Shown here one piece after another: positions 1-64,000 of a stretch of DNA of 64,000 bases. The notes beneath the pieces were generated by a model that made no database searches, had not been told where the DNA came from, and worked only from the letters and a program-made list of their open reading frames with translations. The position numbers and the translations under genes were made by a program. The stretch lies in contig BPKG01000005.1 of assembly GCA_026005015.1 (NCBI GenBank), positions 62,001 through 126,000 on the forward strand. The letters run 5' to 3'. Every line of letters starts with the position of its first letter. The stretch's first letter is position 1. This DNA is from Burkholderiales bacterium (GTDB lineage Bacteria > Pseudomonadota > Gammaproteobacteria > Burkholderiales > UBA6910).

Positions 1-547
1 GGATCCGTAGCCGCGTCATGGCGTTGACGATCACCCGAAGGCGCTCGTAGCCGGTCAAGGCCTCGTCCCACCGGTCCGGGTGATTGCCGTACATGTGGCG
101 GCAGAAGCCGTCCAGGTCTTCCACCAGGGCTCGCTCCACTTCCCGCCCCAATTCCAGCGCCCGGGGCACGCTCCACTCGGGCAGCAGCCCCGCGTGCACC
201 AGGACGGTGGCGCCTTCGGCATGGATCAGGGGGCGGCGGCGTAGCCAGTCGAGCAGCTCGTCCCGGTCGGTCGCCCCCAGCACGTCCCTCAAGGTGTCCT
301 GGCGGTGGAGGCGGCGAACCCCGCGCGCCGCCGCCAGCAGATGGAGGTCGTGGTTACCCAGCACCGCCACCGCCGCCGCGCCCAGGCTTTTCACGAAGCG
401 CAGGGTCTCGAGGGAGGCGGGGCCGCGATTGACCAGGTCGCCGGTAAACCATAGCCGGTCCCGGGCCGGATCGAAGCGCATTCTCTCCAGCAGGCGTTGC
501 AGCGGGGCGTAGCACCCCTGCACGTCGCCGATCGCGTAGGTCGCCAT
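1..547 (-). CDS. apaH: Symmetrical bis(5'-nucleosyl)-tetraphosphatase ApaH, 3' end cut by window edge
   Basis: Hydrolyses diadenosine tetraphosphate (Ap4A) to two ADP in the cytoplasm. The frame opens with [12 protein letters not shown] and carries the metallophosphatase motifs GDVQG, GDLVNRG and GNHD in order within the first 70 residues, followed by [10 protein letters not shown], a conserved metal-binding His segment. About 182 codons are visible of a family length near 270, so the C-terminus lies outside the window. The ATG at 547 was chosen because GDVQG sits at the usual distance from it. The next gene upstream on this strand, a cytochrome, is separated by its own terminator, so apaH is probably transcribed independently. 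Identification is confident from the motifs alone. Confidence 0.93.
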
Positions 548-562
548 GGCATCAGAAACAAA

Positions 563-590
563 AAAGGCGCAGACTCGGATCTGCGCCTCT
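563..590 (-). terminator. Rho-independent terminator of the cytochrome c5 gene
   Basis: On the minus strand a perfect 9-bp stem (AGGCGCAGA / TCTGCGCCT) with a six-base loop is followed by TTTTTTGTTTC. It lies 18 bases past the stop codon of the cytochrome gene at 606-1160 and before apaH. Confidence 0.85.
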
Positions 591-605
591 GGTGACCGTC
601 TGCCC

Positions 606-1160
606 TTACTTGGCGTGCTCCACCATGTAGTCTACCGCGGCCTTAACCTCCGCGTCGGACAGGACAGGATTTCCTCCTTTGGGCGGCATGGCGCCCTTGC
701 CCTTGAGCGCGGCTGCGTATAGAGCATCCTTGCCCTGGGCGATGCGGGTGCTCCAGGCCGCCTTGTCGCCATGCTTCGGCGCGCCTGCCACGCCTGCGGC
801 ATGACAGGCGGCGCAGGTTTTTTGATAGACCGCCTGGCCGTCCAGGGCGGCGGTCTGAGTTCCGGCCGCGGGCGCCGGGGCTTGGGCGGGCGCCGGGGCG
901 GGGGCGGCCGCGGCGAGGCGCTGGGCCTCGGCTTCGGCGGCGGGCGTTCCCGCCACCACCAGGGTTCCCACGGGCTTCAACCGCTGGGCCACGGCTTCCG
1001 GCGCCATCGCCTCTTTCGGCGTCTTGATGCCGCCCGTCATGAAGTGGGCGATCATCACGATGACGACCACCGGCACGAGGAAGGCCAGCACCACCGTGAT
1101 GATGAGTTGCTTCGGGGTCTTGATGAGGGAAGAGTGCTCTTCGATGTGGATGTCTGCCAT
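606..1160 (-). CDS. Membrane-anchored cytochrome c5-family protein
   Basis: A monohaem c-type cytochrome, probably an electron carrier to or from the respiratory chain at the periplasmic face. The N-terminus ([18 protein letters not shown]) is followed by one hydrophobic segment at about residues 20-42. A flexible Ala/Pro-rich linker comes next, then a C-terminal haem domain with CAACH and a distal Met in GAMPPKGG. This N-terminal anchor plus linker arrangement is typical of betaproteobacterial cytochrome c5 proteins. I chose the ATG at 1160 over the upstream TTG at 1178 because [10 protein letters not shown] is the usual start of these proteins. A terminator follows directly, so it seems monocistronic. 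The redox partner is not shown by the context. Confidence 0.85.
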
Positions 1161-1269
1161 GCCGGGTCCCGCACGCAAAAAAGTCGTGAAATTATAGCGG
1201 CTTTGCCAAAAGCCCTCAAAGCACGGGCGTGGACGCCCTAGCGGGAAAGCGGCATAATACAGGCCCCGC

Positions 1270-1346
1270 GCGCCCGTAGCTCAGCTGGATAGAGTGTCGG
1301 CCTCCGGAGCCGAAGGTCGTGAGTTCGAATCTCGCCGGGCGCGCCA
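1270..1346 (+). tRNA. tRNA-Arg (CCG)
   Basis: A cloverleaf can be drawn by hand: acceptor GCGCCCG pairing with CGGGCGC, D arm GCTC...GAGT, and anticodon stem TCGGC/GCCGA around loop CTCCGGA (anticodon CCG). The T arm is GTGAG-TTCGAAT-CTCGC. The discriminator is G and CCA is encoded in the DNA. Length is 77 nt. Confidence 0.95.
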
Positions 1347-1499
1347 CCCTCCTTGCCTTGCGGTTATCGAGCGTCGCAGAAAAACTTGGGGCGCTCGCCC
1401 GCTTTGCGAACCTTTCCCGATCCCTCGGCCTGCCACCGCCGAACGCGGAGGCCGTGCGGATGCCCAACCAGGGGGACCGTTTCGACCCATCGAGCGAAG

Positions 1500-1964
1500 A
1501 TGCCTAGCGAGCGCGGAGCGTCCCATGTGGCGCTGGTGATCGGGACGCAAAAAGGATTGTTCGTCGCCCGCTCGAGCCTCGCGCGGGCGCGCTGGCGCCT
1601 GGAGGGGCCGCATCTCGCGGGGTATGAAATCCTCCACGCATGGCTCGATCCGCGCAACTCGCAGACCGGATACGCTGCGGCGGCTCATCCGGTGTGGGGC
1701 GCCCATCTTTATCGCACCGGGGACGCGGGCCGGCGCTGGACGCCCCTTACCCGGGGGTTGCCGCAACGTAGGGCGTACGTAAGCGTGCTACGGGAGGCGA
1801 TGGACGCCGACGGGATCGAGCCCTGCGGCCTGTATTTCGGCACCACCAACGGGCAGCTCTTCGCCAGCCGGGATGGGGGCGAGCATTGGCGAGTCCTCGC
1901 CCGGTTCCTCCCGCGCATCCTGTCGGTGCGGGCGGCGGTCGTGGCCCGGGACCCGGACCGATGA
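1500..1964 (+). pseudogene. Internally deleted BNR/YVTN-type beta-propeller protein
   Basis: The 154 codons match the two ends of a longer family of sialidase-like repeat proteins (usually about 350-400 residues). The start resembles the family N-terminus (VALVIGTQKGLFVARS...GPHLAGYEILHAW). The end resembles its C-terminal part (GLPQRRAYVSVLREAM...GLYFGTTNGQLFASRDGGEHW...FLPRILSVRAAVV). Roughly 200 or more central residues appear to be missing between GRRW and TPLTRGLPQ, with the reading frame kept. What remains could not form a full propeller, so I call it a remnant although it has no stop inside. Its TGA overlaps the next ATG (ATGA), so it may still be translated ahead of the YqeC-like gene. 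The family comparison is from memory. Confidence 0.6.
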
Positions 1965-2746
1965 GGGGCGAAGACCTGCTCGATCTGTTCGGCGCCCGCT
2001 CCGGCATCGTGTGCGCCGTGGGCGCGGGGGGCAAGAAGAGCGTGCTGCAGCGCCTGGCCGCCCTTCACCCGGGGCCGGTCGCCCTCACCGCCACGGTCCT
2101 GACGCCTCGGCTGCCTACGAGCCTTCCCGTGGCCCAGGTGGTGGCCGAGGAGCCACTGCTGTCGGAGCGGGTGAGGGCCGCGGCTGCCCGTCACCCCAAG
2201 GTGGCTTATTTCGCGCCGAGCGCGAAGGAAGGGAGGCTCGGCGGCGTGTCGCCGGCCCTGGTGGCGCAGATCCACCGGACGGCCGGCTTCGCCGTCACCC
2301 TGGTCAAGGCCGACGGGGCCCGCATGCGCTGGATCAAGTGCCCGGAGGAGGACGAGCCGCGGATTCCTGCGTGTGCCGCCACCGTCATCGCGCTTCTTTC
2401 CGCCAGGGCCATCGGTGAGCCCCTGTCCGAGCGCGTCGCCCACCGCATCGACCGGATCGAGGCGGTGAGCGGGGGGAAGCGGGGCGAGCCGCTCACGCCG
2501 GAGCAGGTGGCGCGGCTCATGGCCTCCGAGGAGGGCCTCATGAAGGGCACGGGCTCGGCGCGGGTGGTGCCGGTGATCAACATGGTGGACGACGCCGAGC
2601 GGGAGGCCCTGGCCCGGCAGGCGGCCGAGGCCGCCCTCGCCCTCACCCGGCGCTTCGACCGGGTGCTCCTGTGCCGCCTGCGGGCGGAAAACCCCCTGGT
2701 GGGCGTGGTGGCGAGGAGCCGAACTGGCGAAGAGACCCCGCCATGA
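1961..2746 (+). CDS. YqeC-like putative molybdenum/selenium cofactor accessory protein
   Basis: Resembles the YqeC family, small P-loop-like proteins found near genes for molybdenum hydroxylase maturation. Their biochemical role is not firmly established. The N-terminus has a glycine-rich nucleotide-binding type loop (AVGAGGKKSVLQRLA, about residues 17-31). Further on are VKADGARMRWIKCPEEDEP and PVINMVDDAEREALA, both conserved in this family. I use the ATG at 1961, overlapping the preceding stop, because the 25 upstream codons are only the shadow of the neighbouring frame. Length (261 aa) fits the family. A possible link to the molybdopterin-type aldehyde oxidoreductase 4 kb away is inference only. 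Confidence 0.7.
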   Translation: MRGEDLLDLFGARSGIVCAVGAGGKKSVLQRLAALHPGPVALTATVLTPRLPTSLPVAQVVAEEPLLSERVRAAAARHPKVAYFAPSAKEGRLGGVSPALVAQIHRTAGFAVTLVKADGARMRWIKCPEEDEPRIPACAATVIALLSARAIGEPLSERVAHRIDRIEAVSGGKRGEPLTPEQVARLMASEEGLMKGTGSARVVPVINMVDDAEREALARQAAEAALALTRRFDRVLLCRLRAENPLVGVVARSRTGEETPP

Positions 2747-2749
2747 CCG

Positions 2750-2996
2750 ATGGGGGCTTTTGACAGGGCGCTCGAAGAAGATCTGGAAGGCCATGGGTTG
2801 CCCTTTGAGCAGGCGGCTGCGGCCGAAGCCGCCAGGATCGCCGCGCGCCGCCGTGTGGGTCGTCCGGTCGAGTTCCGCGACGTGCAGATTGCTGGCATCG
2901 CCGCAGCGCGCGCGTAGGGCCGCGATCGCCACCCGTAACACGCGCCACTTCGAAGGCGTCGGAGCGAAGGTCGTCAATCCGTGGCTCCGCGGGTGA
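2750..2996 (+). pseudogene. Remnant of a VapC-type PIN-domain toxin gene (truncated and frameshifted)
   Basis: From ATG 2750 the frame reads MGAFDRALEEDLEGHGLPFE and then AARIAARRRVGRPVEFRDVQ, with IAGIAAARA following and a stop at TAG near 2918. One base later the homology resumes as AAIATRNTRHFEGVGAKVV up to 2996. Together these are the C-terminal half of a VapC ribonuclease, in which GR-x-D/E-Q-IAGIA and ATRNxxHF are hallmark segments. The N-terminal half with the first PIN aspartate is missing and a +1 shift lies near 2910-2918. No antitoxin gene is visible. It is a decayed toxin-antitoxin relic wedged between the YqeC-like gene and ald. Confidence 0.7.
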
Positions 2997-3021
2997 CGCG
3001 ATCCCGGGCGGACGGCGCGCT

Positions 3022-4140
3022 TTACCCGGCGAGCGCTCGCGCCGGGTCCGTGTAGGGCAGTCCCAGGGCCTGCGCCACACCCCGGTGGGTGATGCGCTCG
3101 CGGCACACATTGAGCCCCTCCCGCAGGTGGGGGTCCTCCTCCATCGCCCGCCGCCAGCCCTTGTCGGCCAGGGCCAGCACGAAGGGCAGCGTGGCGTGGT
3201 TGAGGGCGTAGGTAGAAGTGTGGGGGACCGCCCCCGGCATGTTGGCCACGCAGTAGTGCACCACGCCTTCCTCTACGTAGGTGGACTCGGCGTGGGTGGT
3301 GGGGCGGGAGGTCTCGGCGCAACCGCCCTGATCGATGGAGACGTCCACGATGGCCGAGCCCGGCTTCATGGCCCGCACCAGCGTCCGGGGCAGCAGCTTG
3401 GGCGCGGCGGCGCCGGGGATCAGCACCGCCCCGATCACCAGCTCCGCCGCCAGCACGTGCTCTTCGATGTTGTGGCGGTTGGAAAAGCAGGTGACGACCC
3501 GCGCGCCCAACACGTGGTCGATGCGGCGCAGCCGCTCCACCGAGAGGTCCAGGACCGTCACCTGGGCGCCGGTGCCCACCGCCATCTGGGCCGCGTTCGT
3601 TCCCACCACGCCCGCGCCGAGGATCGTGATGCGGGCCGCCGGCACGCCGGGCACGCCGCCCAGCAGCACCCCCATGCCGCCGTTTTCCCGTTCTAGGCAG
3701 CGAGCGCCCGCCTGGATCGCCATGCGGCCGGCCACCTCGGACATGGGAGCGAGGAGGGGCAGCCCGCCGCCAGAGGAGGTGACGGTCTCGTAGGCGATCG
3801 CCACCACGCCTCGGGCCATGAGGTCCCGGGCCTGCTCGGGGTCGGGGGCGAGATGCAGATAGGCGAAGAGGATCTGGTTTTCCCGAAGGCGGGCCCGCTC
3901 GACCGGCTGGGGCTCTTTGACCTTCACGATCATCTCGGCCCGGGCGTAGACCTCTTCGGCGGAAGCCGCCACCTCGGCCCCAGCGCCCAGATACTCGGCG
4001 TCTGAGGCGCCGATGCCGGCCCCTGCGCCCCGTTCCACCAGGACCCGGTGGCCATGGGCCACCACCTCCTTCACGCTGGCGGGGGTGAGGCCCACCCGGT
4101 ACTCGTGGGTCTTGATCTCCTTGGGTACGCCGATGAGCAT
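3022..4140 (-). CDS. ald: Alanine dehydrogenase
   Basis: NAD-dependent oxidative deamination of L-alanine to pyruvate and ammonia, or the reverse. The 372 residues match the family length. The N-terminus MLIGVPKEIKTHEYRVGLTP carries the substrate-binding Arg and Lys region. The Rossmann NAD motif GAGVVGTNAAQMAVGTGA is near residue 175, and the C-terminal half contains VDVSIDQGGCAETSRPTTH, a strong alanine dehydrogenase signature. A good ribosome-binding site (GAGGAG) precedes the ATG. It starts 58 bases after the Nudix gene stop and could be the last gene of the aldehyde oxidoreductase operon or independent. The family is certain; the physiological direction is not. Confidence 0.95.
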   Translation of the reverse strand: MLIGVPKEIKTHEYRVGLTPASVKEVVAHGHRVLVERGAGAGIGASDAEYLGAGAEVAASAEEVYARAEMIVKVKEPQPVERARLRENQILFAYLHLAPDPEQARDLMARGVVAIAYETVTSSGGGLPLLAPMSEVAGRMAIQAGARCLERENGGMGVLLGGVPGVPAARITILGAGVVGTNAAQMAVGTGAQVTVLDLSVERLRRIDHVLGARVVTCFSNRHNIEEHVLAAELVIGAVLIPGAAAPKLLPRTLVRAMKPGSAIVDVSIDQGGCAETSRPTTHAESTYVEEGVVHYCVANMPGAVPHTSTYALNHATLPFVLALADKGWRRAMEEDPHLREGLNVCRERITHRGVAQALGLPYTDPARALAG

Positions 4141-4198
4141 GGCAGCGCTCCTCTTTGCCGGAGGACAATTTTTGGACGCGGGGGCACCGCCGCCGGTT

Positions 4199-5071
4199 TC
4201 AGCCGAGAGGCTTCGGCCCCAGACCCGTCACCAGGCTCTGGTAGCCCCTGTCGTCGGGGCCGATCACCCCGTGGCGGACCAGGCAGTCCAGGATCACCAG
4301 GGCGGCGTCCAGGGTAAAGGAAGGCGCGTCTTGCGCCAGCATCTCCGGCAAGGCCTGAAGGGGAACCCGACGGAATTCGGCCACTTCCCCGTCCGTGTTC
4401 CACGGGGCGAATTCGGGCGGCAGCGCCAGGTCGTGGACGAAGATCACCTCCGACTGGATCCCTTCGGGCACTTCCCGCAGAAGCCCCACCAGGCCGGCCG
4501 GCCGGGCCTTGCGGGCCAGAGGCTCCAGGATGCCCGCCTCCTCGAAGCATTCCTTGACCAGGGTCTGGGCAGCGGTGTGCCCCGCGGCGACGCCCCCGCC
4601 CACCAGGTTGTCCAGCAGGCCCGGATCGATGGGCTTGGTGGGGCTGCGGCGGGCGATCCACATGTCCGTCCCCCCGTCCGAGCGATGGGCAAGGCCGTTC
4701 ACGTGGACGGCGAAGGTGGTGAGGCCGAAGGGGCGGGCCGCCGCCCGCTCGATGGCGAAGAGGGGCGGCTCGTCGAAGCGGCCGCGAATGGCGTAGGGCT
4801 CGTGGCGCACGCCGGAGATCCAGCCTTCGGCGGCAAGCCTGTCTACCGCCCGGGCGAGGGCCCGGGTCCGGTCCTCGGGCGCTGTCAGGTCGGGATGGAG
4901 GGCAACGCCGAAGTCCCCCACCAGGAATACCTCCGTCATGGCTTCCAGCCGCCCGGCGAGCTGGGGGGTGACCCATCCCACCTGCTGGCCCGCGGCATGG
5001 AAAGGAAGGTGGCCGCCGGGATCGAACCGGGCCGCGGCGCGGACGATTTCCACCAGGGGCGTCAGGTCCAA
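4199..5071 (-). CDS. Nudix hydrolase with DUF4743-like N-terminal domain
   Basis: The C-terminal half is a Nudix domain containing GGGVAAGHTAAQTLVKECFEEAGI, which fits the Nudix box G-x5-E-x7-REUxEExGU loosely: ECFEEAG is present but the canonical REL is replaced by KEC. The N-terminal 120 residues (LPFHAAGQQVGWV, later ARRSPTKPIDPGLLDNLVGG) resemble the DUF4743/Tnr3-type Nudix proteins. In yeast these act on oxidised thiamine diphosphate derivatives. The start is uncertain: no ATG fits. TTG at 5071 is used, GTG at 5056 is possible, and a CTG overlapping the previous stop at 5107 cannot be excluded. It sits at the end of the aldehyde oxidoreductase gene run, but no specific link is known to me. 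Confidence 0.75.
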   Translation of the reverse strand: MDLTPLVEIVRAAARFDPGGHLPFHAAGQQVGWVTPQLAGRLEAMTEVFLVGDFGVALHPDLTAPEDRTRALARAVDRLAAEGWISGVRHEPYAIRGRFDEPPLFAIERAAARPFGLTTFAVHVNGLAHRSDGGTDMWIARRSPTKPIDPGLLDNLVGGGVAAGHTAAQTLVKECFEEAGILEPLARKARPAGLVGLLREVPEGIQSEVIFVHDLALPPEFAPWNTDGEVAEFRRVPLQALPEMLAQDAPSFTLDAALVILDCLVRHGVIGPDDRGYQSLVTGLGPKPLG

Positions 5072-5103
5072 GGGCGGAAATCCGCGGCTAGAAAAGCGGT
5101 CCG

Positions 5104-5412
5104 TCAGCCGCCGCCGCGCCGGTAATAGGCGTCGAAGCGCTGCATGAACTGCTCGACTTCCTGGGGGGTGTAGCCCACGAACTCCAGCGCGACGCCGGTC
5201 TGGGGCAGGGTGAGGGCGCCGATCTGGCGGCTGCCCTCGGGGGAGAGCCGGATTTCCAGGCGCTTGTCGGGGCCGCTCTTCACCAGGATGTTGGCCGGAT
5301 CCTCCGTGTCCGGGCGCCGTCCCAGCGCTGCGGGCAGCGTGCGCATGAAGTCCTTGTGGCTGATCGCCAGATGGCGCTCGATGCGCACCGGTTCCGTCGT
5401 TCGTTCCGCCAT
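5104..5412 (-). CDS. Small unknown protein of the aldehyde oxidoreductase operon
   Basis: A 102-residue soluble protein without signal peptide, membrane segment or cysteine cluster. It starts MAERTTEPVRIERHLAISHK and ends in RFDAYYRRGGG. The ATG lies directly after the stop of the MoaD-like gene, so the two are almost certainly translated together. I do not recognise a domain. The mix of charged residues and the segment RLEIRLSPEGSRQIGALTLP suggest a small beta-rich fold. Its position in a tungsten enzyme operon makes a role in cofactor insertion or subunit assembly possible, but that is guilt by association. Confidence 0.75.
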   Translation of the reverse strand: MAERTTEPVRIERHLAISHKDFMRTLPAALGRRPDTEDPANILVKSGPDKRLEIRLSPEGSRQIGALTLPQTGVALEFVGYTPQEVEQFMQRFDAYYRRGGG

Positions 5413-5667
5413 TCAACCTCCCGCCACCGGCGGCCAGATGGCCAGCACATCGCCGTCTTGGAGCGGGCGGCTCGCCCGGGCCTCCCGCTCCACGTACTCC
5501 CCGTTCACCAGGGTGAGATGCACCAGTTTCTCGGGCAGACGGAATCGTTCCACCACCGCGGCCACCGTGGTGCCCTCGGGCAGGGTCAGCTCCAGCGCCC
5601 GCTGGCCGCGGGCCTCCTGCGGCAGGTAGTCCTGGAGCATGGCGAAGAGCTTGAGGGTGACTTTCAT
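5413..5667 (-). CDS. MoaD/ThiS-family sulfur carrier, probably dedicated to the tungsten cofactor
   Basis: An 84-residue ubiquitin-like protein (MKVTLKLFAMLQDYLP...VHLTLVNGEYVERE...LQDGDVLAIWPPVAGG) ending in the Gly-Gly that MoaD proteins use as thiocarboxylate. In molybdopterin synthesis MoaD donates the dithiolene sulfurs. A private MoaD copy inside aldehyde oxidoreductase operons is known in other bacteria and archaea. Its ATG overlaps the stop of the FAD subunit gene (ATGA at 5667-5664). The rest of the cofactor pathway (moaA, moaE, moeA) is not in the window. Family assignment is strong; dedication to tungsten is inference from context. Confidence 0.85.
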   Translation of the reverse strand: MKVTLKLFAMLQDYLPQEARGQRALELTLPEGTTVAAVVERFRLPEKLVHLTLVNGEYVEREARASRPLQDGDVLAIWPPVAGG

Positions 5668-6917
5668 GCGACCGCGCCCTGGGCGCGGGCGAGGTAGGCT
5701 TCCATGAGCCGGGTCGGGTCCTTCAGCAGGCGGTCTTTCCAAGGCCCCAGGGGGGCGCGGGTCTGGATCAGGCCCCGGATCACCCCCACGTGCTCGGTCA
5801 GCCCCAGGCAATGGGCTCCCACCAGCACGTCGTCCTGGAATTCCAGGCGCAGGTAGCGGAAGCGCTCCGGGTCGGCGCGCTCCGCGCCCTCGCCCCCGGG
5901 CACTCCCATCCACTGGCCGAAGGAGGTGGCGATGAGGCCCATGGTATCCAGCACGTTCATCACCAGGGTGCCCGACAGGCTCGCCGCTTTTCCCGCCATG
6001 TTGAGGGCGGCGACCCGCGCCTGGTCGGCGGCGTTGGGCTGAATGGCGTTGACGATCATCTTTCCCGTGCTCAGCTCGGCCGCCTGGGCCACATCCCCCG
6101 CGGCGTAAACGCCGGGAACGCTGGTCTGCATGGCGGCGTCCACCTTCACGCCCGCGTCGGTGGCGATTCGGCTCCCCGCCAGGAACTCCGCGTTGGGTCG
6201 CACGCCGGTGGCGTTGATGACCAGATCCGCCGGGAGCCGGGTGCCGTCGCTCAGGCTCACCTCCAGGGTCTCCGCGCCCGTTTTCGTCTCGATGCGCTCC
6301 AACCGGGTGGAAGTGTAAACCTTCACGCCCTGGCGTTCCACCCAGCGGCGGATCAGGTTCCCCGCGGTCTCCCCCATCATGCGGGGCACCAGGCGGTTGC
6401 CCATCTCCACCAGGGTGAGCTGGACCCCCCGGGCGATGAGGGGATCCAGGATGATGCAGCCGATGAAGCCCGCCCCCATCTGCACTACCCGCGCGCCGGG
6501 TTTGGCCCGCGCCATGATGCGGCGGGCGTCCGCCAGGGTCCAGCAGGGCAGCACCCCGGGGGAATCGCCTCCGGGCACGGGCGGCGGGTTGGGGCGCGAG
6601 CCGGTGGCGACGAGCAGCCGGTCGTAGGGGAGGCGGCTTCCGTCCGCGAGCTCCACCTGCCGGTCCGCTGTGTCCACGCGAACCGCGCGGGCGGTCTTGA
6701 GTTGGACGCCTAACCGCTGGAAATGGTCCGGATCCTTGCGCAGCCAGGTGCCGCGTTCGTCGATCTGGTTTTCCAGCAGGTAAGGAATGGCCATGCGGGA
6801 ATAGGGCGGCTCCGGCTCGTCCCCCAGCAGCACGATGTCGCCCCGGGGATCGGCCCGGCGCAGGGTCTCGGCGGCGATCACCCCGGCGGGGCCGTTGCCG
6901 ATGATCACGTGCTTCAT
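5664..6917 (-). CDS. FAD-dependent pyridine-nucleotide oxidoreductase subunit of the aldehyde oxidoreductase (AorC-like)
   Basis: A 417-residue flavoprotein with an N-terminal FAD motif (VIIGNGPAGVIAAETLRR) and a second nucleotide-binding motif near residue 150 (VVQMGAGFIGCIILDPL). The FAD-binding signature VPGVYAAGDVAQA lies near residue 285. It resembles rubredoxin/nitrite reductase-type NAD(P)H oxidoreductases. In the known Aromatoleum-type AOR, a flavoprotein subunit lets electrons from aldehyde oxidation reach NAD+, and the same gene order (ferredoxin, large subunit, flavoprotein, MoaD-like) is seen here. The start ATG at 6917 lies 29 bases after the stop of the large subunit gene. It makes an NADH-generating complex likely. 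Confidence is high for the fold and good for the role. Confidence 0.87.
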   Translation of the reverse strand: MKHVIIGNGPAGVIAAETLRRADPRGDIVLLGDEPEPPYSRMAIPYLLENQIDERGTWLRKDPDHFQRLGVQLKTARAVRVDTADRQVELADGSRLPYDRLLVATGSRPNPPPVPGGDSPGVLPCWTLADARRIMARAKPGARVVQMGAGFIGCIILDPLIARGVQLTLVEMGNRLVPRMMGETAGNLIRRWVERQGVKVYTSTRLERIETKTGAETLEVSLSDGTRLPADLVINATGVRPNAEFLAGSRIATDAGVKVDAAMQTSVPGVYAAGDVAQAAELSTGKMIVNAIQPNAADQARVAALNMAGKAASLSGTLVMNVLDTMGLIATSFGQWMGVPGGEGAERADPERFRYLRLEFQDDVLVGAHCLGLTEHVGVIRGLIQTRAPLGPWKDRLLKDPTRLMEAYLARAQGAVA

Positions 6918-6946
6918 CGCAACCTCGGAACAAGATTGGTCGCTTC

Positions 6947-8794
6947 TTACAATCCCAACCGCCTGCGGGTCTCGGGCGTGGGCACCCCGTCCGGGGTCCA
7001 GCCGCGCACCTGGTAATACTTGGGCAGCATCACGTCCAGGTGGCACACTTCCCCTTTCTGCGGGCCTGTCTTGCAAGGCTCCTTGAGCAGGCGCGGCGGC
7101 AGGGTGTCGTCCTTGGCGGTGAAGCCCGCCTTCAGGTTGAACTCCCGCTCCAGGTTCCAGATGCGCTCGCCCAGCAGGTTCAGGGACTCCATGGACCAGT
7201 CGCCTTCGCAGGCCGCCTGGAGCTGGGGCTGGATGTCCGCCAGGGTCCAGGCGAAGGTGGTGAACACGCACAGGCCCGTGGAATCCACCACCGCGGTGGC
7301 ATCCTGGAACGCCTTCAGCATCTCGGGCTTTCCTTCCGTCGCCTTGGGATCGGTCTTGACCGGGTTGCCCAGAACTTCGGTCGCCACCATGTAGCCGCGC
7401 AGATGGCACGCGCCCCGGTTGGCGGTGGCGTAGCCGAGCCCCATGCCCTGCAGCGCCCGCCCGTCGTAGGCCGGGAATTCCTGCCCCTTCACGCTCATGG
7501 AGAGCTCGGGATGGCCGTATTTCTCGCACAGCCGCTTCGAGCCCAGCCCCAGCACCTTGCCGAAGCCTTCGCCCCGGGCGGTCCACTCGGCGAAGCGGCA
7601 CAGGGCTTCCGCCGAGCCGAAGGGGGCGGGCATGCCGATCTCCGCTTCGGTGAGCACCCCCATTTCGTAGAGCTCCATCGCCGCGCCCACCGTGGCGCCG
7701 AAAGAGATGGGGTCCATGCCGTCTTCATTGCAGACGAAGTTGGCATAGGTGAGGGCTTCCAGGTCGTCCACGCCGTTCGCCGCCCCCAGGGCCCAGGCGG
7801 CCTCGTACTCCAGGCCCCCGGAGGCACCCCAGTACTCGGGCTTGTTCTTCACCGTCCAGTGGGTCTCGTCGATCTTGGAGATGCGCCCGCAGGCGATGGT
7901 GCAGCCGAAGCAAGCCTGGTTGGTCACCAGGTTGGGCTTGCCGTCGGTGGGCCGGGGTTGGTGCATGGCCTCGCCCGAGATCTTGGGGGCGCCTTCGAAC
8001 TGCACGTCCCGGTGGTTGCGGGTGGGCAGAGCCCCCACCTCGTTGATCACGTTCATGAGCACCTGGGTCCCGAACTTGGGCAGGCCCTGGCCGGTCACGG
8101 GATGGTTCCTGAGCACTTCTTTGGCGGCGCGCACTGCCTCCATGAAGGCCTTGGGATCGCGGATCTTGCCCACGCCCTTGGTGCCGCGCACCGCTACCGC
8201 CTTCAGGTTCTTCGAGCCCATCACCGCCCCCACCCCCGAGCGGCCGGCCGCCCGGTGTAGGTCGTTGACGATGGCGGCGTAGAGCACCCGGTTTTCCCCC
8301 GCGCGCCCGATGGAGGAGACCCGGATCAAGGGGTCCTGGTGCCGGGATTGGATGGCCGGCTCGGTTTCCCACACTGATTTGCCCCACAGGAAGTCGGCGG
8401 GGAGGAGCTGCGCCTGATCGTTCTCGATGTAGAGGTAGACGGGGGTCGGGCTGCGGCCCTCGAAGATCACCATGTCCCAGCCGGCCATCTTGAGCTCCGC
8501 GCCGAAGAAGCCGCCCGAGTTGGAACAGGCGATGGCCCCAGTGAGCGCCCCTTTGGTGATGACCGAGTAGCGTCCGCCGGTGGAGGCCATGGTGCCGGTC
8601 AAGGGGCCGGTGGCGAAGATGAGCTTGTTGTCCGGGGACAGGGGATCGACCTTGGGATCGATCTCGGACACCAGGTACTTGGTGGCGAGGCCCCGCTGTC
8701 CCAGGTACTGGCGCGCCCAGTCCATGTTGAGGGGTTCGGGGGTACAGGTGCCTTTGGTGAGGTTCACGCGCAGGATCTTGCCTTGCCATGCCAT
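6947..8794 (-). CDS. Tungsten-type aldehyde:ferredoxin oxidoreductase, catalytic subunit (AorB-like)
   Basis: Oxidises aldehydes to carboxylic acids at a bis-tungstopterin centre. The 615 residues fit the AFOR family. The N-terminal domain (MAWQGKILRVNLTKG, then FATGPLTGTMASTGGRYSV) forms the pterin-binding base. GRSGVGAVMGSKNLKAVAV is the usual second segment, and the CFGCTIACGR stretch near residue 300 supplies iron-sulfur cysteines with a fourth at STGLCVF. A strong ribosome-binding site (GAGGAGG) precedes the ATG. It lies between the ferredoxin and flavoprotein genes. In a methylotroph the natural substrates could be formaldehyde or other short aldehydes, but that is not shown. A molybdenum form cannot be excluded from sequence. 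No cytochrome or membrane anchor is encoded nearby. Confidence 0.92.
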   Translation of the reverse strand: MAWQGKILRVNLTKGTCTPEPLNMDWARQYLGQRGLATKYLVSEIDPKVDPLSPDNKLIFATGPLTGTMASTGGRYSVITKGALTGAIACSNSGGFFGAELKMAGWDMVIFEGRSPTPVYLYIENDQAQLLPADFLWGKSVWETEPAIQSRHQDPLIRVSSIGRAGENRVLYAAIVNDLHRAAGRSGVGAVMGSKNLKAVAVRGTKGVGKIRDPKAFMEAVRAAKEVLRNHPVTGQGLPKFGTQVLMNVINEVGALPTRNHRDVQFEGAPKISGEAMHQPRPTDGKPNLVTNQACFGCTIACGRISKIDETHWTVKNKPEYWGASGGLEYEAAWALGAANGVDDLEALTYANFVCNEDGMDPISFGATVGAAMELYEMGVLTEAEIGMPAPFGSAEALCRFAEWTARGEGFGKVLGLGSKRLCEKYGHPELSMSVKGQEFPAYDGRALQGMGLGYATANRGACHLRGYMVATEVLGNPVKTDPKATEGKPEMLKAFQDATAVVDSTGLCVFTTFAWTLADIQPQLQAACEGDWSMESLNLLGERIWNLEREFNLKAGFTAKDDTLPPRLLKEPCKTGPQKGEVCHLDVMLPKYYQVRGWTPDGVPTPETRRRLGL

Positions 8795-8807
8795 GGTCGG
8801 TTCCTCC

Positions 8808-9287
8808 TCAGTGAGAGGCGCGGGCCTGGGTGTCGGTGCGGGCGGCCCAGGCGCGCATGCGCTCCAGCCCGGTCCAGGCCGCGTCGATGTAGGTGATGGC
8901 CCCCGTGGGACAGGCCTCGGCGCAGGCGGGCTTGCCCCCGCACAGGTCGCACTTGATGACCTTGCCCGTGTCCACGTTGTAGTTGATAGTGCCGAAGGGG
9001 CAGGCGATGGTACACACCTTGCAGCCGACGCAGATGGAGTCCACCACCACTTTGGCGCCGGTGGTGGCGTCGATCTTGATCGCCTCCACCGGGCAGGCGT
9101 GCAGGCACCAGGCCTCGGCGCACTGGGTACAGGTGTAGGGCACCTTGCGCCCCGCGTGGTGGAAGTCGAACACCTTGATGCGGGACTTGGCGATGTTGAA
9201 CACGCCTTCGTTTTCGAAGCTGCAAGCCATCTCGCACTGGAGGCAGCCGGTGCATTTGTCCGGGTTGATATGCAGGGATTTCAGCAT
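8808..9287 (-). CDS. Polyferredoxin subunit of the aldehyde oxidoreductase (AorA-like, four [4Fe-4S] clusters)
   Basis: A 159-residue iron-sulfur protein of the DmsB/HycB type that would carry electrons between the tungsten and flavin subunits. It has four cysteine groups in order: CTGCLQCEMAC, CTQCAEAWCLHACP, CVGCKVCTIACP and CDLCGGKPACAEACP. There is no Tat or Sec signal, so the complex is cytoplasmic. I use the ATG at 9287, which has AGGAGG a few bases upstream. The upstream extension of the frame covers the promoter region and is not real. It is the first gene of the operon and starts about 100 bases after the proposed sigma-54 start site. Its stop is 13 bases before the catalytic subunit. 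Confidence 0.92.
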   Translation of the reverse strand: MLKSLHINPDKCTGCLQCEMACSFENEGVFNIAKSRIKVFDFHHAGRKVPYTCTQCAEAWCLHACPVEAIKIDATTGAKVVVDSICVGCKVCTIACPFGTINYNVDTGKVIKCDLCGGKPACAEACPTGAITYIDAAWTGLERMRAWAARTDTQARASH

Positions 9288-9398
9288 GGGATGAAACTCC
9301 TCCTCTTCCTGAGCCTGACGAACCTCTGGATGCAAAACGCCATGATACCGCTGCGGCGTAAAGGGGGGCACAGCAGGCGGGCGGCATTCGGCGCCCGT

Positions 9399-9416
9399 AA
9401 GCAAGGATCGTGCCCC
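9399..9416 (-). promoter_or_regulatory. Sigma-54 promoter candidate of the aldehyde oxidoreductase operon
   Basis: Minus strand reads GGGGCACGATCCTTGCTT: GG at 9414-9413, ten bases, GC at 9402-9401, with GGCACG and TTGCTT matching the -24/-12 consensus closely. The start site would be near 9389, giving a leader of about 100 bases. Confidence 0.75.
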
Positions 9417-9486
9417 GGCCCCCGGGTCCCAAGCCCCGGGGAAGAACGCCTCTCCAGTGCTACCCGGTGCCCCAGTATGGCGCGCC

Positions 9487-9504
9487 TGTTCCAGGATTGA
9501 CACA
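9487..9504. promoter_or_regulatory. Upstream activator palindrome of the aldehyde oxidoreductase operon
   Basis: TGTTCCA-GGAT-TGACACA, an imperfect inverted repeat centred about 106 bp before the predicted sigma-54 start site. It shares 15 of 18 positions with the element at 56851-56868 in front of a TonB receptor. Probable binding site for a sigma-54 activator such as the one encoded at 50087-52054. Confidence 0.65.
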
Positions 9505-9525
9505 CTGGCGCAAGCCGGCGGCGGG

Positions 9526-11730
9526 TCAAAAAAGGTGGCGCACCGAGACGCCCACGAGGAGGGTGCGTCCCGGCGCGGGGGCGAAGAAGCGGCCGTTGGC
9601 GTCCCCCACGATTACCGCGCCGATGTATTCCTCGTCTAGGAGGTTGTCCACCCGTAGGAATTCCTGGAAGAGCCAGTCGCCGAAACGCTGCTTGAAGACG
9701 GCCCGAGCGCTGGCGACGAAGTAGCTAGGGGCGAAGTCCGTGTTCAAGTCGTTCACGTACACCTTGGCGTTCCAGCGGGCTTCCAGCGCGGCGGAGAGTC
9801 CGAGGGGCCGGTGCTCCCACAGGAACTCCCCGTATACCGTGTACTCGGGCACGGCGGGGATGCGGTTGCCGGCGGCCACGGTGGCGTTGGGGGCGGTGCA
9901 AAATCCGGCGCAGGTGGGGAAGCTCTCCTGGAACCGGGCCTCCAGGTAGGTGAGGGCCAGGTAGGCGGACAGCCCGCGGGTCAGGCGGCTGTCCAGGGAC
10001 AGCTCCGCGCCCCGGCGGCGGGTGTCCCCGGCGTTCTGGAAGGTGGCCCGGCCGCCGGAATTGGAGAACACCACGATCTCGTCCCGGGTGTCGATCTGGA
10101 ACAGGGCAGCGTTCACCAGGGTGTCCGCCCCGAGGAAGGCCTTGACCCCCACTTCGTAATGGTTGCTCTTGGATGGCTCCAGCGCCAGATTGAGCCCGGA
10201 GCTGCCGTCAGGTCGGTAGGCGATCTCGATGAAGGTGGGGGTCTCGAAGCTGCGGCCGGCGTTGGCGTAGAGGTTCACCGCCGGGCTGAGCCGGTAGAGC
10301 AGCCCCGCCACCGGCGTCCAGGCGGAGAAGCGCCGGCTGCCGCTGTCGTCCGGGTTGAAGTTGGTGGCGGTCACGGGGAGCGTGCTGCCGCTGCAGGTAC
10401 CGAGGGGCGTGCCGGTGGTGTTCACCGTGGTGGTGCAGATGAACTTGTCCTTGGACTCGAAATCCACCCGGGTATAGCGCAGCCCCCCGTGCAGGCTCAA
10501 GGCTTCGGTCGCCCGCCACTCTCCTTGGAGGTAACCGCCCCAGCTCTCGCTCAGGTTATCCTCGTCCCGCTTGAGGGCCCCTTGAGTCCCGAGTTCGTTG
10601 CGGAAGCCCTTGCGGTCGTCCTGGGCCCGATCGTAATCGAGCCCGGCGGTCAAGGTGAAGGGCGTGCCGAAGGCCTCGCTCCTGCGGGTCCAGCGCAGGC
10701 TCGCGCCGCCGAAGTCCCGGTCGAAGACGCTCACCCCGCCCGAGTGGCGCAGCCCATTCTGGGTCGCCAAGGGAATGGCGAGGAACTGCTCGTTGCTGCG
10801 CTGGCCGAGGTAGGCGGCGAGACGCAGGGTATCGGTGGCCGAGAGGGGCTGCTCCCACACGGCGCCCCCTTGCAGGTTGGAGAGGCTCCTGCGGGTTTTG
10901 AACTGCAGCGCCACGGGGCTCGCCTGCTCCCGGTTTTGCCGGACCTCATCCGCGGTGAGCCCCAGGGGGTCCAGGTTGTCCGGCTGGTCCAGGGCGTTGA
11001 GGCTGAGCTGCAGCCGCCCCCCGCCTGAGAGCGCTTGGGTCAGTTTGGCGTTGAACTGATCCTTCCGCGCGCCGCTCCAGTCCCGGAAGCCGTCGGTCTC
11101 GAACCGGGAACCGTTGGCGAGATAACCTCCGTCGCCCCAGGAGCCGCCGAGCTTGAGCCCGGCTTTCCAGGTGTCGAAGGAGCCGAAGCGGACATAGGGT
11201 TCGACAAACGCCCGCTCCGGCGGCTCCTCGGTGAAGACTTGCACTACGCCCCCCGAGTGGTTGCCGTAAAGGGCGGAGAAGGGGCCCCGCAGTACCTCGA
11301 TGCGCGCCGCCGAGTCCAGGTCGAACAGCCCCGCGCCCCCCTGGCCGTCCGGGGTGCTGCCGGGAATGCCGTCGGCATAGAGCCGGATGCCCCGCACGCC
11401 GAACTGGGAGCGGGCGCCGAAGCCCCGTAGAACGATCTGCTGCTCCTGGGCGAAGGTCTCCCGGTTCTGCACCACCGTGCCCGGTACCCGGGTGAGGCCC
11501 TCGGAGACGTTGACCGCCGCCCGGCCCTCCTGGAGTACCTGGGCGCCGATGGCGTCGATGGCCAGGGGCAGGTCGAAGCTCTCCTGCTCGATGCGGGTGG
11601 CGGTGACCACGACCGGGGAGGCGCGCACCGGGGTCGCCTCTTCGGGCTCGGCGGCCGCCGCCCCAAAGGGGGCGGGGGCCCAGGAGGCGAGGGCGCTGGC
11701 GAGGAACGTGATGGCAACGGTCTGGCGCAT
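9526..11730 (-). CDS. pqqU: TonB-dependent outer-membrane receptor of the YncD/PqqU type (probable PQQ receptor)
   Basis: A 734-residue TonB receptor with signal peptide (about residues 1-26), a TonB-box region followed by PVVVTATRIEQES, a plug domain to about residue 160 and a 22-strand barrel ending in the aromatic terminus VSVRHLF. Several stretches closely match my memory of E. coli YncD, renamed PqqU because it imports PQQ. Examples are LRGFGARSQFGVRGIRLYAD, then GIP and TPDGQG, VLRGPFSALYGNHSGGV, and SFETPTFIEIAYRPDGSSG. GAVIVGDANGRFFAPAPGR lies near the end. It stands between the aldehyde oxidoreductase operon and a divergent lipoprotein gene. A perfect copy of the 15-bp motif shared with pqqB and tonB lies 53 bp upstream of the ATG. 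Substrate is inferred from homology plus this shared motif. Confidence 0.8.
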   Translation of the reverse strand: MRQTVAITFLASALASWAPAPFGAAAAEPEEATPVRASPVVVTATRIEQESFDLPLAIDAIGAQVLQEGRAAVNVSEGLTRVPGTVVQNRETFAQEQQIVLRGFGARSQFGVRGIRLYADGIPGSTPDGQGGAGLFDLDSAARIEVLRGPFSALYGNHSGGVVQVFTEEPPERAFVEPYVRFGSFDTWKAGLKLGGSWGDGGYLANGSRFETDGFRDWSGARKDQFNAKLTQALSGGGRLQLSLNALDQPDNLDPLGLTADEVRQNREQASPVALQFKTRRSLSNLQGGAVWEQPLSATDTLRLAAYLGQRSNEQFLAIPLATQNGLRHSGGVSVFDRDFGGASLRWTRRSEAFGTPFTLTAGLDYDRAQDDRKGFRNELGTQGALKRDEDNLSESWGGYLQGEWRATEALSLHGGLRYTRVDFESKDKFICTTTVNTTGTPLGTCSGSTLPVTATNFNPDDSGSRRFSAWTPVAGLLYRLSPAVNLYANAGRSFETPTFIEIAYRPDGSSGLNLALEPSKSNHYEVGVKAFLGADTLVNAALFQIDTRDEIVVFSNSGGRATFQNAGDTRRRGAELSLDSRLTRGLSAYLALTYLEARFQESFPTCAGFCTAPNATVAAGNRIPAVPEYTVYGEFLWEHRPLGLSAALEARWNAKVYVNDLNTDFAPSYFVASARAVFKQRFGDWLFQEFLRVDNLLDEEYIGAVIVGDANGRFFAPAPGRTLLVGVSVRHLF

Positions 11731-11782
11731 GTTTTTTCTTCGCGTTGAAGTCGGTCCAGAAAAAGCATAGCGTCATCCCCCG

Positions 11783-11797
11783 TCATGATTTTCATGA
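11783..11797. promoter_or_regulatory. Shared 15-bp motif upstream of pqqU
   Basis: TCATGATTTTCATGA, two palindromic TCATGA units separated by TTT. It lies 53 bp upstream of the PqqU-like gene and 113 bp upstream of the divergent lipoprotein gene. Identical copies are at 18869 and 63857 and a near copy at 59500. Confidence 0.65.
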
Positions 11798-11909
11798 AAT
11801 TGCCAGCGGCGCTTGCAAGCCGCCACCTGGGCCGTTCAAAAAATCTTCCAACGGCGGGCGCCGGTGGGGGAAAATGCCCCTACTCTTCACCGCCTTCGTC
11901 GAGACCCCG

Positions 11910-13685
11910 ATGAAAAACTTAGCCCTCAAGCCTTTGAGGTTGGTCCTGGCGAGCCTCATCATGGCAATCCTCTCCGGATGCAGCGCGCCACGGCTCGGCG
12001 AATGGACCGGCCGGCTGGACCCCTTTTCCCCCGCGCCGGGGCGGGAAGCCTCGGCCACCGCGCCTGCGGCGGGAACCTCCGTCCCCATCGCCGCTGCGCT
12101 GGGGATCTACATGGCCCCCAAGGAAGCCACCAAGCGGACCCACGTGCTGGGGGGCGGTTACGCGGGCGGCTACTGGTTCGAAGAAGGGCGCATGGTCCAA
12201 GCGACGGCCCTCAAGGCCTTCGGGCAGCTCTTCGAGCGGACGGCGCCGGTCAAGCAGCCCGCCGCGTCCCATCTTGTGGCCCATGTCCAGGGCTGGAGCA
12301 CCTACAACCCCATCCTGAAGGCCTGCTACGCCACGGCGGTCACGACCTTCATCGCCCCCGGCGGCGAGACCCTGGGGAAGCTGGAGGCGGAAGCCTCGTC
12401 CCGGGGCGGCGGGGAGGGATGCTTCCAGCAGGCCTACGACGCGGCATTTCAGGAGATCGCCCGGCGGCTCCGGGCGGACGGGACCCTGGTGGCGGCGCTG
12501 CGAGGCGCTTCCCGTTCCAGTCCCGTCGCAGCGGCTCCGGCGCCCGCGGCCCCCGGGACGGCGGCCCCGCCGGCAGCGCCTGCGGGAGTCGTCCCCCCGG
12601 CGTCGTCAGGGGCGGCAGCGGCGAGCGCCGCCCCGGTTCAGGCCGGCGGCCCGGCCCCGGGAGCGGAGGCGCCTCCGCAACCGGCCGCCGCTGCACCTCA
12701 AGGCGTCACTACCGCCATGGCCCGGCCGTCGCCGGCCGCTGCTGCCCCGAGCGTCTCTCCACCGGCGCCCTCCGTCCCGCAACCGGTGACCTTGCCCCTG
12801 AAGGCGGAGCTCGCGCTTTACATGGAGCCGGAGGAGGCCACCCGCCGCACCCGCATCGCCACCAGCGGCTCCTACGCGGGGGAATGGGTAGAAGAGGGCC
12901 GGATCGTCCGGGAGACCGCCTCCCGGGCCCTCGCCCGGATCTTCGAGCGGGTAACGATGGTGGCGGAAAATCGCGGCTTCCGCCCCGTAGCCCAGGTGCG
13001 GGGCTGGAGCGCCTACAACCCCTTGCTGGGCACCTACTACGCCACCGCCGCCGTGACCCTCTCCTCCGCCGCCGGCGAGACGGTGGGGGAGTACACGGCG
13101 GAAGGGTCGTTCCGGGCGACCGGGGACGAGGGCGCCCGGGGGGCGTACGAGGCGGCGTTCCGGAGACTCGCCGAGGCGCTGGCCCAGGACGGGGCGGTCC
13201 TGGCGGCGCTCCAGGCGCCTCCGCCGGCCGAGAAGTTGCGGCTCGCGGGCGCATCCCCGGGGACGATTTCCCTCCCCAGCGCCGGCGCGGTGACCCTGTA
13301 CATGGCGCCCAAGGACATCGCCCGCAACACTTACGTCATGGGAGGCGCCGGCGGCTACGCCCACTACTGGTTCGAGGAGGGCCGGATCGTTCAAGAAGCC
13401 GCCCTCCAGGCCCTCAGGCAGCTCTTCGCCGAGGTGCGGACCGCGGATCGGCCGTCGGGCCAGGATCCGCTCGCCCGGGTGCAGGGCTCCAGCACGTTCA
13501 ATCCCACCTTCGACACCTACTATGCCAGCGTCGTGGTGACCTTCTCCGCCCCGGACGGAACGGCCCTGGGACGCTTCCAAGGGGAAGGGACGGGCCGGGG
13601 CCGGCGGGAAGAGGGCTTCCGCCGGGCCTACGAAGCGGCGTTCCAGGACCTGGTGCGCCAAATGCTGCAGGCGGGGCGGTTGTAG
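11910..13685 (+). CDS. Lipoprotein with three copies of an unknown ~135-residue domain
   Basis: A 591-residue predicted outer-membrane or periplasmic lipoprotein. The signal peptide ends in the lipobox LSGC (Cys near residue 27). Three homologous domains follow at about residues 64-198, 300-435 and 459-591. Each begins with LYM(A/E)PxxxxRxT, has YW-FEEGRIVQE-A, a central VQGxSTYNP...YYA and ends EGFRRAYEAAFQ-LxxxLxADG. A long Ala/Pro-rich linker (about residues 200-298) separates the first two. I do not recognise the domain. Possible functions include envelope binding or oligomer assembly, but nothing in the sequence decides. It is transcribed away from pqqU across a 179-bp gap that holds the shared motif, and converges on the ABC permease. 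The start has no strong ribosome-binding site. Confidence 0.85.
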   Translation: MKNLALKPLRLVLASLIMAILSGCSAPRLGEWTGRLDPFSPAPGREASATAPAAGTSVPIAAALGIYMAPKEATKRTHVLGGGYAGGYWFEEGRMVQATALKAFGQLFERTAPVKQPAASHLVAHVQGWSTYNPILKACYATAVTTFIAPGGETLGKLEAEASSRGGGEGCFQQAYDAAFQEIARRLRADGTLVAALRGASRSSPVAAAPAPAAPGTAAPPAAPAGVVPPASSGAAAASAAPVQAGGPAPGAEAPPQPAAAAPQGVTTAMARPSPAAAAPSVSPPAPSVPQPVTLPLKAELALYMEPEEATRRTRIATSGSYAGEWVEEGRIVRETASRALARIFERVTMVAENRGFRPVAQVRGWSAYNPLLGTYYATAAVTLSSAAGETVGEYTAEGSFRATGDEGARGAYEAAFRRLAEALAQDGAVLAALQAPPPAEKLRLAGASPGTISLPSAGAVTLYMAPKDIARNTYVMGGAGGYAHYWFEEGRIVQEAALQALRQLFAEVRTADRPSGQDPLARVQGSSTFNPTFDTYYASVVVTFSAPDGTALGRFQGEGTGRGRREEGFRRAYEAAFQDLVRQMLQAGRL

Positions 13686-13692
13686 AATCGGC

Positions 13693-14499
13693 TCAGTCGC
13701 GCCTACGCGCGATGGCGTGGATCAGGGGTTCGTAAGCGCTGTCCCGGGAGAAGCGCCAGCAAGCGAGGGCGATCGCCGCCGCGGTGAAGGCCCCCAGCAC
13801 GGCGAGATCGACGCTGGGGCTGAAGTCCGGCGCCAGGGCCGAGCCCGCATTGGCCAGCATCCCGTGTTTCAGGAGATCAACCCCGTAGGTGTAGGGGTTC
13901 AGGAGGGCGGCGATGCGCAAGGGATCGGGCAGGGTGCTCACCGGGTAGAGCGCCCCGGAGAGGAAGAACACCGGGAAGATCACCAAGTTCATGATGACCG
14001 CATAGTTGTCCAGGGTCTTGGTGAAGGCGGCCACCAGCATCCCCAGGGCCGCGCAAGCGCCGGCGGTGGCGAGAAGCCCGGCGGCCAGCATGGGCGCGTC
14101 GATTCCCCGGGAGAGATAGCCCAGCAGGCCCAGCAGCACCAGGAGAAGCGCCGCCTGGACCAGGGCCGCGCAGGCGGCCGAGATCGCCTTGGCCGCGACG
14201 ATCCAGGCGTGCCGCAGGGGCGCGATGATGAGCATGCGCATTACCCCCGATTCCTTGTCGTACACCGTAGCCAGCGCCGCTAGCATCGCCCCGAACAGGA
14301 TGGCCATGCCGGTCACCCCGGGCACGAGGAAATACTGGTAGCTCTCGGGGCCGCCACGGTCCAGCAGGGCGTCGAAACCCGCGCCGATCACGAACAGCCA
14401 GATCAAGGGCCGCACCAGGGCGGAGACGAGCCGCCCGCGCTGGCGGAAGAGCTTGATCAGCTCCCGCTCCAGCACGGCGTAAAGGGGGCGGGCGATCAC
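13693..14499 (-). CDS. ABC-2 type permease linked to the PQQ operon
   Basis: A 268-residue inner-membrane protein with about six hydrophobic segments and the ABC-2 hallmark region VMRMLIIAPLRHAWIVAAK and FPVFFLSGALYPVSTLP. The start is a GTG that overlaps the TGA of the ATPase gene (GTGA at 14499-14496), which marks translational coupling; an upstream in-frame extension is the shadow of the ATPase frame. Permeases of this type next to quinoprotein genes form the group often called PQQ-dependent alcohol dehydrogenase system ABC transporters (PedC-like). Cargo is unknown. Its stop faces the lipoprotein gene stop seven bases away. Confidence 0.88.
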   Translation of the reverse strand: MIARPLYAVLERELIKLFRQRGRLVSALVRPLIWLFVIGAGFDALLDRGGPESYQYFLVPGVTGMAILFGAMLAALATVYDKESGVMRMLIIAPLRHAWIVAAKAISAACAALVQAALLLVLLGLLGYLSRGIDAPMLAAGLLATAGACAALGMLVAAFTKTLDNYAVIMNLVIFPVFFLSGALYPVSTLPDPLRIAALLNPYTYGVDLLKHGMLANAGSALAPDFSPSVDLAVLGAFTAAAIALACWRFSRDSAYEPLIHAIARRRD

Positions 14500-15491
14500 G
14501 GATGCACCCGTTCCCGCGCCGGGCGGGGGGCTTCCGCCTCCCCAGGCGCCCGGGCCCCTGCCTGGGTGGTCCACAGGAACACGTCGTTGAGATTAGGCCG
14601 ACGCACCCGCAGCGCCGCCACCCGGGGGGCGAGCTCCGCCTGGAGGGCGGCGAGGGCCGCCGCCTCGCCCCGGAAGCGAAAGCTGAGGGTCTCCCCTTCC
14701 AGGAGGCCCGCGCCGAGACGGGGGGCGAGGGCCGCGGCCAGCTCTTCCAGCCCCTCGCCCTCGATCTCGAGCACGTGGGTGCCGAGGCTCTCGATGAGGG
14801 CCTGGGGCGGGCCGGACTTCACGAGGCGCCCTTCCTTGATGAAGGCCACCACGTCGCAGGCCACCGCCTCTTCCAGGTAATGGGTGGTGAGGAGCACGGT
14901 CATGCCCTTGCGCGCCCGCAATTGCCCGATGAAGCGCCAGATACGCCGCCGGTTGGGCACGTCGAGGCCGATGGTGGGCTCGTCCAGGAACAGGATGCGG
15001 GGCTCGTGGATCACCCCCCGGGCGATGTCCAGGGCCCGGCGCTGCCCGCCGGAGAGGCGGTTGACCGGATCGTTGCGCCGCTCGGCGAGCCCGAAGAGGT
15101 CGAGCAGCTCCTCGGCGCGGCGGCGGATTTCGGCGCTGGAAAGGCCATGGAGCATCCCGGCGAAACGGAGGTTTTCCGCCACCGACAGGCTCGGGTCCAG
15201 GGCCGGGTCCTGGAACACCACGCCGATGGCCCGGCGCACCTCCAGCGCCCGGGCGAGCACGTCGAAGCCCGCCACCCGGGCCTCGCCCCGGGTGGGGCGG
15301 ATCAGGGTGGAGAGGAGGTGCACGGTAGTGGTCTTGCCCGAGCCGTTGGGCCCGAGGAGGCCGAAAAACTGGCCAGCGGGGATTTCCAGGGAAAGCCCGT
15401 CCACCGCCAGCACATCCCCGTAGCGCTTGGTAAGCTCGAAAGCCTCGATGGCGGGAGGCGTCGGAACGGAGGCTTGCCGAGCCGCGTCCAT
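14496..15491 (-). CDS. ABC transporter ATP-binding protein linked to the PQQ operon
   Basis: A 331-residue ATPase that pairs with the permease at 13693-14499. Walker A is GLLGPNGSGKTTT (near residue 45), the signature LSGGQRRALDIA lies near residue 145, Walker B ILFLDEPTIGLD follows and the switch His is in LLTTHYLEEA. A C-terminal extension of about 90 residues is typical of DrrA-type exporter ATPases. The gene begins 23 bases after the pqqE stop and is probably the fifth gene of a pqqBCDE-ABC operon. Homologues beside PQQ-dependent alcohol dehydrogenase genes are common; a transported substrate has not been established to my knowledge. Confidence 0.92.
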   Translation of the reverse strand: MDAARQASVPTPPAIEAFELTKRYGDVLAVDGLSLEIPAGQFFGLLGPNGSGKTTTVHLLSTLIRPTRGEARVAGFDVLARALEVRRAIGVVFQDPALDPSLSVAENLRFAGMLHGLSSAEIRRRAEELLDLFGLAERRNDPVNRLSGGQRRALDIARGVIHEPRILFLDEPTIGLDVPNRRRIWRFIGQLRARKGMTVLLTTHYLEEAVACDVVAFIKEGRLVKSGPPQALIESLGTHVLEIEGEGLEELAAALAPRLGAGLLEGETLSFRFRGEAAALAALQAELAPRVAALRVRRPNLNDVFLWTTQAGARAPGEAEAPRPARERVHP

Positions 15492-15514
15492 GAGGAAAGT
15501 TTAAAGGCTCTCGC

Positions 15515-16657
15515 TCACTGGGCGAGGGACGCCTCGCTCAAGGCCCGGGAGTTGCGGTCGTCCCGGAACAAGATGGGCCTCGCGGCCACCGCCGGCCGCT
15601 GGGCCCGCTCCACCGCCTCCACCACCACGCGATGGTCAGGGGAGAGGTCGCACACGGGGTCCGCGTTGGCCGGGTCTCCGGTGAGGAGGTAGGCCTGGCA
15701 GCGGCAGCCGCCGAAGTCCTTCACCCGCTCGGGGCAGGAGCGGCAGGGCTCCTTCATCCACCCTTCGCCCCGGTACCGGTTGAACCCAGGGGACTCGTAC
15801 CAGATCCACTTGAGGCTTGCCTCCCGCACGCTGGGGAAGGTGAGCCCGGGAAGCCCGCGCGCCTCGTGGCAAGGGAGCACCACCCCGTCGGGACAGACGC
15901 ACATGAACACCGAGCCCCAGCCGTTCATGCACGCCTTGGGCCGGTTGGCGTAGTAGTCCGGCACGACGAAGTAGATGCGCATGGCATTGCCCACTTTTTC
16001 CCGGAAGCGGTGGGTCACCGCCTCCGCCCGCTCGAGCTGCTCCCGGGAGGGCAGCAGGTGGTCCCGGTTGACGAAGGCCCAGCCGTAGTACTGGGTGTTG
16101 GCGAGTTCCACGTACTCCGCCCCCAGTTCCCGCGCCATCTCCAGGATCTTCTCCACGTGGTCGATGTTCTGCCGGTGCAGCACCACGTTGAGCACCATGG
16201 GGTAGCCGTGGGCCTTGATCAGGCGGGCGATCCTCTGTTTCAAGTCGAAGGTGCGGGTGTGGCTCAGGAAGTCGTTCAGCTCCCGGGTGGAGTCCTGGAA
16301 GGAGAGCTGGATGTGGTCCAGGCCCCCCGCCTTCAGGGCCGCGATGCGCTTCTCGTTCAACCCCACGCCGGAGGTGATGAGGTTGGTGTAATAGCCCAGG
16401 GCGTGGGCTTCCCGCACCAGCACTTCCAAATCGTCCCGCAGGAGGGGCTCTCCGCCGGAGAAGCCCAACTGGGCGCAGCCCAGGGCCCGGGCCTCCCGCA
16501 GCACCCGCAGCCATTCCTCGGTGGCGAGCTCGGTCCCGTAACGGGTGTAGTCCACCGGGTTGGAGCAGTAGACGCAGTGCAGCGGGCAGCGGTAGGTGAG
16601 CTCCGCCAGCAGCCACAAGGGATTATTCGCCTTGTCTGCGGATCCAGCCTCGTTCAT
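15515..16657 (-). CDS. pqqE: PqqE, radical SAM enzyme of PQQ biosynthesis
   Basis: Links the Glu and Tyr side chains of PqqA by a carbon-carbon bond, with PqqD as chaperone. The radical SAM cluster motif CPLHCVYC is at about residues 25-32. SPASM-type cysteine groups follow in the C-terminal half (CMNGWGSVFMCVC, LPCHEA, CRSCPERVKDFGGCRCQAY). Length (380 aa) is normal for PqqE. The start overlaps the end of pqqD by 35 bases. The peptide substrate gene pqqA is not in this operon; it is found about 42 kb away at 59336-59407. Confidence 0.96.
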   Translation of the reverse strand: MNEAGSADKANNPLWLLAELTYRCPLHCVYCSNPVDYTRYGTELATEEWLRVLREARALGCAQLGFSGGEPLLRDDLEVLVREAHALGYYTNLITSGVGLNEKRIAALKAGGLDHIQLSFQDSTRELNDFLSHTRTFDLKQRIARLIKAHGYPMVLNVVLHRQNIDHVEKILEMARELGAEYVELANTQYYGWAFVNRDHLLPSREQLERAEAVTHRFREKVGNAMRIYFVVPDYYANRPKACMNGWGSVFMCVCPDGVVLPCHEARGLPGLTFPSVREASLKWIWYESPGFNRYRGEGWMKEPCRSCPERVKDFGGCRCQAYLLTGDPANADPVCDLSPDHRVVVEAVERAQRPAVAARPILFRDDRNSRALSEASLAQ

Positions 16658-16907
16658 GGGCCACCTCCAGGAATTCCATCACATCCCGGCGAAGGTCGGC
16701 GCCGGGGTAAGCCCGTTCCAGGTCGGCCACGATTTCCGCCACGGTCGTGGCCCCGTCCACCCGGCGCATGATCTCGGCCGCGCTGGGGGACAGCCGCACC
16801 ATTCCTTCCGGGTAGAGCAGCACCCAGGCCTGCTGGGCTTCCTCCCATTGCAAGCGGAAGTGCCGGGTCAACTGGGGCACGTCTTCCAAAGCAAGAGGCT
16901 GGATCAT
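16623..16907 (-). CDS. pqqD: PqqD, peptide chaperone of PQQ biosynthesis
   Basis: A 94-residue protein that binds PqqA and presents it to PqqE. The sequence MIQPLALEDVPQLTRHFRLQ, then the core QAWVLLYPEGMVRLSPSAAE and VDGATTVAEIVADLE, are typical of PqqD. It is separated from pqqC by 136 bases, much of which is a repeat element (16899-17047), so coupling to pqqC is disturbed compared with most pqq operons. A GGAGG-like sequence (GAGGCGGC) precedes the ATG. Confidence 0.95.
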   Translation of the reverse strand: MIQPLALEDVPQLTRHFRLQWEEAQQAWVLLYPEGMVRLSPSAAEIMRRVDGATTVAEIVADLERAYPGADLRRDVMEFLEVAHERGWIRRQGE

Positions 16908-17047
16908 CGGGCCGCCTCCTCAAGCTTCGACCGCGGGAGCCGACAGAACGCTCGGCAATCGTTGTAGGGTGCGCCCTGGCGCACCGTGACTCCGGCGGTC
17001 GATCGGTGCGTTTCGCTGCGCTCTATACGCCCTACCGCCTGGATCAT
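16899..17047. repeat. Small hairpin repeat element inserted between pqqC and pqqD, with apparent target duplication
   Basis: The gap contains GTAGGGTGCGCCCTGGCGCA and then GGTGCGTTTCGCTGCGCTC, the same dyad-type repeat seen at 20845-21025. The sequence ATGATCCAG, which starts pqqD (16907-16899), also occurs at the other end of the element (17047-17039). Both copies are preceded by GCGGCC or similar. This looks like a direct repeat of about 15 bp created on insertion at the pqqD start codon. Only the copy at 16907 continues into PqqD. Confidence 0.6.
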
Positions 17048-17757
17048 GGCCGCTCCTTCGGGCAATAGGCGAGCTGGATCGCGTCCAGCAGGGTCCACAA
17101 CACGTCCAGCTTGAACTGCAGGATCTCCAAGGCCCGCTCCTGCTGGGCCCGGGTCTTGAAATAGTCCAGAGTGATTTCCAGGCCATGGGCCACGTCCCGG
17201 CGGGCCTCCGACAGGCGCTTGCGGAAGTATTCGTAGCCGGCCGGGTCGATCCAGGGATAGTGCTGGGGCCAGTTGGCCAGCCGCTCCCTATGGATCTGGG
17301 GCGCGAAAAGCTCGGTCAGGGAGGCGCACACCGCTTCCTGCCAGGGGCGGGTGCGGGCGAAGTTCACGTAGGCGTCCACGGCGAAGCGCACCCCCGGCAG
17401 CACATGCTTGAGCGACACGATCTCCTCCCGGGTCATGCCGCAGGCCATGCCCAGCCTTATCCAAGCCTCGATGCCGCCTTCGTCCCCCTCGCGGCCGTCG
17501 TGGTCAATGATGCGCTGGATCCACTGGCGGCGCACTTCCCGGTCCGGGCAGTTGGAAAGGATGGCCGCGTCCTTCAAGGGGATGTTGATCTGGTAATAGA
17601 AGCGGTTGGCGACCCAACCCCGGATCTGGTCAGGGGTGAGCTGGCCTGCGCTCATGCGCACGTTGAAGGGGTGGTGGATGTGGTATCCGGCCCCCTTCTC
17701 CCGCAGCTTCTGCTCGAACTCTTCCCGCGTCCAAGGCCGCTCGTCGCCGGCGCCCAT
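17044..17757 (-). CDS. pqqC: PqqC, pyrroloquinoline-quinone synthase
   Basis: Catalyses the last ring closure and eight-electron oxidation to PQQ without a metal cofactor. The 237 residues have the expected segments: YHIHHPFN near the start, [41 protein letters not shown] and the [20 protein letters not shown] helix. Length is typical. The ATG at 17757 has AGGAGG just upstream and follows pqqB by eight bases. Confidence 0.97.
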
Positions 17758-17765
17758 GGCTCCTC

Positions 17766-18671
17766 CTACAGCTCGATCTCCATCCCGTCCCAGGCCACTT
17801 CGATACCGTGGGCGGCGAGTTCCGCCCGCTCGGGGCTCGCCTCGTCCAGGATCGGGTTGGTGTTGTTGATGTGGATCAGGATCTTGCGCGCCCGGGGGTA
17901 ACGGTCCAAGACTTCCATCATGCCCCCGGGCCCGGACTGGGGCAGGTGGCCGATGTCCCGGGCCCGCTTCGCGGAGATCCCGAGCCGCACCATCTCGTCG
18001 TCGGTCCAGAAGGTGCCGTCCACCAGGAGGCAATCGGCCGAGGCGAAAAGGGGCTCCAAATGGGGCTCCATTTCCCCCAGCCCAGGGGCGTAGAACAGCC
18101 TCTTGCCACTCTCGCGATCCTCCACCCGCACGCCGATGTTGTCGCCAGGAAGCGGCCGGTCGCGCTGGGGGGAGAAGGGAGGCGCGTTGCTCTTCAGGGG
18201 CACGGCGGTGAAGCGCAACGCGCTCGCCCCGGCCACCTCGAAGGGGGAGCCGTCGATGGGTACCCGGTGCCAGCGCACGCCGCAGTAGTGCTCCAGGACG
18301 CGGAAAACGGGGTTGCCGCGGGTCAGATCCTCCCGCACCCGCTCGGTGCAGTGGACTTCCAGGGGGGCGCCCTCCCGCAGCAGGAAGAGCCCGGTGGTGT
18401 GATCGATCTGGGCGTCGATTAGCACGATGGCGGCGATCCCCGTGTCCCGCAGCCCCTCCCGAGGCCACAGGCCGGGGAAGGCGGCGATCTGGGCCAGCAC
18501 GTCCGGGGAGGCGTTGAACAGCACCCAGCGGCCCCCGTCCCCCGCCACCGCGATGGAGGACTGGGTGCGGGGCTTGAGCCGGCCAGCCCGTGCCCCCCGG
18601 CAGTTCGGGCAGTTGCAGTTCCATTGGGGGAAGCCGCCGCCGGCGGCGGAGCCGAGGACTCGGACTTTCAT
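17766..18671 (-). CDS. pqqB: PqqB, metallo-beta-lactamase-fold protein of PQQ biosynthesis
   Basis: A 301-residue protein proposed to hydroxylate the PqqE/PqqF product. The N-terminus [20 protein letters not shown], then CPNC, is diagnostic, and [17 protein letters not shown] shows the characteristic modified metallo-hydrolase motif. First gene of the minus-strand pqqBCDE operon. There is no pqqA in the 270 bases upstream. That space holds a GC-rich repeat and, 198 bp upstream of the ATG, a perfect copy of the 15-bp motif shared with pqqU and tonB. Confidence 0.96.
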
Positions 18672-18720
18672 CAGGCGCTTTGCGGCCTCAAATCAGAGGG
18701 ACGGGCGGCCCCATCAGGTT

Positions 18721-18757
18721 TCCCTCTCCCCAGGGAGAGGGGACAGGGGAGAGGGCC
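18721..18757. repeat. Short GC-rich dyad repeat upstream of pqqB
   Basis: CCCTCTCCCCAGGGAGAGGG followed by a second GGGAGAGGG, a repeat type frequent in proteobacterial intergenic regions. It lies in the pqqB leader or promoter region. No U-tract, so it is not a typical terminator. Confidence 0.5.
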
Positions 18758-18868
18758 TGGAGAAAAGGCCGGCGCACGCCCCGATGGTTCGCCCGGCGAT
18801 GGGCGCTCAATACGGCATTTTGCTTTCGCGTCCGTCGGCCCGAAAGCCGCGAAATCGTGAGGAGGCGC

Positions 18869-18883
18869 TCATGATTTTCATGA
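18869..18883. promoter_or_regulatory. Shared 15-bp motif upstream of pqqBCDE
   Basis: TCATGATTTTCATGA, identical to the copies before pqqU (11783) and tonB (63857). It lies 198 bp upstream of the pqqB ATG and just past the terminator of the porin gene, which is transcribed in the same direction. Confidence 0.6.
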
Positions 18884-18887
18884 ACCT

Positions 18888-18922
18888 GAAAGAAAACCGC
18901 CCGGGCATGGCGCCCGGGCGGC
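18888..18922 (-). terminator. Rho-independent terminator of the porin gene
   Basis: On the minus strand CCGCCCGGGC-GCCAT-GCCCGGGCGG forms a 10-bp stem, followed by TTTTCTTTC. It begins about 20 bases after the true (frameshifted) porin stop at 18944, which supports that stop. Confidence 0.85.
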
Positions 18923-18943
18923 GGGAACGTCTCTGGGGATGGA

Positions 18944-20193
18944 TCAGAAGAAGAGGATGGCGCCCAGGGCGACGGCGTCGTCCTTGTTCTTCACGCCGTT
19001 ATGGGCCTCGGCTTCGGTGTTGATGTACTCGGCCACCAGGTTCAGGCTCTTGGTGAGGGCGTAGTAGAGGCCCACCACGATGGACTGGTTTTTCTTGACC
19101 AGGTCCCGCTGGTGGCCACGGTTTCGTTGCCCGCCAGGTCCAGCCGGCTTTCCCCATAGCTCACCCCCAGCTTGGGCTTGCCGAAGGTGTAGGTGGCCTG
19201 GACATAGAAGCCGTCCGAATCCCGCTCGTCCACCGTGCCGCCGACGACGGCCGCGCCGTCGAAGCCGATGGCGGTGGTGCCCAGACCCTTGGCGTTGTAG
19301 TAATAGCCCACCACTTCCAGGCCGCCGAAGCCCACCTTGGCGCCCACGTCAAAGCCCCGGCCATCCACGCTCGATCCGGCCGGTGCACTATCCGTACCCC
19401 CGTTCGATTTTGTCTTCTGGGTCATCCCTCCCAGCCACACCCGGCCCGAAGTGCCGCCGATCCCCGACCAGTCGTAGGTGAGCTTGGCCTGGAAACCCGG
19501 CTCGTCCTGCTTGCTGAGCGTGGCCGTGTTCGGATGCCCGGAAAACGCAATGTAGTCAAAGCCTGAAAAAATACCGCCGGCGAACTGGAAGCCGTTGAAG
19601 TTAGGAGACCAGTAGGTGATTTGGGGAATCCAGTCGGCGTAGATGTAGCCGATACCGATGCGGCCCAGGGTGGTGTTGCCCCCCAGGAAGGCGGCGCCGG
19701 AGCCCACCCCCAGGAGCGTCATGTCGGAGAGGATGGCGTCGCTGCCGAAAATCCCCAGGTCTCGGCCCACCTTGATCGTGCCCCAGCTTTTGTCACCGAA
19801 GGTCAGGAAGTTCTGCCGCATGTCGATGCTGGTGGAGCCGATCCCCGTCTTGCCGCCGCCCACGTTGGTGTCGTTCAGGCCCGGATAGAAGCCCAGGGTG
19901 ACGCTGATGTCGAAATCCATTTGCCGCGTCTTGGCGGAGAAGACCAAGGCGCTCGGCAGCAGCCCCGACTCGATGTTCTGCTCGTCCTGGCCTGCGCCGT
20001 TACAGGCGAGCCCCCCTGCCACCGTAACCGGGTTGTTGTCGCAGTCGTTGAAGGTGGCAAAGCCGTTCACGTTGCCGCTGAAGGACAGATCCCAGTCCCC
20101 CGCCTTCCAGCTCAATTCCGCCTGCGCGCTGGAGACGCCCAGGAGCGCGAGCGCTCCCGCCACTGCCGTGCAGATTTTCTTGCGCTGTACCAT
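18944..20193 (-). CDS. Gram-negative general porin with a single frameshift near its 3' end
   Basis: An outer-membrane porin of about 415 residues that would admit small solutes. Signal peptide MVQRKKICTAVAGALALLGV ends SSAQA. The mature start LSWKAGDWDLSFSGNVNGFA and alternating beta strands are typical. Read straight, the frame runs past ETVATSGTW into nonsense ending at 19042. Shifting by one base near 19105-19112 restores DLVKKNQSIVVGLYYALTKS, continuing LNLVAEYINTEAEAHNGVKN to the proper aromatic C-terminus ALGAILFF at 18944, just before a terminator. The shift is either a sequencing error or a recent mutation removing the last strands. A ribosome-binding site GGGAGG precedes ATG 20193. 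A sigma-54 promoter candidate lies at 20406-20423. Confidence 0.85.
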
Positions 20194-20405
20194 CGCCCAA
20201 CCTCCCCTCTTCAGAAGTGAAGCAAAGTTGAAGTCAACAACACCCCTTCCTCGCCTTCGGGCACGCAAACATCCATCGCCGCCCGAATCGAATCGTCCGC
20301 TTCGCTCTGCTCCCTGATGAGTGCCCAGGGAAACCTGCTTGAAACCGGTGCGTGCGCGAAATGAGCGCTAAGAACCCTCCTCGCCGAAGCCAATCCGTAC
20401 GCCTT

Positions 20406-20423
20406 TGGCAATTAATATGCCAA
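20406..20423 (-). promoter_or_regulatory. Sigma-54 promoter candidate for the porin
   Basis: Minus strand TTGGCATATTAATTGCCA: GG at 20421-20420, ten bases, GC at 20409-20408, good agreement with TGGCAY-N5-TTGC. The start would be near 20396, leaving a 200-base leader. The element is also nearly palindromic, so it could instead be a repressor site. Confidence 0.5.
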
Positions 20424-20844
20424 TGGAATCCGGGGCTTCCCGGCCGGGGGACGGGCCCGCCGGAAGCCGCCGGCTCGCCCGGGCAAAAGAAAAAAAAATC
20501 GAATGCGGGGAAAGGGTTAGGGTAAAGACGGGGAATCCGGCGGGATGGCGGCCGGCGCCACGGGAAGACAATCCCGGTGTCACACGGGGAGCAACGCAAT
20601 CGCTACATTGTGTGACAGCCCCATGCTCAATTCCTTGCGCACTTGCGGACGGGAAAAGAAAATGGGAGACCGGTTCAACGCCGGTCTCCCAAGCCAAGTG
20701 GAGGAGAAAACGGAGGAAACGACACCACTCGGGGCGCTGCTATCCGCATTGAACCACCCCTTGCGCCTGTCGCCTCCGGTATTGCGCAAGAGCCGTGCCA
20801 GGCAGGGGGCGACTTGGCGCGACCGCCCCGAGCGACTCACCCGG

Positions 20845-21025
20845 CAACGGTGCGTTTCGCTTCCGCTCAACGCACCCTACCGCTCGTAGCGGGCCCGCAC
20901 CGCCTGCTGCGGCGCTTCCAGATAGTAGGGTGCGCCTTGGCGCACCGTTTCGGGGGGTCTTATCCTACAGCGGGGCGTTTCGGCTGTCGGTGCGTTTCGC
21001 CTACGGCTCAACGCACCTTACGTCT
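20845..21025. repeat. Cluster of GGTGCG dyad repeats
   Basis: Two or three units of the type GGTGCGTTTCGC...GCTCAACGCACC and GTAGGGTGCGCCTTGGCGCACC, related to the element between pqqC and pqqD (16899-17047). Interrupted by the gene-derived fragment at 20883-20926. Confidence 0.65.
20883..20926. repeat. 44-bp duplicate of an internal segment of the neighbouring metallo-hydrolase gene
   Basis: The sequence starting CTCGTAGCGGGCCCGCACCG is repeated with one mismatch at 21187-21230 inside the gene at 21049-22005. The intergenic copy is flanked on both sides by dyad repeats, suggesting it was copied or stranded when the repeats moved. Confidence 0.75.
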
Positions 21026-21048
21026 AGACACAAGTTCCGAAGCGGGCG

Positions 21049-22005
21049 CTATTCGGCGAGGGCCTTGTTCTCCAGCTCCAGATACAAATGGTGGACGTTG
21101 GCGGCATGTAAACGGGCATACAAGGCCCAGCCCTGGAACGCCGGCACCGCCGCCCGGGCGGTGACTTCCCTCAAGCTGTCTCCTTCCTCGTAGCGGGCCC
21201 GCACCGCCTGCTGCAGCGCTTCCAGATAGGCTCGCGTGTCGGCGACGCGCCGGGGATCGGATACCGGCCCCCGGCCGGGCACCAGGACGCGCACGGGGAG
21301 ATCCCGCAGAGCTTGCAGGGCGGCGAGCCAGACTTCCAACCGGGTGTCCCGAGCCTCCGGTACCCGGTCCAGGCACACCAGGTCGCCGGTGAAGAGCGCG
21401 CCGCTTTCCTGGTCCAGCACCGCCAGATCCCCCGCCAAGGTCCAGCCGAAGTGCAGCAGCGAAAGCCGCCGCCCCGCCACCTCCAGCGTCACGCTTCCGT
21501 CCACGGCCCGGGTGGGGAGGGTGACGCTCGTGCCGGCCATGGTTTCCCCGCCCAGGGCATCGGCCAGCCGCCGGATGCAGGTGTGGCAGTTCGCCTCCAT
21601 GTAACGGACGGCGTCTCGGTGGGCCAGGATGGGCGCGCCCCGGGCGGCGAAGACCCCGTTGCCCAGCACCCGCTCTGGAGCGGCGTGGGTGTTGATGACC
21701 AGCGCCACCGGGCGGTCCGTCACCCGTCGGATGGCGGCCAGCATCGCCTCGGCGTGAGCGTGGTGGGTCCCCGTGTCGATGACGATCACCCCTGAGTCGC
21801 CCACGATGAATCCTTGGTTGGCGACGAAGCCCAGGTTTTCCACCGCGGGCTCGGCCAGGGCGCCGACGAAAGCGTACACGCCGGGCGCCACCGGCACGGG
21901 GGTCAGGCCTTGCGCGGCCGCCGGACGGGGCGCGGCCAAGGCGAGGAAGACGGCGGCGATCGCTAGGAGCACCAGGCGGCGGGCGAAGGCGCGGAAGGGG
22001 AACAT
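21049..22005 (-). CDS. Quinoprotein-associated metallo-beta-lactamase-fold protein with degenerate metal site
   Basis: A secreted protein of 318 residues resembling the SoxH-related 'quinoprotein relay system zinc metallohydrolase' group found beside PQQ dehydrogenase genes. Signal peptide MFPFRAFARRLVLLAIAAVF and on to APRPAAAQ. Fold landmarks are GVIVIDTGTHHAHAEAMLAA, VINTHAAPERVLGNGVF, GWTLAGDLAVLD and LVPGRGPVS. The catalytic HxHxDH motif, intact in the paralogue at 24043-24957 (HVHPDH), reads HAAPER here, so three of four metal-site residues are lost; the later His of PGHG is Arg (PGRG). It is therefore probably not a hydrolase. ATG 22005 is preferred to ATG 22038 because it gives a normal signal peptide. 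Divergent from the unknown genes at 22172. Confidence 0.75.
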   Translation of the reverse strand: MFPFRAFARRLVLLAIAAVFLALAAPRPAAAQGLTPVPVAPGVYAFVGALAEPAVENLGFVANQGFIVGDSGVIVIDTGTHHAHAEAMLAAIRRVTDRPVALVINTHAAPERVLGNGVFAARGAPILAHRDAVRYMEANCHTCIRRLADALGGETMAGTSVTLPTRAVDGSVTLEVAGRRLSLLHFGWTLAGDLAVLDQESGALFTGDLVCLDRVPEARDTRLEVWLAALQALRDLPVRVLVPGRGPVSDPRRVADTRAYLEALQQAVRARYEEGDSLREVTARAAVPAFQGWALYARLHAANVHHLYLELENKALAE

Positions 22006-22171
22006 GCCGTGGGATTTCGAGGGCAAAAGCCAAACCATCGACGCGGGCTCGCGGACGCCGTCGCTGGCATTCCCGGACGAAGTTGGCTTACTATTGCACG
22101 CGCGCCGCGCCCGCGCAATCGCGGCGACCGCGTCCCGTCCATCGCTGCATTCCTCGTAAAGGAGACCCCGG

Positions 22172-22504
22172 ATGAAATGGCGGCTGCTGGTGATGCTCGT
22201 TTTATTCGCGCCCGGCGTGGCGTCGGCCTACGACTACCCGACCCAGGACCGGGTGGAGTACGTCCTGGCGTGCATGTACGATCATCGCGGCAAGCAGGAG
22301 TACCTCTACAAGTGCTCCTGCGCCATCGACTTCATCGCCAAGGAGATGCCCTACGAGGAGTACGTGGAAGCCTCCGCGGCGGCCCGCTACCGGGAGATGG
22401 GCGGCGAACGCATGGGGGTTTTCCGCGACCCGGAGTTCGTCAAGGACATGATCAAGAAATATCGGGACGTGCAGGCGCGCGCTTTCAAGGCGTGCGGCGT
22501 CTGA
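22172..22504 (+). CDS. Secreted small unknown protein with two or three cysteines
   Basis: A 110-residue protein with a signal peptide (MKWRLLVMLVLFAPGVASA) and a mature part rich in Tyr, Glu and Lys. It has VLACMYDHRGKQEYLYKCSC, then AIDFIAKEMPYEEYVEAS, and a Cys near the C-terminus, so disulfides are possible. A good ribosome-binding site (AAAGGAG) precedes the ATG. I recall similar unnamed proteins near xoxF in other methylotrophs, but no function. It is followed 18 bases later by another secreted protein, so the two form a small operon between the quinoprotein accessory genes. Confidence 0.8.
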   Translation: MKWRLLVMLVLFAPGVASAYDYPTQDRVEYVLACMYDHRGKQEYLYKCSCAIDFIAKEMPYEEYVEASAAARYREMGGERMGVFRDPEFVKDMIKKYRDVQARAFKACGV

Positions 22505-22522
22505 GCCGGGGAGCCCTTGCCG

Positions 22523-23068
22523 ATGACGGAGTCATGGAAACCGCTTTTCCGCAGGGCGGCCCCCGCGGCGCTGGCGCTCCCGCTGCTCCTGGGCTGCAGT
22601 GCCTACGCCGCCCCGGCGGGGCCGGTCAAGTCCGTCGCGGTCATGGACTTCGAGATCATCGACGATTCCGGGGACCAGGCGTCCGTGTCCGCCCAGCGGG
22701 AGCGGCTCGCGATGATCTCCCGGCAGTTGCGCGAAGAGCTCGCCCAGGCGGGCCTGTGCCGGGTGCTGGACAACGGGCCGGCCCAGGCCTTGATCGAGAA
22801 GTACAAGGCCTCCCAGGAGCTGCGCCAGTGCAACGGCTGCGAGCTGGATATCGGCAAGGCCCTGGGCGCCGACCTGGTGGCCCTCGCCTGGGTGCAGAAG
22901 GTGAGCAACCTGATCCTCAACATCAACGTGGAGATCAAGGACGTGGCCACCGGCGCGACCCGGCTCAACAAGTCCGTGGACATCCGCGGCAACACCGACA
23001 CCTCCTGGCGCCGGGGCGTGTCCTACCTGGTGCGGGACATGCGGGAAAAAGGGCAAGGCTGCCGTTGA
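22523..23068 (+). CDS. Secreted DUF2380/DUF3280-like protein
   Basis: A protein of about 181 residues. The N-terminal signal (MTESWKPLFRRAAPAALALP) leads to LLLGCSAYA, so it may be a lipoprotein at LLGC. The body resembles TolB-N-terminal-like/DUF2380 proteins: VKSVAVMDFEIIDDSG, then RQLREELAQAGLCRVLD and LGADLVALAWVQKVSNLILN. GGGGAG before the ATG at 22523 makes this start better than TTG 22517. It ends exactly at the stop of the convergent SoxYZ-like gene. Such proteins occur beside quinoprotein gene sets; the role is unknown. Confidence 0.75.
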   Translation: MTESWKPLFRRAAPAALALPLLLGCSAYAAPAGPVKSVAVMDFEIIDDSGDQASVSAQRERLAMISRQLREELAQAGLCRVLDNGPAQALIEKYKASQELRQCNGCELDIGKALGADLVALAWVQKVSNLILNINVEIKDVATGATRLNKSVDIRGNTDTSWRRGVSYLVRDMREKGQGCR

Positions 23069-23905
23069 TCAGGAGCCGCCGGCCATCCCCGGCCGGACGA
23101 GGACGCTGGTTTCGAACTTGAGGTCCTTGGAGTCCACCACCTCCGCCCTGAGTTCCCCCGCTTCCCGGGGCACGAAGTAGAAGCGGAAGTTGGGGTTTTC
23201 GCTGATGGAGAAGTCCACCTCCGCCGTGAGCACCGGTTTGCCGGCGTAGCTCACGGTGACCTGGCGCACGTAGTGGGCCGGGGTGTAGAGCCGGGTGAGT
23301 TGGTCCATGGCGAGTCCCGAGTGGTTGGGGTGGCTGATCATGAGCTGGGCCAGGTTGGGCTGGTGGAGGGTTACCGGCGCGTCCAGCCGGAACTTCATCC
23401 TGCCCAGGCGGGCCAGCGCCGCGGCGGGATCCTTGCCCGCCGGCGCCGAACAGCCCCCCGACGCCTTCACGTAGCGGGTGGCCGCGTAGAGCCGGCCGTC
23501 GCTCGTCTCCGCCACCGCCCGCACATGGGTGTATTCCTCGATGCGCACCCGGGTCTCCAGGTCGGCCCGGCCGGCGTCGGGGGAGAAGTGGAAGACGGCA
23601 GCCAGCGGCGAAGGGTTCTTGTCGATGATGAGGTAGACCCGCCGGACGTGCCGTTCCGACTCCTGGGGCAGGAAGGTCTTGATGGCGATGGGGACCGTGG
23701 CCGCGTCCTCGGCCCGGGCGGGCGCCTCCAACTGGATCACCTCTTGCGCGCCTGCGGCGACGGGGCGCTCGCCGAACAGGGCGCTCTTCACCTTGCGCCA
23801 TGTTTCGGTGTCCGGGTCAGGGGTGGGGCCGGCGGCCTGGGCTGGGCTCCCGGCGAGAAGGAGTAGCGCCAAGCCCACGACCGGAGCGAAGGGAAAGTTT
23901 CTCAT
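23069..23905 (-). CDS. Quinoprotein dehydrogenase-associated SoxYZ-like carrier protein
   Basis: A 278-residue secreted protein in which a SoxY-like domain is fused to a SoxZ-like domain. Signal peptide MRNFPFAPVVGLALLLLAGS ends PAQA. The single conserved carrier cysteine is in VKASGGCSAPAG (near residue 150), and the SoxZ half has LMISHPNHSGLAMDQLTRLY and SISENPNFRFYFVP. In sulfur oxidation SoxYZ carries intermediates on a Cys; in PQQ gene sets the fused form accompanies XoxF-type dehydrogenases and SoxH-like hydrolases, but its cargo is unknown. It lies downstream of the intact hydrolase (24043-24957), probably in one operon with the pentapeptide and pterin dehydratase genes. Confidence 0.87.
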   Translation of the reverse strand: MRNFPFAPVVGLALLLLAGSPAQAAGPTPDPDTETWRKVKSALFGERPVAAGAQEVIQLEAPARAEDAATVPIAIKTFLPQESERHVRRVYLIIDKNPSPLAAVFHFSPDAGRADLETRVRIEEYTHVRAVAETSDGRLYAATRYVKASGGCSAPAGKDPAAALARLGRMKFRLDAPVTLHQPNLAQLMISHPNHSGLAMDQLTRLYTPAHYVRQVTVSYAGKPVLTAEVDFSISENPNFRFYFVPREAGELRAEVVDSKDLKFETSVLVRPGMAGGS

Positions 23906-24042
23906 GGGACGTCTCCTTGCGGACTTCTGCATTGTACCGGAGGGAGGGGTCGCGCCGGCCGGGGCCCTGGCGCTGCTTGGCCCTCTCCCCCCGGCGGGAG
24001 CACCTCTCGCCGGCGCCGATCGGTAGAACCCTCTCCCAATCG

Positions 24043-24957
24043 CTAATCCTCCCACTCCAGCTCGGTATAGACCGCGGTCACGTTGCGGGGGTGGTAGAGG
24101 TCGAAGAGCAGCCACTTCCCCCGTTCCGCCAGTCCCACCGAGTCGACCGCCTGCTGAAGGGTCAACCGGTGCTTGATCGCCCGCCGGGTCTCTTCCACCA
24201 GGGTGGCGAGGTAACGCTCCTGGGCCTCCAGGGCTGCCGGCCAGGGCACGGTGACCGGGCCGTGGCCGGGCACGGCGCGCTGCACTGGAAGCCCCCGCAG
24301 GGCTCCCGTCACCTGGAGCCAGCCCCGGGCGCTGCCGTCGATCACCGGGATCCGCTCGACGAACAGCAGATCGCCGAGCCACAAGGTGCCGGTCTGCTCG
24401 TCGAACACGGTGAGATCCTGGTCGGTGTGGGCCGTGGGCCAGGCGCGCAGCTCCAGGCGCCGCCCGCCCAGGTCCAGGATCAGGGTGTCCTGGACGGAGG
24501 TGTCCGGCGGGACGAGGGGCGTCATCCCCGCCGCGGGGCCCAGGGCGCGGGACAGGGCGGCGAGATAGGTCCTGGCCCGGGCGGCGAGGGCCGCGGGAAG
24601 CCGGGCGTGGCCTACGAACTGGGGCTTGTCCCCGACGAAGGCGGCGTTGCCCAGGAGATGGTCGGGGTGGACGTGGGTGTTGATCACGTAGCAGACGGGA
24701 AGGGCTGTCCTGGCGCGCACCGCCTCCCGCAGCCCCCGGCCGACGGAGAGGCTGCCGCCGGTATCCACCACCGCCACGCAGCGGCTTCCCACGATGAAGC
24801 CGATGTTGGCGATGGCCCCCCGATTGGCGGCGGAGGTTTCCTCCTGGGCGCCCCCATGGACGAAGACGCCCGGCGCCACCTCCTCCACCGGGAGAGGCGC
24901 GCCGGCCAGTGCCGGCGCCAGGCCGGCGAGCCAGGCGAACAGAAGGCGTTTCCCCAT
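24043..24957 (-). CDS. Quinoprotein relay system zinc metallohydrolase (SoxH-related)
   Basis: A 304-residue secreted metallo-beta-lactamase-fold protein with intact metal motif: VINTHVHPDHLLGNAAF, then WPTAHTDQDLTVFDEQTG and AVPGHGPV. The signal peptide spans residues 1-19 (MGKRLLFAWLAGLAPALAG). SoxH-like hydrolases of this kind are repeatedly found with a fused SoxYZ carrier and PQQ dehydrogenases and may release something from the carrier Cys. The ATG is 20 bases after the pentapeptide gene stop. A degenerate paralogue is encoded at 21049-22005. Confidence 0.88.
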   Translation of the reverse strand: MGKRLLFAWLAGLAPALAGAPLPVEEVAPGVFVHGGAQEETSAANRGAIANIGFIVGSRCVAVVDTGGSLSVGRGLREAVRARTALPVCYVINTHVHPDHLLGNAAFVGDKPQFVGHARLPAALAARARTYLAALSRALGPAAGMTPLVPPDTSVQDTLILDLGGRRLELRAWPTAHTDQDLTVFDEQTGTLWLGDLLFVERIPVIDGSARGWLQVTGALRGLPVQRAVPGHGPVTVPWPAALEAQERYLATLVEETRRAIKHRLTLQQAVDSVGLAERGKWLLFDLYHPRNVTAVYTELEWED

Positions 24958-24977
24958 CGCCGCCGCTTCCGCGCCGC

Positions 24978-25715
24978 TCAGTAGATCGCCTTGTCCCGGT
25001 TGCGCGCCTGGTCGAGCCCCTTGACCGTGTCCAGGCCTTTCGCGCCCTTGAGCACCGCCCGCTCCAGGTCGGCCTCGGTGAGATCGGCCCCCGAGAGATC
25101 GGCGCCGGTCAAGTCGGCGCCTGAGAGGTCGGCGCGGAAGAGGTTGGCGCCGCGAAGGCTGGCCCCCTGCAGATTGGCGAAGCGCAGCAGCGCCCGGTTC
25201 ACGTCCGCCCCCTCCAGGTTGGCCCCGGAGAGGTTGGCGCTGGTGAAGTCGTTGCGCATCTGTCCCATGGGCTGGTTGCGGATATCCACGCCCAGCCGGG
25301 CGTTGGCGAAGTTGACACCCGAGAGGTCCAACCCGGCCAGATGGGCGATCACCCGGGCGCCGGACAGGTTCGCCCCCTTGAGCTTCGGCTGGCGGATGAC
25401 CGGGGCAAAGAGGCTCGCCTTCTCCAGGTTGGCCCCGGTGAGATCGGTGCCCATGAGCCAGGTGGCGTCCAGGTTGGCGCCCGAGAGGTCGACGCCCGCC
25501 AGGTTGGCGTTCACCAGCTTGGCACCGAAGAGATTGGCCCGGGGGAGCCGGGCGTTGCGGAAATCCAGGCCGCTCAGGTCCTGGTTGGAGAGATCCTGGC
25601 CGGTGAAGTCGGCCGGCTGCTCCCGGGTCGCCCGGGCGAGCCGCTCCTTCACCTCCTCGGCGGTGAGGGGCGCGGCGCCGGCGGCGGCCGCGAAGCCGAG
25701 GGCCATCCACCCCAA
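24978..25715 (-). CDS. Secreted pentapeptide-repeat protein
   Basis: About 245 residues, of which 170 are pentapeptide repeats of the A(D/N)LXX type (for example LSGANLDATWLMGTDLTGAN and LSGADLTGADLSGADLTEAD), which fold as a right-handed quadrilateral beta helix. The N-terminus LGWMALGFAAAAGAAPLTAE looks like a signal peptide, so the helix would be periplasmic. The start is uncertain: TTG at 25715 is used, with ATG 25706 or CTG 25736 possible. The longer frame overlapping the upstream gene is not credible because that stop is at 25781. Pentapeptide proteins are known neighbours of quinoprotein genes; function unknown. Confidence 0.8.
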   Translation of the reverse strand: MGWMALGFAAAAGAAPLTAEEVKERLARATREQPADFTGQDLSNQDLSGLDFRNARLPRANLFGAKLVNANLAGVDLSGANLDATWLMGTDLTGANLEKASLFAPVIRQPKLKGANLSGARVIAHLAGLDLSGVNFANARLGVDIRNQPMGQMRNDFTSANLSGANLEGADVNRALLRFANLQGASLRGANLFRADLSGADLTGADLSGADLTEADLERAVLKGAKGLDTVKGLDQARNRDKAIY

Positions 25716-25780
25716 GAGGGACCTGAGGACGGCCAGTCTTCGCTGCGCCGCAGCGAGAACCCGCCGGGGCCCTCGCCTCG

Positions 25781-26161
25781 CTAGTCGTATTTGATGTACC
25801 AGACTCGGGGATCGTCCTGGGGCGTGCCCTCCAGGGGTCCGCCCTCCTTGCCCGGTTGCCATTGCACCACTTCCTCGATTTTCTTGGCCAGGGCGAAGTC
25901 CTTGTCGGTGACGCCCCGGGCCACGTGGGTCACCAGCTTCACGATGACGAAGGCGTAGGACACCGTCAAGTCCGGGTGGTGCCAGGCGGCCTCCGCCAGG
26001 TGTCCGACGGCGTTGACCACCATCAGGGTGCCCTTCCAGCCATGGGTACGGTATTTCCTGCGGATCCAGCCGTCTTCGTAATACCAGTGGGGCAATTCCC
26101 GGGCCAGCCGTTCCTTGATCTCTTCTTCCGTGTAGACCCGGAGGCTTGTCTTGGGCTCCAT
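25781..26161 (-). CDS. Pterin-4a-carbinolamine dehydratase family protein
   Basis: A 126-residue protein with the PCD core: HGWKGTLMVVNAVGHLAEAA, WHHPDLTVSYAFVIVKLVTH and GVTDKDFALAKKIEEVVQW, including the conserved H-H-P-D. The ATG at 26161 has GAGGTGG upstream. PCD homologues occur in methylotroph gene sets and may act on pterin intermediates of H4MPT, but phenylalanine metabolism or DNA-binding cofactor roles are alternatives. It is the first gene of the minus-strand run that continues into the pentapeptide, hydrolase and SoxYZ-like genes, and is divergent from xoxF. Confidence 0.9.
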   Translation of the reverse strand: MEPKTSLRVYTEEEIKERLARELPHWYYEDGWIRRKYRTHGWKGTLMVVNAVGHLAEAAWHHPDLTVSYAFVIVKLVTHVARGVTDKDFALAKKIEEVVQWQPGKEGGPLEGTPQDDPRVWYIKYD

Positions 26162-26316
26162 CGCTGCCACCTCATGCGCTATGGGTTTGAAGAAACGGGC
26201 GTCCGGGGGACGTTCGCCCACCGTCTTTCCCGGACTCGGCGGCGGTCTTGCCGTCCCCCCGCCGCCCCTCGCCGGCGGCGAGGTGTGACACAACATGTTC
26301 ACGCACGCGGTTGCAC

Positions 26317-26334
26317 AGAGTCAATTCTGACACA
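26317..26334. promoter_or_regulatory. Possible activator site upstream of xoxF
   Basis: On the minus strand TGTGTCA-GAAT-TGACTCT: the first half is identical to TGTGTCA of the aldehyde oxidoreductase element and the second is partly degenerate. It is centred about 121 bp before the predicted xoxF start site. Confidence 0.4.
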
Positions 26335-26419
26335 CCGGGAGAAGTCCCGAGCGTTTCTCTAACCCGATGAAAAAGAAGGATTGTGTCGCCGCCGTCCCGG
26401 CCCAGGGGCGCTTTCCGGA

Positions 26420-26437
26420 TTGGCATACGATGTGCTT
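26420..26437 (+). promoter_or_regulatory. Sigma-54 promoter candidate of xoxF
   Basis: TTGGCATACGATGTGCTT: GG at 26422-26423, ten bases, GC at 26434-26435. Differs from consensus by T for C in GGCAC and G for T in TTGC. Predicted start near 26447, leader about 114 bases. Confidence 0.65.
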
Positions 26438-26468
26438 CGCGCCCATCAGGTAATGGAAGCATTACCCT

Positions 26469-26496
26469 TCACCTTCTCCCGGAATCGGGGGAAGGT
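26469..26496 (+). other. Stem-loop in the xoxF leader
   Basis: CACCTTCTCCCG-GAAT-CGGGGGAAGGTG, a 12-bp stem with one T-G pair and a four-base loop, starting about 22 bases after the predicted start site. No U-tract follows, so it is not a terminator; it may stabilise the mRNA or affect translation. Confidence 0.6.
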
Positions 26497-26560
26497 GTTG
26501 CGCGCTGTGAGGGGGATGAGATTCTCAAACCCGTGCTGAACGACAATGGAGGATCTGGCG

Positions 26561-28372
26561 ATGAGAGCGAAATTCAAATGGCCGCTGGCGTTGATGGCCC
26601 TGGCGGTGCCGGGGCTGGCGGCGGCGAACGCCGAGCTGGCGAAGCTGCAGAAAGACCCCAAGCAATGGGTCATGCCGGCCGGGAACTTCTACAACTGGCG
26701 CTACAGCGAGCTCAAGCAGATCAACAAGGACAACGTCAAGAACCTGCGGGTCGCCTGGCAGTTCTCTACGGGGGTGCTGCGCGGGCACGAAGGCGGTCCC
26801 CTGGTGCTCGGCGACACCTTGTACGTCCACACGCCCTTCCCCAACAAGGTCTTCGCCATCAGCCTGGACGACTACAGCATCAAGTGGAAGTACGAGCCCA
26901 AGCAGGATCCCAGCGTGATCCCGGTCATGTGCTGCGACACGGTGAACCGGGGCCTCGCCTACGCGGAGGGCAAGATCTTCCTGCAGCAGGCGGACACCAC
27001 CCTGGTGGCCTTGGACGCCAAGACCGGCAAGGAGCTGTGGAAGACGGTCAACGGCAACCCGAAGATCGGCGAGACCAACACCAACGCCCCCCACGTGTTC
27101 AAGGACAAGGTCTTCACCGGGATTTCCGGCGGCGAGTTCGGCGTGCGCGGCTTCATTGCGGCGTACGACATCAACACCGGAAAGCAGGTGTGGAAGTGCT
27201 ACAGCACCGGTCCGGACAACGAGATGTGCTTCGATCCGGACAAGACCATGACCTGGACCGACGGCAAGATGGCGCCGGTGGGCAAGGACTCGTCGCTCAA
27301 GACCTGGCAGGGGGACCAGTGGAAGATCGGAGGCGGCACCACCTGGGGCTGGTACAGCTACGATCCGGATCTCAACCTGATGTACTACGGCTCGGGCAAC
27401 CCCAGCACCTGGAACCCGACCCAGCGCCCCGGCGACAACAAGTGGTCCATGACCATCTTCGCCCGGGACGTGGACACCGGCCAGGCCAAGTGGGTCTATC
27501 AGATGACGCCCCACGACGAGTGGGACTATGACGGCGTCAACGAGATGATCCTGGCCGACATCACGGTAAAGGGCAAGAAGCGTAAAGCGCTCGTGCACTT
27601 CGACCGCAACGGCTTCGCCTACACCATGGACCGGGCGAGCGGCGAGCTGCTGGTGGCCGAGAAGTACGATCCGAAGGTGAACTGGGCGACCCACGTGGAC
27701 ATGAAGACCGGCCGTCCGCAGGTGGTGAAGAAGTACGCCACCTCCAAGCACACCTCGCCGGACCGCGGGCCGGACATCAACGTGAAGGGCATCTGCCCGG
27801 CGGCCTTGGGGTCCAAGGACCAGCAACCAGCGGCGTTCAATCCCAAGAACGGTCTCTTCTACGTGCCCACCAACCATGTGTGCATGGACTACGAGCCGTT
27901 CCAGGTGGAATACGTGGCCGGCCAGCCCTACGTGGGGGCGACCCTGTCCATGTATCCCGCGCCTGGTAGCCACGGCGGCATGGGCAACTTCATCATCTGG
28001 GACGCGGACAAGGGCAAAATCGTAGCGTCCAAGCCCGAGAAGTTCTCGGTGTGGAGCGGCGCCCTGGTCACCGCCGGCGACGTGGCCTTCTACGGCACCC
28101 TCGACGGCTGGATCAAGGCCGTGGACACCAAGGACCTGAAGGAGCTGTGGAAATTCAAGACCCCCTCGGGCATCATCGGCAACGTCACCACCTGGGAGTA
28201 CAAGGGTAAGCAGTACATCGGCGTGCTCTCGGGCATCGGCGGCTGGGCCGGCATCGGCTTGGCGGCGGGCCTGGAGAAGGATACCGACGGCCTGGGCGCG
28301 GTGGGCGGCTACCGGGAGCTCGCCCGCTACACCGAGCTGGGCGGCGTGCTGACGGTCTTCTCCCTGCCGTAA
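26561..28372 (+). CDS. xoxF: Lanthanide-dependent PQQ methanol dehydrogenase XoxF (XoxF5-like)
   Basis: Periplasmic quinoprotein oxidising methanol to formaldehyde (some members go on to formate). It has 603 residues from ATG 26561, which has GGAGG nine bases upstream and gives the signal peptide [20 protein letters not shown]. The sequence [14 protein letters not shown] contains the catalytic Asp and the extra Asp two positions on (DYD) that marks lanthanide-binding XoxF; calcium enzymes have Ala there. The vicinal disulfide is in [13 protein letters not shown], and tryptophan-docking repeats such as [20 protein letters not shown] form the propeller. [20 protein letters not shown], then HVCMDYEPF, resembles the XoxF5 clade. 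No mxaF or mxaI is in the window. The gene heads xoxF-xoxG-xoxJ, but a strong terminator follows it. Confidence 0.97.
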
Positions 28373-28419
28373 CCCAGGGACAAGGCTAACCCTTCAGGGT
28401 CCCTTTGTTCTAAGCTTCG

Positions 28420-28467
28420 TTACTGACATCCCGGCCGAGACCCGCGTCGGGATGTCAGTAATTTTTT
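28420..28467 (+). terminator. Strong terminator between xoxF and xoxG
   Basis: Perfect 14-bp stem TTACTGACATCCCG / CGGGATGTCAGTAA with a 14-base loop, followed by six T. A weaker hairpin (AGGGAC...GTCCCT followed by TTTGTTC) lies just before it at about 28377-28410. Together these should cut most transcription after xoxF. Confidence 0.9.
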
Positions 28468-28496
28468 CTGCGTCCACTGTTTCTTAGGAAAGGAAG

Positions 28497-28907
28497 ATGA
28501 GAGGATCGATTGCGGTAGCGGCGGCGCTTTTGATGGTAACCTCGGCTTCTCATGCGGCAGGGACCGCGCCGCTCGGCCAGAGCGAGGGCAAACCCCTTTA
28601 CCGGGTGGAGGGGAACAAGGTGGATCCCGATACCCTGGCGGGGTGGAAAACCTGGCGGGCGCTTGCCTGTGACCGTTGCCACGGCGCCCGGCAGGAGGGC
28701 CTGGTGGGCCCGTCCCTGATCGAGAGCCTGAAGGTCATGACCAGGGAGCAGTTCAAGGAAACGTTGCTCAACGGCCGGCCGGAGCGGGGCATGCCGGGCT
28801 TCGCCAACAGCAAGATGGTGACCGATAACCTGGACAACCTGTACGCTTACCTCAAGGGCCGCTCCGACAGCAAGATTCCGCCGGGACGGCTGGAGGAGTT
28901 GAAGTAA
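28497..28907 (+). CDS. xoxG: c-type cytochrome, electron acceptor of XoxF (XoxG-like)
   Basis: A 136-residue periplasmic monohaem cytochrome. Signal peptide MRGSIAVAAALLMVTSASHA; haem motif CDRCH in WRALACDRCHGARQEG; distal Met region PERGMPGFANSKMV. Encoded 124 bases after xoxF with a good ribosome-binding site (AGGAAAGG). Position and size agree with the dedicated cytochrome cL-like XoxG. It is smaller than the Methylobacterium protein, so the exact subgroup is uncertain. I see no promoter of its own between the terminator and the ATG, so expression probably depends on readthrough from xoxF. Confidence 0.88.
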   Translation: MRGSIAVAAALLMVTSASHAAGTAPLGQSEGKPLYRVEGNKVDPDTLAGWKTWRALACDRCHGARQEGLVGPSLIESLKVMTREQFKETLLNGRPERGMPGFANSKMVTDNLDNLYAYLKGRSDSKIPPGRLEELK

Positions 28908-28931
28908 GGCCTCCTTCCCGAGGAATTCCGG

Positions 28932-29828
28932 ATGAAAAACCGAATCTCGCCGCGGGGCGGTGCCGGGTGGCGGGTCGTCCTGGCCGCCGCGGCCCTTGCC
29001 GGCTTCGCCCTGGCGGCCCAGGCCCAGGAGAGGGCCAGCGCCGAGGGCAAGGTGCTGCGGGTTTGTGCCGATCCCAACAACCTGCCCTTCTCCCACCGCA
29101 ACCAGGAAGGCTTCGAAAACAAGATCGCCGAGCTGTTCGCCCGGGACCTGGGCTGGGGGCTCGATTACACCTGGTTTCCCCAGCGCATCGGCTTCGTGCG
29201 CAACACCCTGCGAGCCCGGGACCCGGCGAGCGGAAACTACAAGTGCGATCTCATCATGGGCCTGCCGGTGGGCTACGAGCTGGCTTCCACCACCAAGCCC
29301 TATTACCGCTCCACCTACGCCCTGGTCTACGTCAAAGGCAGAGGCCTGGACGGCGTGAAGACGCCCGAAGATCTGCCGCGGCTGGAGGGGACCACGCTCA
29401 AAGCGCTGAAACTGGGGGTCTTCGCCCAGACGCCGCCGGTGGACTGGCTGCTGCGCCATGGCCTGATCGGCCAGGCCATCTTCTACCAGCGCATGAGCGG
29501 CGACCCGGAGGACTACCCCGGCGAGATCATCGAGCGGGACCTAGCTTCCGGGAGAATCGACGTGGCCTTCGTCTGGGGGCCCATCGCCGGCTACTTCGCC
29601 AAGCGGTTGAATTCCCCGCAGCTCGCGGTGGTGCCGTTCGGGCCGGACCCGGAGATCAAGTTCGATTACCCCATCGCCATGGGGGTTCGTTTCGGCGAAC
29701 GGGAATGGAAGGCGCAGGTCGAACAGTTGATCGAGCGCAACGCCCCGGGCATCCGGGCGATTCTGGAGGATTACAATGTGCCCCTAGTGGACGACCAAGG
29801 TCGGATCATCCACGGGAAGGCCAACTGA
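28932..29828 (+). CDS. xoxJ: Quinoprotein-associated periplasmic binding protein (XoxJ-like)
   Basis: A 298-residue secreted protein of the extracellular solute-binding family 3 fold, the type called MoxJ/XoxJ. After the signal peptide come KVLRVCADPNNLPFSHRNQE, GFENKIAELFARDLG, YELASTTKPYYRSTYALVYV and LASGRIDVAFVWGPIAGYFA. In other methylotrophs XoxJ interacts with XoxF and may activate it rather than act in transport; no ABC permease is adjacent here. It starts 24 bases after xoxG with GAGGAATTCCGG ahead of the ATG. Confidence 0.92.
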   Translation: MKNRISPRGGAGWRVVLAAAALAGFALAAQAQERASAEGKVLRVCADPNNLPFSHRNQEGFENKIAELFARDLGWGLDYTWFPQRIGFVRNTLRARDPASGNYKCDLIMGLPVGYELASTTKPYYRSTYALVYVKGRGLDGVKTPEDLPRLEGTTLKALKLGVFAQTPPVDWLLRHGLIGQAIFYQRMSGDPEDYPGEIIERDLASGRIDVAFVWGPIAGYFAKRLNSPQLAVVPFGPDPEIKFDYPIAMGVRFGEREWKAQVEQLIERNAPGIRAILEDYNVPLVDDQGRIIHGKAN

Positions 29829-29937
29829 ACCCCCGGGAGGGCGCGGCGAGGATCGCGGGATACGGATAGGCAGAATGGTTTGATCAGGTTGCTGCCCGGT
29901 CAAGGGGAGGGCAGGGCGGTGGCGCGAGGTTGACGTG

Positions 29938-30945
29938 ATGCGACGCTGCATGTGGCTTCCGGCGATGGTCGGTGTCCTGCTCCCCTTTTCCGTCCGAGCC
30001 GATTTCGATCCCAAGCTGTTTTTCAAGCTCATCCCGAGCGTGGTGAAGGTGGAGGCCTACAACGCCGACGGGAGCGTCAACATCGGCAGCGGCGTAGTGG
30101 TGAAGGAGGGGATCGTGGCCACCAACTGCCACGTGACCCGCAAGGCCCGCTCCATCCAGGTGGGGCAAGCCGGCGCCCGATGGACCGCCCATGCCCAGTC
30201 CAGGGATATGGACCACGACCTGTGCCTGCTGCACGTGCCCCATGCTACCGCCCCGGTGGTGGCCTTCAGCCCCGACAAGCTCAAGGTGGGACAGGCGGTG
30301 ATCGCCGTGGGCTACGTGGGGGGCGTTGCGCCCCAGATGAGTAAGGGAGAAATCAAGGCCCTCTACGACTACGACGGGGGGGGCGTCATCCAGAGCACGA
30401 CCCCCTTCACCTCGGGGGCAAGCGGCGGAGGGCTGTTCGACGAGGAAGGCCGCCTTGTGGGCTTGGTGACCTTCAAATACCGGGGCGAGCAGGCCTATCA
30501 CTTTTCCCTGCCCTTGGAATGGATCTTCCGCAACCTGGACCACGCCCTGGAAAAAGTGGAGCCCCTCACGGGCGGTCGGGCGTTCTGGGAGCGGCCCCTG
30601 GAAGACCAGCCCTATTTCCTGCGGGCCGCGGCCCTGGAGGCGGGAAACCAATGGACGGCCCTGCGGGAGGTGGCGGAGGCCTGGTCCTGGAAAGAGGCGG
30701 ACAACGCCAACGCCTGGCTCGCCCTGGGCAAGGCATTGCACCATCTGAACCAGGATCACCAGGCCGTCCAGGCCTACCGCCGGGCGCTGGCCCTAGACCT
30801 GGAAAGCGCCGAGACTTGGTATTACCTGGGGCTCGCCCAGGTGGCCCTGGCGGAAAACGCGGAAGCGGACTACGCCCTCAAGGTCCTGGCGGGTTTGAAT
30901 CCCCGGCTGGCGGAAAAACTTCGGCAGTCCATGGCGCTGCATTGA
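29938..30945 (+). CDS. Secreted trypsin-like serine protease with C-terminal TPR repeats
   Basis: A 335-residue periplasmic protein in the xox operon. Signal peptide MRRCMWLPAMVGVLLPFSVRA. The N-terminal protease domain (residues ~25-210) has the S1 triad: His in VATNCHVT, Asp in MDHDLCLLHV and Ser in TSGASGGGLFDEEG, so it should be active. The C-terminal part (about 215-335) carries TPR-like helices, such as ANAWLALGKALHHLNQDHQA and VQAYRRALALDLESAETWYY. Such a protein is not a standard xox component. It may process or quality-control XoxF, the cytochrome or another exported partner. GTG 29935 is an alternative start three bases upstream. Confidence 0.85.
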   Translation: MRRCMWLPAMVGVLLPFSVRADFDPKLFFKLIPSVVKVEAYNADGSVNIGSGVVVKEGIVATNCHVTRKARSIQVGQAGARWTAHAQSRDMDHDLCLLHVPHATAPVVAFSPDKLKVGQAVIAVGYVGGVAPQMSKGEIKALYDYDGGGVIQSTTPFTSGASGGGLFDEEGRLVGLVTFKYRGEQAYHFSLPLEWIFRNLDHALEKVEPLTGGRAFWERPLEDQPYFLRAAALEAGNQWTALREVAEAWSWKEADNANAWLALGKALHHLNQDHQAVQAYRRALALDLESAETWYYLGLAQVALAENAEADYALKVLAGLNPRLAEKLRQSMALH

Positions 30946-31018
30946 ACGCTTCGGCCCTCCTGGGCCTCGACGCCTGGGAGCGGAAATAATCGTTTTGATC
31001 GAAAGGAACTCTGCCATC

Positions 31019-31738
31019 ATGAGCCGCTTGAATCCCGTGAAGTCCCTTGGTCTGACGGTGCTCGTCGCCACCGGCCTTGTCCTTTCCACCGCCCAGGCGG
31101 AGGAGAGAGGGGAAAAATATTCCAGCGCCGAGACGCTCCTTTTCCTCACCGACCACCTGCAGCCCATCACCCGGCCGAACACCCTCCATTACAGCTTCAA
31201 GAAGGAGGGGGTTCTGGAGTCCGGGTTCCAGGATAACGTGGATGTGTTCGTCGAACGGGTGCAACCGGATGGCAGCAAATTCGTATCCACCCAGTTCCTG
31301 ACCGGCGACCGGGAGAAGAGCTTTCCCCCGGTGGAAAACGCCCGCGGCAATCCGGTGCTCATGTACTTTCTCAACCGGGATATCCTGGAGATGCAGCGCT
31401 TGACGGGAGGCAACTGGCGCTATTTCAAGCGCCTGATCAGCAAGGCGTTCGCCGAGAGCGCGGAGGTGCGTCCGGTTAAGGTGTCCTTCCGCGGCGAGGA
31501 GTTCGCCGGCACGGAGATCAAGGTCGCTCCCTACGTGAGCGACCCGAGAAAGGAGCGTTACCAACGCTTCGCCGACAAGGTCTACGTTTTCGTGCTGGCG
31601 CCCAAGCTGCCGGGGGGCGTCTATCAGGTCCGCACGGTCGTCCCTGGAGAAGCCGCGGGCGATGGCAAGCCCCTGATCGAAGAGACCATGACCTTCAGCG
31701 GGGCGGAAGCCCTGGTCAAGCGCTCCTCCAACCACTGA
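31019..31738 (+). CDS. Unknown secreted protein at the end of the xox operon
   Basis: A 239-residue protein with a signal peptide (MSRLNPVKSLGLTVLVATGL up to STAQA) and no cysteines in the mature part. The body is rich in beta-strand-like segments: PNTLHYSFKKEGVLESGFQD, VLMYFLNRDILEMQRLTGGN and PKLPGGVYQVRTVVPGEAAG. I recall unnamed homologues near methanol dehydrogenase genes, but no function. AAGGA precedes ATG 31019. Its stop is four bases from the convergent fhcC stop, with no visible terminator between. Confidence 0.85.
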   Translation: MSRLNPVKSLGLTVLVATGLVLSTAQAEERGEKYSSAETLLFLTDHLQPITRPNTLHYSFKKEGVLESGFQDNVDVFVERVQPDGSKFVSTQFLTGDREKSFPPVENARGNPVLMYFLNRDILEMQRLTGGNWRYFKRLISKAFAESAEVRPVKVSFRGEEFAGTEIKVAPYVSDPRKERYQRFADKVYVFVLAPKLPGGVYQVRTVVPGEAAGDGKPLIEETMTFSGAEALVKRSSNH

Positions 31739-31742
31739 CCGT

Positions 31743-32552
31743 TCACGCCCGGATCAAGATTTCTCCCAGGCCTCCCGCCGCCCGGTCGCCCACGTAGCGG
31801 CGTGCTCGGGGGGCAGGGGCGAGCGTCGCGAACGCCCCCGGCAATCCCCGCCAGGAGCCGATCAACAGGGGCAAGAAGGTGAGCTCGAACGTCCCACTCT
31901 CGTTGAACGTGGACGGGAGGGGCGGCGTCTCGGAGAGGAGCAGGGTTCCGCGCCGCATGCCGCTGCCCACGCCTTCCCCCACCCGCCCCAGCACGGCCAC
32001 GGTGCCGGCGATCATACGGGAGGCGCAATACCGGCCCGCGTTCCCCTCGATCAGCACCTGGCCGCGCCGCAGGCGGTCCGCGGCCCGGTCCCCCGCGCTG
32101 CCCCGGACCACCACGGTCCCTCCCCGCATGCCGTGGGGCTCCCCGGGCAAGGCGGCTCCCAGGAAGTCCCCGGCGTTGCCGTGAATGTGGATGAGCCCCC
32201 CCGCCATGCGGCTCGCGCAATAGGCGCCGGCATCGCCCCGCACCTCGATCGCGCCGCCCTGCAGGTCGAGACCCAGGTAGGCCCCCGCGTCCCCCTCCAC
32301 CAGGATGGAGCCGCTCCCCATGCCCTGACCGATGCGGTCCAGACGGTCGCAGCCTCCCCGGATCACCAGCGTGGCAGCGTCGGTCCCGCTCACCTCGAAC
32401 AGCTCCCTCACCTGCAGCCTGCGGTTGCCGCTCGTGAGCTCCAGGGCCTCGATCTCCGCCAGGGCTTTTCCGGCGAGGCGCTCCGGGGTGAGGGGCGAGA
32501 GGTCCACCCGCTGCCGCGGAGTTTCGCGCAGGGTGAAGGTGAGGGGGCTCAC
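31743..32552 (-). CDS. fhcC: Formyltransferase/hydrolase complex subunit C
   Basis: Third structural subunit of the bacterial Fhc complex, which moves the formyl group from H4MPT to methanofuran and releases formate. The 269 residues form the glutamate-synthase-like right-handed beta helix, with GxxG repeats such as ILVEGDAGAYLGLDLQGGAI and LIHIHGNAGDFLGAALPGEP. It starts with GTG overlapping the fhcD stop (GTGA at 32552-32549). Last gene of the operon fhcB-A-D-C read from 36400 downwards. Confidence 0.93.
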   Translation of the reverse strand: MSPLTFTLRETPRQRVDLSPLTPERLAGKALAEIEALELTSGNRRLQVRELFEVSGTDAATLVIRGGCDRLDRIGQGMGSGSILVEGDAGAYLGLDLQGGAIEVRGDAGAYCASRMAGGLIHIHGNAGDFLGAALPGEPHGMRGGTVVVRGSAGDRAADRLRRGQVLIEGNAGRYCASRMIAGTVAVLGRVGEGVGSGMRRGTLLLSETPPLPSTFNESGTFELTFLPLLIGSWRGLPGAFATLAPAPRARRYVGDRAAGGLGEILIRA

Positions 32553-33445
32553 GCCACGATCTCCCGCAGAGGGAAGTGGAACGGGCCCAGCTTGCCGCCG
32601 TAGTTGCCGGCGCTCAGGCGCCGCACTCCGGCGTCGGCGCCGAGCCCGCACACCGCCCTGAGACCAACGCCCATGGCGGAGCGCACGTCCGCATCCGTCA
32701 ACCCGTCGATCACGATCTCCAGCACCGCCTCGATGTCCGGGCTGAGGGCCGTGGCAACGAGCCCCCGCAGGGTGGGGCAGAAGGCGTCGTTGGTGGAGGC
32801 GGGCAGGGCCTTGTACTTAGAGCCTACCTTGGAGCCTGAGCGCACCACGCCCCCGGGGAAAGGCAGGATGACGTTGGGAACGCGGCGCATCGCCGCGACT
32901 GCCGCTTCGGCGGCCTGCAGCGCCGCCGTCCGGCTGGCCGCCAGGATCAGGAAGTTGCCCCCGCCCACGGCCTTGACCATGCCGCTCGACTCTTCGCACA
33001 AGAACTCCCCGTCCATCACCGGGACGCGCCAGTAGCGTCGGCCGCCGATCAGCTTGGAGAGCTGGAACCCGTCGCCGAAATAGCGCAGGTTCTTGCCCAG
33101 GGGGATGGGCTCGCCGCCCTCGATGCCGGAGAAGGCGGCGGTGGTGGGGCAGGTGAGGACGCACTGGCCGATGCGGCGCTCGAGCTGCTTGGCCAGTTCC
33201 TTGCCCGAGACGGAGAAGAGCAGGATTGCCACGCCGGGCCGCCCGTCGGGGGTCTCGTGGGGGGCGAGCTCCCGCTCGATGCCCGCCTCGCAGCCGCAGG
33301 CGATCACGGAAGTGGCGAACCCGGTGGCCGATCGGGCCGCGTGGCAGGCCCACTCCAGGCTGTCGGCAGTGATGATCACCCGGGTGGCCCGCATGGGGAA
33401 GGCCTCCGCGAAAGTGTCGTCGATGAGCACGCCGTTCACCTTCAC
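32549..33445 (-). CDS. fhcD: Formylmethanofuran:H4MPT formyltransferase
   Basis: Transfers the formyl group between formyl-H4MPT and methanofuran. 298 residues beginning MKVNGVLIDDTFAEAFPMRA, then TRVIITADSLEWA, typical of Ftr/FhcD; CGCEAGIERELAPHETPDGR and GSKYKALPASTNDAFCPTLR are conserved. ATGA overlap with the fhcA stop at 33445-33442. Part of the four-gene fhc operon. Confidence 0.96.
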   Translation of the reverse strand: MKVNGVLIDDTFAEAFPMRATRVIITADSLEWACHAARSATGFATSVIACGCEAGIERELAPHETPDGRPGVAILLFSVSGKELAKQLERRIGQCVLTCPTTAAFSGIEGGEPIPLGKNLRYFGDGFQLSKLIGGRRYWRVPVMDGEFLCEESSGMVKAVGGGNFLILAASRTAALQAAEAAVAAMRRVPNVILPFPGGVVRSGSKVGSKYKALPASTNDAFCPTLRGLVATALSPDIEAVLEIVIDGLTDADVRSAMGVGLRAVCGLGADAGVRRLSAGNYGGKLGPFHFPLREIVA

Positions 33446-35109
33446 GCCGACGCCCTCCCGGCGCAGGGATGCACCACTGGCTCACCGCTCAACTCCCGGA
33501 TCTCCTCGTCGCCGATCTTGAAGCGCTCCATGCCCAGGGTCTGGTAGCGGTCGAAATAAGATTCGAGCTCCTTCTCGATCCCCCGGTCGAACGCCGGGCG
33601 CACCATGTGCACCCGTCCGCGGGTGACCTGGACGATGCGCCCTCCCTGGGCCACCAGCGCTCCGTCCTTGAACACGTAATCTGGCGCGGCGAACATGCGC
33701 TCCCGGTCCGGATGCTCGGTGTAGACCACGATGTCCGCCGCGGCCCCCGGGCCCAGATGGCCCCGGTCGGAGAGGCCCAGGATGCGGGCCGGCGCGGCCC
33801 GGGTCATGATGGCGATTTCGTACAGGGAGTACTCCCGCTCGATCGCGCCCACCGCGCTCATCGCGACGGCGTCCGGGTGGAGGGTGGCGAGCATGTCCCG
33901 GCGGAAGGACCGGTCCATCAGCAAACGAATGAGATGGGGGTAACTGGTGAACGGCGCCCCGTTCGGATGGTCGGTGGTGAGGAAAACCCGCCAGGGATCC
34001 TTCACCAGCAGGAAGATTTCCAGGCCGATGGCCCATTGCAGGGCGTTCACGAAGTTCTTGTCCCGGTAGCGGAAGGGCACCACTCCGCAGCCGGCTTCGC
34101 ACTCGATGTCCATGGCCATCCACTTCTTCGGGTGGGCGTGGCCGCTGTTCCTGTGCTGGGCCATGGTGTCGCCAGAGCAGGTCACCGTCTGGCCGAACAT
34201 GATCTGGCCCACGTCCACGGTGACGTTGGGATGGGCGTTGACCGCCTCCGCGATGCGCCCAGCCGCAGAAGAGAATTTGCGGTCGCCTTCCGTGCCGTAG
34301 CTGTGGAACTGGACATGGGTCAAGTGCAGGGGCAGACCTTCCGCCGACGCAATGGTGGCCAGGGTGGTCTCCACGTTGCCCGGCACCCCCAGGTTGGAGG
34401 CGTGCACGTGGAGGGGATGGGGCACGCCCAGCTCGTACACCGCCCGGGCGAGGGCCTGTACCACCTGGCGGGGGGTGACCCCGTAGTGGGCGTGGGGCTC
34501 GTCCAGGTCGAGGCTCCTCTGGTTGAACTTGAACGCGCTGATGCCGCCGGGATTGACCACCTTGATGCCGATGCACTGGGTGGCGTGCAGGATCCACGCC
34601 ACGTAATCGTTGATCAAGCGCTGGTCCCGGCCTTCCTGGATCAGGCGCAGGAGAAAATCGTCGTTGCCCAGCATGGCGTAGCCGCCGTGGTCCACGATGG
34701 GGGTGTCCCCCATCTCCAGGTGGGCCTGGCGGGCGTTGACCGGCACGATGGCGGGCTCGAAGCAGGCGGTGTAGCCCATCTCCACGTAGCGGTAGCCGGT
34801 GGACCAGGTGGACGGGGCGGCATGGCCGCTGCCGGAGCGGGTGAGGGCGGTGCGGGGGTGACGCTTATCCCGGTGGTCCTCCGGCAGCATGGCCCGGGCG
34901 ATGTTCACCTTGCCTCCGCCGATGTGGGTGTGTAGGTCGATGGCGCCCGCCATGACGATCTTGCCGTCAAGATTGTAAATCTGGTCCACCGGCGCGCCGG
35001 GCTCGGGAGCGGAGACGATGCGCCCGTCGCGGATGTAAATGTCCCTCACTTCCCCGTCCACCCCGTGGGTGGGATCGTAGACCTTGCCGCGGGCGAGCTG
35101 GATGAGCAT
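33442..35109 (-). CDS. fhcA: Formyltransferase/hydrolase complex subunit A (formylmethanofuran amidohydrolase)
   Basis: Hydrolyses formylmethanofuran to formate and methanofuran. 555 residues with amidohydrolase metal motifs: AIDLHTHIGGGKVNIAR near residue 60, histidines in HPLHVHASNLGVPGNVETT and PLHLTHVQFHSYG, and the late Asp in FLTTDHPNGAPF near residue 390. It follows fhcB by 19 bases. Length and motifs agree with FhcA/FwdA proteins. Confidence 0.96.
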   Translation of the reverse strand: MLIQLARGKVYDPTHGVDGEVRDIYIRDGRIVSAPEPGAPVDQIYNLDGKIVMAGAIDLHTHIGGGKVNIARAMLPEDHRDKRHPRTALTRSGSGHAAPSTWSTGYRYVEMGYTACFEPAIVPVNARQAHLEMGDTPIVDHGGYAMLGNDDFLLRLIQEGRDQRLINDYVAWILHATQCIGIKVVNPGGISAFKFNQRSLDLDEPHAHYGVTPRQVVQALARAVYELGVPHPLHVHASNLGVPGNVETTLATIASAEGLPLHLTHVQFHSYGTEGDRKFSSAAGRIAEAVNAHPNVTVDVGQIMFGQTVTCSGDTMAQHRNSGHAHPKKWMAMDIECEAGCGVVPFRYRDKNFVNALQWAIGLEIFLLVKDPWRVFLTTDHPNGAPFTSYPHLIRLLMDRSFRRDMLATLHPDAVAMSAVGAIEREYSLYEIAIMTRAAPARILGLSDRGHLGPGAAADIVVYTEHPDRERMFAAPDYVFKDGALVAQGGRIVQVTRGRVHMVRPAFDRGIEKELESYFDRYQTLGMERFKIGDEEIRELSGEPVVHPCAGRASA

Positions 35110-35128
35110 GGTTTTCCTCGGTGGGCCG

Positions 35129-36400
35129 TCAGGCGCAATAGGCGTCCAGGATGGCGGAGAGTGCCTGGGCCACGCTCGGGAGCACGCTCGCCCGCAAGGG
35201 CCCGAGCCTCATCACGACCGCCTTGTCAGCGCGGAACAAATGGGCGGCGTGGTCCACCCCCGGCCTTCCCACCGGGATGAAGACCTCGGGCTCCCGCGGC
35301 GGGAGGAGGCCCGCGCCGCCGAGCACCACCGTGGGAACGTCGGTCTCGGGCGGGGGACGGTCGCTCAGGCTGGAGATCCACACCAAAGCGTCCGCCTCGC
35401 CGCGCGCGAGTAGCCGCGCCGCGGCGTAGTGGTACGGATCGTATTCGGGATAGCCGGCCGCGAGGCTTGAGCGCAAGGCAACCCCCGTCTGCCACACGTG
35501 CACCTCGTTGGCCGTGAAGTCGGCGTCGCTTCCCGCTAGGGGTAGCCCGCAGAAGCGGGTTTCCCGGTTGAGCTCCTTGACGAGATCGCACAGGGACTGG
35601 ACCGTGAGTTCGGCGTGGGGGAAGTCTAGGTCGGTAGCGCTCCACACCGCCACCCCGTAGCGGGCGCGGCGCAGCCGATCGGCCAGGGCCTCTAACTTTT
35701 CCATGGGTACGCCGCCCGCCTCCCGGGCGTCCAGGGGACGGCCGGCCACCAGGCAGCGCAGGGCGCCGATGACCTCGATCAGTTTCCCCCGGGGGCAGGG
35801 CACCACCCAGGGAGGGCGCCCATCCGGCGACGTTCCCGGGGACGGGTCGGCCGCCTCCCCCAGATACACCACTTCGGGCCAGGCGCCCTCCGGGCGGAAC
35901 AGAGCGTCCTCGTTCCACACCACCCGCTCGAAGAAGCGGGGATAACGGCTCGCCACGTCGCCGCCCACGATGAGCACCAGGTCGGCGCGGTTTTTCACCT
36001 CGCTCAAACTGGTGGACATGAGGCCCGCCTCCTGCAGGGTGCGCACGTTGCGCAAGAGGCTTTCGGCGTTCATGTGGTCCAGCACTGCGCCGCAGCGATC
36101 GGCCAGCTCCAATACCCGGCGCATGCCGGCCACGTCCGTTCCCAGGCCGGCAAAGAGCGGCTGGCGGGCGCCCTTGAGGAGATGAGCCGCCGCCACCGCC
36201 GCCTCCTCGAGGCTCGCCGCGCGGCCCGCGATCCGGGGTGCCGCCTCCTGAGGAGGCAGTCCGGCGAAGGCGCCCACGCTGATGGGGCAGCCGTGGGCGG
36301 CCACCGTCAGACGGTCTTCGTCGACGGCGATGCGCAGATCGTCACAGAGCAGCCCGCAGAACGGGCAGGCGACAGGGTCAAGCACTCCGGTGGAACTCAT
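35129..36400 (-). CDS. fhcB: Formyltransferase/hydrolase complex subunit B
   Basis: Homologue of the molybdopterin/tungsten subunit of archaeal formylmethanofuran dehydrogenase. In bacteria the complex works without that redox reaction. 423 residues from ATG 36400. The N-terminal CPFCGLLCDDL keeps three of the cysteines that bind [4Fe-4S] in archaea, plus a Cys in AAHGCPISV. Whether a cluster is bound here is open. The first gene of the fhc operon, about 78 bases after a predicted sigma-54 start site. Confidence 0.92.
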   Translation of the reverse strand: MSSTGVLDPVACPFCGLLCDDLRIAVDEDRLTVAAHGCPISVGAFAGLPPQEAAPRIAGRAASLEEAAVAAAHLLKGARQPLFAGLGTDVAGMRRVLELADRCGAVLDHMNAESLLRNVRTLQEAGLMSTSLSEVKNRADLVLIVGGDVASRYPRFFERVVWNEDALFRPEGAWPEVVYLGEAADPSPGTSPDGRPPWVVPCPRGKLIEVIGALRCLVAGRPLDAREAGGVPMEKLEALADRLRRARYGVAVWSATDLDFPHAELTVQSLCDLVKELNRETRFCGLPLAGSDADFTANEVHVWQTGVALRSSLAAGYPEYDPYHYAAARLLARGEADALVWISSLSDRPPPETDVPTVVLGGAGLLPPREPEVFIPVGRPGVDHAAHLFRADKAVVMRLGPLRASVLPSVAQALSAILDAYCA

Positions 36401-36487
36401 CGGCGGCGCAGCCGGGGATGCATCCGAGGCAGGAATCGTAGCGCTGGGAATGCAAGGGGGCCCATGGCGTCTGGCGGTCGGGTAGTA

Positions 36488-36505
36488 ATGCACAGAGCGT
36501 GCCAG
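36488..36505 (-). promoter_or_regulatory. Sigma-54 promoter candidate of the fhc operon
   Basis: Minus strand CTGGCACGCTCTGTGCAT: perfect TGGCACG, GG at 36503-36502 and GC at 36491-36490, ten bases between. Only the first T of TTGC differs. Predicted start near 36478. Confidence 0.7.
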
Positions 36506-36616
36506 CGGAGAAAGCCTCCCGTGCTCGCGTTACCCTCCTTATAAAAGCGAAACGGGCGCCGGACAAGGCAAACACGGCTGCGCCCCGGTTTCTGTGAAAT
36601 CCTCAAAAGGGTGCCC

Positions 36617-36634
36617 TGTGACAAAATGCTCCGC
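36617..36634. promoter_or_regulatory. Possible shared activator site for fhc and mptG operons
   Basis: TGTGACA-AAAA-TGCTCCG: first half fits TGTnnCA exactly, second half fits TG and the central C. Centre is about 97 bp before the mptG start site and about 147 bp before the fhc start site. Confidence 0.35.
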
Positions 36635-36695
36635 TCCCGTCGCAGGTTCTCGGTGCCCGGCGTCGGGAAGGCTTGATGCAGCGGAGCGGGCGGTA

Positions 36696-36713
36696 GTGGC
36701 ATGATAGTTGCTG
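36696..36713 (+). promoter_or_regulatory. Sigma-54 promoter candidate of the mptG-mtdB operon
   Basis: GTGGCATGATAGTTGCTG: TGGCAT and TTGCT with GG at 36698-36699, ten bases, GC at 36710-36711. Nearly identical in form to the promoter before the TonB receptor at 56999. Start near 36723. Confidence 0.75.
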
Positions 36714-36765
36714 AACCCTTTGTTCCGAACTCGAGGCACCCGCTGACTGCCCCTAGAATAAGAAA

Positions 36766-37782
36766 ATGTTTCAATCCGTGAATCGCCGCCGCGTGGTCGT
36801 GGTGGAAGCGCCGTGTCGCTTGCACTTCGGCTTCCTGGACCTGAGCGAAACGGCGGACCGGTGTTACGGCAGCCTGGGGCTCACCCTGGAAGGACTGGCC
36901 ACGCGCCTGCGGGCCGAGCCGGCCGGCGATTTGAGCGCCTCGGGCCCTCAAGCCGAGCGGGTCCTTGGCAGCCTGCGCCTGCTGGCGCAGCAGCTTTCCC
37001 TCCCGGGCGGCGTGCGGCTGACCGTGGAGACGGCGATTCCGGAGCACGTGGGCCTGGGCTCGGGAACCCAGCTCGCCCTGGCGGTGGGGGCCGCCGTGGC
37101 CCGGCTGTACGATTTGGACCTCCCGCCGCGGGAAATCGCGCGCCTGCTGGATCGGGGGGCGCGCTCCGGGATCGGCGTGGGCGCCTTCGAGCAGGGCGGG
37201 TTCATCGTGGACGGAGGCCGCCGGGGTGAAGCTCCGCCCCCAGTGGTGAGCCGCGTCCCCTTTCCCGAGGCGTGGCGGGTGATCCTGATTTTCGACCGGG
37301 AGGCCCGCGGCCTGCACGGCCCCGCAGAGATGGAGGCTTTTCGTCGGCTTCCGCCCTTCCCCGAGGAGGCGGCGGGACGGCTGTGCCGGCTGGTGTTGCT
37401 CAAGGCCCTGCCGGCCCTGCTGGAGGCGGACGTGGCGAGTTTCGGGGCGGCGGTGAGCGAGCTGCAGCGGGTGGTGGGGGACCATTTCGCCCCGGCCCAG
37501 GGCGGACGCTTCGCCAGCCCCCGGGTGGCCCAGGTTCTGGCTTGGCTGGAAGGCCAGGGAGCGGCCGGGGTCGGCCAGAGTTCCTGGGGACCCACCGGTT
37601 TCGCGCTGGCGGGCAGCGAGGCCGAGGCGCTTGCCCTGGTGCGGGACCTCGAGGCGCGCTGGGGCGACGGCGGCCCCCTTTCCTTCCGGGTGTGCCGGGC
37701 CCGCAACCAGGGCGCGGCCTTGAGCGTCGAAGAGGAGCAACAGCCCGGCATCCGGGCGGCGCTGCGCATGGCGCGCCGTTGA
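36766..37782 (+). CDS. mptG: Beta-ribofuranosylaminobenzene 5'-phosphate synthase (H4MPT biosynthesis)
   Basis: Condenses p-aminobenzoate with PRPP, releasing CO2 and pyrophosphate, the first committed step to H4MPT. A 338-residue GHMP-kinase-like protein with VVVVEAPCRLHFGFLDLSE near the start, the motif PEHVGLGSGTQLALAVG near residue 90 and GARSGIGVGAFEQGGFIVDG, all typical of RFAP synthases (Orf4 in Methylobacterium). First gene of the plus-strand H4MPT operon, followed after 26 bases by mtdB. Confidence 0.94.
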   Translation: MFQSVNRRRVVVVEAPCRLHFGFLDLSETADRCYGSLGLTLEGLATRLRAEPAGDLSASGPQAERVLGSLRLLAQQLSLPGGVRLTVETAIPEHVGLGSGTQLALAVGAAVARLYDLDLPPREIARLLDRGARSGIGVGAFEQGGFIVDGGRRGEAPPPVVSRVPFPEAWRVILIFDREARGLHGPAEMEAFRRLPPFPEEAAGRLCRLVLLKALPALLEADVASFGAAVSELQRVVGDHFAPAQGGRFASPRVAQVLAWLEGQGAAGVGQSSWGPTGFALAGSEAEALALVRDLEARWGDGGPLSFRVCRARNQGAALSVEEEQQPGIRAALRMARR

Positions 37783-37808
37783 GCTAAGCGACAGGACCCT
37801 CGCGTTCC

Positions 37809-38711
37809 ATGGAAAGGCCCTACATCCTTCACCTTTTTACTCCGACCCGCCAGGCGAGCCCGTTCGACGTCAACATGGCGCTGGACGCGGGTTACAACGC
37901 CGTTGTGCCCTATACCGATGTCATGCTGGACCAGGTGGCCTCCCTTACCCAGGACGCCATCTTCTCCCGCGGCCCCAAGGGCGTGAAGCGCACCGGCATT
38001 TTCATCGGCGGCCGGGACATCGGGCTCGCCGCCGACATGCTGGACGCGGCGAGGAACGCCATGGTGCCGCCCTTCGAGGTGTCGGTGTTCGCCGACCCGA
38101 GCGGGGCGTTCACCACCGCGGCGGCCATGGTGGCTGCGGTGGAGCGCCAGCTCAAGAAAGTCCACCAGACCGATTTCGCCGGCCGCCAGGTGCTGATCCT
38201 CGGGGGCACCGGGCCCGTGGGCACCGCCGCGGCGGTGCTGGCCGCCGGGGCGGGGGCGAGGGTGAAAGTTGCCAGCCACACCAGCCTGGAGCGGGCCCGC
38301 ATGACCGCCCAGGTGGCCAACGCCCGCTACGGGGTCAGCACCGAGGCGGTGGGTGCCACCTCGGCAGCGGAGCGGGCGGACCTCATCGCCGAGACGGAAA
38401 TCCTGCTCGCCACCGCCAAGGCGGGGGTGCAGGTGGCGAGCAAGAAGGATCTGGCCCGGGCCACGCGGCTGCTCGTGGCGGCGGACGTGAACGCCGTGCC
38501 GCCGGCGGGCATCGAGGGCGTCGGCGTGATGGACGACGGCGCCCCGCTGGAAGCGGCTTCGGGCAAAGCCGTGGGCATCGGGGCCCTCGCCATCGGCAAC
38601 ATCAAGTACCAGGTTCAGCGGGGCCTGTTCGAGGAAATGCTCAAGGGCGACAAAGCGCTCTACCTGGACTTCCGGGACGCTTTCGCCGCCGCGCGCCGCT
38701 ATGCGGCCTGA
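37809..38711 (+). CDS. mtdB: NAD(P)-dependent methylene-H4MPT dehydrogenase
   Basis: Oxidises methylene-H4MPT to methenyl-H4MPT in the cytoplasm. 300 residues starting MERPYILHLFTPTRQASPFD, then VNMALDAGY, as in MtdB. The Rossmann motif is LILGGTGPVGTAAAVLAAGA near residue 135. The related MtdC enzyme is an alternative, but the neighbourhood (mch, fae) favours MtdB. Overlaps the following ATP-grasp gene by 11 bases. Confidence 0.94.
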   Translation: MERPYILHLFTPTRQASPFDVNMALDAGYNAVVPYTDVMLDQVASLTQDAIFSRGPKGVKRTGIFIGGRDIGLAADMLDAARNAMVPPFEVSVFADPSGAFTTAAAMVAAVERQLKKVHQTDFAGRQVLILGGTGPVGTAAAVLAAGAGARVKVASHTSLERARMTAQVANARYGVSTEAVGATSAAERADLIAETEILLATAKAGVQVASKKDLARATRLLVAADVNAVPPAGIEGVGVMDDGAPLEAASGKAVGIGALAIGNIKYQVQRGLFEEMLKGDKALYLDFRDAFAAARRYAA

Positions 38712-39828
38712 GGCGCCCTTCCTGATCGCGGCCGTTTCCGGCCGGGCGCTGGCGGCTTCGGCCCGGCGGGCGGGCCACGGGGTGGTGGTGCTGGATTTCT
38801 TCAACGACCTGGACACCCGGGCTTGCGCCATCCATTCCCGGGCCTGTGGGGGCCCGGGCGGCTTCGACGCCGGGCGGCTGCTCCGTGCGGCCCAGGTCCT
38901 GTGCCCGCCTGAGGCCTGCGCGGGCCTAGTGTACGGGGCCGGATTCGAGCGCCGGCCCGGGCTGCTGGCCCGGCTTGCCCGCGGGCGCCGGCTCTGGGGC
39001 AATACCCCGGAAACCCTGGCCCTGGTCAAGGACCCGGGCCGGTTCTTTCCCCTCCTGGAACGTCTGGAAATTCCGTACCCGGAAACCCGCTTGAGGCGGC
39101 CGCCGGTCCTGGAGGGATGGCTGCGCAAGCAGGCGGGGGGCGCGGGCGGGGGACACGTGGCACCAGCCGGGGACAAGGCCCGCCGGGGACGAGGACGCAC
39201 CTACTACCAGCGCTGGATTCCCGGCCGCAGTTGCTCCGCCCTGTTTCTCGCCGACGGCCGGGAGGCCCGCCTGGTGGGGTTCAGCGAGCAGCGCACGGCG
39301 GACGAGGCCTCCGCCCCCTATCTCTATGGAGGCGCGGTCAGCCATGCCCGGCTTCCCGCCCGGGTCCGGGAAGCGGTGGAAGCCATCCTGGCACGACTGG
39401 TCCCTGCAACCGGGCTCCGGGGCCTGAACGGCCTCGACTTCCTGGTGGACCCCCTGGGGCAGGTCCAAGTGTTGGAAGTGAACCCGCGGCCGCCCGCCAC
39501 CCTGGATCTGTACGACGCCGATTGCCGGGAGAGCCTGTTCGACGGGCACCTGCGGGCCTGCAGGGGGGAGCTGCCCCGGGAGCCCCTGGTGCGCCGGGTC
39601 CAGATCCGGGCCCACGCCATCGTGTACGCCCCTGCTCCCGTGCGCATCCCGGGTGGGTGGCGTTGGCCCGCCTGGTGCAGCGACCTGCCCCGCGGAGGCC
39701 TGCGTATCCCTCCGGGGGCGCCGGTGTGTACCGTGCATTCCCGGGGTGCGACCCCCGGCGCCGCCTGGCGGCTCGCCGCCCGGCGAAAAGCCCGGCTCGC
39801 CGCCGCCCTGGGCGCGGCCGCGGCGTGA
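38701..39828 (+). CDS. ATP-grasp protein of the H4MPT/methanofuran gene set
   Basis: A 375-residue protein with an ATP-grasp core: WGNTPETLALVKDPGRFFPL, KQAGGAGGGHVAPAG with the glycine-rich ATP loop, LNGLDFLVDP and VLEVNPRPPATLDLYD (metal-binding E-N-P-R). Such ligases are a regular member of methylotroph H4MPT clusters, but I cannot assign the substrate; a carboxylate-amine ligation in cofactor assembly is likely. Starts inside the end of mtdB (ATG 38701), so the two are translationally coupled. Confidence 0.85.
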   Translation: MRPEAPFLIAAVSGRALAASARRAGHGVVVLDFFNDLDTRACAIHSRACGGPGGFDAGRLLRAAQVLCPPEACAGLVYGAGFERRPGLLARLARGRRLWGNTPETLALVKDPGRFFPLLERLEIPYPETRLRRPPVLEGWLRKQAGGAGGGHVAPAGDKARRGRGRTYYQRWIPGRSCSALFLADGREARLVGFSEQRTADEASAPYLYGGAVSHARLPARVREAVEAILARLVPATGLRGLNGLDFLVDPLGQVQVLEVNPRPPATLDLYDADCRESLFDGHLRACRGELPREPLVRRVQIRAHAIVYAPAPVRIPGGWRWPAWCSDLPRGGLRIPPGAPVCTVHSRGATPGAAWRLAARRKARLAAALGAAAA

Positions 39829-39865
39829 GGACAGATAAAACGCGACGCCCCTGCCACGGGGTTCA

Positions 39866-40879
39866 TTGGAGAGAGGATTGAACACCGAAAGCGGTCGGGA
39901 ACCCTCCGTCGCCGGGCTGCCCAGCGTAAACGCCCTGGCGGCCCCCCTGGTGTCGGCCTTGATCGCCGAGGCCCCGGCGCTGCGCATCGGCGTGGAGCGG
40001 CTGGCGAACGGGGTCACCCTGGTGGACGCCGGGATCGAGGGGCGCGGCGGGCTGGAGGCTGGGCGGCGCATCGCCGAGATCTGCATGGGCGGACTCGGGC
40101 GGGTGAGCCTCCTGTGCCGCAGCGGGCGCTGGCCGGTCGCGGTGTGCGTCCACTCGTCGAACCCGGTGCTCGCCTGCCTGGGCAGCCAGTACGCGGGCTG
40201 GAGCCTGTCCGCCGGCAGCGGCAAAGAGGCTTTTCACGCCCTGGGGTCTGGACCGGCCCGGGCCCTGGCCGGCCGGGAGACCCTGTTCGAGGAGCTGGGC
40301 TACCGGGACCGGGCCGACCAGGCCTGCCTGGTGCTGGAAGTGGACCGGCGCCCGCCGCCGGAAGTGGTGGACAAGGTCATCCGGGACTGCGGCGTCGCCT
40401 CTTCCCGGCTCACCCTCATCCTCACTCCGACGCGTAGCCTCGCCGGGGTGGTCCAGGTGGTGGCCCGGGTGCTGGAGGTGGCGTTGCACAAGGTGCACGC
40501 CCTGGGTTTTCCCCTGGAGCGGGTGGTAGACGGGGCGGGAGCCGCCCCCATCCCGCCGCCGGCGGCCGACTTCATCGTCGCCATGGGCCGCACCAACGAC
40601 GCCATCCTCTTTGCGGGGGAGGTCCACCTGTTCGTGGACGCCGCCGACGAGGACGCCCGCTCTCTGGCTGAGCGGCTGCCCTCTTCCGCCTCCCGGGACT
40701 ACGGCAAGCCCTTCGCCCAGGTGTTCAAGGACTACGGCTATGACTTCTACCGCATCGATCCCCTGCTGTTCGCCCCGGCCCAGGTGGTGGTGACCAGCTT
40801 GAGAAGCGGCCGCAGTTTCCACGCCGGGCGGATCGATGCCGCCTTGCTGGAAGCTTCCTTCGGGAGCGGGAATGACTAG
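39866..40879 (+). CDS. mch: Methenyl-H4MPT cyclohydrolase
   Basis: Hydrolyses methenyl-H4MPT to formyl-H4MPT. About 337 residues with [20 protein letters not shown] near the start, [30 protein letters not shown] and [20 protein letters not shown], all conserved in Mch. No ATG is available at the N-terminus. TTG 39866 is given and TTG 39878, preceded by GGAGAGAGG, is equally possible. The stop overlaps the next gene by eight bases. Confidence 0.95.
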
Positions 40880-41783
40880 GCGCGTGGCCATCGTGACCGA
40901 CGGGCCGGGCTGGCATGGCGCCCGGCTCAAGCGCGCCTTCCAGGCGCGGGGGCTCAAGACCTGCTACGTGCGACTTGCCGAGTGCCGGCTCGATCTCGCC
41001 GCCGCCTGGCATGGCATCGTCATGCCGGGGTTCGAGCGCCAACTGCCCGAGGCGGTGTTCGTGAAAAGCGTGCCCGGCGGCACCCTGGAGCAGGTGGTGT
41101 GGCGGCTGGACGTGCTCCACGCCCTGCGGGAAGTGGGCGTTCCCGTGTATAACGACGCCCGGGCCATCGAGCGCACCGTGGACAAGGCGATGACCAGCTT
41201 TCTCCTGCGGCGGGCCGGGGTGCCGACCCCGCCCACCTGGGTGGTGGAGAGCCGGGAGCAGGCGCGGGCGGTGCTGGACAAGGAAGCGGCCGCCGGCCAT
41301 CAAGTAGTCATCAAGCCCTTGTTCGGCTCCCGGGGGGTGGGGCTGCGCCGGCTGGGCGCGGGGACGGACATGCCGGATCTGGCCGAGTACCATGGGGTCG
41401 CCTACCTGCAGCGCTACATCGACTCGGGAGAAGGCCGTTGGCACGACTACCGGGTTTTCGTGGTCGGCGGCGCGGCGGTGGCGGCCATGCGCCGCTGGGG
41501 GACGAGCTGGGTGAGCAACGCCGCGTGCGGCGCTCGTTGCGAAGCGGTGGCCCTGGAGCCGGCCCTGGCCCGGCTCGCCTGCGACGCCGCCCGGGCGGTG
41601 GAGGCGGACTACGCGGGGGTGGACGTGATCGTCGACCGTCAGGGCGATCCCTACGTGATCGAGGTGAACGGCATGCCAGCGTGGCGCAGCCTCCAGGGCG
41701 CCACCGGCGTCCCCATCGCCCGCTTCCTGGTGGACGATCTCGTCTCCCGCCGCTCAAGCGTCCGGCTGGAGGCGGCCGGCTGA
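40872..41783 (+). CDS. RimK/MptN-like ATP-grasp glutamate ligase (H4MPT side chain)
   Basis: A 303-residue ligase resembling archaeal tetrahydromethanopterin:alpha-L-glutamate ligase MptN and RimK. Key segments are [38 protein letters not shown] (ATP-binding glycine loop), [20 protein letters not shown] and [20 protein letters not shown] (metal-binding E-x-N). Corresponds to Orf17 of methylotroph clusters. ATG overlaps the mch stop (ATGACTAG). The exact amino acid acceptor is inferred from the family. Confidence 0.85.
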
Positions 41784-41785
41784 GC

Positions 41786-42718
41786 ATGGACGAGCCCGTG
41801 TCCCGCGCTGCCCAAGTCGCTCGAGCCCTGATGGGGGCCTGCCTCGCCGACGTGCGGGCCCTCAAACCCGGCAACGTGAGCGTGTACTCGGACGGGCACG
41901 GCATGATGGCCGAGGACTTCGTCCTAAGCGCCCAGGCCATCGTGTCCCCCCTGACCGCGCCGGGACTCAAGGTAGGAACGCGCATCCTGCGGGCGGTCGA
42001 GGCGACCCGGGCGGCGGTGGGCTGCAACACCAACCTGGGCATCGTCCTCGCCTGCGCGCCCCTCGCCCAGGCGGCCTTGGCGGCTCAGCCTGGAATGGCG
42101 CTGCGGGAGCGGCTCGCGGCGTTGCTCGAGCGCCTGGACGTGAAAGACGCGGAGGACGCTTACCGAGCCATCCGCCTCGCCAATCCGGGCGGCCTGGGCC
42201 GCAGCCCCGAGCACGACGTGCACGAGCCTCCCCGGGTCACGCTGGTGGCGGCCATGGCGGCGGCCCGCCATCGGGACGGGATCGCCCGCCAGTACGCCGA
42301 GGGCTTCCGGGACGTGTTCGACGTGGGCGTGCCCCGGGCCGCCTGGGCCCTCGCCCGTTGGCAGGGCGAAGAGTGGGCAGCCACCGCCGTCTATCTTGGC
42401 TTGCTCGCTCGGGAGCCGGATACCCACGTGGCCCGCAAGCTCGGGCCCGCCGTGGCACGGGAAGTGAGCCTTGAGGCAGCGCGGCTGGATATGGAGTTGA
42501 TGCGCTGTCACCATCCGCAAAGCCTCATGCCGACGCTCCTCGATTGGGACCGGCGATTGAAGCGCCGGGGCATCAATCCGGGCACCACCGCCGATTTGAC
42601 CGTGGCGAGCTTGTTCGCCTTATCGCTACAAGCTATCCTCGACAAGGAGTTTGGCGGTCGCGATGCAGTCCCGTCGACGGCCGCTCCAAGCGCTGGACTT
42701 CGGTCCACTCTTCACTAA
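41786..42718 (+). CDS. CitG-like triphosphoribosyl-dephospho-CoA synthase family protein
   Basis: A 310-residue helical protein of the CitG/MdcB family, Orf19 of methylotroph H4MPT clusters. The segments [40 protein letters not shown] and [17 protein letters not shown] match the family's conserved regions, which form a phosphoribosyl/ATP-binding site. Its step in H4MPT or methanofuran synthesis is not known to me. It starts two bases after the previous stop. The C-terminal tail overlaps a weak promoter candidate for fae. Confidence 0.87.
42650..42667 (+). promoter_or_regulatory. Weak sigma-54 promoter candidate of fae
   Basis: Within the 3' end of the CitG-like gene: TTTGGCGGTCGCGATGCA-like spacing, GG at 42653-42654, ten bases, GC at 42665-42666. 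TGGC and TGCA are kept, the rest deviates. Would start transcription about 63 bases before the fae ATG. Confidence 0.35.
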
Positions 42719-42740
42719 CCAACGACAAAAGGAGAAACCC

Positions 42741-43253
42741 ATGGCTAAGATCACCCGCACCCTGGTAGGCGAATCCTTGGTGGGCGACGGCAACGAGGTA
42801 GCCCACATCGACCTGATCATGGGTCCCCGCGGCAGTGCTGCCGAGTCGGCTTTTTGCCACACCTTGACCAATAACAAAGACGGTTTTACGGCGCTTCTGG
42901 CGGTGGTTGCGCCCAACCTGCCGGCGAAGCCCCACACCGTGATGTTCAATAAAGTCACTATCAAGAACGCCAAGCAGGCGACCCAGATGTTCGGGCCGGC
43001 CCAGCGGGGCGTGGCGATGGCGGTGACCGACTGCGTGGAGGACGGCACCATCCCGGCGAACGAGGCCGATGACGTCTTCATTTGCGTAGGGGTGTTCATC
43101 CACTGGGAGGCCGCCGACGACAACAAGATCCAGGACTTCAACTACCAGGCGACCAAGGAGGCGATCAAGCGGGCGGTGGCCGGCGAGCCCAAGGTGAGCG
43201 ACATCCTCGCCAAGCGGCGCAGCGTGATGCACCCCTTCGCCGCCCACGCCTGA
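42741..43253 (+). CDS. fae: Formaldehyde-activating enzyme
   Basis: Condenses formaldehyde with H4MPT to methylene-H4MPT, the entry into this pathway and usually one of the most abundant proteins of methylotrophs. 170 residues, full length. The catalytic His is in [51 protein letters not shown] and [20 protein letters not shown] are conserved. Strong ribosome-binding site AAGGAG. It converges with the HisA-like gene ten bases downstream. Confidence 0.97.
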
Positions 43254-43263
43254 GGGACGCGGC

Positions 43264-43953
43264 TCACAGGGTCTCGAGGTCTTCGCGGGTGAGGCTGCCG
43301 TCGTGTAGGGCGGAGGCGATGAGCGCCCCGAAGCCCCGGACGGTGAGCGCTTCCAGGTCCCGCTTGCCGCGTACGCCCCCGGCGCAGTAGATCCGCGCCC
43401 CGGGGGCGCGGGCGGCAAGCGCTCCCGCGAGGGCGAGATCCGGGCCTCGTCGGGCGCCTACCCGGTCCAGGTTCAGGGCGATCACCCGGGAGGGCCAGAG
43501 CTCCGGACGCTCGAGCAGCTCGGCCGGGCCCAGTAAGCGCTCCTGCCGGAAGTCGAGGGAGAGGACGAAGGCGTGGGCCTCGCCCGCGAGGGCTTCCAGC
43601 AGACGGAGGTCGGGGAGGGTTTCGCTGCCCACCACCGGGGTGAGCCCGCCGGCGGCCAGGCGGCGCCACCGGGCGAGGTCGCGAACGCCCGCGTCCACCC
43701 ACAGCTCCACCGGCGCGAGCTCCCGGCCCAGGGCCTCGAGCAAGGCCAGGTGGCTCCCCCGTTCCAGGATGGCGTCCAGGTCCGCGGCGTAAAGGGCGCG
43801 GAACGGGTGCAGGGCAGCCAACGCCCGGGCCACGTCCTGGGGGCGGCTTCCGGCGCATAGCCGGGAACGGAGCGGCGCGTAGCGCTCCCTCTGCCCGCGC
43901 CGGGCATGGACCACGAGGCCGTCCATGAGGTCGATGACCGGAACGATCTCCAC
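43264..43953 (-). CDS. HisA/HisF-related protein of the H4MPT gene set
   Basis: A 229-residue TIM-barrel protein of the HisA/HisF-related family found in methanogens and H4MPT methylotrophs. It begins VEIVPVIDLMDGLVVHARRG and has ALYAADLDAILERGSHLALL, VELWVDAGVRDLARW and ARIYCAGGVRGKRDLEALTV. True HisA is unlikely because no his genes are near. A role in cofactor synthesis is inferred from co-occurrence. Start is GTG 43953, only 12 bases from the GTG of the divergent ligase gene, so start assignment is tentative. Confidence 0.82.
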   Translation of the reverse strand: MEIVPVIDLMDGLVVHARRGQRERYAPLRSRLCAGSRPQDVARALAALHPFRALYAADLDAILERGSHLALLEALGRELAPVELWVDAGVRDLARWRRLAAGGLTPVVGSETLPDLRLLEALAGEAHAFVLSLDFRQERLLGPAELLERPELWPSRVIALNLDRVGARRGPDLALAGALAARAPGARIYCAGGVRGKRDLEALTVRGFGALIASALHDGSLTREDLETL

Positions 43954-43965
43954 CGGGGGATAGGG

Positions 43966-44976
43966 GTGCGAATCTTCCTGTACGAGCACGTGACGGGCGG
44001 CGGATTCATGGGGCAGCCGCTGCCTGCTTCCCTCGCGCGCGAAGGGGACAGGATGCTGCGCGCGGCGCTGGATGATCTCACGGAACTGCCGGGCGTGGAA
44101 ACGGTGGTGAGCCGGGATCCCCGGCTGCCCTTCCCGCCGGGCGCCGCGGCGGTGCTGGAGCCCGCGCCCGGCGAAAGCCCCCGTTCCCTTTACCGGCGCG
44201 GGCTCGCCCTGGCCGATCTCGCCTGGATCATCGCCCCCGAGACGGGGGGCGTGCTGGAAGCCCTCGCCCGGGAAGCGCTGGCGCGGGGGAAGGGACTCTT
44301 CGGGTGCGCCCCGGAGGCGGTGCGGGTGGCGGCGAGCAAACGGGCCACCGCCCGGGCCCTCGCCCGCGCCGGCCTTCCCGTCGTTCCCACCTTCGCCCCC
44401 GGGGAGCCCCTGCCGGCCCTTCCCGGTCCCTGGGTGGTCAAGCCCGACGACGGTGCCGGCTGCGAAGGCGCGCGCCGGGTGCCGGACGTGGACGCGGTCC
44501 GCGAGGCGCTCCTCGAGGCGGGGACGGGCCCGGTGGCGCAACCCTGGATCGAGGGCGAGGCCGCCAGCCTCTCCTTGCTGGTTTTCCCCGAGGGCCGAGT
44601 GCGGCTCCTTTCCTGCAACCGCCAGCACATCGCGGTGCGGGGCGAAGCTCTCGCCCTAACGGGGGTCACCGTGGGTGCCTGGGCGGACGCGGACGGCCGC
44701 TTGGCCGCCCTCGCCCAGGCGGCGGTGGCGGCGATCCCGGGACTGGCCGGTTTCGTGGGGATCGATTACGTCCAGACGTCCGCGGGACCGGTGGTCCTGG
44801 AGATCAATCCCCGGCTCACCACGTCCTATTGCGGCCTGCGCTCTGTGCTGGGGATGAACCCGGCGGCCCTGGCCCTGGGTCTTGTCTCCGAGGCCAGCGA
44901 AGAAAAGTCGGGCAGGATAGACCGACTAACGGGAAAGGGGCCGGTTCGCGTTTCCCTGGAGCCCGTCGATGCCTGA
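43966..44976 (+). CDS. mfnD: ATP-grasp ligase, MfnD-like (tyramine-glutamate ligase of methanofuran synthesis)
   Basis: A 336-residue ATP-grasp protein resembling archaeal MfnD, which joins glutamate to tyramine (Orf5 of methylotroph clusters). It starts MRIFLYEHVTGGGFMGQPLP (GTG start 43966, GGGGGA upstream). It has VASKRATARALARAGLPVVP, WVVKPDDGAGCEGARRV as the ATP loop and VVLEINPRLTTSYCGL with metal ligands. Followed by the MfnF-like gene with an eight-base overlap, which supports the methanofuran assignment. Confidence 0.85.
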   Translation: MRIFLYEHVTGGGFMGQPLPASLAREGDRMLRAALDDLTELPGVETVVSRDPRLPFPPGAAAVLEPAPGESPRSLYRRGLALADLAWIIAPETGGVLEALAREALARGKGLFGCAPEAVRVAASKRATARALARAGLPVVPTFAPGEPLPALPGPWVVKPDDGAGCEGARRVPDVDAVREALLEAGTGPVAQPWIEGEAASLSLLVFPEGRVRLLSCNRQHIAVRGEALALTGVTVGAWADADGRLAALAQAAVAAIPGLAGFVGIDYVQTSAGPVVLEINPRLTTSYCGLRSVLGMNPAALALGLVSEASEEKSGRIDRLTGKGPVRVSLEPVDA

Positions 44977-46039
44977 AGCGGCGGTCATCGGCTGGGACCT
45001 GGGCGGGGCCCACCTCAAGGCCGCCGCCGTCGCTCGGACCGCGGGCGAGCTGGCCGTGCTGGACGCGGTGCAACTGCCCTGCCCCCTGTGGCGGGGCCTG
45101 GATTACCTGGCGGCAGCGGTGGACCGGGCCCTCGAGCGTCTGGGCGCCGCCCCGTGCCATGCCCTCACCATGACCGGGGAGATGGCGGACCTGTTCCGGG
45201 ACCGGGCGGAGGGGGTGGCGCGGCTCGCGGACTTCATGGAGCGACGGCTGAGCGGACGGCGCACGCGCTACTTCGCCGGTGCCGGTTTCGTGGACGCCGC
45301 CCATGCCAAGGGCATGCCCCGGCGCGTCGCCTCCGCCAACTGGCTCGCCTCCGCCCGGTTCGTCGCGGGGCGGCTCGAGGCGGCGCTCTTCGTGGACGTG
45401 GGCAGCACCACCACCGACCTAGTGCCTGTGGCCGGGGGCGAGGTGCGTGCTACGGGCGAAGACGATTTCGAGCGCCTGGCTTCGGGCGAGCTCGTCTACA
45501 CGGGGGTGGCGCGCACGCCGGTAATGGCCCTCGGGAGGCGCGTGCCTTTCGAGGGACGCCGGGTGCCCCTCGTGGCGGAACACTTCGCCACCATGGCCGA
45601 CGTGCACCGGCTGGCGGGCGCGCTGCCCGAGCACGCGGACCAGTGGCCTGCGGCCGACGGGGGAGAGAAGACCGAGGAAGGCAGCGCCCGCCGGCTCGCC
45701 CGCATGATCGGGCGCGACGCCGCCTCGGCGGCGCCCGCCGCCTGGCGCCGGCTCGCCCGCCGGCTCGCGGGATACCAGCTGGCCCAGATTGAAGCTGCCG
45801 CCCGCCGGGTCCTGGCGGCAGCTGGCGTCGAGGCCACGGCCCCTGTGGTGGGCGCAGGGGTGGGCCGCTTCGTCGCGGCCCGGCTGGCGGCGCGGCTCGA
45901 GCGGCCTTACCGAGACTTCGCTGGCTTGTTCCATCGAATCCGCGCCGATCCGGAGTGGGTTGCCGGGTGTGCCCCGGCCGTGGCGGTGGCTTGCTTGGCG
46001 GCCGAAGAAGCAGAGGAAGCGATCCATGTGGGTAGTTAA
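44969..46039 (+). CDS. mfnF: Hydantoinase/oxoprolinase-like protein, MfnF type (methanofuran synthesis)
   Basis: A 356-residue ASKHA-fold protein, Orf7 of methylotroph clusters and homologous to archaeal MfnF, which couples the furan phosphate to glutamyl-tyramine. Nucleotide-binding segments are IGWDLGGAHLKAAAVAR at the start and ALFVDVGSTTTDLVPVAGGE near residue 135. ARPVMAL-type and GAGVGRFVAARLAARLERPY segments follow. Start overlaps the ligase stop, and its end overlaps the kinase gene by 14 bases. Confident family, inferred reaction. Confidence 0.87.
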   Translation: MPEAAVIGWDLGGAHLKAAAVARTAGELAVLDAVQLPCPLWRGLDYLAAAVDRALERLGAAPCHALTMTGEMADLFRDRAEGVARLADFMERRLSGRRTRYFAGAGFVDAAHAKGMPRRVASANWLASARFVAGRLEAALFVDVGSTTTDLVPVAGGEVRATGEDDFERLASGELVYTGVARTPVMALGRRVPFEGRRVPLVAEHFATMADVHRLAGALPEHADQWPAADGGEKTEEGSARRLARMIGRDAASAAPAAWRRLARRLAGYQLAQIEAAARRVLAAAGVEATAPVVGAGVGRFVAARLAARLERPYRDFAGLFHRIRADPEWVAGCAPAVAVACLAAEEAEEAIHVGS

Positions 46040-46649
46040 GCTGGGCGGCAGCCTCGCCGGAGAGGCGGTGCTCAGAGACTGGCTGGAGACGCTGGCTCGC
46101 TACGGGGGCGGGCAGGTCATCATTGTGCCCGGGGGCGGTCCCTTTGCCGACCGGGTGCGGGAGGCCCAGGAGGCGTGGCGCTTCGACGACGGGATCGCCC
46201 ACCGCATGGCCCTGCTGGGCATGGAGCAATACGGCCTCATGCTAGCGGGCATCTGCCCCGATCTGGTGCCGGCGGGGAGCCGAGAGGAACTGGTGGGGGC
46301 GCTGCGGTCGGGCCGGGTGGCCGTTTGGTTGCCCGCCCGCATGGCCCTCGCCGCCGAAGAGATTCCTGCCAGTTGGGACGTGACCTCCGACAGCCTGGCT
46401 GCCTGGCTTGCCCATTACGTGAGCGCCGAGCGGTTGGTGTTGGTCAAACCCTTTGCGCCCGCCCAGGCGGAGATCGCGGCGGAGGAAATGAGCCGCAGCG
46501 GCCTAGTGGACCCCTCATTTCCGGCCTTCGTGCGCTCGGGGTGCTTTCAGACGCTGGTGCTGGCCAAGCAGCAGCATGAGACCCTGGGTCAGCTCCTCCT
46601 CGGCAGCGTGTGCCGGCCGACGGGGATATTGGTCGACCGGGATTCTTAG
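46026..46649 (+). CDS. mfnE: Amino acid kinase family protein, MfnE type (methanofuran synthesis)
   Basis: A 207-residue kinase resembling archaeal MfnE, which phosphorylates the aminomethylfuran phosphate to a diphosphate (Orf9 of methylotrophs). The N-terminal KLGGSLAG and the loop VIIVPGGGPFADRVREAQEA are the phosphate-binding elements, and WDVTSDSLAAWLAHYVSAER is typical of the family. Start ATG 46026 lies inside the end of mfnF. Last gene of this plus-strand run; converges with mfnB 49 bases away. Confidence 0.87.
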   Translation: MWVVKLGGSLAGEAVLRDWLETLARYGGGQVIIVPGGGPFADRVREAQEAWRFDDGIAHRMALLGMEQYGLMLAGICPDLVPAGSREELVGALRSGRVAVWLPARMALAAEEIPASWDVTSDSLAAWLAHYVSAERLVLVKPFAPAQAEIAAEEMSRSGLVDPSFPAFVRSGCFQTLVLAKQQHETLGQLLLGSVCRPTGILVDRDS

Positions 46650-46698
46650 CCCTTCTCGTACACGCTGTGGCCGAAGCCCCAAGGGCCGCCAGAATCGC

Positions 46699-47382
46699 CT
46701 ACACGGCCGCAGCCAGGCGGGCTCTCACGGCGGCGACTCGGGCGGGATCGATTTCCCCGGTGCGCTCCCCCTTCCCGCACAGGGCGCCGCGAAAGCCCAG
46801 GAAGTCGGGGGCGAGGGCCTTCAAGGGGCCGATGTCCTCCTCCGTCAAAGAGCCGGCCAAGCCCACCGTCAACCCTTGGGCGCGGGCCGCGCCCACGAAG
46901 CGGGCGAGCGCTTCCTCGTCCAGGTGGGTCCTCAAGCCTCCCCGGGTTTTGTCCGCTGTATCGAGCATCGCTCCCGAAAATCCGGCAGCGGCGATCTCGG
47001 GGAGCCACGCCCAGTCGGGGGCCTGGTCGGCGAACAGGACCGCCACCAGGCGGCAGCCTCGGCGGGCGAGGGGCTCCAGGGCCCGTGCGCATGCCAGGGA
47101 CTGGGACGAGGAGAAGAGGCCCACCTTGATGTAGTCCACGCCGCTCGCAGATGCGCGCTCGGCAGCGGCCCGCAGAAGGGCCGGGACCATGGGAAGGTCC
47201 CCCAGGGTGGCGCTCACCGGGCGCCGGCCCGCCACGAAGCGGGCGAGCTCCGCCACGGTCTCCGGCGCAAGAGCCCCCAGGGCGCCGCGGCGCGGCTCCT
47301 TGAGGTCGATCACGTCGGCCCCACCCGCCAGGGCGAGGGCGGCTTCTTCCCGGGAGCGCACGCTTGCCAGCAGCGCGGTCAT
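46699..47382 (-). CDS. mfnB: (5-formylfuran-3-yl)methyl phosphate synthase
   Basis: Makes the furan ring of methanofuran from two glyceraldehyde 3-phosphates. A 227-residue TIM-barrel protein of the DUF556 family (OrfY). ADVIDLKEPRRGALGAL carries the Schiff-base Lys region; VDYIKVGLFSSSQSLACARA, MLDTADKTRGGLRTHL and VGLAGSLTEEDIGPLKALAP, then DFLGFRGALC, are conserved. ATGA overlap with the DUF447 gene stop is not seen, rather its start overlaps that gene's stop at 47382-47379, so the two are coupled. Confidence 0.93.
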   Translation of the reverse strand: MTALLASVRSREEAALALAGGADVIDLKEPRRGALGALAPETVAELARFVAGRRPVSATLGDLPMVPALLRAAAERASASGVDYIKVGLFSSSQSLACARALEPLARRGCRLVAVLFADQAPDWAWLPEIAAAGFSGAMLDTADKTRGGLRTHLDEEALARFVGAARAQGLTVGLAGSLTEEDIGPLKALAPDFLGFRGALCGKGERTGEIDPARVAAVRARLAAAV

Positions 47383-47954
47383 GCCGGGCGCTCCGCTTCC
47401 CGCCGGGCGTCGTGGGCGGCAATGGCCTCCATCAGCCAGCCCCACGCCTCCCGCTCGGCGGGGCCTGCGGTCTTCTCCACCGCGATGGCGAGATATTTCA
47501 CCTCGGCCTCGATCTTGTCCCGGGGCAGCAGGTGCAGGCGCGACACCAAGATGGCCGCTTCCAGCACGGCGGCTTGGGCCCGGTTGAAGCCGCGAAACGG
47601 GCGATGATTTTGCAGGTGGACCCGGCGGCAGTAGAGGCGCGGTCGCAGCGGGTCGTCTTCCGCCCGCACGAGCTCCAGCTCCGCGTGGGCCAGGGCCGCG
47701 GCAAGGCGCACGCCGGGAACCCGGTCGGCGGGCGTGAGAGGCCAATCCCGCCGCCCGGTCAGGCAACCGGCGAAAATGCGCACGTCATCGCTGTAGTTGA
47801 CCACGGCGCAGCCGCTGGCCAGCACGTTCTCCAGGGTGGTGGAAGGTTTGAAAGGCGCGAGCACCAGGTTGTCCTGCTCCTCACGGATGCCCATGGGAGC
47901 GATGTGGGTCGTGCCCGAGGGCGAGCGGGTCGTGACGATGGTCTCGAAGATCAT
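47379..47954 (-). CDS. DUF447 family protein
   Basis: A 191-residue protein shared by methanogens and H4MPT methylotrophs, with a flavin-reductase-like split barrel appearance: MIFETIVTTRSPSGTTHIAP, then MGIREEQDNLVLAPFKPSTT and AAILVSRLHLLPRDKIEAEV. It may bind FMN and act in cofactor synthesis; the reaction is not known to me. Its ATG overlaps the stop of the DHPS-like gene (47954-47951) and its stop overlaps the mfnB start. Confidence 0.85.
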   Translation of the reverse strand: MIFETIVTTRSPSGTTHIAPMGIREEQDNLVLAPFKPSTTLENVLASGCAVVNYSDDVRIFAGCLTGRRDWPLTPADRVPGVRLAAALAHAELELVRAEDDPLRPRLYCRRVHLQNHRPFRGFNRAQAAVLEAAILVSRLHLLPRDKIEAEVKYLAIAVEKTAGPAEREAWGWLMEAIAAHDARREAERPA

Positions 47955-49357
47955 GGGCCGCTTCCCGCCTTCTTGGGTTTTTCCAGGGTGGCACCGGGCG
48001 CATGGTAGGCGCTTTTGTCCTCGGGGGCCCGCTCCGCCGCGCAGCCCCAGTCCAGCTCCTCGTCCTGGGCGTAGCGCTTGCCCAGTTGCCAGGCGATCTG
48101 GGCCCGGGCCAGCTCCACTCCCAGGTAGAAGGCGTGGGCCCCGTCCCTTTCCACCCCGAGCCGGGGAAAAAAGGCGTAGGGGTCGGTGGCGGTATGGAAG
48201 CCGTCGCGATTGTACACGTGGATGCCTGATTCGCTCACCTGCACGCGAAAGCTCGGGTCCTTGACCGCCCGGGCGATCTCGGCGATTTCCTCCATCGTGT
48301 CCGGAAACGGCCGCCGGGCATGGACGGTGAGGAGCGCTTCGGTGAAGTCCCTGGGCAGGCTCGCGCTTTCCCGCGCCGCGTACATCAGGCGCCGGGCGAC
48401 ATCCGCTTCCTTGACCGCCCGCCGGCAGTGGGGACTCACCTGGGTGGTGAGAATGGCGGCTACCCGCAGCTCCGAGGCGACGCCCAGCAGCACGGCGTTG
48501 ATGCCGGTGGTGTCGGCGTCGGTCAGCTCGGTCAAGTTGCCCACTCCCATCAGAATGGGCACGTCCGGATGGCGGCGCCGCAGCTCCCGGTAGCGCATCA
48601 GGGAGTCGGTGAATCCGAAATGGATGGGGTCCAGGATGGGATCGGCATAGAATGGCCGATCCCGGGCCTGCATCTGGGCAATCGCCCGCTCCAGGGAGGT
48701 GAGGTCCCCCGGGCGGGAGGGAATGAGGACCGGCACCGAAGCCACCTGGTCCGCCACCCACAGGGTCTCTTCCTTGAGGCTCAGGAGATAATCGGCCCCC
48801 GCCTCCCCCCCGCGCAGGAGCTCTTGGGGTTCCATGGAGTCCACGCTCACCCGGAAGCCTTCCGACTTGAGCGCCTTCACCGCCTCGGCCAGATGGGGGA
48901 AAGGCGTCTCGGGCAGGCAGCCCAGGTCGATCACGTCCGCGCCGTCCCGGCGGTAGCGGTCGGCCCGGGCGAGGAGGGCGGAGATCGGAAGGAGCGGTGC
49001 GTCCACGATCTCGGCGAACACCAGGATGTCATAGCGGTCCAGGTCCGGCTGCAGGCCCTTGGCCCCGAAATAGCGGGGAATGTCCTTCAACTCGTCAGGG
49101 CCCCGCTTGACCGGCACGCCGTAATGGCGGGAGAGCGCCTCCAGGTCGCCGCGGCAGCGGCCGGGCACCATGATCCAGTCCGCCTTCACCGGCTTCGGCA
49201 GCCGGCGCCGGATCAGGTCCGCGGTCATGAGACCGGCTACGTTGATCCCGATCTGCACCACCTCAAAGATGAAGGGCGCGGGCTGCATGCCCTCGAGCAC
49301 CTTGTGCAGGCTTTTTTCCGCCAGCTTGCCGGTCAGGAAGAGAATATGTTCAGGCAT
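47951..49357 (-). CDS. Dihydropteroate synthase-related protein (archaeal/methylotroph type)
   Basis: A 468-residue protein of the DHPS-like family specific to methanogens and H4MPT bacteria. The N-terminal 130 residues (MPEHILFLTGKLAEKSLHKV) form a separate domain. The middle has the DHPS-like barrel: DGADVIDLGCLPETPFPHLA, FRVSVDSMEPQELLRGGEAG and VPILMGVGNLTELTDADTTG, then INAVLLG. It could act on the pterin or on the ribofuranosyl-aminobenzene coupling in H4MPT synthesis; this is inference. Start ATG 49357 lies within the end of the flavoprotein gene. Confidence 0.86.
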   Translation of the reverse strand: MPEHILFLTGKLAEKSLHKVLEGMQPAPFIFEVVQIGINVAGLMTADLIRRRLPKPVKADWIMVPGRCRGDLEALSRHYGVPVKRGPDELKDIPRYFGAKGLQPDLDRYDILVFAEIVDAPLLPISALLARADRYRRDGADVIDLGCLPETPFPHLAEAVKALKSEGFRVSVDSMEPQELLRGGEAGADYLLSLKEETLWVADQVASVPVLIPSRPGDLTSLERAIAQMQARDRPFYADPILDPIHFGFTDSLMRYRELRRRHPDVPILMGVGNLTELTDADTTGINAVLLGVASELRVAAILTTQVSPHCRRAVKEADVARRLMYAARESASLPRDFTEALLTVHARRPFPDTMEEIAEIARAVKDPSFRVQVSESGIHVYNRDGFHTATDPYAFFPRLGVERDGAHAFYLGVELARAQIAWQLGKRYAQDEELDWGCAAERAPEDKSAYHAPGATLEKPKKAGSGP

Positions 49358-49890
49358 TGGAGTCTCGCTTCCACCGCCCGGCGCAGCTCTTCGATCGTGG
49401 TGGCCACCGTGGTGTGCTCGAAGCGCTTGAGCCGCTCCGTGTTCTCCAGGTCGATGCGGCGCGGATAGAGGGTGACCCACTCCTTGGGCGCTTCGGTGTA
49501 GACCTCGGGCTCGGCGTCGCAGGCGAAGACGATGCTCGGAATGCGCTGCTTGCCGGCCTGGGCGTAGATGTTGGTGACCAGGGTGTCGGCGATGCCGCAG
49601 ACCAGCTTGGCTACGGTGTTGGAGGTGGCCGGCGCGATCACCACCGTGTGGTAGAAGCCGTGGTAGAACAGCCCCACCGGCGCGGCGCTGGCCGTGTTGT
49701 CGCGGAAGAGGCGAAAGCGCCGGCGCAGGTCTTCCAAGTCGACGTTATACATATGCAGCACCTCCTCCGCCGCCGCCGAGAGGTAGAGGTCGGTGTAGGG
49801 CAGCCCGGAGGCGATCTCCAGGGACTCCCGCAGGAAGTGCCCCGAGCCGGTGAGGGCCCAGGCGAACCTGGGCAGGGGATCCCGTTTCAT
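49333..49890 (-). CDS. dmrB: Flavoprotein, probable dihydromethanopterin reductase (DmrB/AfpA-like)
   Basis: A 185-residue flavoprotein of the DFP/archaeoflavoprotein type. FAWALTGSGHFLRESLEIAS begins the FMN-binding fold; VVIAPATSNTVAKLVCGIAD, then TLVTNIYAQAGKQRIPSIVF is characteristic. A Burkholderia homologue was shown to reduce dihydromethanopterin to H4MPT, so the last step of H4MPT synthesis is the likely role. Overlaps the DHPS-like gene by 25 bases. Confidence 0.88.
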   Translation of the reverse strand: MKRDPLPRFAWALTGSGHFLRESLEIASGLPYTDLYLSAAAEEVLHMYNVDLEDLRRRFRLFRDNTASAAPVGLFYHGFYHTVVIAPATSNTVAKLVCGIADTLVTNIYAQAGKQRIPSIVFACDAEPEVYTEAPKEWVTLYPRRIDLENTERLKRFEHTTVATTIEELRRAVEARLQCLNIFSS

Positions 49891-50042
49891 GGGCGGATCC
49901 CGGCCGGGAGGGGCGCCCGCCTGGAGGCGCGCTCGGCCGCGGCGAGGAGGGCGGCGATCGACGACACGGAAGAAAAGCCGGAAGGGACGGTCAGCATCCG
50001 ATCCACCAGCGCGGTGGAAACCAAAAAGCTAGCATAACCCAT
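49887..50042 (-). CDS. Very small unknown reading frame ahead of dmrB
   Basis: 51 codons (MGYASFLVSTALVDRMLTVP, ending RRAPLPAGIRP) whose stop overlaps the dmrB ATG. That overlap suggests coupling, but there is no ribosome-binding site and the ATG follows a GC-rich hairpin (50043-50071). It may be the tail of a lost gene or no gene at all. It lies between the sigma-54 activator and the cofactor genes. Confidence 0.3.
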   Translation of the reverse strand: MGYASFLVSTALVDRMLTVPSGFSSVSSIAALLAAAERASRRAPLPAGIRP

Positions 50043-50086
50043 GCCCGCGCCCCCTGGGCGGGGGCGCGGGCGCCAAGCCCGGCGTT

Positions 50087-52054
50087 CTAATTCTTGTCGC
50101 CGTTCAGGTTGCGGATGTTGAGCCGCTTCATCTTGCGGTAGATGGTGTTGCGGCTTGTGTTGAGATGCCGGGCCAGGTTGGTGATGTTCCAGCGGTGGCG
50201 CTCCAGCTCCTGGATCAGGGCGTCCCGCTCCGCGGCTTCCAGGGCGTTGAGCTGGGGGTCCCGCGCCGGAGGGGGCTCCGGGGGGGCGAGCCTCCGGCCG
50301 CCCAGGACTTCCACGGGCAGGTCCCGCACAGTGATGGTGTCGCCCTCGCACAGGGCGATGGCGGTGCGCAGCACGTTGCGCAACTGGCGGATGTTGCCCG
50401 GCCAGTCGTATTCCTCCAGCACTTGCAACGCCTCCGGATCGAGGCTGGCCCGATCGTTCCCCCCGGCCGCCTCCGCCAGCATGTGCTGGATGAGCTGGCG
50501 CTTGTCGGTGCGGCTGCGCAGGGGCGGCAAGGTCAGGGCGATGCCCTGGAGCCGGTAGTAGAGGTCCTCCCGGAATTCCCCCGCTGCCACCATCTCGCTC
50601 AGGTTGCGGTGGGTGGCGGAGATGAGCTGGATGTCCACCTTCACCGGGACCTCGCCCCCCAAGGGAAGCACTTCCCGCTCCTCCAGCACCCGCAGCAGCC
50701 GAGCCTGGAGGGGCAGGGGCATGTCGCCGATCTCGTCCAGGAACAGGGTGCCGCCGTTCGCCTGCAGGATCTTGCCCCGGCGCCCCTCCCGGGTCGCTCC
50801 GGTGAAGGCGCCCGGCTTGTAGCCGAAGAGCTCGCTTTCGATCAGGGTGTCGGGGATGGAGGCGCAGTTCACCGCCACGTAAGGCCGCTCCGCCCGGTTG
50901 CTGGCGTAATGGATGGCCTTGGCGAATATCTCCTTGCCCGTGCCTGTCTCCCCGTAGAGCAGGATGGGGATGTCCCGGTTCAGCACCCGCTTGGCGCAAT
51001 AGACGTTGTGGGCCATCTTGGGATCGCCGAATTCCAGCATGTCGATGAGCTGGCGCGGCTGCGCTTCGGGGCCGCTCTTGGCCGGGGAGACGCGGCTCAC
51101 GAACACTTCGCTTCCGCGGCGGGCCAGGCTCTCGGGTTGCTGGGCCACGGCGAAGAAACGGGAGCCGTGGCGGGCGCCGTACACCGGCACGGGATGGAAG
51201 GAGCTTTTGGCGCTGCGGGCCACCAGCTCGGGCAGCGCCGTGGTGAAGAGCTCGCCGATGTCGACGCCGAAGATCTCGGGCACGCTGCGCACGCCGAGCT
51301 GGAACAGGGCGCTGCGGTTGGCGGCAAGCAGCCTCCCTTCGGAGGAGAAGGCGAGAGCCCCCTCGTTCAGGGTGTAGACGAACTCCGGCCGGCTGTGGAA
51401 GCGCACGATGTAATCGTTCTTATAGGCGCTCATGAAGGCCTGGTTCTCGATCATCTGGGCCGACATGTTCACCAGCGCCACCGCGTACTGCTGGGGCAGG
51501 GCCGACTGGCTGGAGACGTCCAGCACCGCCCGCAGGTTCCCCTGCCCGTCGAAGATGGGGCCGGCGGAGCAGGTGAGGCTGATGTTGCGGGCGAAGAAAT
51601 GCTCCGTGCGGTGGATGACGATGGGGCTCTTTTCCACGAGACAGGTGCCCATGCCGTTGGTCCCCTGCTCCCGCTCGCTCCACACCGCGCCCTCGATGAG
51701 CCCCATGCGGGCGCCCGCCTTGGTGAAGATGGGATCGCCCACCAGGCTCAGGATCACCCCGTCGGCGTCGGTCAGCACCACCGCGAGCTGGGAGCCGGCC
51801 AGTTGCTGGTACAGGTTGGCCATTTCCAGCTTGGCGTGGGGCACGATGTCCGACAGGCGCTCGATGCGCTCCTTGAGCTCGGAAGCATTCACCACCAGGG
51901 CGGGATTGGGGCTGGCGGGGTCGAGCCGGTAGTCTTTCAAGCAGCGGATCCACGACTGGGTGACCCGGTTTTGCAGGGCGTGCTCGCCAAGACCGAGGGA
52001 GACGGTGGAGCACACCGATCGAACGTGTTTTTCGATCAGACTGAGGTCGGCCAT
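50087..52054 (-). CDS. Sigma-54-dependent activator with GAF domain (AcoR-like)
   Basis: A 655-residue transcription factor. An N-terminal GAF-like sensor region (about residues 70-220, with GVILSLVGDPIFTKAGARMG, NGMGTCLVEKSPIVIHRTEH) is followed by a PAS-like stretch. The AAA+ domain has Walker A ILLYGETGTGKEIFAKAIHY, the sigma-54 contact loop GAFTGATREG and Walker B GGTLFLDEIGDMP, with arginine finger region FREDLYYRL. A Fis-type helix-turn-helix lies at the end (ITNLARHLNTSRNTIYRKMK). GAFTGA is intact, so it should act with sigma-54. AcoR relatives sense alcohols, ketones or other small metabolites. It is encoded beside the H4MPT genes and is the only sigma-54 activator in the window, so it is the first candidate for the promoters at 9.4, 26.4, 36.5, 36.7 and 56.9 kb. 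Confidence 0.93.
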   Translation of the reverse strand: MADLSLIEKHVRSVCSTVSLGLGEHALQNRVTQSWIRCLKDYRLDPASPNPALVVNASELKERIERLSDIVPHAKLEMANLYQQLAGSQLAVVLTDADGVILSLVGDPIFTKAGARMGLIEGAVWSEREQGTNGMGTCLVEKSPIVIHRTEHFFARNISLTCSAGPIFDGQGNLRAVLDVSSQSALPQQYAVALVNMSAQMIENQAFMSAYKNDYIVRFHSRPEFVYTLNEGALAFSSEGRLLAANRSALFQLGVRSVPEIFGVDIGELFTTALPELVARSAKSSFHPVPVYGARHGSRFFAVAQQPESLARRGSEVFVSRVSPAKSGPEAQPRQLIDMLEFGDPKMAHNVYCAKRVLNRDIPILLYGETGTGKEIFAKAIHYASNRAERPYVAVNCASIPDTLIESELFGYKPGAFTGATREGRRGKILQANGGTLFLDEIGDMPLPLQARLLRVLEEREVLPLGGEVPVKVDIQLISATHRNLSEMVAAGEFREDLYYRLQGIALTLPPLRSRTDKRQLIQHMLAEAAGGNDRASLDPEALQVLEEYDWPGNIRQLRNVLRTAIALCEGDTITVRDLPVEVLGGRRLAPPEPPPARDPQLNALEAAERDALIQELERHRWNITNLARHLNTSRNTIYRKMKRLNIRNLNGDKN

Positions 52055-52358
52055 ATCCTCCTCCGCGCTGTCTGGGCTCCAGGGAAGCTTTGTTCCTGGA
52101 ATCCATAGCGGTTTGTTTTATCGGTCGCGAGAGCCGGCGAAAAGGCGAGTTAAAACCAGAACCTGCTCTACCTTCCTATGGGTAGCCACGCGGGTATTAC
52201 AAACATAGCATCCCGCACCCCGTTTATCCATAGGCGGGCAAAAGTTCTCCCTTTAAACACGAGATAAGGGATGTTTTGCGCGCAGGAGCCGTCCCGCGTC
52301 CCGGGGAAGCTTTCTGGCATACTGGGCCGCTCACCACCCAGTTCCCCGGCCACGAGCC
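52055..52358. other. Divergent region between the sigma-54 activator and a two-component operon
   Basis: 304 bp without a gene, more A/T-rich than the surroundings. It contains a NarL-like inverted heptamer pair (52169-52184). I see no sigma-54 element with correct spacing; TTCTGGCATACTGGGCCGC near 52312 has 11 instead of 10 bases between GG and GC. Confidence 0.5.
52169..52184. promoter_or_regulatory. NarL-like 7-2-7 inverted repeat
   Basis: TACCTTC-CT-ATGGGTA. Against the NarL consensus TACYYMT-N2-AKRRGTA the right half is perfect and the left has two mismatches. It may be bound by the NarL-like regulator encoded just downstream. Confidence 0.4.
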
Positions 52359-53687
52359 ATGAGCCTGAAGCTGCGCCTGAACCTGCTCCTGAGCGCCCTC
52401 CTGGGGGCGGTCCTCCTCGCCAGCGCCTTTTTCGCCATGCAACGGGCCCGGGAGGACGTGCGGGCGGAAATCCAGTCCACCATGGACCTTTCCCAGCACA
52501 TCCTGTGCGCCGGCGGGACTGGCGCCGGACCCGCCCTGGATCCGGAAGCTCTGGCGCGGGTGCGCCACTTTCGGATGGAACTCTACGACGCCGCCGGACG
52601 CCCAGTATACACGAGCCGGGACCGCCCGGACCCCGACCGGGGTGGAGCGCCTGAGTGGTTCGCCGCCGCCTTGACCCGCATGGCGCCCGCGTGGGAAGCG
52701 GTGCGCTGCCCCTGGCGGGCGGGCGGGCAGGCGATGGGCGAGCTGGTGATCCGCCCCGATCCGTCTTCCGAAATCCAGGAGGTATGGGAAGAAAGCGTGG
52801 GGCTCGCCCAGCTCGCGGCTCTCATCTTTCTGGGGGTGAACCTGGCCGTCTATGGCATCGTGGGGCGGGCCTTGCGCCCCGTGGACCGCATCCTGGAGGC
52901 GCTGACCGGGCTGGAGCAAGGTCGTCTCGAGACCCGGCTGCCCCAGTTCCCCCTGCCGGAGCTCGCCCGCATCGCCCGGGCTTTCAACCGCATGGCCGAG
53001 GCGCTGGAGCAGTCCATGACCCGCAATCGCCAGTTGAGCCGCCGGCTGCTGGAAGTGCAGGAGGACGAGCGCAAGCGCCTTGCCCGGGAACTGCACGACG
53101 AGCTGGGCCAGTACTTGAGCGCCATTCACGCCGAGGCGGCGGCGATCCTGAGCCAGGCGGAGCAGGTGCCGGCGTCCGCCCGGGCCAGCGCCCAGGCGAT
53201 CGTGGAGGCGTGCCGGGCCATGATGGGCATCGTGCGCGGCATGTTGGCCCGGCTGCGCCCGGGAGCCCTGGACGAGCTGGGGCTCGAAGAGGCGCTGCGG
53301 GAACTGGTGGCCGGCTGGCGCCGGCGCCATTCCACCGTCGCCTGCACCCTGGAGTTCTCGGGGGACGTGGAGGACTTGGACGAAGGGGCGAAGGTGTGCC
53401 TCTACCGCCTGGTGCAGGAGGGGCTGACCAACGTGGCGAAGCACGCGGACGCCCGCCGGGTGGAGGTGCGGCTCGCGCGGACCGGAGGCAGCGGGCCGGA
53501 GGATCGGGTGAGCGTGGAGGTGCAGGACGACGGCCGGGGCCTCGCCCCGGACGCCTTCCAAGCTGGCCACGGGCTCCTGGGCATGCGGGAGCGGGTCGAA
53601 TCCCTGGGAGGGCGGTTCACGGTGGAGAGCCTCCCGGAGGGAGGCGTGCGGGTGGCGGCGGAGCTGCCCGCGGGCGGGAGGGCTTGA
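52359..53687 (+). CDS. NarX/UhpB-type sensor histidine kinase
   Basis: A 442-residue membrane sensor kinase. It has a first membrane segment at about residues 9-27, a periplasmic domain of about 130 residues containing one Cys (HILCAGG), a second membrane segment near 150-175, then a HAMP region (RALRPVDRILEALTGLEQGR). The HisKA_3 phosphoacceptor is in DERKRLARELHDELGQYLSA. The ATPase has CLYRLVQEGLTNVAKHADAR, VQDDGRGL and GHGLLGMRERVESLGG. It is followed after one base by its response regulator. The signal is unknown; proximity to TonB receptors suggests a metal or methanol-related cue, which is inference. Confidence 0.92.
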   Translation: MSLKLRLNLLLSALLGAVLLASAFFAMQRAREDVRAEIQSTMDLSQHILCAGGTGAGPALDPEALARVRHFRMELYDAAGRPVYTSRDRPDPDRGGAPEWFAAALTRMAPAWEAVRCPWRAGGQAMGELVIRPDPSSEIQEVWEESVGLAQLAALIFLGVNLAVYGIVGRALRPVDRILEALTGLEQGRLETRLPQFPLPELARIARAFNRMAEALEQSMTRNRQLSRRLLEVQEDERKRLARELHDELGQYLSAIHAEAAAILSQAEQVPASARASAQAIVEACRAMMGIVRGMLARLRPGALDELGLEEALRELVAGWRRRHSTVACTLEFSGDVEDLDEGAKVCLYRLVQEGLTNVAKHADARRVEVRLARTGGSGPEDRVSVEVQDDGRGLAPDAFQAGHGLLGMRERVESLGGRFTVESLPEGGVRVAAELPAGGRA

Positions 53688-53688
53688 G

Positions 53689-54330
53689 ATGGACGCCGTG
53701 CCCGTGAGGGTGCTGCTGGCCGACGACCACGCGGTGGTCCGGGCCGGCTTCCGCCGGCTGCTGGAACAGCGACCGGAGATCCGGGTGCTGGCCGAGGCGG
53801 CAAGCGGCGAAGAGGCCTACCGGCTCTACGGGGAAATCCAGCCGGACGTGGTGGTGATGGATCTCTCCATGCCCGGCATGGGCGGTCTGGAGACGATCCG
53901 GCGCTTGATGGCCCGCTATGGCGCCCGGGTGCTGGTTTTCAGCATCCACGAGAGCGAAGCCTTCGCCCTGCAGGCGTTGAAAAGCGGCGCCTTGGGCTAC
54001 CTCACCAAGGCCTCGGCCCCCGAGGTGATCGTGAGCGCCGTGCACGCCGTGGCCCAGGGGCGCCGGTACCTCGGCCCCGACGTGGCCCAGCGGATCGCCT
54101 TGTACGCCGCGACGGGGGCGAACGACCCCCTGGCGTGCCTGAGCGCCCGGGAGTTCGAGATCTTCCAGCGGGTGGTGGAAGGGCATGGGCCCGAAGCCAT
54201 CGCCCGGGACCTGCACCTCTCCGCCAAAACCGTCGCCAACTACACCACCCAGATCAAGCAGAAGCTGGGGGTCACGAGCCCTGTGGAGCTGGTGCGGCTC
54301 GCCCTCAAGCATCACTTGATCTCCGGTTGA
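53689..54330 (+). CDS. NarL/FixJ-type response regulator
   Basis: A 213-residue regulator. The receiver domain has VLLADDHAVVRAGFRRLLEQ, phospho-Asp in VVVMDLSMPGMGG and Lys in GYLTKASAPEV. The LuxR-type DNA-binding domain is LSAREFEIFQRVVEGHGPEA, then IARDLHLSAKTVANYTTQIK. Partner of the kinase at 52359-53687. Clearly paralogous to the regulator at 59516-60160. Its own targets may include the TonB receptor 145 bases downstream. Confidence 0.94.
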   Translation: MDAVPVRVLLADDHAVVRAGFRRLLEQRPEIRVLAEAASGEEAYRLYGEIQPDVVVMDLSMPGMGGLETIRRLMARYGARVLVFSIHESEAFALQALKSGALGYLTKASAPEVIVSAVHAVAQGRRYLGPDVAQRIALYAATGANDPLACLSAREFEIFQRVVEGHGPEAIARDLHLSAKTVANYTTQIKQKLGVTSPVELVRLALKHHLISG

Positions 54331-54357
54331 GCCGCACCGGCGCTCCTCTGCCCACGT

Positions 54358-54372
54358 CGGGAAAATTTCCCG
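54358..54372. promoter_or_regulatory. 15-bp perfect palindrome upstream of the first TonB receptor
   Basis: CGGGAAA-A-TTTCCCG, 103 bp upstream of the receptor ATG at 54475 and 28 bp past the response-regulator stop. Probable operator; no other copy was noticed in the window. Confidence 0.5.
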
Positions 54373-54474
54373 GTGGGTTTTAAGCAATATCCGCACGCGT
54401 TCCGGCGTCCCGGGTTGCTAAGCTCCAGGCCGCAGGCTCGACGAAGCCGGCGATTTCGGTCACCAGGGGGGAGC

Positions 54475-56745
54475 ATGACAAAGAAGAACGCGCTCGCGGG
54501 CTGGCTCGCGGGCACGATCGGGGCGCTGGGGGCGGCGGGCGTCGTCCACGCCGAGGAGCGGGCGACCCGGCTGGAGGCGCCCACGGTGGAAGTGATCGGC
54601 ACCACGCCCTTGCCCGACCTGGGCGTGCCCCTGGAGCAGGTTCCCGCCAACGTCCAGGCGGCGACCGACCGGGAGATCCAGACCCAGAACCCCCTGGACC
54701 TTTCCGAGTTCATGGTGCGCAACTTGGGCAGCGTCCACGTCAACCAGGCCCAGAACAATCCCTTCCAGCCCGACGTGACCTACCGGGGCTTCACCGCCTC
54801 CCCCTTGCTCGGCAACCCCATCGGGCTTTCGGTGTTCGTGGACGGGGTGCGGGTGAACGAGGCCTTCGGCGACACGGTGAACTGGGACCTGATCCCCCTG
54901 TCGGCCATCTCCACCATCAACTTGATCCCGGGCTCCAACCCGGTGTTCGGCCTCAACACCCTGGGCGGGGCGCTCGCCATCCGCACCAAGTCGGGCTTCG
55001 ACTACCCGGGCACCACGGGCCAGGCCTACGCCGGCTCCTTCGGGCGCAAGGCCTTCGACGTCGCCCACGGGGGGCATCGGGACCGGGTGGACTGGTTCGT
55101 CACGGCCAACCTCTTCGAGGAGGATGGCTGGCGGGATTTCTCCCCTTCCGAGGTCAAACAGTTCTTCGCCAAAGCGGGCTGGGAGGACGCCACGAGCGAC
55201 CTGGATTTTTCCTACACCTTCGCGAAAAACGAGCTGGTGGGAAATGGCCTCGTCCCGGAAAGCTTCCTGGCCCAGCGCCGGGAGGCCATCTTCACCCATC
55301 CCGACGAGACCCGGCCGGAACTGCATTTTTTCAATCTCAAGGGCAGCCGCTGGTTCGGCGACAAGACGCTCCTCTCCGGCAACGCCTACTACCGCAAGCT
55401 GGACCTCGGCACGTTCAACGGAGACGCGGAATTCGACGACGGGGGCACTCCCTTGGACCCCACGGACGACGGTTATGAAGCGGAAAACCGCGCCACCCGC
55501 ACCGCGAGCCGCGTCCTGGGCGCCACGGTGCAGTTGAGCCTCCTGGGGGAGCTTGCCGGGCGTGCCAACCAGCTCACCCTGGGCGCCAGCGTGGACCGGG
55601 GCCGCACCCGCTTCCGCCAGCTCGAGCAGGAGGCGGACTTCACCCCGGACCGGGGCACCGCTGGCCACCGGCCCCTTCGAGCTGGATACCGCGGTCACCG
55701 GCCGCAACACCACCTACGGCCTCTACTTCACCGACACCTTGTCCCTCACCGAGCGGCTGGCCTTGACCCTTCTCGGGCCGCTACAACCGGGCAACAGTGC
55801 GGCTGCGGGACGACACGGGGCTCGCGCCGGAACTGGAAGGCCGCCACACGTTCAACCGCTTCAACCCGGCGCTGGGGCTCACCTTCAACCCTTCGGCAGG
55901 GGCTCACCCTGTACGGGAGCTACCACGAGGGCTTCCGGGTGCCCACGCCCGTGGAGCTCACCTGTGCCGACGAGAACGATCCCTGCGCCCTGCCGGTGGG
56001 CTTCGTCGCCGACCCGCCCCTGGAGCCGGTGGTGGCGAAGACCTGGGAGGTGGGGGCCCGGGGCCGCTTCGGGGGGAGCCTCAAGTGGAGCGCGACGGCC
56101 TACCGTACCGAGCTCAAGGACGACATCCTGTTCGTCTCCACCGGCGTGGGCCTGGGCTTCTTCACCAACGTGGACAAGACCCGCCGGCAGGGTATCGAGC
56201 TGGGGCTCGCCGGCCAGGCGGGACCCTTCGAGTGGTTCGCCAACTACGGCTTCGTGGACGCCACGTTCCGCTCTGCGGCCAGCCTGTTCAACCCGGTGGC
56301 CAATCCCCTGGACCCGGCCCAGCCGGCCACCATCGACGTGTCGGAAGGAAACCGGCTGCCCGGCATTCCCCGCCACACCCTGAAGCTGGGCGGCGTCTAC
56401 CGGGTAAGCGAGCGCTTCACCGTGGGCGCCCAGGTTCTCTACGCCTCCAGCCAGTTCCTGCGGGGGGACGAGAATAACCAGCGCGGCGAGCTTTCGGGCT
56501 ACACGGTGGTGAACCTGAACCTGGACTACCGCCTCTCCCGCCACTGGGTGTTCTTCGCCAAGGTGGACAACCTGTTCGACGCCCGTTACGAGACCTTGGG
56601 GGCGTTCAACCGCAACGCCTTCGACCCGGCCACCGGCCAGCCCCTGGATCAACTGGGGCCCGTGGAGCGCTTCGTCGCGCCGGGCGCCCCCCGGGCCGGC
56701 TGGGTCGGGGTGAAATACCAGTTCGGCGTTCCGCCCGGGCGCTAA
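54475..56745 (+). CDS. TonB-dependent receptor disrupted by three +1 shifts (candidate lanthanide or metallophore receptor)
   Basis: An outer-membrane receptor paralogous to the one at 56999-59275. Signal peptide MTKKNALAGWLAGTIGALGA and on to VVHA. The plug has VEVIGTTPLPDLGVPLEQVP, FMVRNLGSVHVNQAQNNPFQ and LGNPIGLSVFVDGVRVNEAF. The barrel end DNLFDARYETLGAFNRNAFD is in frame. Between about 55662 and 55900 the frame changes three times. Each change is one extra base relative to the paralogue (near 55662, 55770 and 55895), and together they restore the original frame. About 80 residues in the barrel are garbled if read straight. Sequencing errors in GC-rich DNA are likely, but a degenerating gene is possible. 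AGGGGGGAG precedes the ATG. The ligand is inferred from the neighbourhood only. Confidence 0.82.
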   Translation: MTKKNALAGWLAGTIGALGAAGVVHAEERATRLEAPTVEVIGTTPLPDLGVPLEQVPANVQAATDREIQTQNPLDLSEFMVRNLGSVHVNQAQNNPFQPDVTYRGFTASPLLGNPIGLSVFVDGVRVNEAFGDTVNWDLIPLSAISTINLIPGSNPVFGLNTLGGALAIRTKSGFDYPGTTGQAYAGSFGRKAFDVAHGGHRDRVDWFVTANLFEEDGWRDFSPSEVKQFFAKAGWEDATSDLDFSYTFAKNELVGNGLVPESFLAQRREAIFTHPDETRPELHFFNLKGSRWFGDKTLLSGNAYYRKLDLGTFNGDAEFDDGGTPLDPTDDGYEAENRATRTASRVLGATVQLSLLGELAGRANQLTLGASVDRGRTRFRQLEQEADFTPDRGTAGHRPLRAGYRGHRPQHHLRPLLHRHLVPHRAAGLDPSRAATTGQQCGCGTTRGSRRNWKAATRSTASTRRWGSPSTLRQGLTLYGSYHEGFRVPTPVELTCADENDPCALPVGFVADPPLEPVVAKTWEVGARGRFGGSLKWSATAYRTELKDDILFVSTGVGLGFFTNVDKTRRQGIELGLAGQAGPFEWFANYGFVDATFRSAASLFNPVANPLDPAQPATIDVSEGNRLPGIPRHTLKLGGVYRVSERFTVGAQVLYASSQFLRGDENNQRGELSGYTVVNLNLDYRLSRHWVFFAKVDNLFDARYETLGAFNRNAFDPATGQPLDQLGPVERFVAPGAPRAGWVGVKYQFGVPPGR

Positions 56746-56793
56746 GGACCCTAGGGCGCACTCACCGGTTTGTCGTAAGCCTATCCTCCCCTA

Positions 56794-56825
56794 GGGCGCT
56801 CCCTACCACGAGCGCCCGCTTTTTT
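56794..56825 (+). terminator. Rho-independent terminator after the first TonB receptor
   Basis: GGGCGCTC-CCTACCAC-GAGCGCCC followed by GCTTTTTT, 48 bases past the stop. It separates the two receptor genes into different transcripts. Confidence 0.85.
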
Positions 56826-56850
56826 GGGGGCTCCCGCTCCCGCTACACCC

Positions 56851-56868
56851 TGTTTCAGGATTGGGACA
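56851..56868. promoter_or_regulatory. Upstream activator palindrome of the second TonB receptor
   Basis: TGTTTCA-GGAT-TGGGACA, centred about 101 bp before the predicted sigma-54 start site. Same half-sites and even the same GGAT spacer as the element at 9487-9504. Confidence 0.65.
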
Positions 56869-56933
56869 CTGGATCGGTCCGGGGCAACCCCCGCCGGCAG
56901 GGCGGCTTCGGGTGAGCCCCGTGGGGAAGGGGC

Positions 56934-56951
56934 GTGGCATGATTCCTGCTT
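56934..56951 (+). promoter_or_regulatory. Sigma-54 promoter candidate of the second TonB receptor
   Basis: GTGGCATGATTCCTGCTT: GG at 56936-56937, ten bases, GC at 56948-56949. Predicted start near 56961. It overlaps an in-frame ATG at 56939, which therefore cannot be the translation start. Confidence 0.7.
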
Positions 56952-56998
56952 CCGGCGGGAAAAACGTTCCAAGAAATCCCTCGGGGAGGAGGAATCGG

Positions 56999-59275
56999 GT
57001 GCCCGCGTTCATCCCTGGTCCGCCGAAAGCCTGGCGGATCGCCGCCTTGCTGCCCTGGTTCGCCGCAGCCGCCTGGGCCGAGAATCCGGCTGCCACCCTG
57101 GAAGCGCCCACGGTGGAAGTGGTGGGTACGACACCCCTGCCCAGCGTGGGGGCTCCCCTGGAACAGGTGCCGGCGGCGGTCCAGGCCGCCACTGGGGAGC
57201 AAATCCGGCGGCGGCAGGCCCTGGACCTTTCCGAATTCATGGAGGGAAATCTGGCCGGCGTCACGGTGAACGCCGCCCAGGCGAACCCCTTCCAGCCGGA
57301 CTTGAGCTTCCGGGGCTTTTCCGCCTCGCCGCTCCTGGGCACGCCCCAGGGCCTTTCGGTGTTCGTGGACGGGGTGCGGGTGAACGAAGCCTTCGGCGAC
57401 ACGGTGAACTGGGATCTGATTCCCCGCTCGGCCATCTCCAGCATCAACCTGATTCCCGGCTCCAACCCCCTGTTCGGCCTGAACACCCTGGGTGGCGCCC
57501 TGGCGGTGCACACCAAGTCCGGCTTCCAGTACCCGGGCTTCGCCGCCCAGGCCCTGGCGGGCTCCTGGGACCGGCGAGCAGTGGAGTTCGAATACGGAGG
57601 CTTCCGGGACCGGGTGGATTGGTTCGTCACCGGCAATCTCTTCGATGAGGACGGCTGGCGGGAGCACTCCCCCTCGAAGGTGCGGCAGCTCTTCGGCAAG
57701 CTCGGCTTCGAGGACGACGTCATGGACCTGGACGCGAGCTTCACCCACGCCGACAACACCCTGGAGGGGGTTCAGGCGCTGCCCTTGTCGATGCTGGGCC
57801 GGCCGGAGCAGGCCTACACCTGGCCCGACCGCACCCGCAACCGGCTCAATTTTTTTAGTCTCAAGGGCAGCCGGGTGTTCGGCGAAGACAAGATCCTCGC
57901 CGCCAACGTCTATTACCGCAGGCTCTACAGCGACAACTTCAGCAGCAACGTCAACGATGAGTTCGACCCCGTGACCAGCCCCAACCCGGCGTTCAACGAC
58001 CTGAGCGTCACCGATCAACGGGGCTATGGCGGCTCGGTGCAGTGGACCCTGCTCGGCCGTCTCCTCGAGCGGGCGAACCAGTTCACCCTCGGCGCGAGCC
58101 TGGACCGGGGGGAGACCGACTTCAGCCAGTTCGAGCAGGAGGCGGCGTTCACCCCCGACCGGGGCACGGTGGCCACCGGGGATTTCGAGCTGGAAACCGA
58201 CGTGAACGCGGTGAACCGCTACGCGGGGCTCTACTTCACCGATACCTTGTCCCTGACCGAACGCCTGCACCTCACCGTCTCGGGGCGCTACAACCGGGCC
58301 CGGCTCAGGATCCGGGACAAGACGGGACTGGAGCCCGCCTTGAACGGGGACCACACCTTTTCCCGCTTCAATCCGGCGGCGGGGGTGGCCTACAACCCGG
58401 TCCCGAGCCACACCCTGTTCCTCGCCTACAACGAAGGCATGCGGGCTCCCACCCCGGTGGAGCTCACCTGCGCCGACCCTCTGGCCCCGTGCCGGCTGCC
58501 CAACGCTTTCCTGGCCGATCCGCCCTTGAAGGAGGTGGTTTCCCGGACCTGGGAGACAGGCCTGCGGGGCCGCGTCGCCGGCCGCCTGGGCTACAGCTTG
58601 AGCCTCTACCGGACCCACCTCCAGGACGACATCCAGTTCGTGAGCAGCGGCGGGGCCATCAACGCCGGGTTCTTCCAGAACGTGGGGACCACCCGCCGCC
58701 AGGGGCTGGAGCTTACCCTGCAGGCGGATTGGGGCCGGTTGCGGCTTCTGGGGAGCTACAGCTTCATCGACGCCACTTTCCGCACCCCCTTCCTGCTGAA
58801 CAGCCCCAACAATTCCTCGGCCCAGCCCATCCAGGGGCCGAACGACATCCAGGTGCGGCCCGGCGACCGCATCCCGGGCATTCCCCGCCACGTCCTCAAG
58901 CTGCGGGCCGAGTATTCGGTGAGCGAAGCGTTGTCCCTGGGCGCGAGCCTCCAGGCGGCGAGCAGCCAGTTCGCCCGGGGGGACGAGAACAACCAGGACG
59001 TCCACGGTCCGGTGCCGGGCTACGCGGTCCTCAACCTGGACGCCCGCTACCTCCTCTCCCGCCGTTGGGAGCTCTTTTTCAAGTTGAACAATCTGCTGAA
59101 CGAGCGCTACGAGAACTTCGGCGTGCTGGGGGAGAACTTTTTCCGCGGCCCCGGCAACACCTTCGATCCGGGGAGCGCCGCCCCCGAGCAGTTCCGCTCC
59201 CCCGGCGCCCCCCGGGCGGCCTGGGTCGGGCTGCGTTACGCCCTGGGAGGCGGGGCGGGGGGAGGGGACGACTGA
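56999..59275 (+). CDS. TonB-dependent receptor (candidate lanthanide or metallophore receptor)
   Basis: A 758-residue intact outer-membrane receptor. GTG 56999 with GGAGGAGG upstream is the start; it gives the signal peptide MPAFIPGPPKAWRIAALLPW to AAAWA. The plug begins LEAPTVEVVGTTPLPSVGAP and includes FMEGNLAGVTVNAAQANPFQ, LGTPQGLSVFVDGVRVNEAF and SNPLFGLNTLGGALAVHTKS. The barrel ends in WVGLRYALGGGAGGGDD with an unusual Gly-rich tail instead of a terminal aromatic. Receptors of this sequence type occur in many methylotrophs, and lanthanide receptors (LutH/LanA) belong to the same broad superfamily; I cannot prove this one is an orthologue. The sigma-54 promoter and activator site suggest induction together with methanol metabolism. 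Confidence 0.88.
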   Translation: MPAFIPGPPKAWRIAALLPWFAAAAWAENPAATLEAPTVEVVGTTPLPSVGAPLEQVPAAVQAATGEQIRRRQALDLSEFMEGNLAGVTVNAAQANPFQPDLSFRGFSASPLLGTPQGLSVFVDGVRVNEAFGDTVNWDLIPRSAISSINLIPGSNPLFGLNTLGGALAVHTKSGFQYPGFAAQALAGSWDRRAVEFEYGGFRDRVDWFVTGNLFDEDGWREHSPSKVRQLFGKLGFEDDVMDLDASFTHADNTLEGVQALPLSMLGRPEQAYTWPDRTRNRLNFFSLKGSRVFGEDKILAANVYYRRLYSDNFSSNVNDEFDPVTSPNPAFNDLSVTDQRGYGGSVQWTLLGRLLERANQFTLGASLDRGETDFSQFEQEAAFTPDRGTVATGDFELETDVNAVNRYAGLYFTDTLSLTERLHLTVSGRYNRARLRIRDKTGLEPALNGDHTFSRFNPAAGVAYNPVPSHTLFLAYNEGMRAPTPVELTCADPLAPCRLPNAFLADPPLKEVVSRTWETGLRGRVAGRLGYSLSLYRTHLQDDIQFVSSGGAINAGFFQNVGTTRRQGLELTLQADWGRLRLLGSYSFIDATFRTPFLLNSPNNSSAQPIQGPNDIQVRPGDRIPGIPRHVLKLRAEYSVSEALSLGASLQAASSQFARGDENNQDVHGPVPGYAVLNLDARYLLSRRWELFFKLNNLLNERYENFGVLGENFFRGPGNTFDPGSAAPEQFRSPGAPRAAWVGLRYALGGGAGGGDD

Positions 59276-59280
59276 ACCGG

Positions 59281-59312
59281 GAACGAAAAGGGGCTGCCTC
59301 GCGGCAGCCCCC
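59281..59312 (-). terminator. Rho-independent terminator of pqqA
   Basis: On the minus strand GGGGCTGCC-GCGA-GGCAGCCCC followed by TTTTCGTTC, 24 bases past the pqqA stop. The stem could also slow transcription from the plus side but lacks a U-tract there. Confidence 0.8.
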
Positions 59313-59335
59313 GAAAGACGAGAGAGCGGAGAAAA

Positions 59336-59407
59336 TCAGCGGTTGGCGATGTACAGGGTGACTTCGAAGCCGAACCGCATTTCGGTGAATTGGGGCTTGG
59401 TCCACAT
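59336..59407 (-). CDS. pqqA: PqqA, peptide precursor of PQQ
   Basis: A 23-residue peptide beginning [12 protein letters not shown] and ending [10 protein letters not shown]. It contains the Glu-x-x-x-Tyr pair (E15 and Y19) that PqqE cross-links to form PQQ, and the YIANR tail common in PqqA. A strong ribosome-binding site (AGGAGAAGGAG) lies upstream of the ATG and a terminator just after the stop. Normally pqqA sits directly before pqqB; here it is about 40 kb away, behind a two-component system. An inverted repeat (59446-59480) and a copy of the shared 15-bp motif with two mismatches (59500-59514) lie upstream. Too short to be found by usual length cut-offs. Confidence 0.95.
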
Positions 59408-59445
59408 GGCGAATGCTCCTTCTCCTGAGCCAGGAATTTCAGCTT

Positions 59446-59480
59446 CCAATATAAGATCGAGACTCCAGATCTTGTATTGG
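59446..59480. promoter_or_regulatory. Inverted repeat upstream of pqqA
   Basis: CCAATATAAGATC and GATCTTGTATTGG, 13-bp arms with one mismatch and a nine-base spacer, 39-73 bp upstream of the pqqA ATG. On the minus strand it includes TTATATT, a possible -10 element, so it could be an operator overlapping the promoter. It could also end transcription from the regulator gene, but no U-tract is present. Confidence 0.55.
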
Positions 59481-59499
59481 GAAAAGCCTGGATCGGGCC

Positions 59500-59514
59500 T
59501 AAGGATTTTCATGA
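59500..59514. promoter_or_regulatory. Near copy of the shared 15-bp motif upstream of pqqA
   Basis: TAAGGATTTTCATGA, 13 of 15 positions identical to the motif at 11783, 18869 and 63857. It lies 93 bp upstream of pqqA and immediately after the stop of the response regulator gene. Confidence 0.5.
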
Positions 59515-59515
59515 G

Positions 59516-60160
59516 CTAAGGCTCCAGCAACCCCGCCCGCAGGGCGATCAGGGTGAGTTCCGCGGCGTTGGAGGCGTTCAGCTTCTGCTTGATGTTGTAC
59601 AGGTGGGTGCCCACCGTGCGGGGGCTCAGGTACAGCATTTCGGCGATCTCGGCCACGGTCTTGCCCTGGGCGAGGAGCAGGAACAGCTCGAATTCCCGCG
59701 GGCTCAAGACTTCCACCGGGTTGCGGGTTCCGGTCACCTGCTGGATCGCCAGTTGCTGGGCCAGGGCCGGCTCCAGATAGACCTTGCCGGCGGCCACCTG
59801 CCGCACCGCCTGGATCAGCTCCTCGGGCGCGCTGCGCTTGGAGAGATAGCCCAGGGCCCCCGCTTCCAGGACCCGCTTCGGGTGCAGGGTGTCGTCGTGG
59901 GCCGAGAGCACCAGGATGCGGGCGTCCTTGTCCTTGGCGAGCAGGCGCCTCACCGCCTCCATCCCCCCCATGCCCGGCATGGAAAGGTCCATCACCACCA
60001 CGTCCGGCCGGGCCTCCGGATAGCGCTTGAGCGCCTGCTCGCCGGTGTCGGCTTCCGCCACCACCCGGATGTCGGGCGTGCTCTCCAGCAGCAGGCGGAA
60101 ACCCATGCGGACCACCGCGTGGTCGTCCACCAGCATGACCTTGAGCGGGGAAGCGATCAT
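59516..60160 (-). CDS. NarL/FixJ-type response regulator in the tonB-pqqA gene run
   Basis: A 214-residue regulator: VMLVDDHAVVRMGFRLLLES, phospho-Asp in VVVMDLSMPGMGGMEA, Lys in GYLSKRSAPEEL. DNA-binding domain is VLSPREFELFLLLAQGKTVA, then EIAEMLYLSPRTVGTHLYNI. It follows its kinase by ten bases. Position directly before pqqA, in a run that begins with tonB, makes it the best candidate for reading the shared 15-bp motif, but this is inference. Confidence 0.94.
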   Translation of the reverse strand: MIASPLKVMLVDDHAVVRMGFRLLLESTPDIRVVAEADTGEQALKRYPEARPDVVVMDLSMPGMGGMEAVRRLLAKDKDARILVLSAHDDTLHPKRVLEAGALGYLSKRSAPEELIQAVRQVAAGKVYLEPALAQQLAIQQVTGTRNPVEVLSPREFELFLLLAQGKTVAEIAEMLYLSPRTVGTHLYNIKQKLNASNAAELTLIALRAGLLEP

Positions 60161-60170
60161 AAAAAACAGT

Positions 60171-61913
60171 TTAACCCGCCGCCACCGCCGCCTGGACGGG
60201 CAGTGGGATCACCGCCCGCACCCGCACGCCTGCGCCGGGATGGCCCTCCACCGAGAAGCGGCCTTTGAGGGCCTGCACCCGCTCCCGCATGCCCAGGAGC
60301 CCGTAGCCGACCCGGACGGAGGCGCCGCCATTGCCCATGCCCCGGCCGTCGTCCTGGACCGTGACCTGCACCGCTTCCTCCCCGCTTTCCGGGTCGATCC
60401 CGCGCACCACCTGCACCTCGGCGCGGGAAGCGCCCGCGTGCTTGACCACGTTGGTCAGGCACTCCTGGACGATGCGGTAGACCGTGATGTTGACCTCCTC
60501 CCCCAGGTCCTCCAGCTTGCCTTCGAGCTTGAGGGAGAAATTCACCTCGGGGTGGGCGGCTCGCCAGGTCTCCATCGAATCCTGGAGCGCCTCGGGCAGC
60601 CCCAGGTGGTCCAGAGCCGAAGGCCTGAGGTTGCGGATCATGCGATGCACCAGGTCGTAGAGGTGCCCGGCGATGGAGACGATGGTCTTCGCCTGCTCGT
60701 GGGCCTGGAGGTCGCTCTGGGCGGTGCGCTGGGCGATGGTCATGCCGATGGTCTTGATCGCGGTGGCGCACTGGCCCAGCTCGTCGTGCAATTCCCGGGC
60801 GAGGCTGCGGCGCTCCTCTTCCACGTGGCGCTGGATGAGCTGGGTGAGCCGGCGATTCTGTTCCAGCTCCCGGGCGATCGCCTCGGCCCGCTTTTTCTCG
60901 GTGATGTCCCGCAGGCTCACGATCTCGCCGAGCACCTGGCCGTTAGCGGGGTCCGTGAGGGGCGCGGCGGAGAGGGTCAAATCCAGCACCCGAGCGTCCC
61001 GGGTGAGCCACCGGGTCTCCGCGTTGTCGATGCGCCCGCCCCGCAGCAGCGCGGCCAGCGCCTCGGCTGCCTCGCCCTCGCCGGGCATGAGGACGCGGGC
61101 GGGCCGCCCCAGGATCTCCCCGGCGGCGTAGCCGAAGAGCCGCTCGGCGGCGGGATTCCAGAAGGTGATCTTTCCCTGGGGGTCCAGGATCATGGTGGCG
61201 TCCCCTGACTGCTGCACGGCAAGCGCCAGGCGCTGGTTCTCCGCCATGCTGCTCTCCAGAGCCTGGGCCATGCGGTTGAAGGTGTGGCTGATGGCGGACA
61301 TCTCGGGCAGGGCGAAATCGGGGAGCCGCGCGTCCAGACGGCCCTGTTCCATCCGCGAAAGGCCCTCCAGGATGGTCTTCACGGGCTTCAACGCCCGCTC
61401 CACCAGCCAGAACACCAGCACGTTCACCAGCACGAAGAAGGCGGCGGCGATCCAGGCCAGGCTTTTCAGGTCATCCCAGGCGTCCAGGGTGGCGCGGGAA
61501 GGATCCGGGATCACCTCCAGGAAGCCCCCCTGGAAACGCAGAAAAACCAGGGACTCCTTCGGGCTCACCAGGCGGCTGAACCACTGGGGCGCGTAGCGTC
61601 CCGCCTTGTAGGTGGAAGGAGGCGAGACATAGACCAGGTCGCCCAGGCTGTTGTAGCAGCGGATCTCGTTGGAACGCACCCGGCCCAGGGAGTTGAGGAA
61701 GTTGAGCATCACCTGGAGCTGGGACTCGGAGTGGGGCACGAACCGGCTGGTGTAGATGACGGTGGTGAGCAGCTGCACGGTGACCCGGGTGGCGGCCCGA
61801 ACCTCCTCGCCGATGGACTTGCGCATGTTGTCCAGCATCATGGCGCCGCTCGCCACCAGGAACAGCACCATGAGGGTCGTGCACAGCAGGTTGATGCGGG
61901 TTCTCAAGCGCAT
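60171..61913 (-). CDS. NarX-type sensor histidine kinase with PAS domain
   Basis: A 580-residue membrane kinase. Membrane segments are near residues 8-28 and 155-178, enclosing a periplasmic domain of about 125 residues. A HAMP region (RALKPVKTILEGLSRMEQGR) is followed by a PAS domain (DATMILDPQGKITFWNPAAE, then RLFGYAAGEILGRPARVLMP). The phosphoacceptor is in EEERRSLARELHDELGQCAT. The ATPase has TVYRIVQECLTNVVKHAGAS and VTVQDDGRGMGNGG. The signal is unknown. Its start overlaps the iminopeptidase stop by ten bases, so the kinase belongs to the tonB-pip operon. Confidence 0.93.
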   Translation of the reverse strand: MRLRTRINLLCTTLMVLFLVASGAMMLDNMRKSIGEEVRAATRVTVQLLTTVIYTSRFVPHSESQLQVMLNFLNSLGRVRSNEIRCYNSLGDLVYVSPPSTYKAGRYAPQWFSRLVSPKESLVFLRFQGGFLEVIPDPSRATLDAWDDLKSLAWIAAAFFVLVNVLVFWLVERALKPVKTILEGLSRMEQGRLDARLPDFALPEMSAISHTFNRMAQALESSMAENQRLALAVQQSGDATMILDPQGKITFWNPAAERLFGYAAGEILGRPARVLMPGEGEAAEALAALLRGGRIDNAETRWLTRDARVLDLTLSAAPLTDPANGQVLGEIVSLRDITEKKRAEAIARELEQNRRLTQLIQRHVEEERRSLARELHDELGQCATAIKTIGMTIAQRTAQSDLQAHEQAKTIVSIAGHLYDLVHRMIRNLRPSALDHLGLPEALQDSMETWRAAHPEVNFSLKLEGKLEDLGEEVNITVYRIVQECLTNVVKHAGASRAEVQVVRGIDPESGEEAVQVTVQDDGRGMGNGGASVRVGYGLLGMRERVQALKGRFSVEGHPGAGVRVRAVIPLPVQAAVAAG

Positions 61914-62851
61914 GAGGGAGACTCAAGCCGCGCCTTGAACGCTTCCCCTGCCGCGAGCATGGCCTGGCCTATGGCGGGAGAGCCGGCGGAGTGCCCTCCG
62001 CCTTCCACCAGGATGAGCCGGGCCTCGGGCCACGCTGCCTTGAGCCGGAAGGCCGCGACGGGCGGACAGATCAGGTCCAGCCGGCCCTGCACCAGGGTGC
62101 AGGGGATGTGACGGATGTTCGGGACCCCGCGGAGCAGCCCGCCCGGGTCCAGAAAACAACCATGGACCAGGTAGTGGGTCTGGATCCTGGCCTTGGCGAG
62201 GAGTTTCTCAGGAGGAGGGGGCTCGCTGGAGACCGGGTCCACGAGGCCCATGGCTCGCCGCTCGTAAGCCTCCCAAGCCCGCGCTGCCGCGAGGGCCAGG
62301 TTCCGGTTCGTTCCGTGCAGGGCCCGATGGTAGCGCTCCAGGAGGCTTTCTTCCCCGGGCACGGCGCGGGAGAAGGCCTCCCATGCGTCGGGCAGGAAAC
62401 GGGCGAGCCCCTGGAGGTACCAGTGGACTTCTTCTTCGGTGCCCAGGAAGACGCCCCGCAGCAAGAGCCCCGCGCAGGCGGAAGGATGAGCCCGGGCATA
62501 GGCTAGGGCGAGGGTCGCCCCCCAGGAGCCGCCGCACACCAGCCAGCGTTCCACGCCCAGGTGGGCCCGCAACGCTTCCATGTCCTCCAGGAGAAAAGGG
62601 AGCGAGTTCTCCTGGACAGCGCCAAGAGGGGTGCTCTGGCCGCAGCCCCGCTGGTCGAAGAGCACCACCCGGTAGAAGGCGGGATCGAAGAAGCCCCGGC
62701 TCGTGGGGTTCGAGCCGCTTCCCGGGCCGCCGTGCAGCACGATGACCGGGCGGCCCCTGGGGTTGCCGCTTTCCTCGTAATAGAGGCGATGGAGGCCCCG
62801 GGGGAGCCAGCCTCGGGCGTGGGGTTCGGCATAGGGGTAAAGCCCCGTCAT
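61904..62851 (-). CDS. pip: Proline iminopeptidase-like alpha/beta hydrolase
   Basis: Releases N-terminal proline from peptides. 315 residues with family marks: VIVLHGGPGSGSNPTSRGFF, FDQRGCGQSTPLGAVQENSL, catalytic Ser in VCGGSWGATLALAYA, late Asp in QGRLDLICPPVAAF and His in VEGGGHSAGSPAIG. No signal peptide, so cytoplasmic. ATG 62851 overlaps the tonB stop (ATGA). In this run it is next to regulators and pqqA; no other candidate PqqA-processing peptidase (PqqF/PqqG type) is in the window, so a role in PQQ maturation is conceivable but unproven. Confidence 0.9.
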   Translation of the reverse strand: MTGLYPYAEPHARGWLPRGLHRLYYEESGNPRGRPVIVLHGGPGSGSNPTSRGFFDPAFYRVVLFDQRGCGQSTPLGAVQENSLPFLLEDMEALRAHLGVERWLVCGGSWGATLALAYARAHPSACAGLLLRGVFLGTEEEVHWYLQGLARFLPDAWEAFSRAVPGEESLLERYHRALHGTNRNLALAAARAWEAYERRAMGLVDPVSSEPPPPEKLLAKARIQTHYLVHGCFLDPGGLLRGVPNIRHIPCTLVQGRLDLICPPVAAFRLKAAWPEARLILVEGGGHSAGSPAIGQAMLAAGEAFKARLESPSCA

Positions 62852-63759
62852 CCCCGTTCCTCCAGGCGGAAGTGGATGGGGACGGTGACCTCGTACCACC
62901 CACGCAGGCTCGAAGGCGGGGGCTGGCGGGAGAGGGCCTTGCGCACCATGTCCAGGGCCTGGCGGTCCAGCACCTCGTGGCCGCTGGATTCCGCCACCTT
63001 CACTTCCTGGACTTGGCCGTTGGGGCCGATGCGCACCAGGATCTGGGCGGTTCCCTGCCAGCCCCGGACCCGGGCGATGCGCGGGTACTGCCTGTGCTCC
63101 GCCGCCGCGGCGCTCAGGCTGCGCTCGTACCCCTGAAGGGTTTCCCTGTCCCGCAGCAAGGCGGCCTGGGATTCCGCCGGCGGCAGGGGAGCGGGGCTCA
63201 AGACCGGTGCCGGGGCCGCTGGCTCGGCCGCGGGGGGCAGGGCCGCCACGGGACCCGGCGACTCGGCCGGCGGGGCGGGGGGTTCCACGGGAGAGGCCTG
63301 CACGGGTTCTTCCGCCAGCGGGCTCGCAGGCTTGGCCTGGGCGACGGGCTTCTGCGGCGTGGGCTTCCTCCGCTCCACCGGCCGGGCCTGAGGAACGGAG
63401 TCCGGTTTGGGTTTCTCGGCCGCCAGCGGTCGGGGCGGCGGGGGCGACGCCTCCTCGATCTGCACCGGCGCGACGGAGACCAGTTGAACTTCCAGCACCT
63501 CCACCGGCTTGGGCGGGGTCGGGGAGGGGGCGGGCACCAGGTAAACGGTCAGGCCATGGGCCGCCAGCGACAGCATCAGCGCCAAGAGGAGTCGCCGGTT
63601 CGAGTTCGAATCGGACGGACCGGAGAGATCCTCGGGCAGCAAGACGTCCTCGGGGCGTTGTTCGGCTGCGTCTCGCCCGGCCATTTCACGAAGTCGCCCC
63701 TGGAACGAGGCCACGCTGTGCAGTGTCATCGGGTTGGGGGTCAGCCCGGCCAGTCTCAC
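62848..63759 (-). CDS. tonB: TonB energy-transducing protein
   Basis: Couples inner-membrane proton motive force to outer-membrane receptors. About 303 residues. It has a cytoplasmic N-terminus of about 50 residues, one membrane anchor (RRLLLALMLSLAAHGLTVYL), a long Pro/Ala/Glu-rich spacer (PPPPRPLAAEKPKPDS and following) and a C-terminal TonB domain: YPRIARVRGWQGTAQILVRI, then VAESSGHEVLDRQALDMVRK. GTG 63759 is chosen because GGAGG lies eight bases upstream; ATG 63729 and TTG 63774 are alternatives. No exbB or exbD is adjacent. A perfect 15-bp shared motif lies 98 bp upstream. First gene of the run tonB-pip-kinase-regulator. Confidence 0.9.
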   Translation of the reverse strand: MRLAGLTPNPMTLHSVASFQGRLREMAGRDAAEQRPEDVLLPEDLSGPSDSNSNRRLLLALMLSLAAHGLTVYLVPAPSPTPPKPVEVLEVQLVSVAPVQIEEASPPPPRPLAAEKPKPDSVPQARPVERRKPTPQKPVAQAKPASPLAEEPVQASPVEPPAPPAESPGPVAALPPAAEPAAPAPVLSPAPLPPAESQAALLRDRETLQGYERSLSAAAAEHRQYPRIARVRGWQGTAQILVRIGPNGQVQEVKVAESSGHEVLDRQALDMVRKALSRQPPPSSLRGWYEVTVPIHFRLEERG

Positions 63760-64000
63760 GAAGGCGTCCTCCAAAAGAGGCCGCCCTGGGCAATCGTGAA
63801 ATAATCCAAGCTAGCCTAGTGCAACGCCTGACCCCGGTAAATAAAGCGGTGAAAGATCATGAAAATCATGAGCCCCGGGTCACGATTTCCCGACTGCCGC
63901 GGGCCCGAGGCTGCGCCGAAGATTAAGTCCGGGAAGCCTTGGGGGCAAGTCCCGGGGCGTTCCTCCCGGACGCCGTCCGGGTTGTTTCCATTCCAACATT
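63760..64000. other. Region upstream of tonB at the window end
   Basis: 241 bp with no recognisable gene. It contains the shared motif (63857-63871) and a GC-rich dyad around 63950-63982 (CCCGGGGC, CCGGACGCCGTCCGG). A 39-codon minus-strand frame from 63999 has no ribosome-binding site in view and no family resemblance. Confidence 0.5.
63857..63871. promoter_or_regulatory. Shared 15-bp motif upstream of tonB
   Basis: Plus strand TCATGAAAATCATGA, the reverse complement of the copies at 11783 and 18869, 98 bp upstream of the proposed tonB start. Confidence 0.65.

What the first reader, a model, noticed from the sequence alone, without database searches (positions are those of the whole stretch)
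59336..63759. Gene run tonB - iminopeptidase - kinase - regulator - pqqA
Five minus-strand genes with overlaps or very short gaps (except before pqqA) join energy supply for outer-membrane import, a peptidase, a sensor pair and the PQQ precursor peptide. This arrangement suggests that the sensor monitors PQQ or a metal and controls pqqA and receptors. I do not know this order from other organisms.
Basis: partly seen in the sequence, partly recalled or inferred. Interest (0 to 1): 0.68.

Follow-up and report, generated by a model that had tools for sequence, protein, structure and literature searches.

The report
Two-component control of PQQ cofactor genes
A sensor-regulator gene pair beside the gene for the PQQ precursor peptide travels with one DNA switch sequence that sits in front of the PQQ synthesis genes and a probable PQQ import gene, which points to a shared, so far undescribed control circuit for this enzyme cofactor.

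Summary
The gene run is real and is not unique to this genome. tonB, prolyl aminopeptidase, histidine kinase (HK1) and NarL-type regulator (RR1) form a tightly packed block; pqqA follows 108 bp later with its own promoter-like stretch. RR1 directly follows HK1 in 49 of 49 other genomes fetched by HK1; the peptidase directly precedes HK1 in 38, and pqqB lies divergently in 31.

A 17-bp palindrome, CTCATGA-AAA-TCATGAG, links these genes. In this 3.38-Mb genome its 15-bp core occurs without mismatch three times: before pqqBCDE, before a pqqU-like receptor, and between tonB and a second pqqA just outside the window. A weaker copy precedes pqqA1. It lies upstream of 69 of 71 pqqA copies not chosen by motif. 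On the pqqA side only, a -10-like box follows at a fixed distance. Among pqqA-bearing genera, 23 of 25 with RR1 have the site, 0 of 11 without.

Best reading: RR1 activates a PQQ synthesis and import regulon. No experiment shows RR1 binding, and the signal is unknown. I found no description in the papers searched.

The parts
59336..59407 (-). pqqA1, 23-residue PQQ precursor peptide
   Evidence: PF08042 and TIGR02107 above cut-off
59448..59453 (-). -10-like box TATATT of pqqA1, at offset +46 to +51 from the palindrome
   Evidence: read; typical offset over 99 sites
59499..59515 (-). operator-like palindrome of pqqA1 (CTCATGAAAATCCTTAG, 2 mismatches), directly after the RR1 stop codon
59516..60160 (-). 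RR1, NarL/UhpA/GacA-type response regulator, the proposed PQQ activator
60171..61913 (-). HK1, sensor histidine kinase: two long helices (probable TM) around a periplasmic domain, HAMP, PAS, HisKA_3, HATPase_c
61904..62851 (-). S33 prolyl aminopeptidase
   Evidence: TIGR01249 above cut-off; PDB 1qtr 1.2e-78
62848..63774 (-). TonB-family protein (start codon uncertain)
   Evidence: PF03544, TIGR01352
63856..63872 (+). operator-like palindrome of pqqA2 (ATCATGAAAATCATGAG), between tonB and pqqA2; pqqA2 starts 17 bp beyond the window end
18868..18884 (-). operator-like palindrome of the pqqBCDE operon (TTCATGAAAATCATGAG); -10-like CAAAAT at 18817-18822
17766..18671 (-). pqqB
   Evidence: TIGR02108 426 bits
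17044..17757 (-). pqqC
   Evidence: TIGR02111 364 bits
16623..16907 (-). pqqD
   Evidence: NF002535 and TIGR03859 above cut-off
15515..16657 (-). pqqE
   Evidence: TIGR02109 535 bits
11782..11798 (-). operator-like palindrome before the pqqU-like gene (TTCATGAAAATCATGAC); spacing to the annotated start is shorter than usual
9526..11730 (-). PqqU-like TonB-dependent receptor
   Evidence: NF041535 615 bits, best family but below its cut-off of 1200

Best explanation
HK1 and RR1 are a dedicated two-component system for the cofactor PQQ. Phosphorylated RR1 (inferred) binds CTCATGA-AAA-TCATGAG about 67 bp upstream of the predicted transcription start (inferred from the -10 offset) and activates the pqqA copies, pqqBCDE and the gene of a PqqU-like outer-membrane importer, so that precursor peptide, synthesis and re-uptake rise together. 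tonB and the peptidase are co-transcribed with the kinase and regulator (inferred from overlaps). Shown here: gene order, site, its position and orientation, the restriction of its perfect copies to PQQ genes in this genome, and its co-occurrence with RR1. Inferred: that RR1 is the binder, that it activates, and that HK1 responds to PQQ demand or to the alcohol substrate.
For: Own genome: three perfect 15-bp cores in 3.38 Mb, all at PQQ genes, against 0.0016 per strand expected from window dinucleotides; window scan 6 matches at 4 places, 0.10 expected, 0 of 100 shuffles as many. pqqA copies in HK1-fetched loci, thus not chosen by motif: 69 of 71 with the site at 2 or fewer mismatches within 320 bp; in the pooled set the downstream control gives 5 of 116 and shuffles 0 of 585. 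Directional layout: a second element at +6 to +17, and a -10-like box whose best match starts at +45 or +46 in 79 of 99 sites, on the pqqA side; neither on the other side, which shows only a weak bias at the three bases next to the palindrome. Co-occurrence in 399 genomes: exact site in 57 of 64 pqqA+RR1+ genomes and 2 of 15 pqqA+RR1-; by genus 23 of 25 against 0 of 11, genera with some RR1+ members counted as RR1+. Scan of named public genomes: of 80 listed stretches, 49 lie before pqqA (34), pqqU (12) or pqqB (3), 3 near RR/HK genes, 28 near none of these. Action in trans: in ten Methylophilaceae-like loci HK1-RR1 has no pqqA, pqqB or pqqE within about 9 kb, yet dispersed pqqA copies in that family carry the site. 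RR1 recognition helix nearly invariant in 73 aligned sequences, different in the paralogue RR2.
Against: No binding or expression data. The core ATGAWAATCAT resembles a Fur box (recalled); the site at 63856 has 4 mismatches in 19 to the recalled Fur consensus. Genomes are related, so counts overstate independence. Seven pqqA+RR1+ genomes lack an exact site; of the six searched again with one mismatch, four have a site near pqqA or a pqqU-like gene, G097 has one without a PQQ gene nearby and G263 has none; G053 was not searched again. The pattern also occurs in 65 of 318 genomes with neither gene. Six of the 28 unplaced named sites are in Betaproteobacteria, four of them before an unrelated small protein. 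In eight genomes of the Methylophilaceae-like family 5 of 24 exact sites are not within 320 bp of a listed pqqA. In this genome the pqqU-like site is too close to the annotated start for the usual layout, and tonB has no mirrored promoter.
Confidence: 0.75

Rival explanations
1. The palindrome is a Fur-type iron box and PQQ genes belong to an iron regulon; RR1 is only a neighbour.
For: Core ATGAWAATCAT is shared with the recalled Fur consensus; the site at 63856 has 4 of 19 mismatches to it; tonB and receptors are classic Fur targets (recalled).
Against: Positions 1, 3, 15 and 17 are C, C, G, G in 77-90% of 115 sites, where the recalled Fur consensus has A or T. The exact site is absent from 11 of 11 pqqA genera without RR1, although Fur is near universal (recalled, not searched). 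In this genome the three perfect cores are all at PQQ genes, and 10 of the 12 inspected 2-mismatch sites lie inside predicted coding frames. The upstream position suits an activator.
Confidence: 0.08
2. The regulon is real but the binder is another regulator that co-occurs with RR1, and HK1-RR1 answers some other input with different targets.
For: No binding data; in ten Methylophilaceae-like loci HK1-RR1 lies away from pqq genes; many regulator-like candidates exist per genome (first-look counts).
Against: RR1 was the only regulator whose distribution I compared with the site; its recognition helix is nearly invariant where the site is, and RR1 relatives sit beside the site also in records titled Gammaproteobacteria and Panacagrimonas.
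Confidence: 0.12
3. The site is a repressor operator: RR1 shuts PQQ genes off when PQQ or metal is plentiful.
For: Signal and sign are unmeasured.
Against: The palindrome centre is about 54 bp upstream of the start of the -10-like box and does not overlap it, and no strong -35 consensus is seen, which suits an activator-dependent promoter.
Confidence: 0.1

Closest known systems
AgmR/PedR1/ErbR of Pseudomonas
   Same: Regulator that activates the pqq operon together with PQQ alcohol dehydrogenase genes (PMC12997753, passages and section 19 read).
   Different: Sits in the ped cluster, and its activity is said to be possibly set by PP_2683 and YiaY; no operator is given in the parts read; orthology with RR1 not tested. 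Here the regulator has its own adjacent kinase and the predicted regulon is PQQ synthesis plus import; no site lies at the dehydrogenase gene in the window.
MxaY/MxaB and MxaYX (MoxYX, name recalled) of methylotrophs
   Same: Kinase-regulator control of PQQ-dependent methanol oxidation; HK1 has a sub-threshold LapD_MoxY_N match (E 0.02) and a LapD-like predicted sensor fold.
   Different: Reported targets are mxaF, xoxF and mxaB (PMC5018670, passages read); here the methanol dehydrogenase gene has no site.
PqqU (YncD) TonB-dependent PQQ importer
   Same: A PqqU-like receptor gene carries the same palindrome upstream; PqqU is a high-affinity PQQ importer (PMC12124388, start of abstract and passages read).
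   Different: That paper states that PqqU and the pqq operon generally lack synteny, suggesting independent regulation, with four syntenic Burkholderiales genomes; the shared site suggests joint control also where the genes are apart.
Multiple pqqA copies in Methylophilaceae
   Same: 3 to 12 pqqA copies with usually single other pqq genes are described (PMC4109929, passages read); five copies with unequal expression in a PQQ producer (PMC9851590, passages read).
   Different: No common operator is described in those passages.

Membership tests
NarL/FixJ-type response regulators | Receiver domain plus LuxR-type (GerE) DNA-binding domain | tested here: met
   PF00072 103.1 bits and PF00196 60.8 bits, above cut-offs
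NarL/FixJ-type response regulators | Phosphorylation by the adjacent HisKA_3 kinase | not testable with these tools
   Adjacency only: 49 of 49 loci
AgmR/PedR1/ErbR | Orthology with the Pseudomonas protein | not tested
   No named Pseudomonas AgmR sequence was compared
MoxY-type sensor kinases | LapD_MoxY_N periplasmic domain above the family cut-off | tested here: inconclusive
   PF16448 15.2 bits against cut-off 25; predicted fold resembles LapD output domain 4u64, Z 9.5, 125 residues, rmsd 4.2
PqqU (window 9526-11730) | Equivalog model NF041535 above cut-off | tested here: not met
   615 bits, cut-off 1200; best family hit. Called PqqU-like only
PqqU (window 54373-56745 and 56861-59275) | Equivalog model NF041535 above cut-off | tested here: not met
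   113.7 bits each, cut-off 1200; TonB-siderophor scores higher for both
PqqA | TIGR02107/PF08042 above cut-off | tested here: met
   pqqA1 47 bits; pqqA2 45.1 bits
Fur operators | GATAATGATAATCATTATC-like 19-mer (recalled) at iron genes genome-wide | tested here: inconclusive
   4 to 6 of 19 mismatches at three PQQ sites; no iron-gene survey was run
Prolyl aminopeptidase (S33) | TIGR01249 above cut-off | tested here: met
   297.9 bits, cut-off 259.75

The most novel reading that the evidence does not exclude
A PQQ regulon that spans Beta- and Gammaproteobacteria: one regulator, with interchangeable sensor kinases, reads the need for PQQ and drives the pqqA copies, PQQ synthesis and PQQ re-import through one operator-promoter module; scattered pqqA copies act as extra precursor supply with graded operators. 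Genomes that only import PQQ may keep the regulator to control the importer alone.
Probability: 0.55. Interest if true: 0.8.

Novelty: new variant of a known kind. Interest (0 to 1): 0.72.

Why it matters
How PQQ synthesis is regulated is called unclear even in model Gram-negative bacteria (PMC9851590, passage read), and synthesis and import have been taken as mostly independently regulated (PMC12124388, passage read). A defined operator, promoter layout and candidate regulator make the question directly testable, could explain why methylotrophs carry many free-standing pqqA genes, and offer a handle for PQQ production.

Tried and rejected
A first guess, the inverted repeat CCAATACAAGATC-N9-GATCTTATATTGG upstream of pqqA1 (59446-59480), was dropped as the operator: it covers the -10 region and is not the repeat that recurs in the other genomes.

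The idea that the two neighbouring receptors are PqqU was dropped: both score 113.7 bits against a cut-off of 1200, and a third receptor fits far better.

The idea that tonB is driven by the palindrome was not supported: the side facing away from pqqA has no conserved second element or -10 box, only a weak bias next to the palindrome.

The reversed-pattern control of the genome search is weak for this pattern, since its letters are rarer in GC-rich DNA (expectation 0.00004 against 0.0016 per strand); I rely on shuffles, downstream controls and pqqA genomes without RR1 instead.

Literature: searches gave no description of this operator or of a pqq-linked tonB-peptidase-kinase-regulator block in what I saw, which was listings except for passages of five papers (PMC12997753, PMC5018670, PMC12124388, PMC4109929, PMC9851590). 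Three 14-letter motif strings were found in one paper only, on Schistosoma. In one search only 20 of 64 papers were listed. Only open-licence PMC papers are held.

Structure: the sensor-domain model (3 sequences, mean pLDDT 84.8, pTM 0.58) gives a LapD-like match but no ligand. The top whole-model hits are modelled helical receptors, a common arrangement.

Not done: RR1 against named Pseudomonas AgmR; a Fur-gene survey; a phylogeny-corrected test (genus collapse only). The named scan is not independent of the earlier set: by matching contig lengths or coordinates, at least L136, L156, L160 and L172 come from genomes already used.

Rows dropped: of 121 pqqA copies 4 duplicates were removed; sites with pqqA on both or neither side were left out of the 99; of 20 listed dispersed pqqA copies without an exact site, 18 were fetched; of 16 non-PQQ 2-mismatch sites in the own genome 12 were inspected; of 52 other HK1 genomes 49 were fetched.
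Full report
WHAT WAS CLAIMED AND WHAT IS THERE. They are all there. Family searches give a TonB protein, an S33 prolyl aminopeptidase, a HAMP-PAS-HisKA_3 histidine kinase (HK1), a receiver-GerE response regulator (RR1) and pqqA. Read from the sequence, tonB/peptidase and peptidase/kinase overlap by 4 and 10 bp, kinase/regulator are 10 bp apart, and pqqA1 follows 108 bp after RR1.

WHAT LIES AROUND IT. The window is positions 62001-126000 of contig C5 in a 3.38-Mb genome. A second pqqA starts 17 bp beyond the window end, divergent from tonB. pqqB, C, D and E are at 15515-18671, a PqqU-like receptor at 9526-11730 and a methanol/ethanol-type PQQ dehydrogenase at 26546-28372. The gene content suggests a methylotrophy island; the C1-transfer genes between about 31743 and 46000 were named by eye only. 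The two receptors beside the run match PqqU poorly (113.7 bits, cut-off 1200).

THE ARRANGEMENT IN OTHER GENOMES. HK1 relatives at E <= 1e-75 occur in 53 of 399 genomes of the order. I fetched the surroundings of 49 of the 52 others. RR1 directly follows HK1 in 49 of 49; the peptidase directly precedes it in 38; a recognisable TonB lies upstream within 3 kb in 24; pqqB is divergent within 7 kb in 31; PqqU follows within 4 kb in 17; several contigs end early. In ten loci, all from one family that looks like Methylophilaceae (inferred), of the genes sought only the kinase-regulator pair was found, apart from a weak dehydrogenase match in one (L073). Among 50 loci, the window's included, pqqA copies lie divergent (32 copies in 32 loci) and behind RR1 (39 copies in 33 loci). 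In the window's genus (2 genomes) pqqB and pqqE are not beside HK1 (in the window they lie 43 kb away), leaving pqqA2 opposite tonB.

THE PALINDROME. Searching upstream of these pqqA genes for inverted repeats showed one recurrent sequence: CTCATGA-AAA-TCATGAG. In the window it occurs at four places with up to 3 mismatches (6 matches counting both strands; 0.10 expected, 0 of 100 shuffles as many). In the whole genome the core TCATGAWWWTCATGA has exactly three perfect copies: before the pqqU-like gene, before pqqB, and between tonB and pqqA2; the pqqA1 copy has two mismatches. The expectation from window dinucleotides is 0.0016 per strand. There are 16 further 2-mismatch sites; of 12 inspected, ten lie inside predicted coding frames.

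HOW GENERAL IT IS. In loci fetched by HK1, thus not chosen by motif, 69 of 71 pqqA copies have it within 320 bp at 2 or fewer mismatches, 70 of 71 within 700 bp. Over 117 distinct copies, including motif-selected loci, 115 do; the downstream control gives 5 of 116 and dinucleotide shuffles 0 of 585; the site centre is 89-252 bp before the start codon, median 130. Downstream of the palindrome, on the pqqA side, come a second conserved element at +6 to +17 and a -10-like box whose best match starts at +45 or +46 in 79 of 99 sites; the opposite side shows neither, only a weak bias at the three bases next to the palindrome. This one-sidedness is an internal control and places the palindrome where activators bind. 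Thirteen pqqU-linked sites in named loci look alike by eye.

LINK TO RR1. RR1 relatives at E <= 1e-70 are in 66 of 399 genomes, pqqA in 79, both in 64. The exact pattern TMATGAWWWTCATKA is in 57 of 64 genomes with both, 2 of 15 with pqqA alone, and 65 of 318 with neither (twice or more: 44 of 64, 0 of 15, 6 of 318). By genus: 23 of 25 against 0 of 11. The two pqqA-only genomes with a site belong to a genus (g76) in which two other genomes have RR1 at 55 and 59% identity. Of the seven genomes with both but no exact site, six were searched with one mismatch: sites lie near pqqA or a pqqU-like gene in G060, G245, G303 and G173; G097 has one without a PQQ gene nearby; G263 has none. G053 was not searched again. 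The RR1 recognition helix (LSPxT[VI]GTHLYNIKQKL) is nearly invariant in 73 aligned sequences (at least one a duplicate) and differs in RR2, the 50%-identical paralogue in this window. Thirteen RR1 genomes lack HK1 at the threshold used and some loci carry a shorter kinase beside RR1: the regulator is better conserved than its sensor.

ACTION AT A DISTANCE. In eight genomes of the Methylophilaceae-like family many pqqA genes are scattered. Of the 39 listed copies 19 have an exact site within 320 bp; 5 of their 24 exact sites are not near a listed copy. I fetched 18 of the other 20 copies: 15 have a site at 3 or fewer mismatches (3 of 585 shuffles reach this), two at 4 and one at 6, all best matches 90-155 bp upstream. 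Different operator strengths could underlie the unequal expression of pqqA copies reported in PMC9851590 (passages read); that is inference.

TEST IN NAMED GENOMES. Of the 80, 34 lie before pqqA, 12 before pqqU, 3 before pqqB, 3 near an RR or HK gene and 28 near none of these. By their titles 22 of the 28 are outside the Betaproteobacteria and mostly other phyla, as chance predicts; six are Betaproteobacteria, and in four of these the site precedes a small glycine-rich protein (by eye). At least four of the 80 come from genomes already used. Organisms with PQQ-linked sites include Thauera, Azoarcus, Azonexus, Dechloromonas, Derxia, Methylovorus, Methylobacillus, Methylophilus, Methylotenera, Steroidobacter and Panacagrimonas records.

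SENSOR AND PEPTIDASE. HK1 has a sub-threshold LapD_MoxY_N match. Its predicted N-terminal part (pLDDT 84.8) matches the LapD periplasmic output domain 4u64 (Z 9.5, rmsd 4.2, 125 residues). No ligand follows. The peptidase is a normal prolyl aminopeptidase by family; a role in trimming PqqA is conceivable, but the genome also has an M16 peptidase pair elsewhere, the kind of enzyme to which PqqF belongs (recalled).

AN IMPORT-ONLY CASE. Its completeness is 85%, so this is only suggestive.

RIVALS AND LIMITS. A Fur box shares the core. Against Fur stand the C/G letters at positions 1, 3, 15 and 17, the tie to RR1 and the restriction of perfect copies to PQQ genes. Counts are not corrected for kinship beyond genus. 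The pqqU-like gene in this genome has a shorter spacing than usual. RR1 binding, sign and signal remain to be measured.

VERDICT. The run is one part of a conserved, predicted PQQ regulon with a defined operator-promoter module, of which I saw no description in the literature searches made.

Noticed in passing
window 11813-13735 (+): A 640-aa frame divergent from the pqqU-like gene, with the palindrome between them, has no NCBIfam or Pfam match at the thresholds used.
   Followed up: partly
window 52359-59275 (+): A second kinase-regulator pair (HK2, RR2; RR2 50% identical to RR1 with a different recognition helix) followed by two similar TonB-dependent receptors; the pair and one receptor are seen also in the sister genome G002.
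   Followed up: partly
L142, L176, L191, L193: In Methylophilaceae or other betaproteobacterial records the same palindrome precedes a small glycine-rich protein (by eye), a possible further target.
   Followed up: partly
window 59446-59480 (-): Inverted repeat CCAATACAAGATC-N9-GATCTTATATTGG over the -10 region of pqqA1, not the repeat found in the other genomes.
   Followed up: partly
G000:C5:126325-127275, just beyond the window: A YVTN beta-propeller protein and a cytochrome b561 follow pqqA2; similar genes lie near HK1 in several other genomes.
   Followed up: partly
L263 / L172: A relative without a pqqA hit keeps RR1, a kinase, TonB and a PqqU-like gene with the perfect palindrome, a possible import-only user.
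   Followed up: partly
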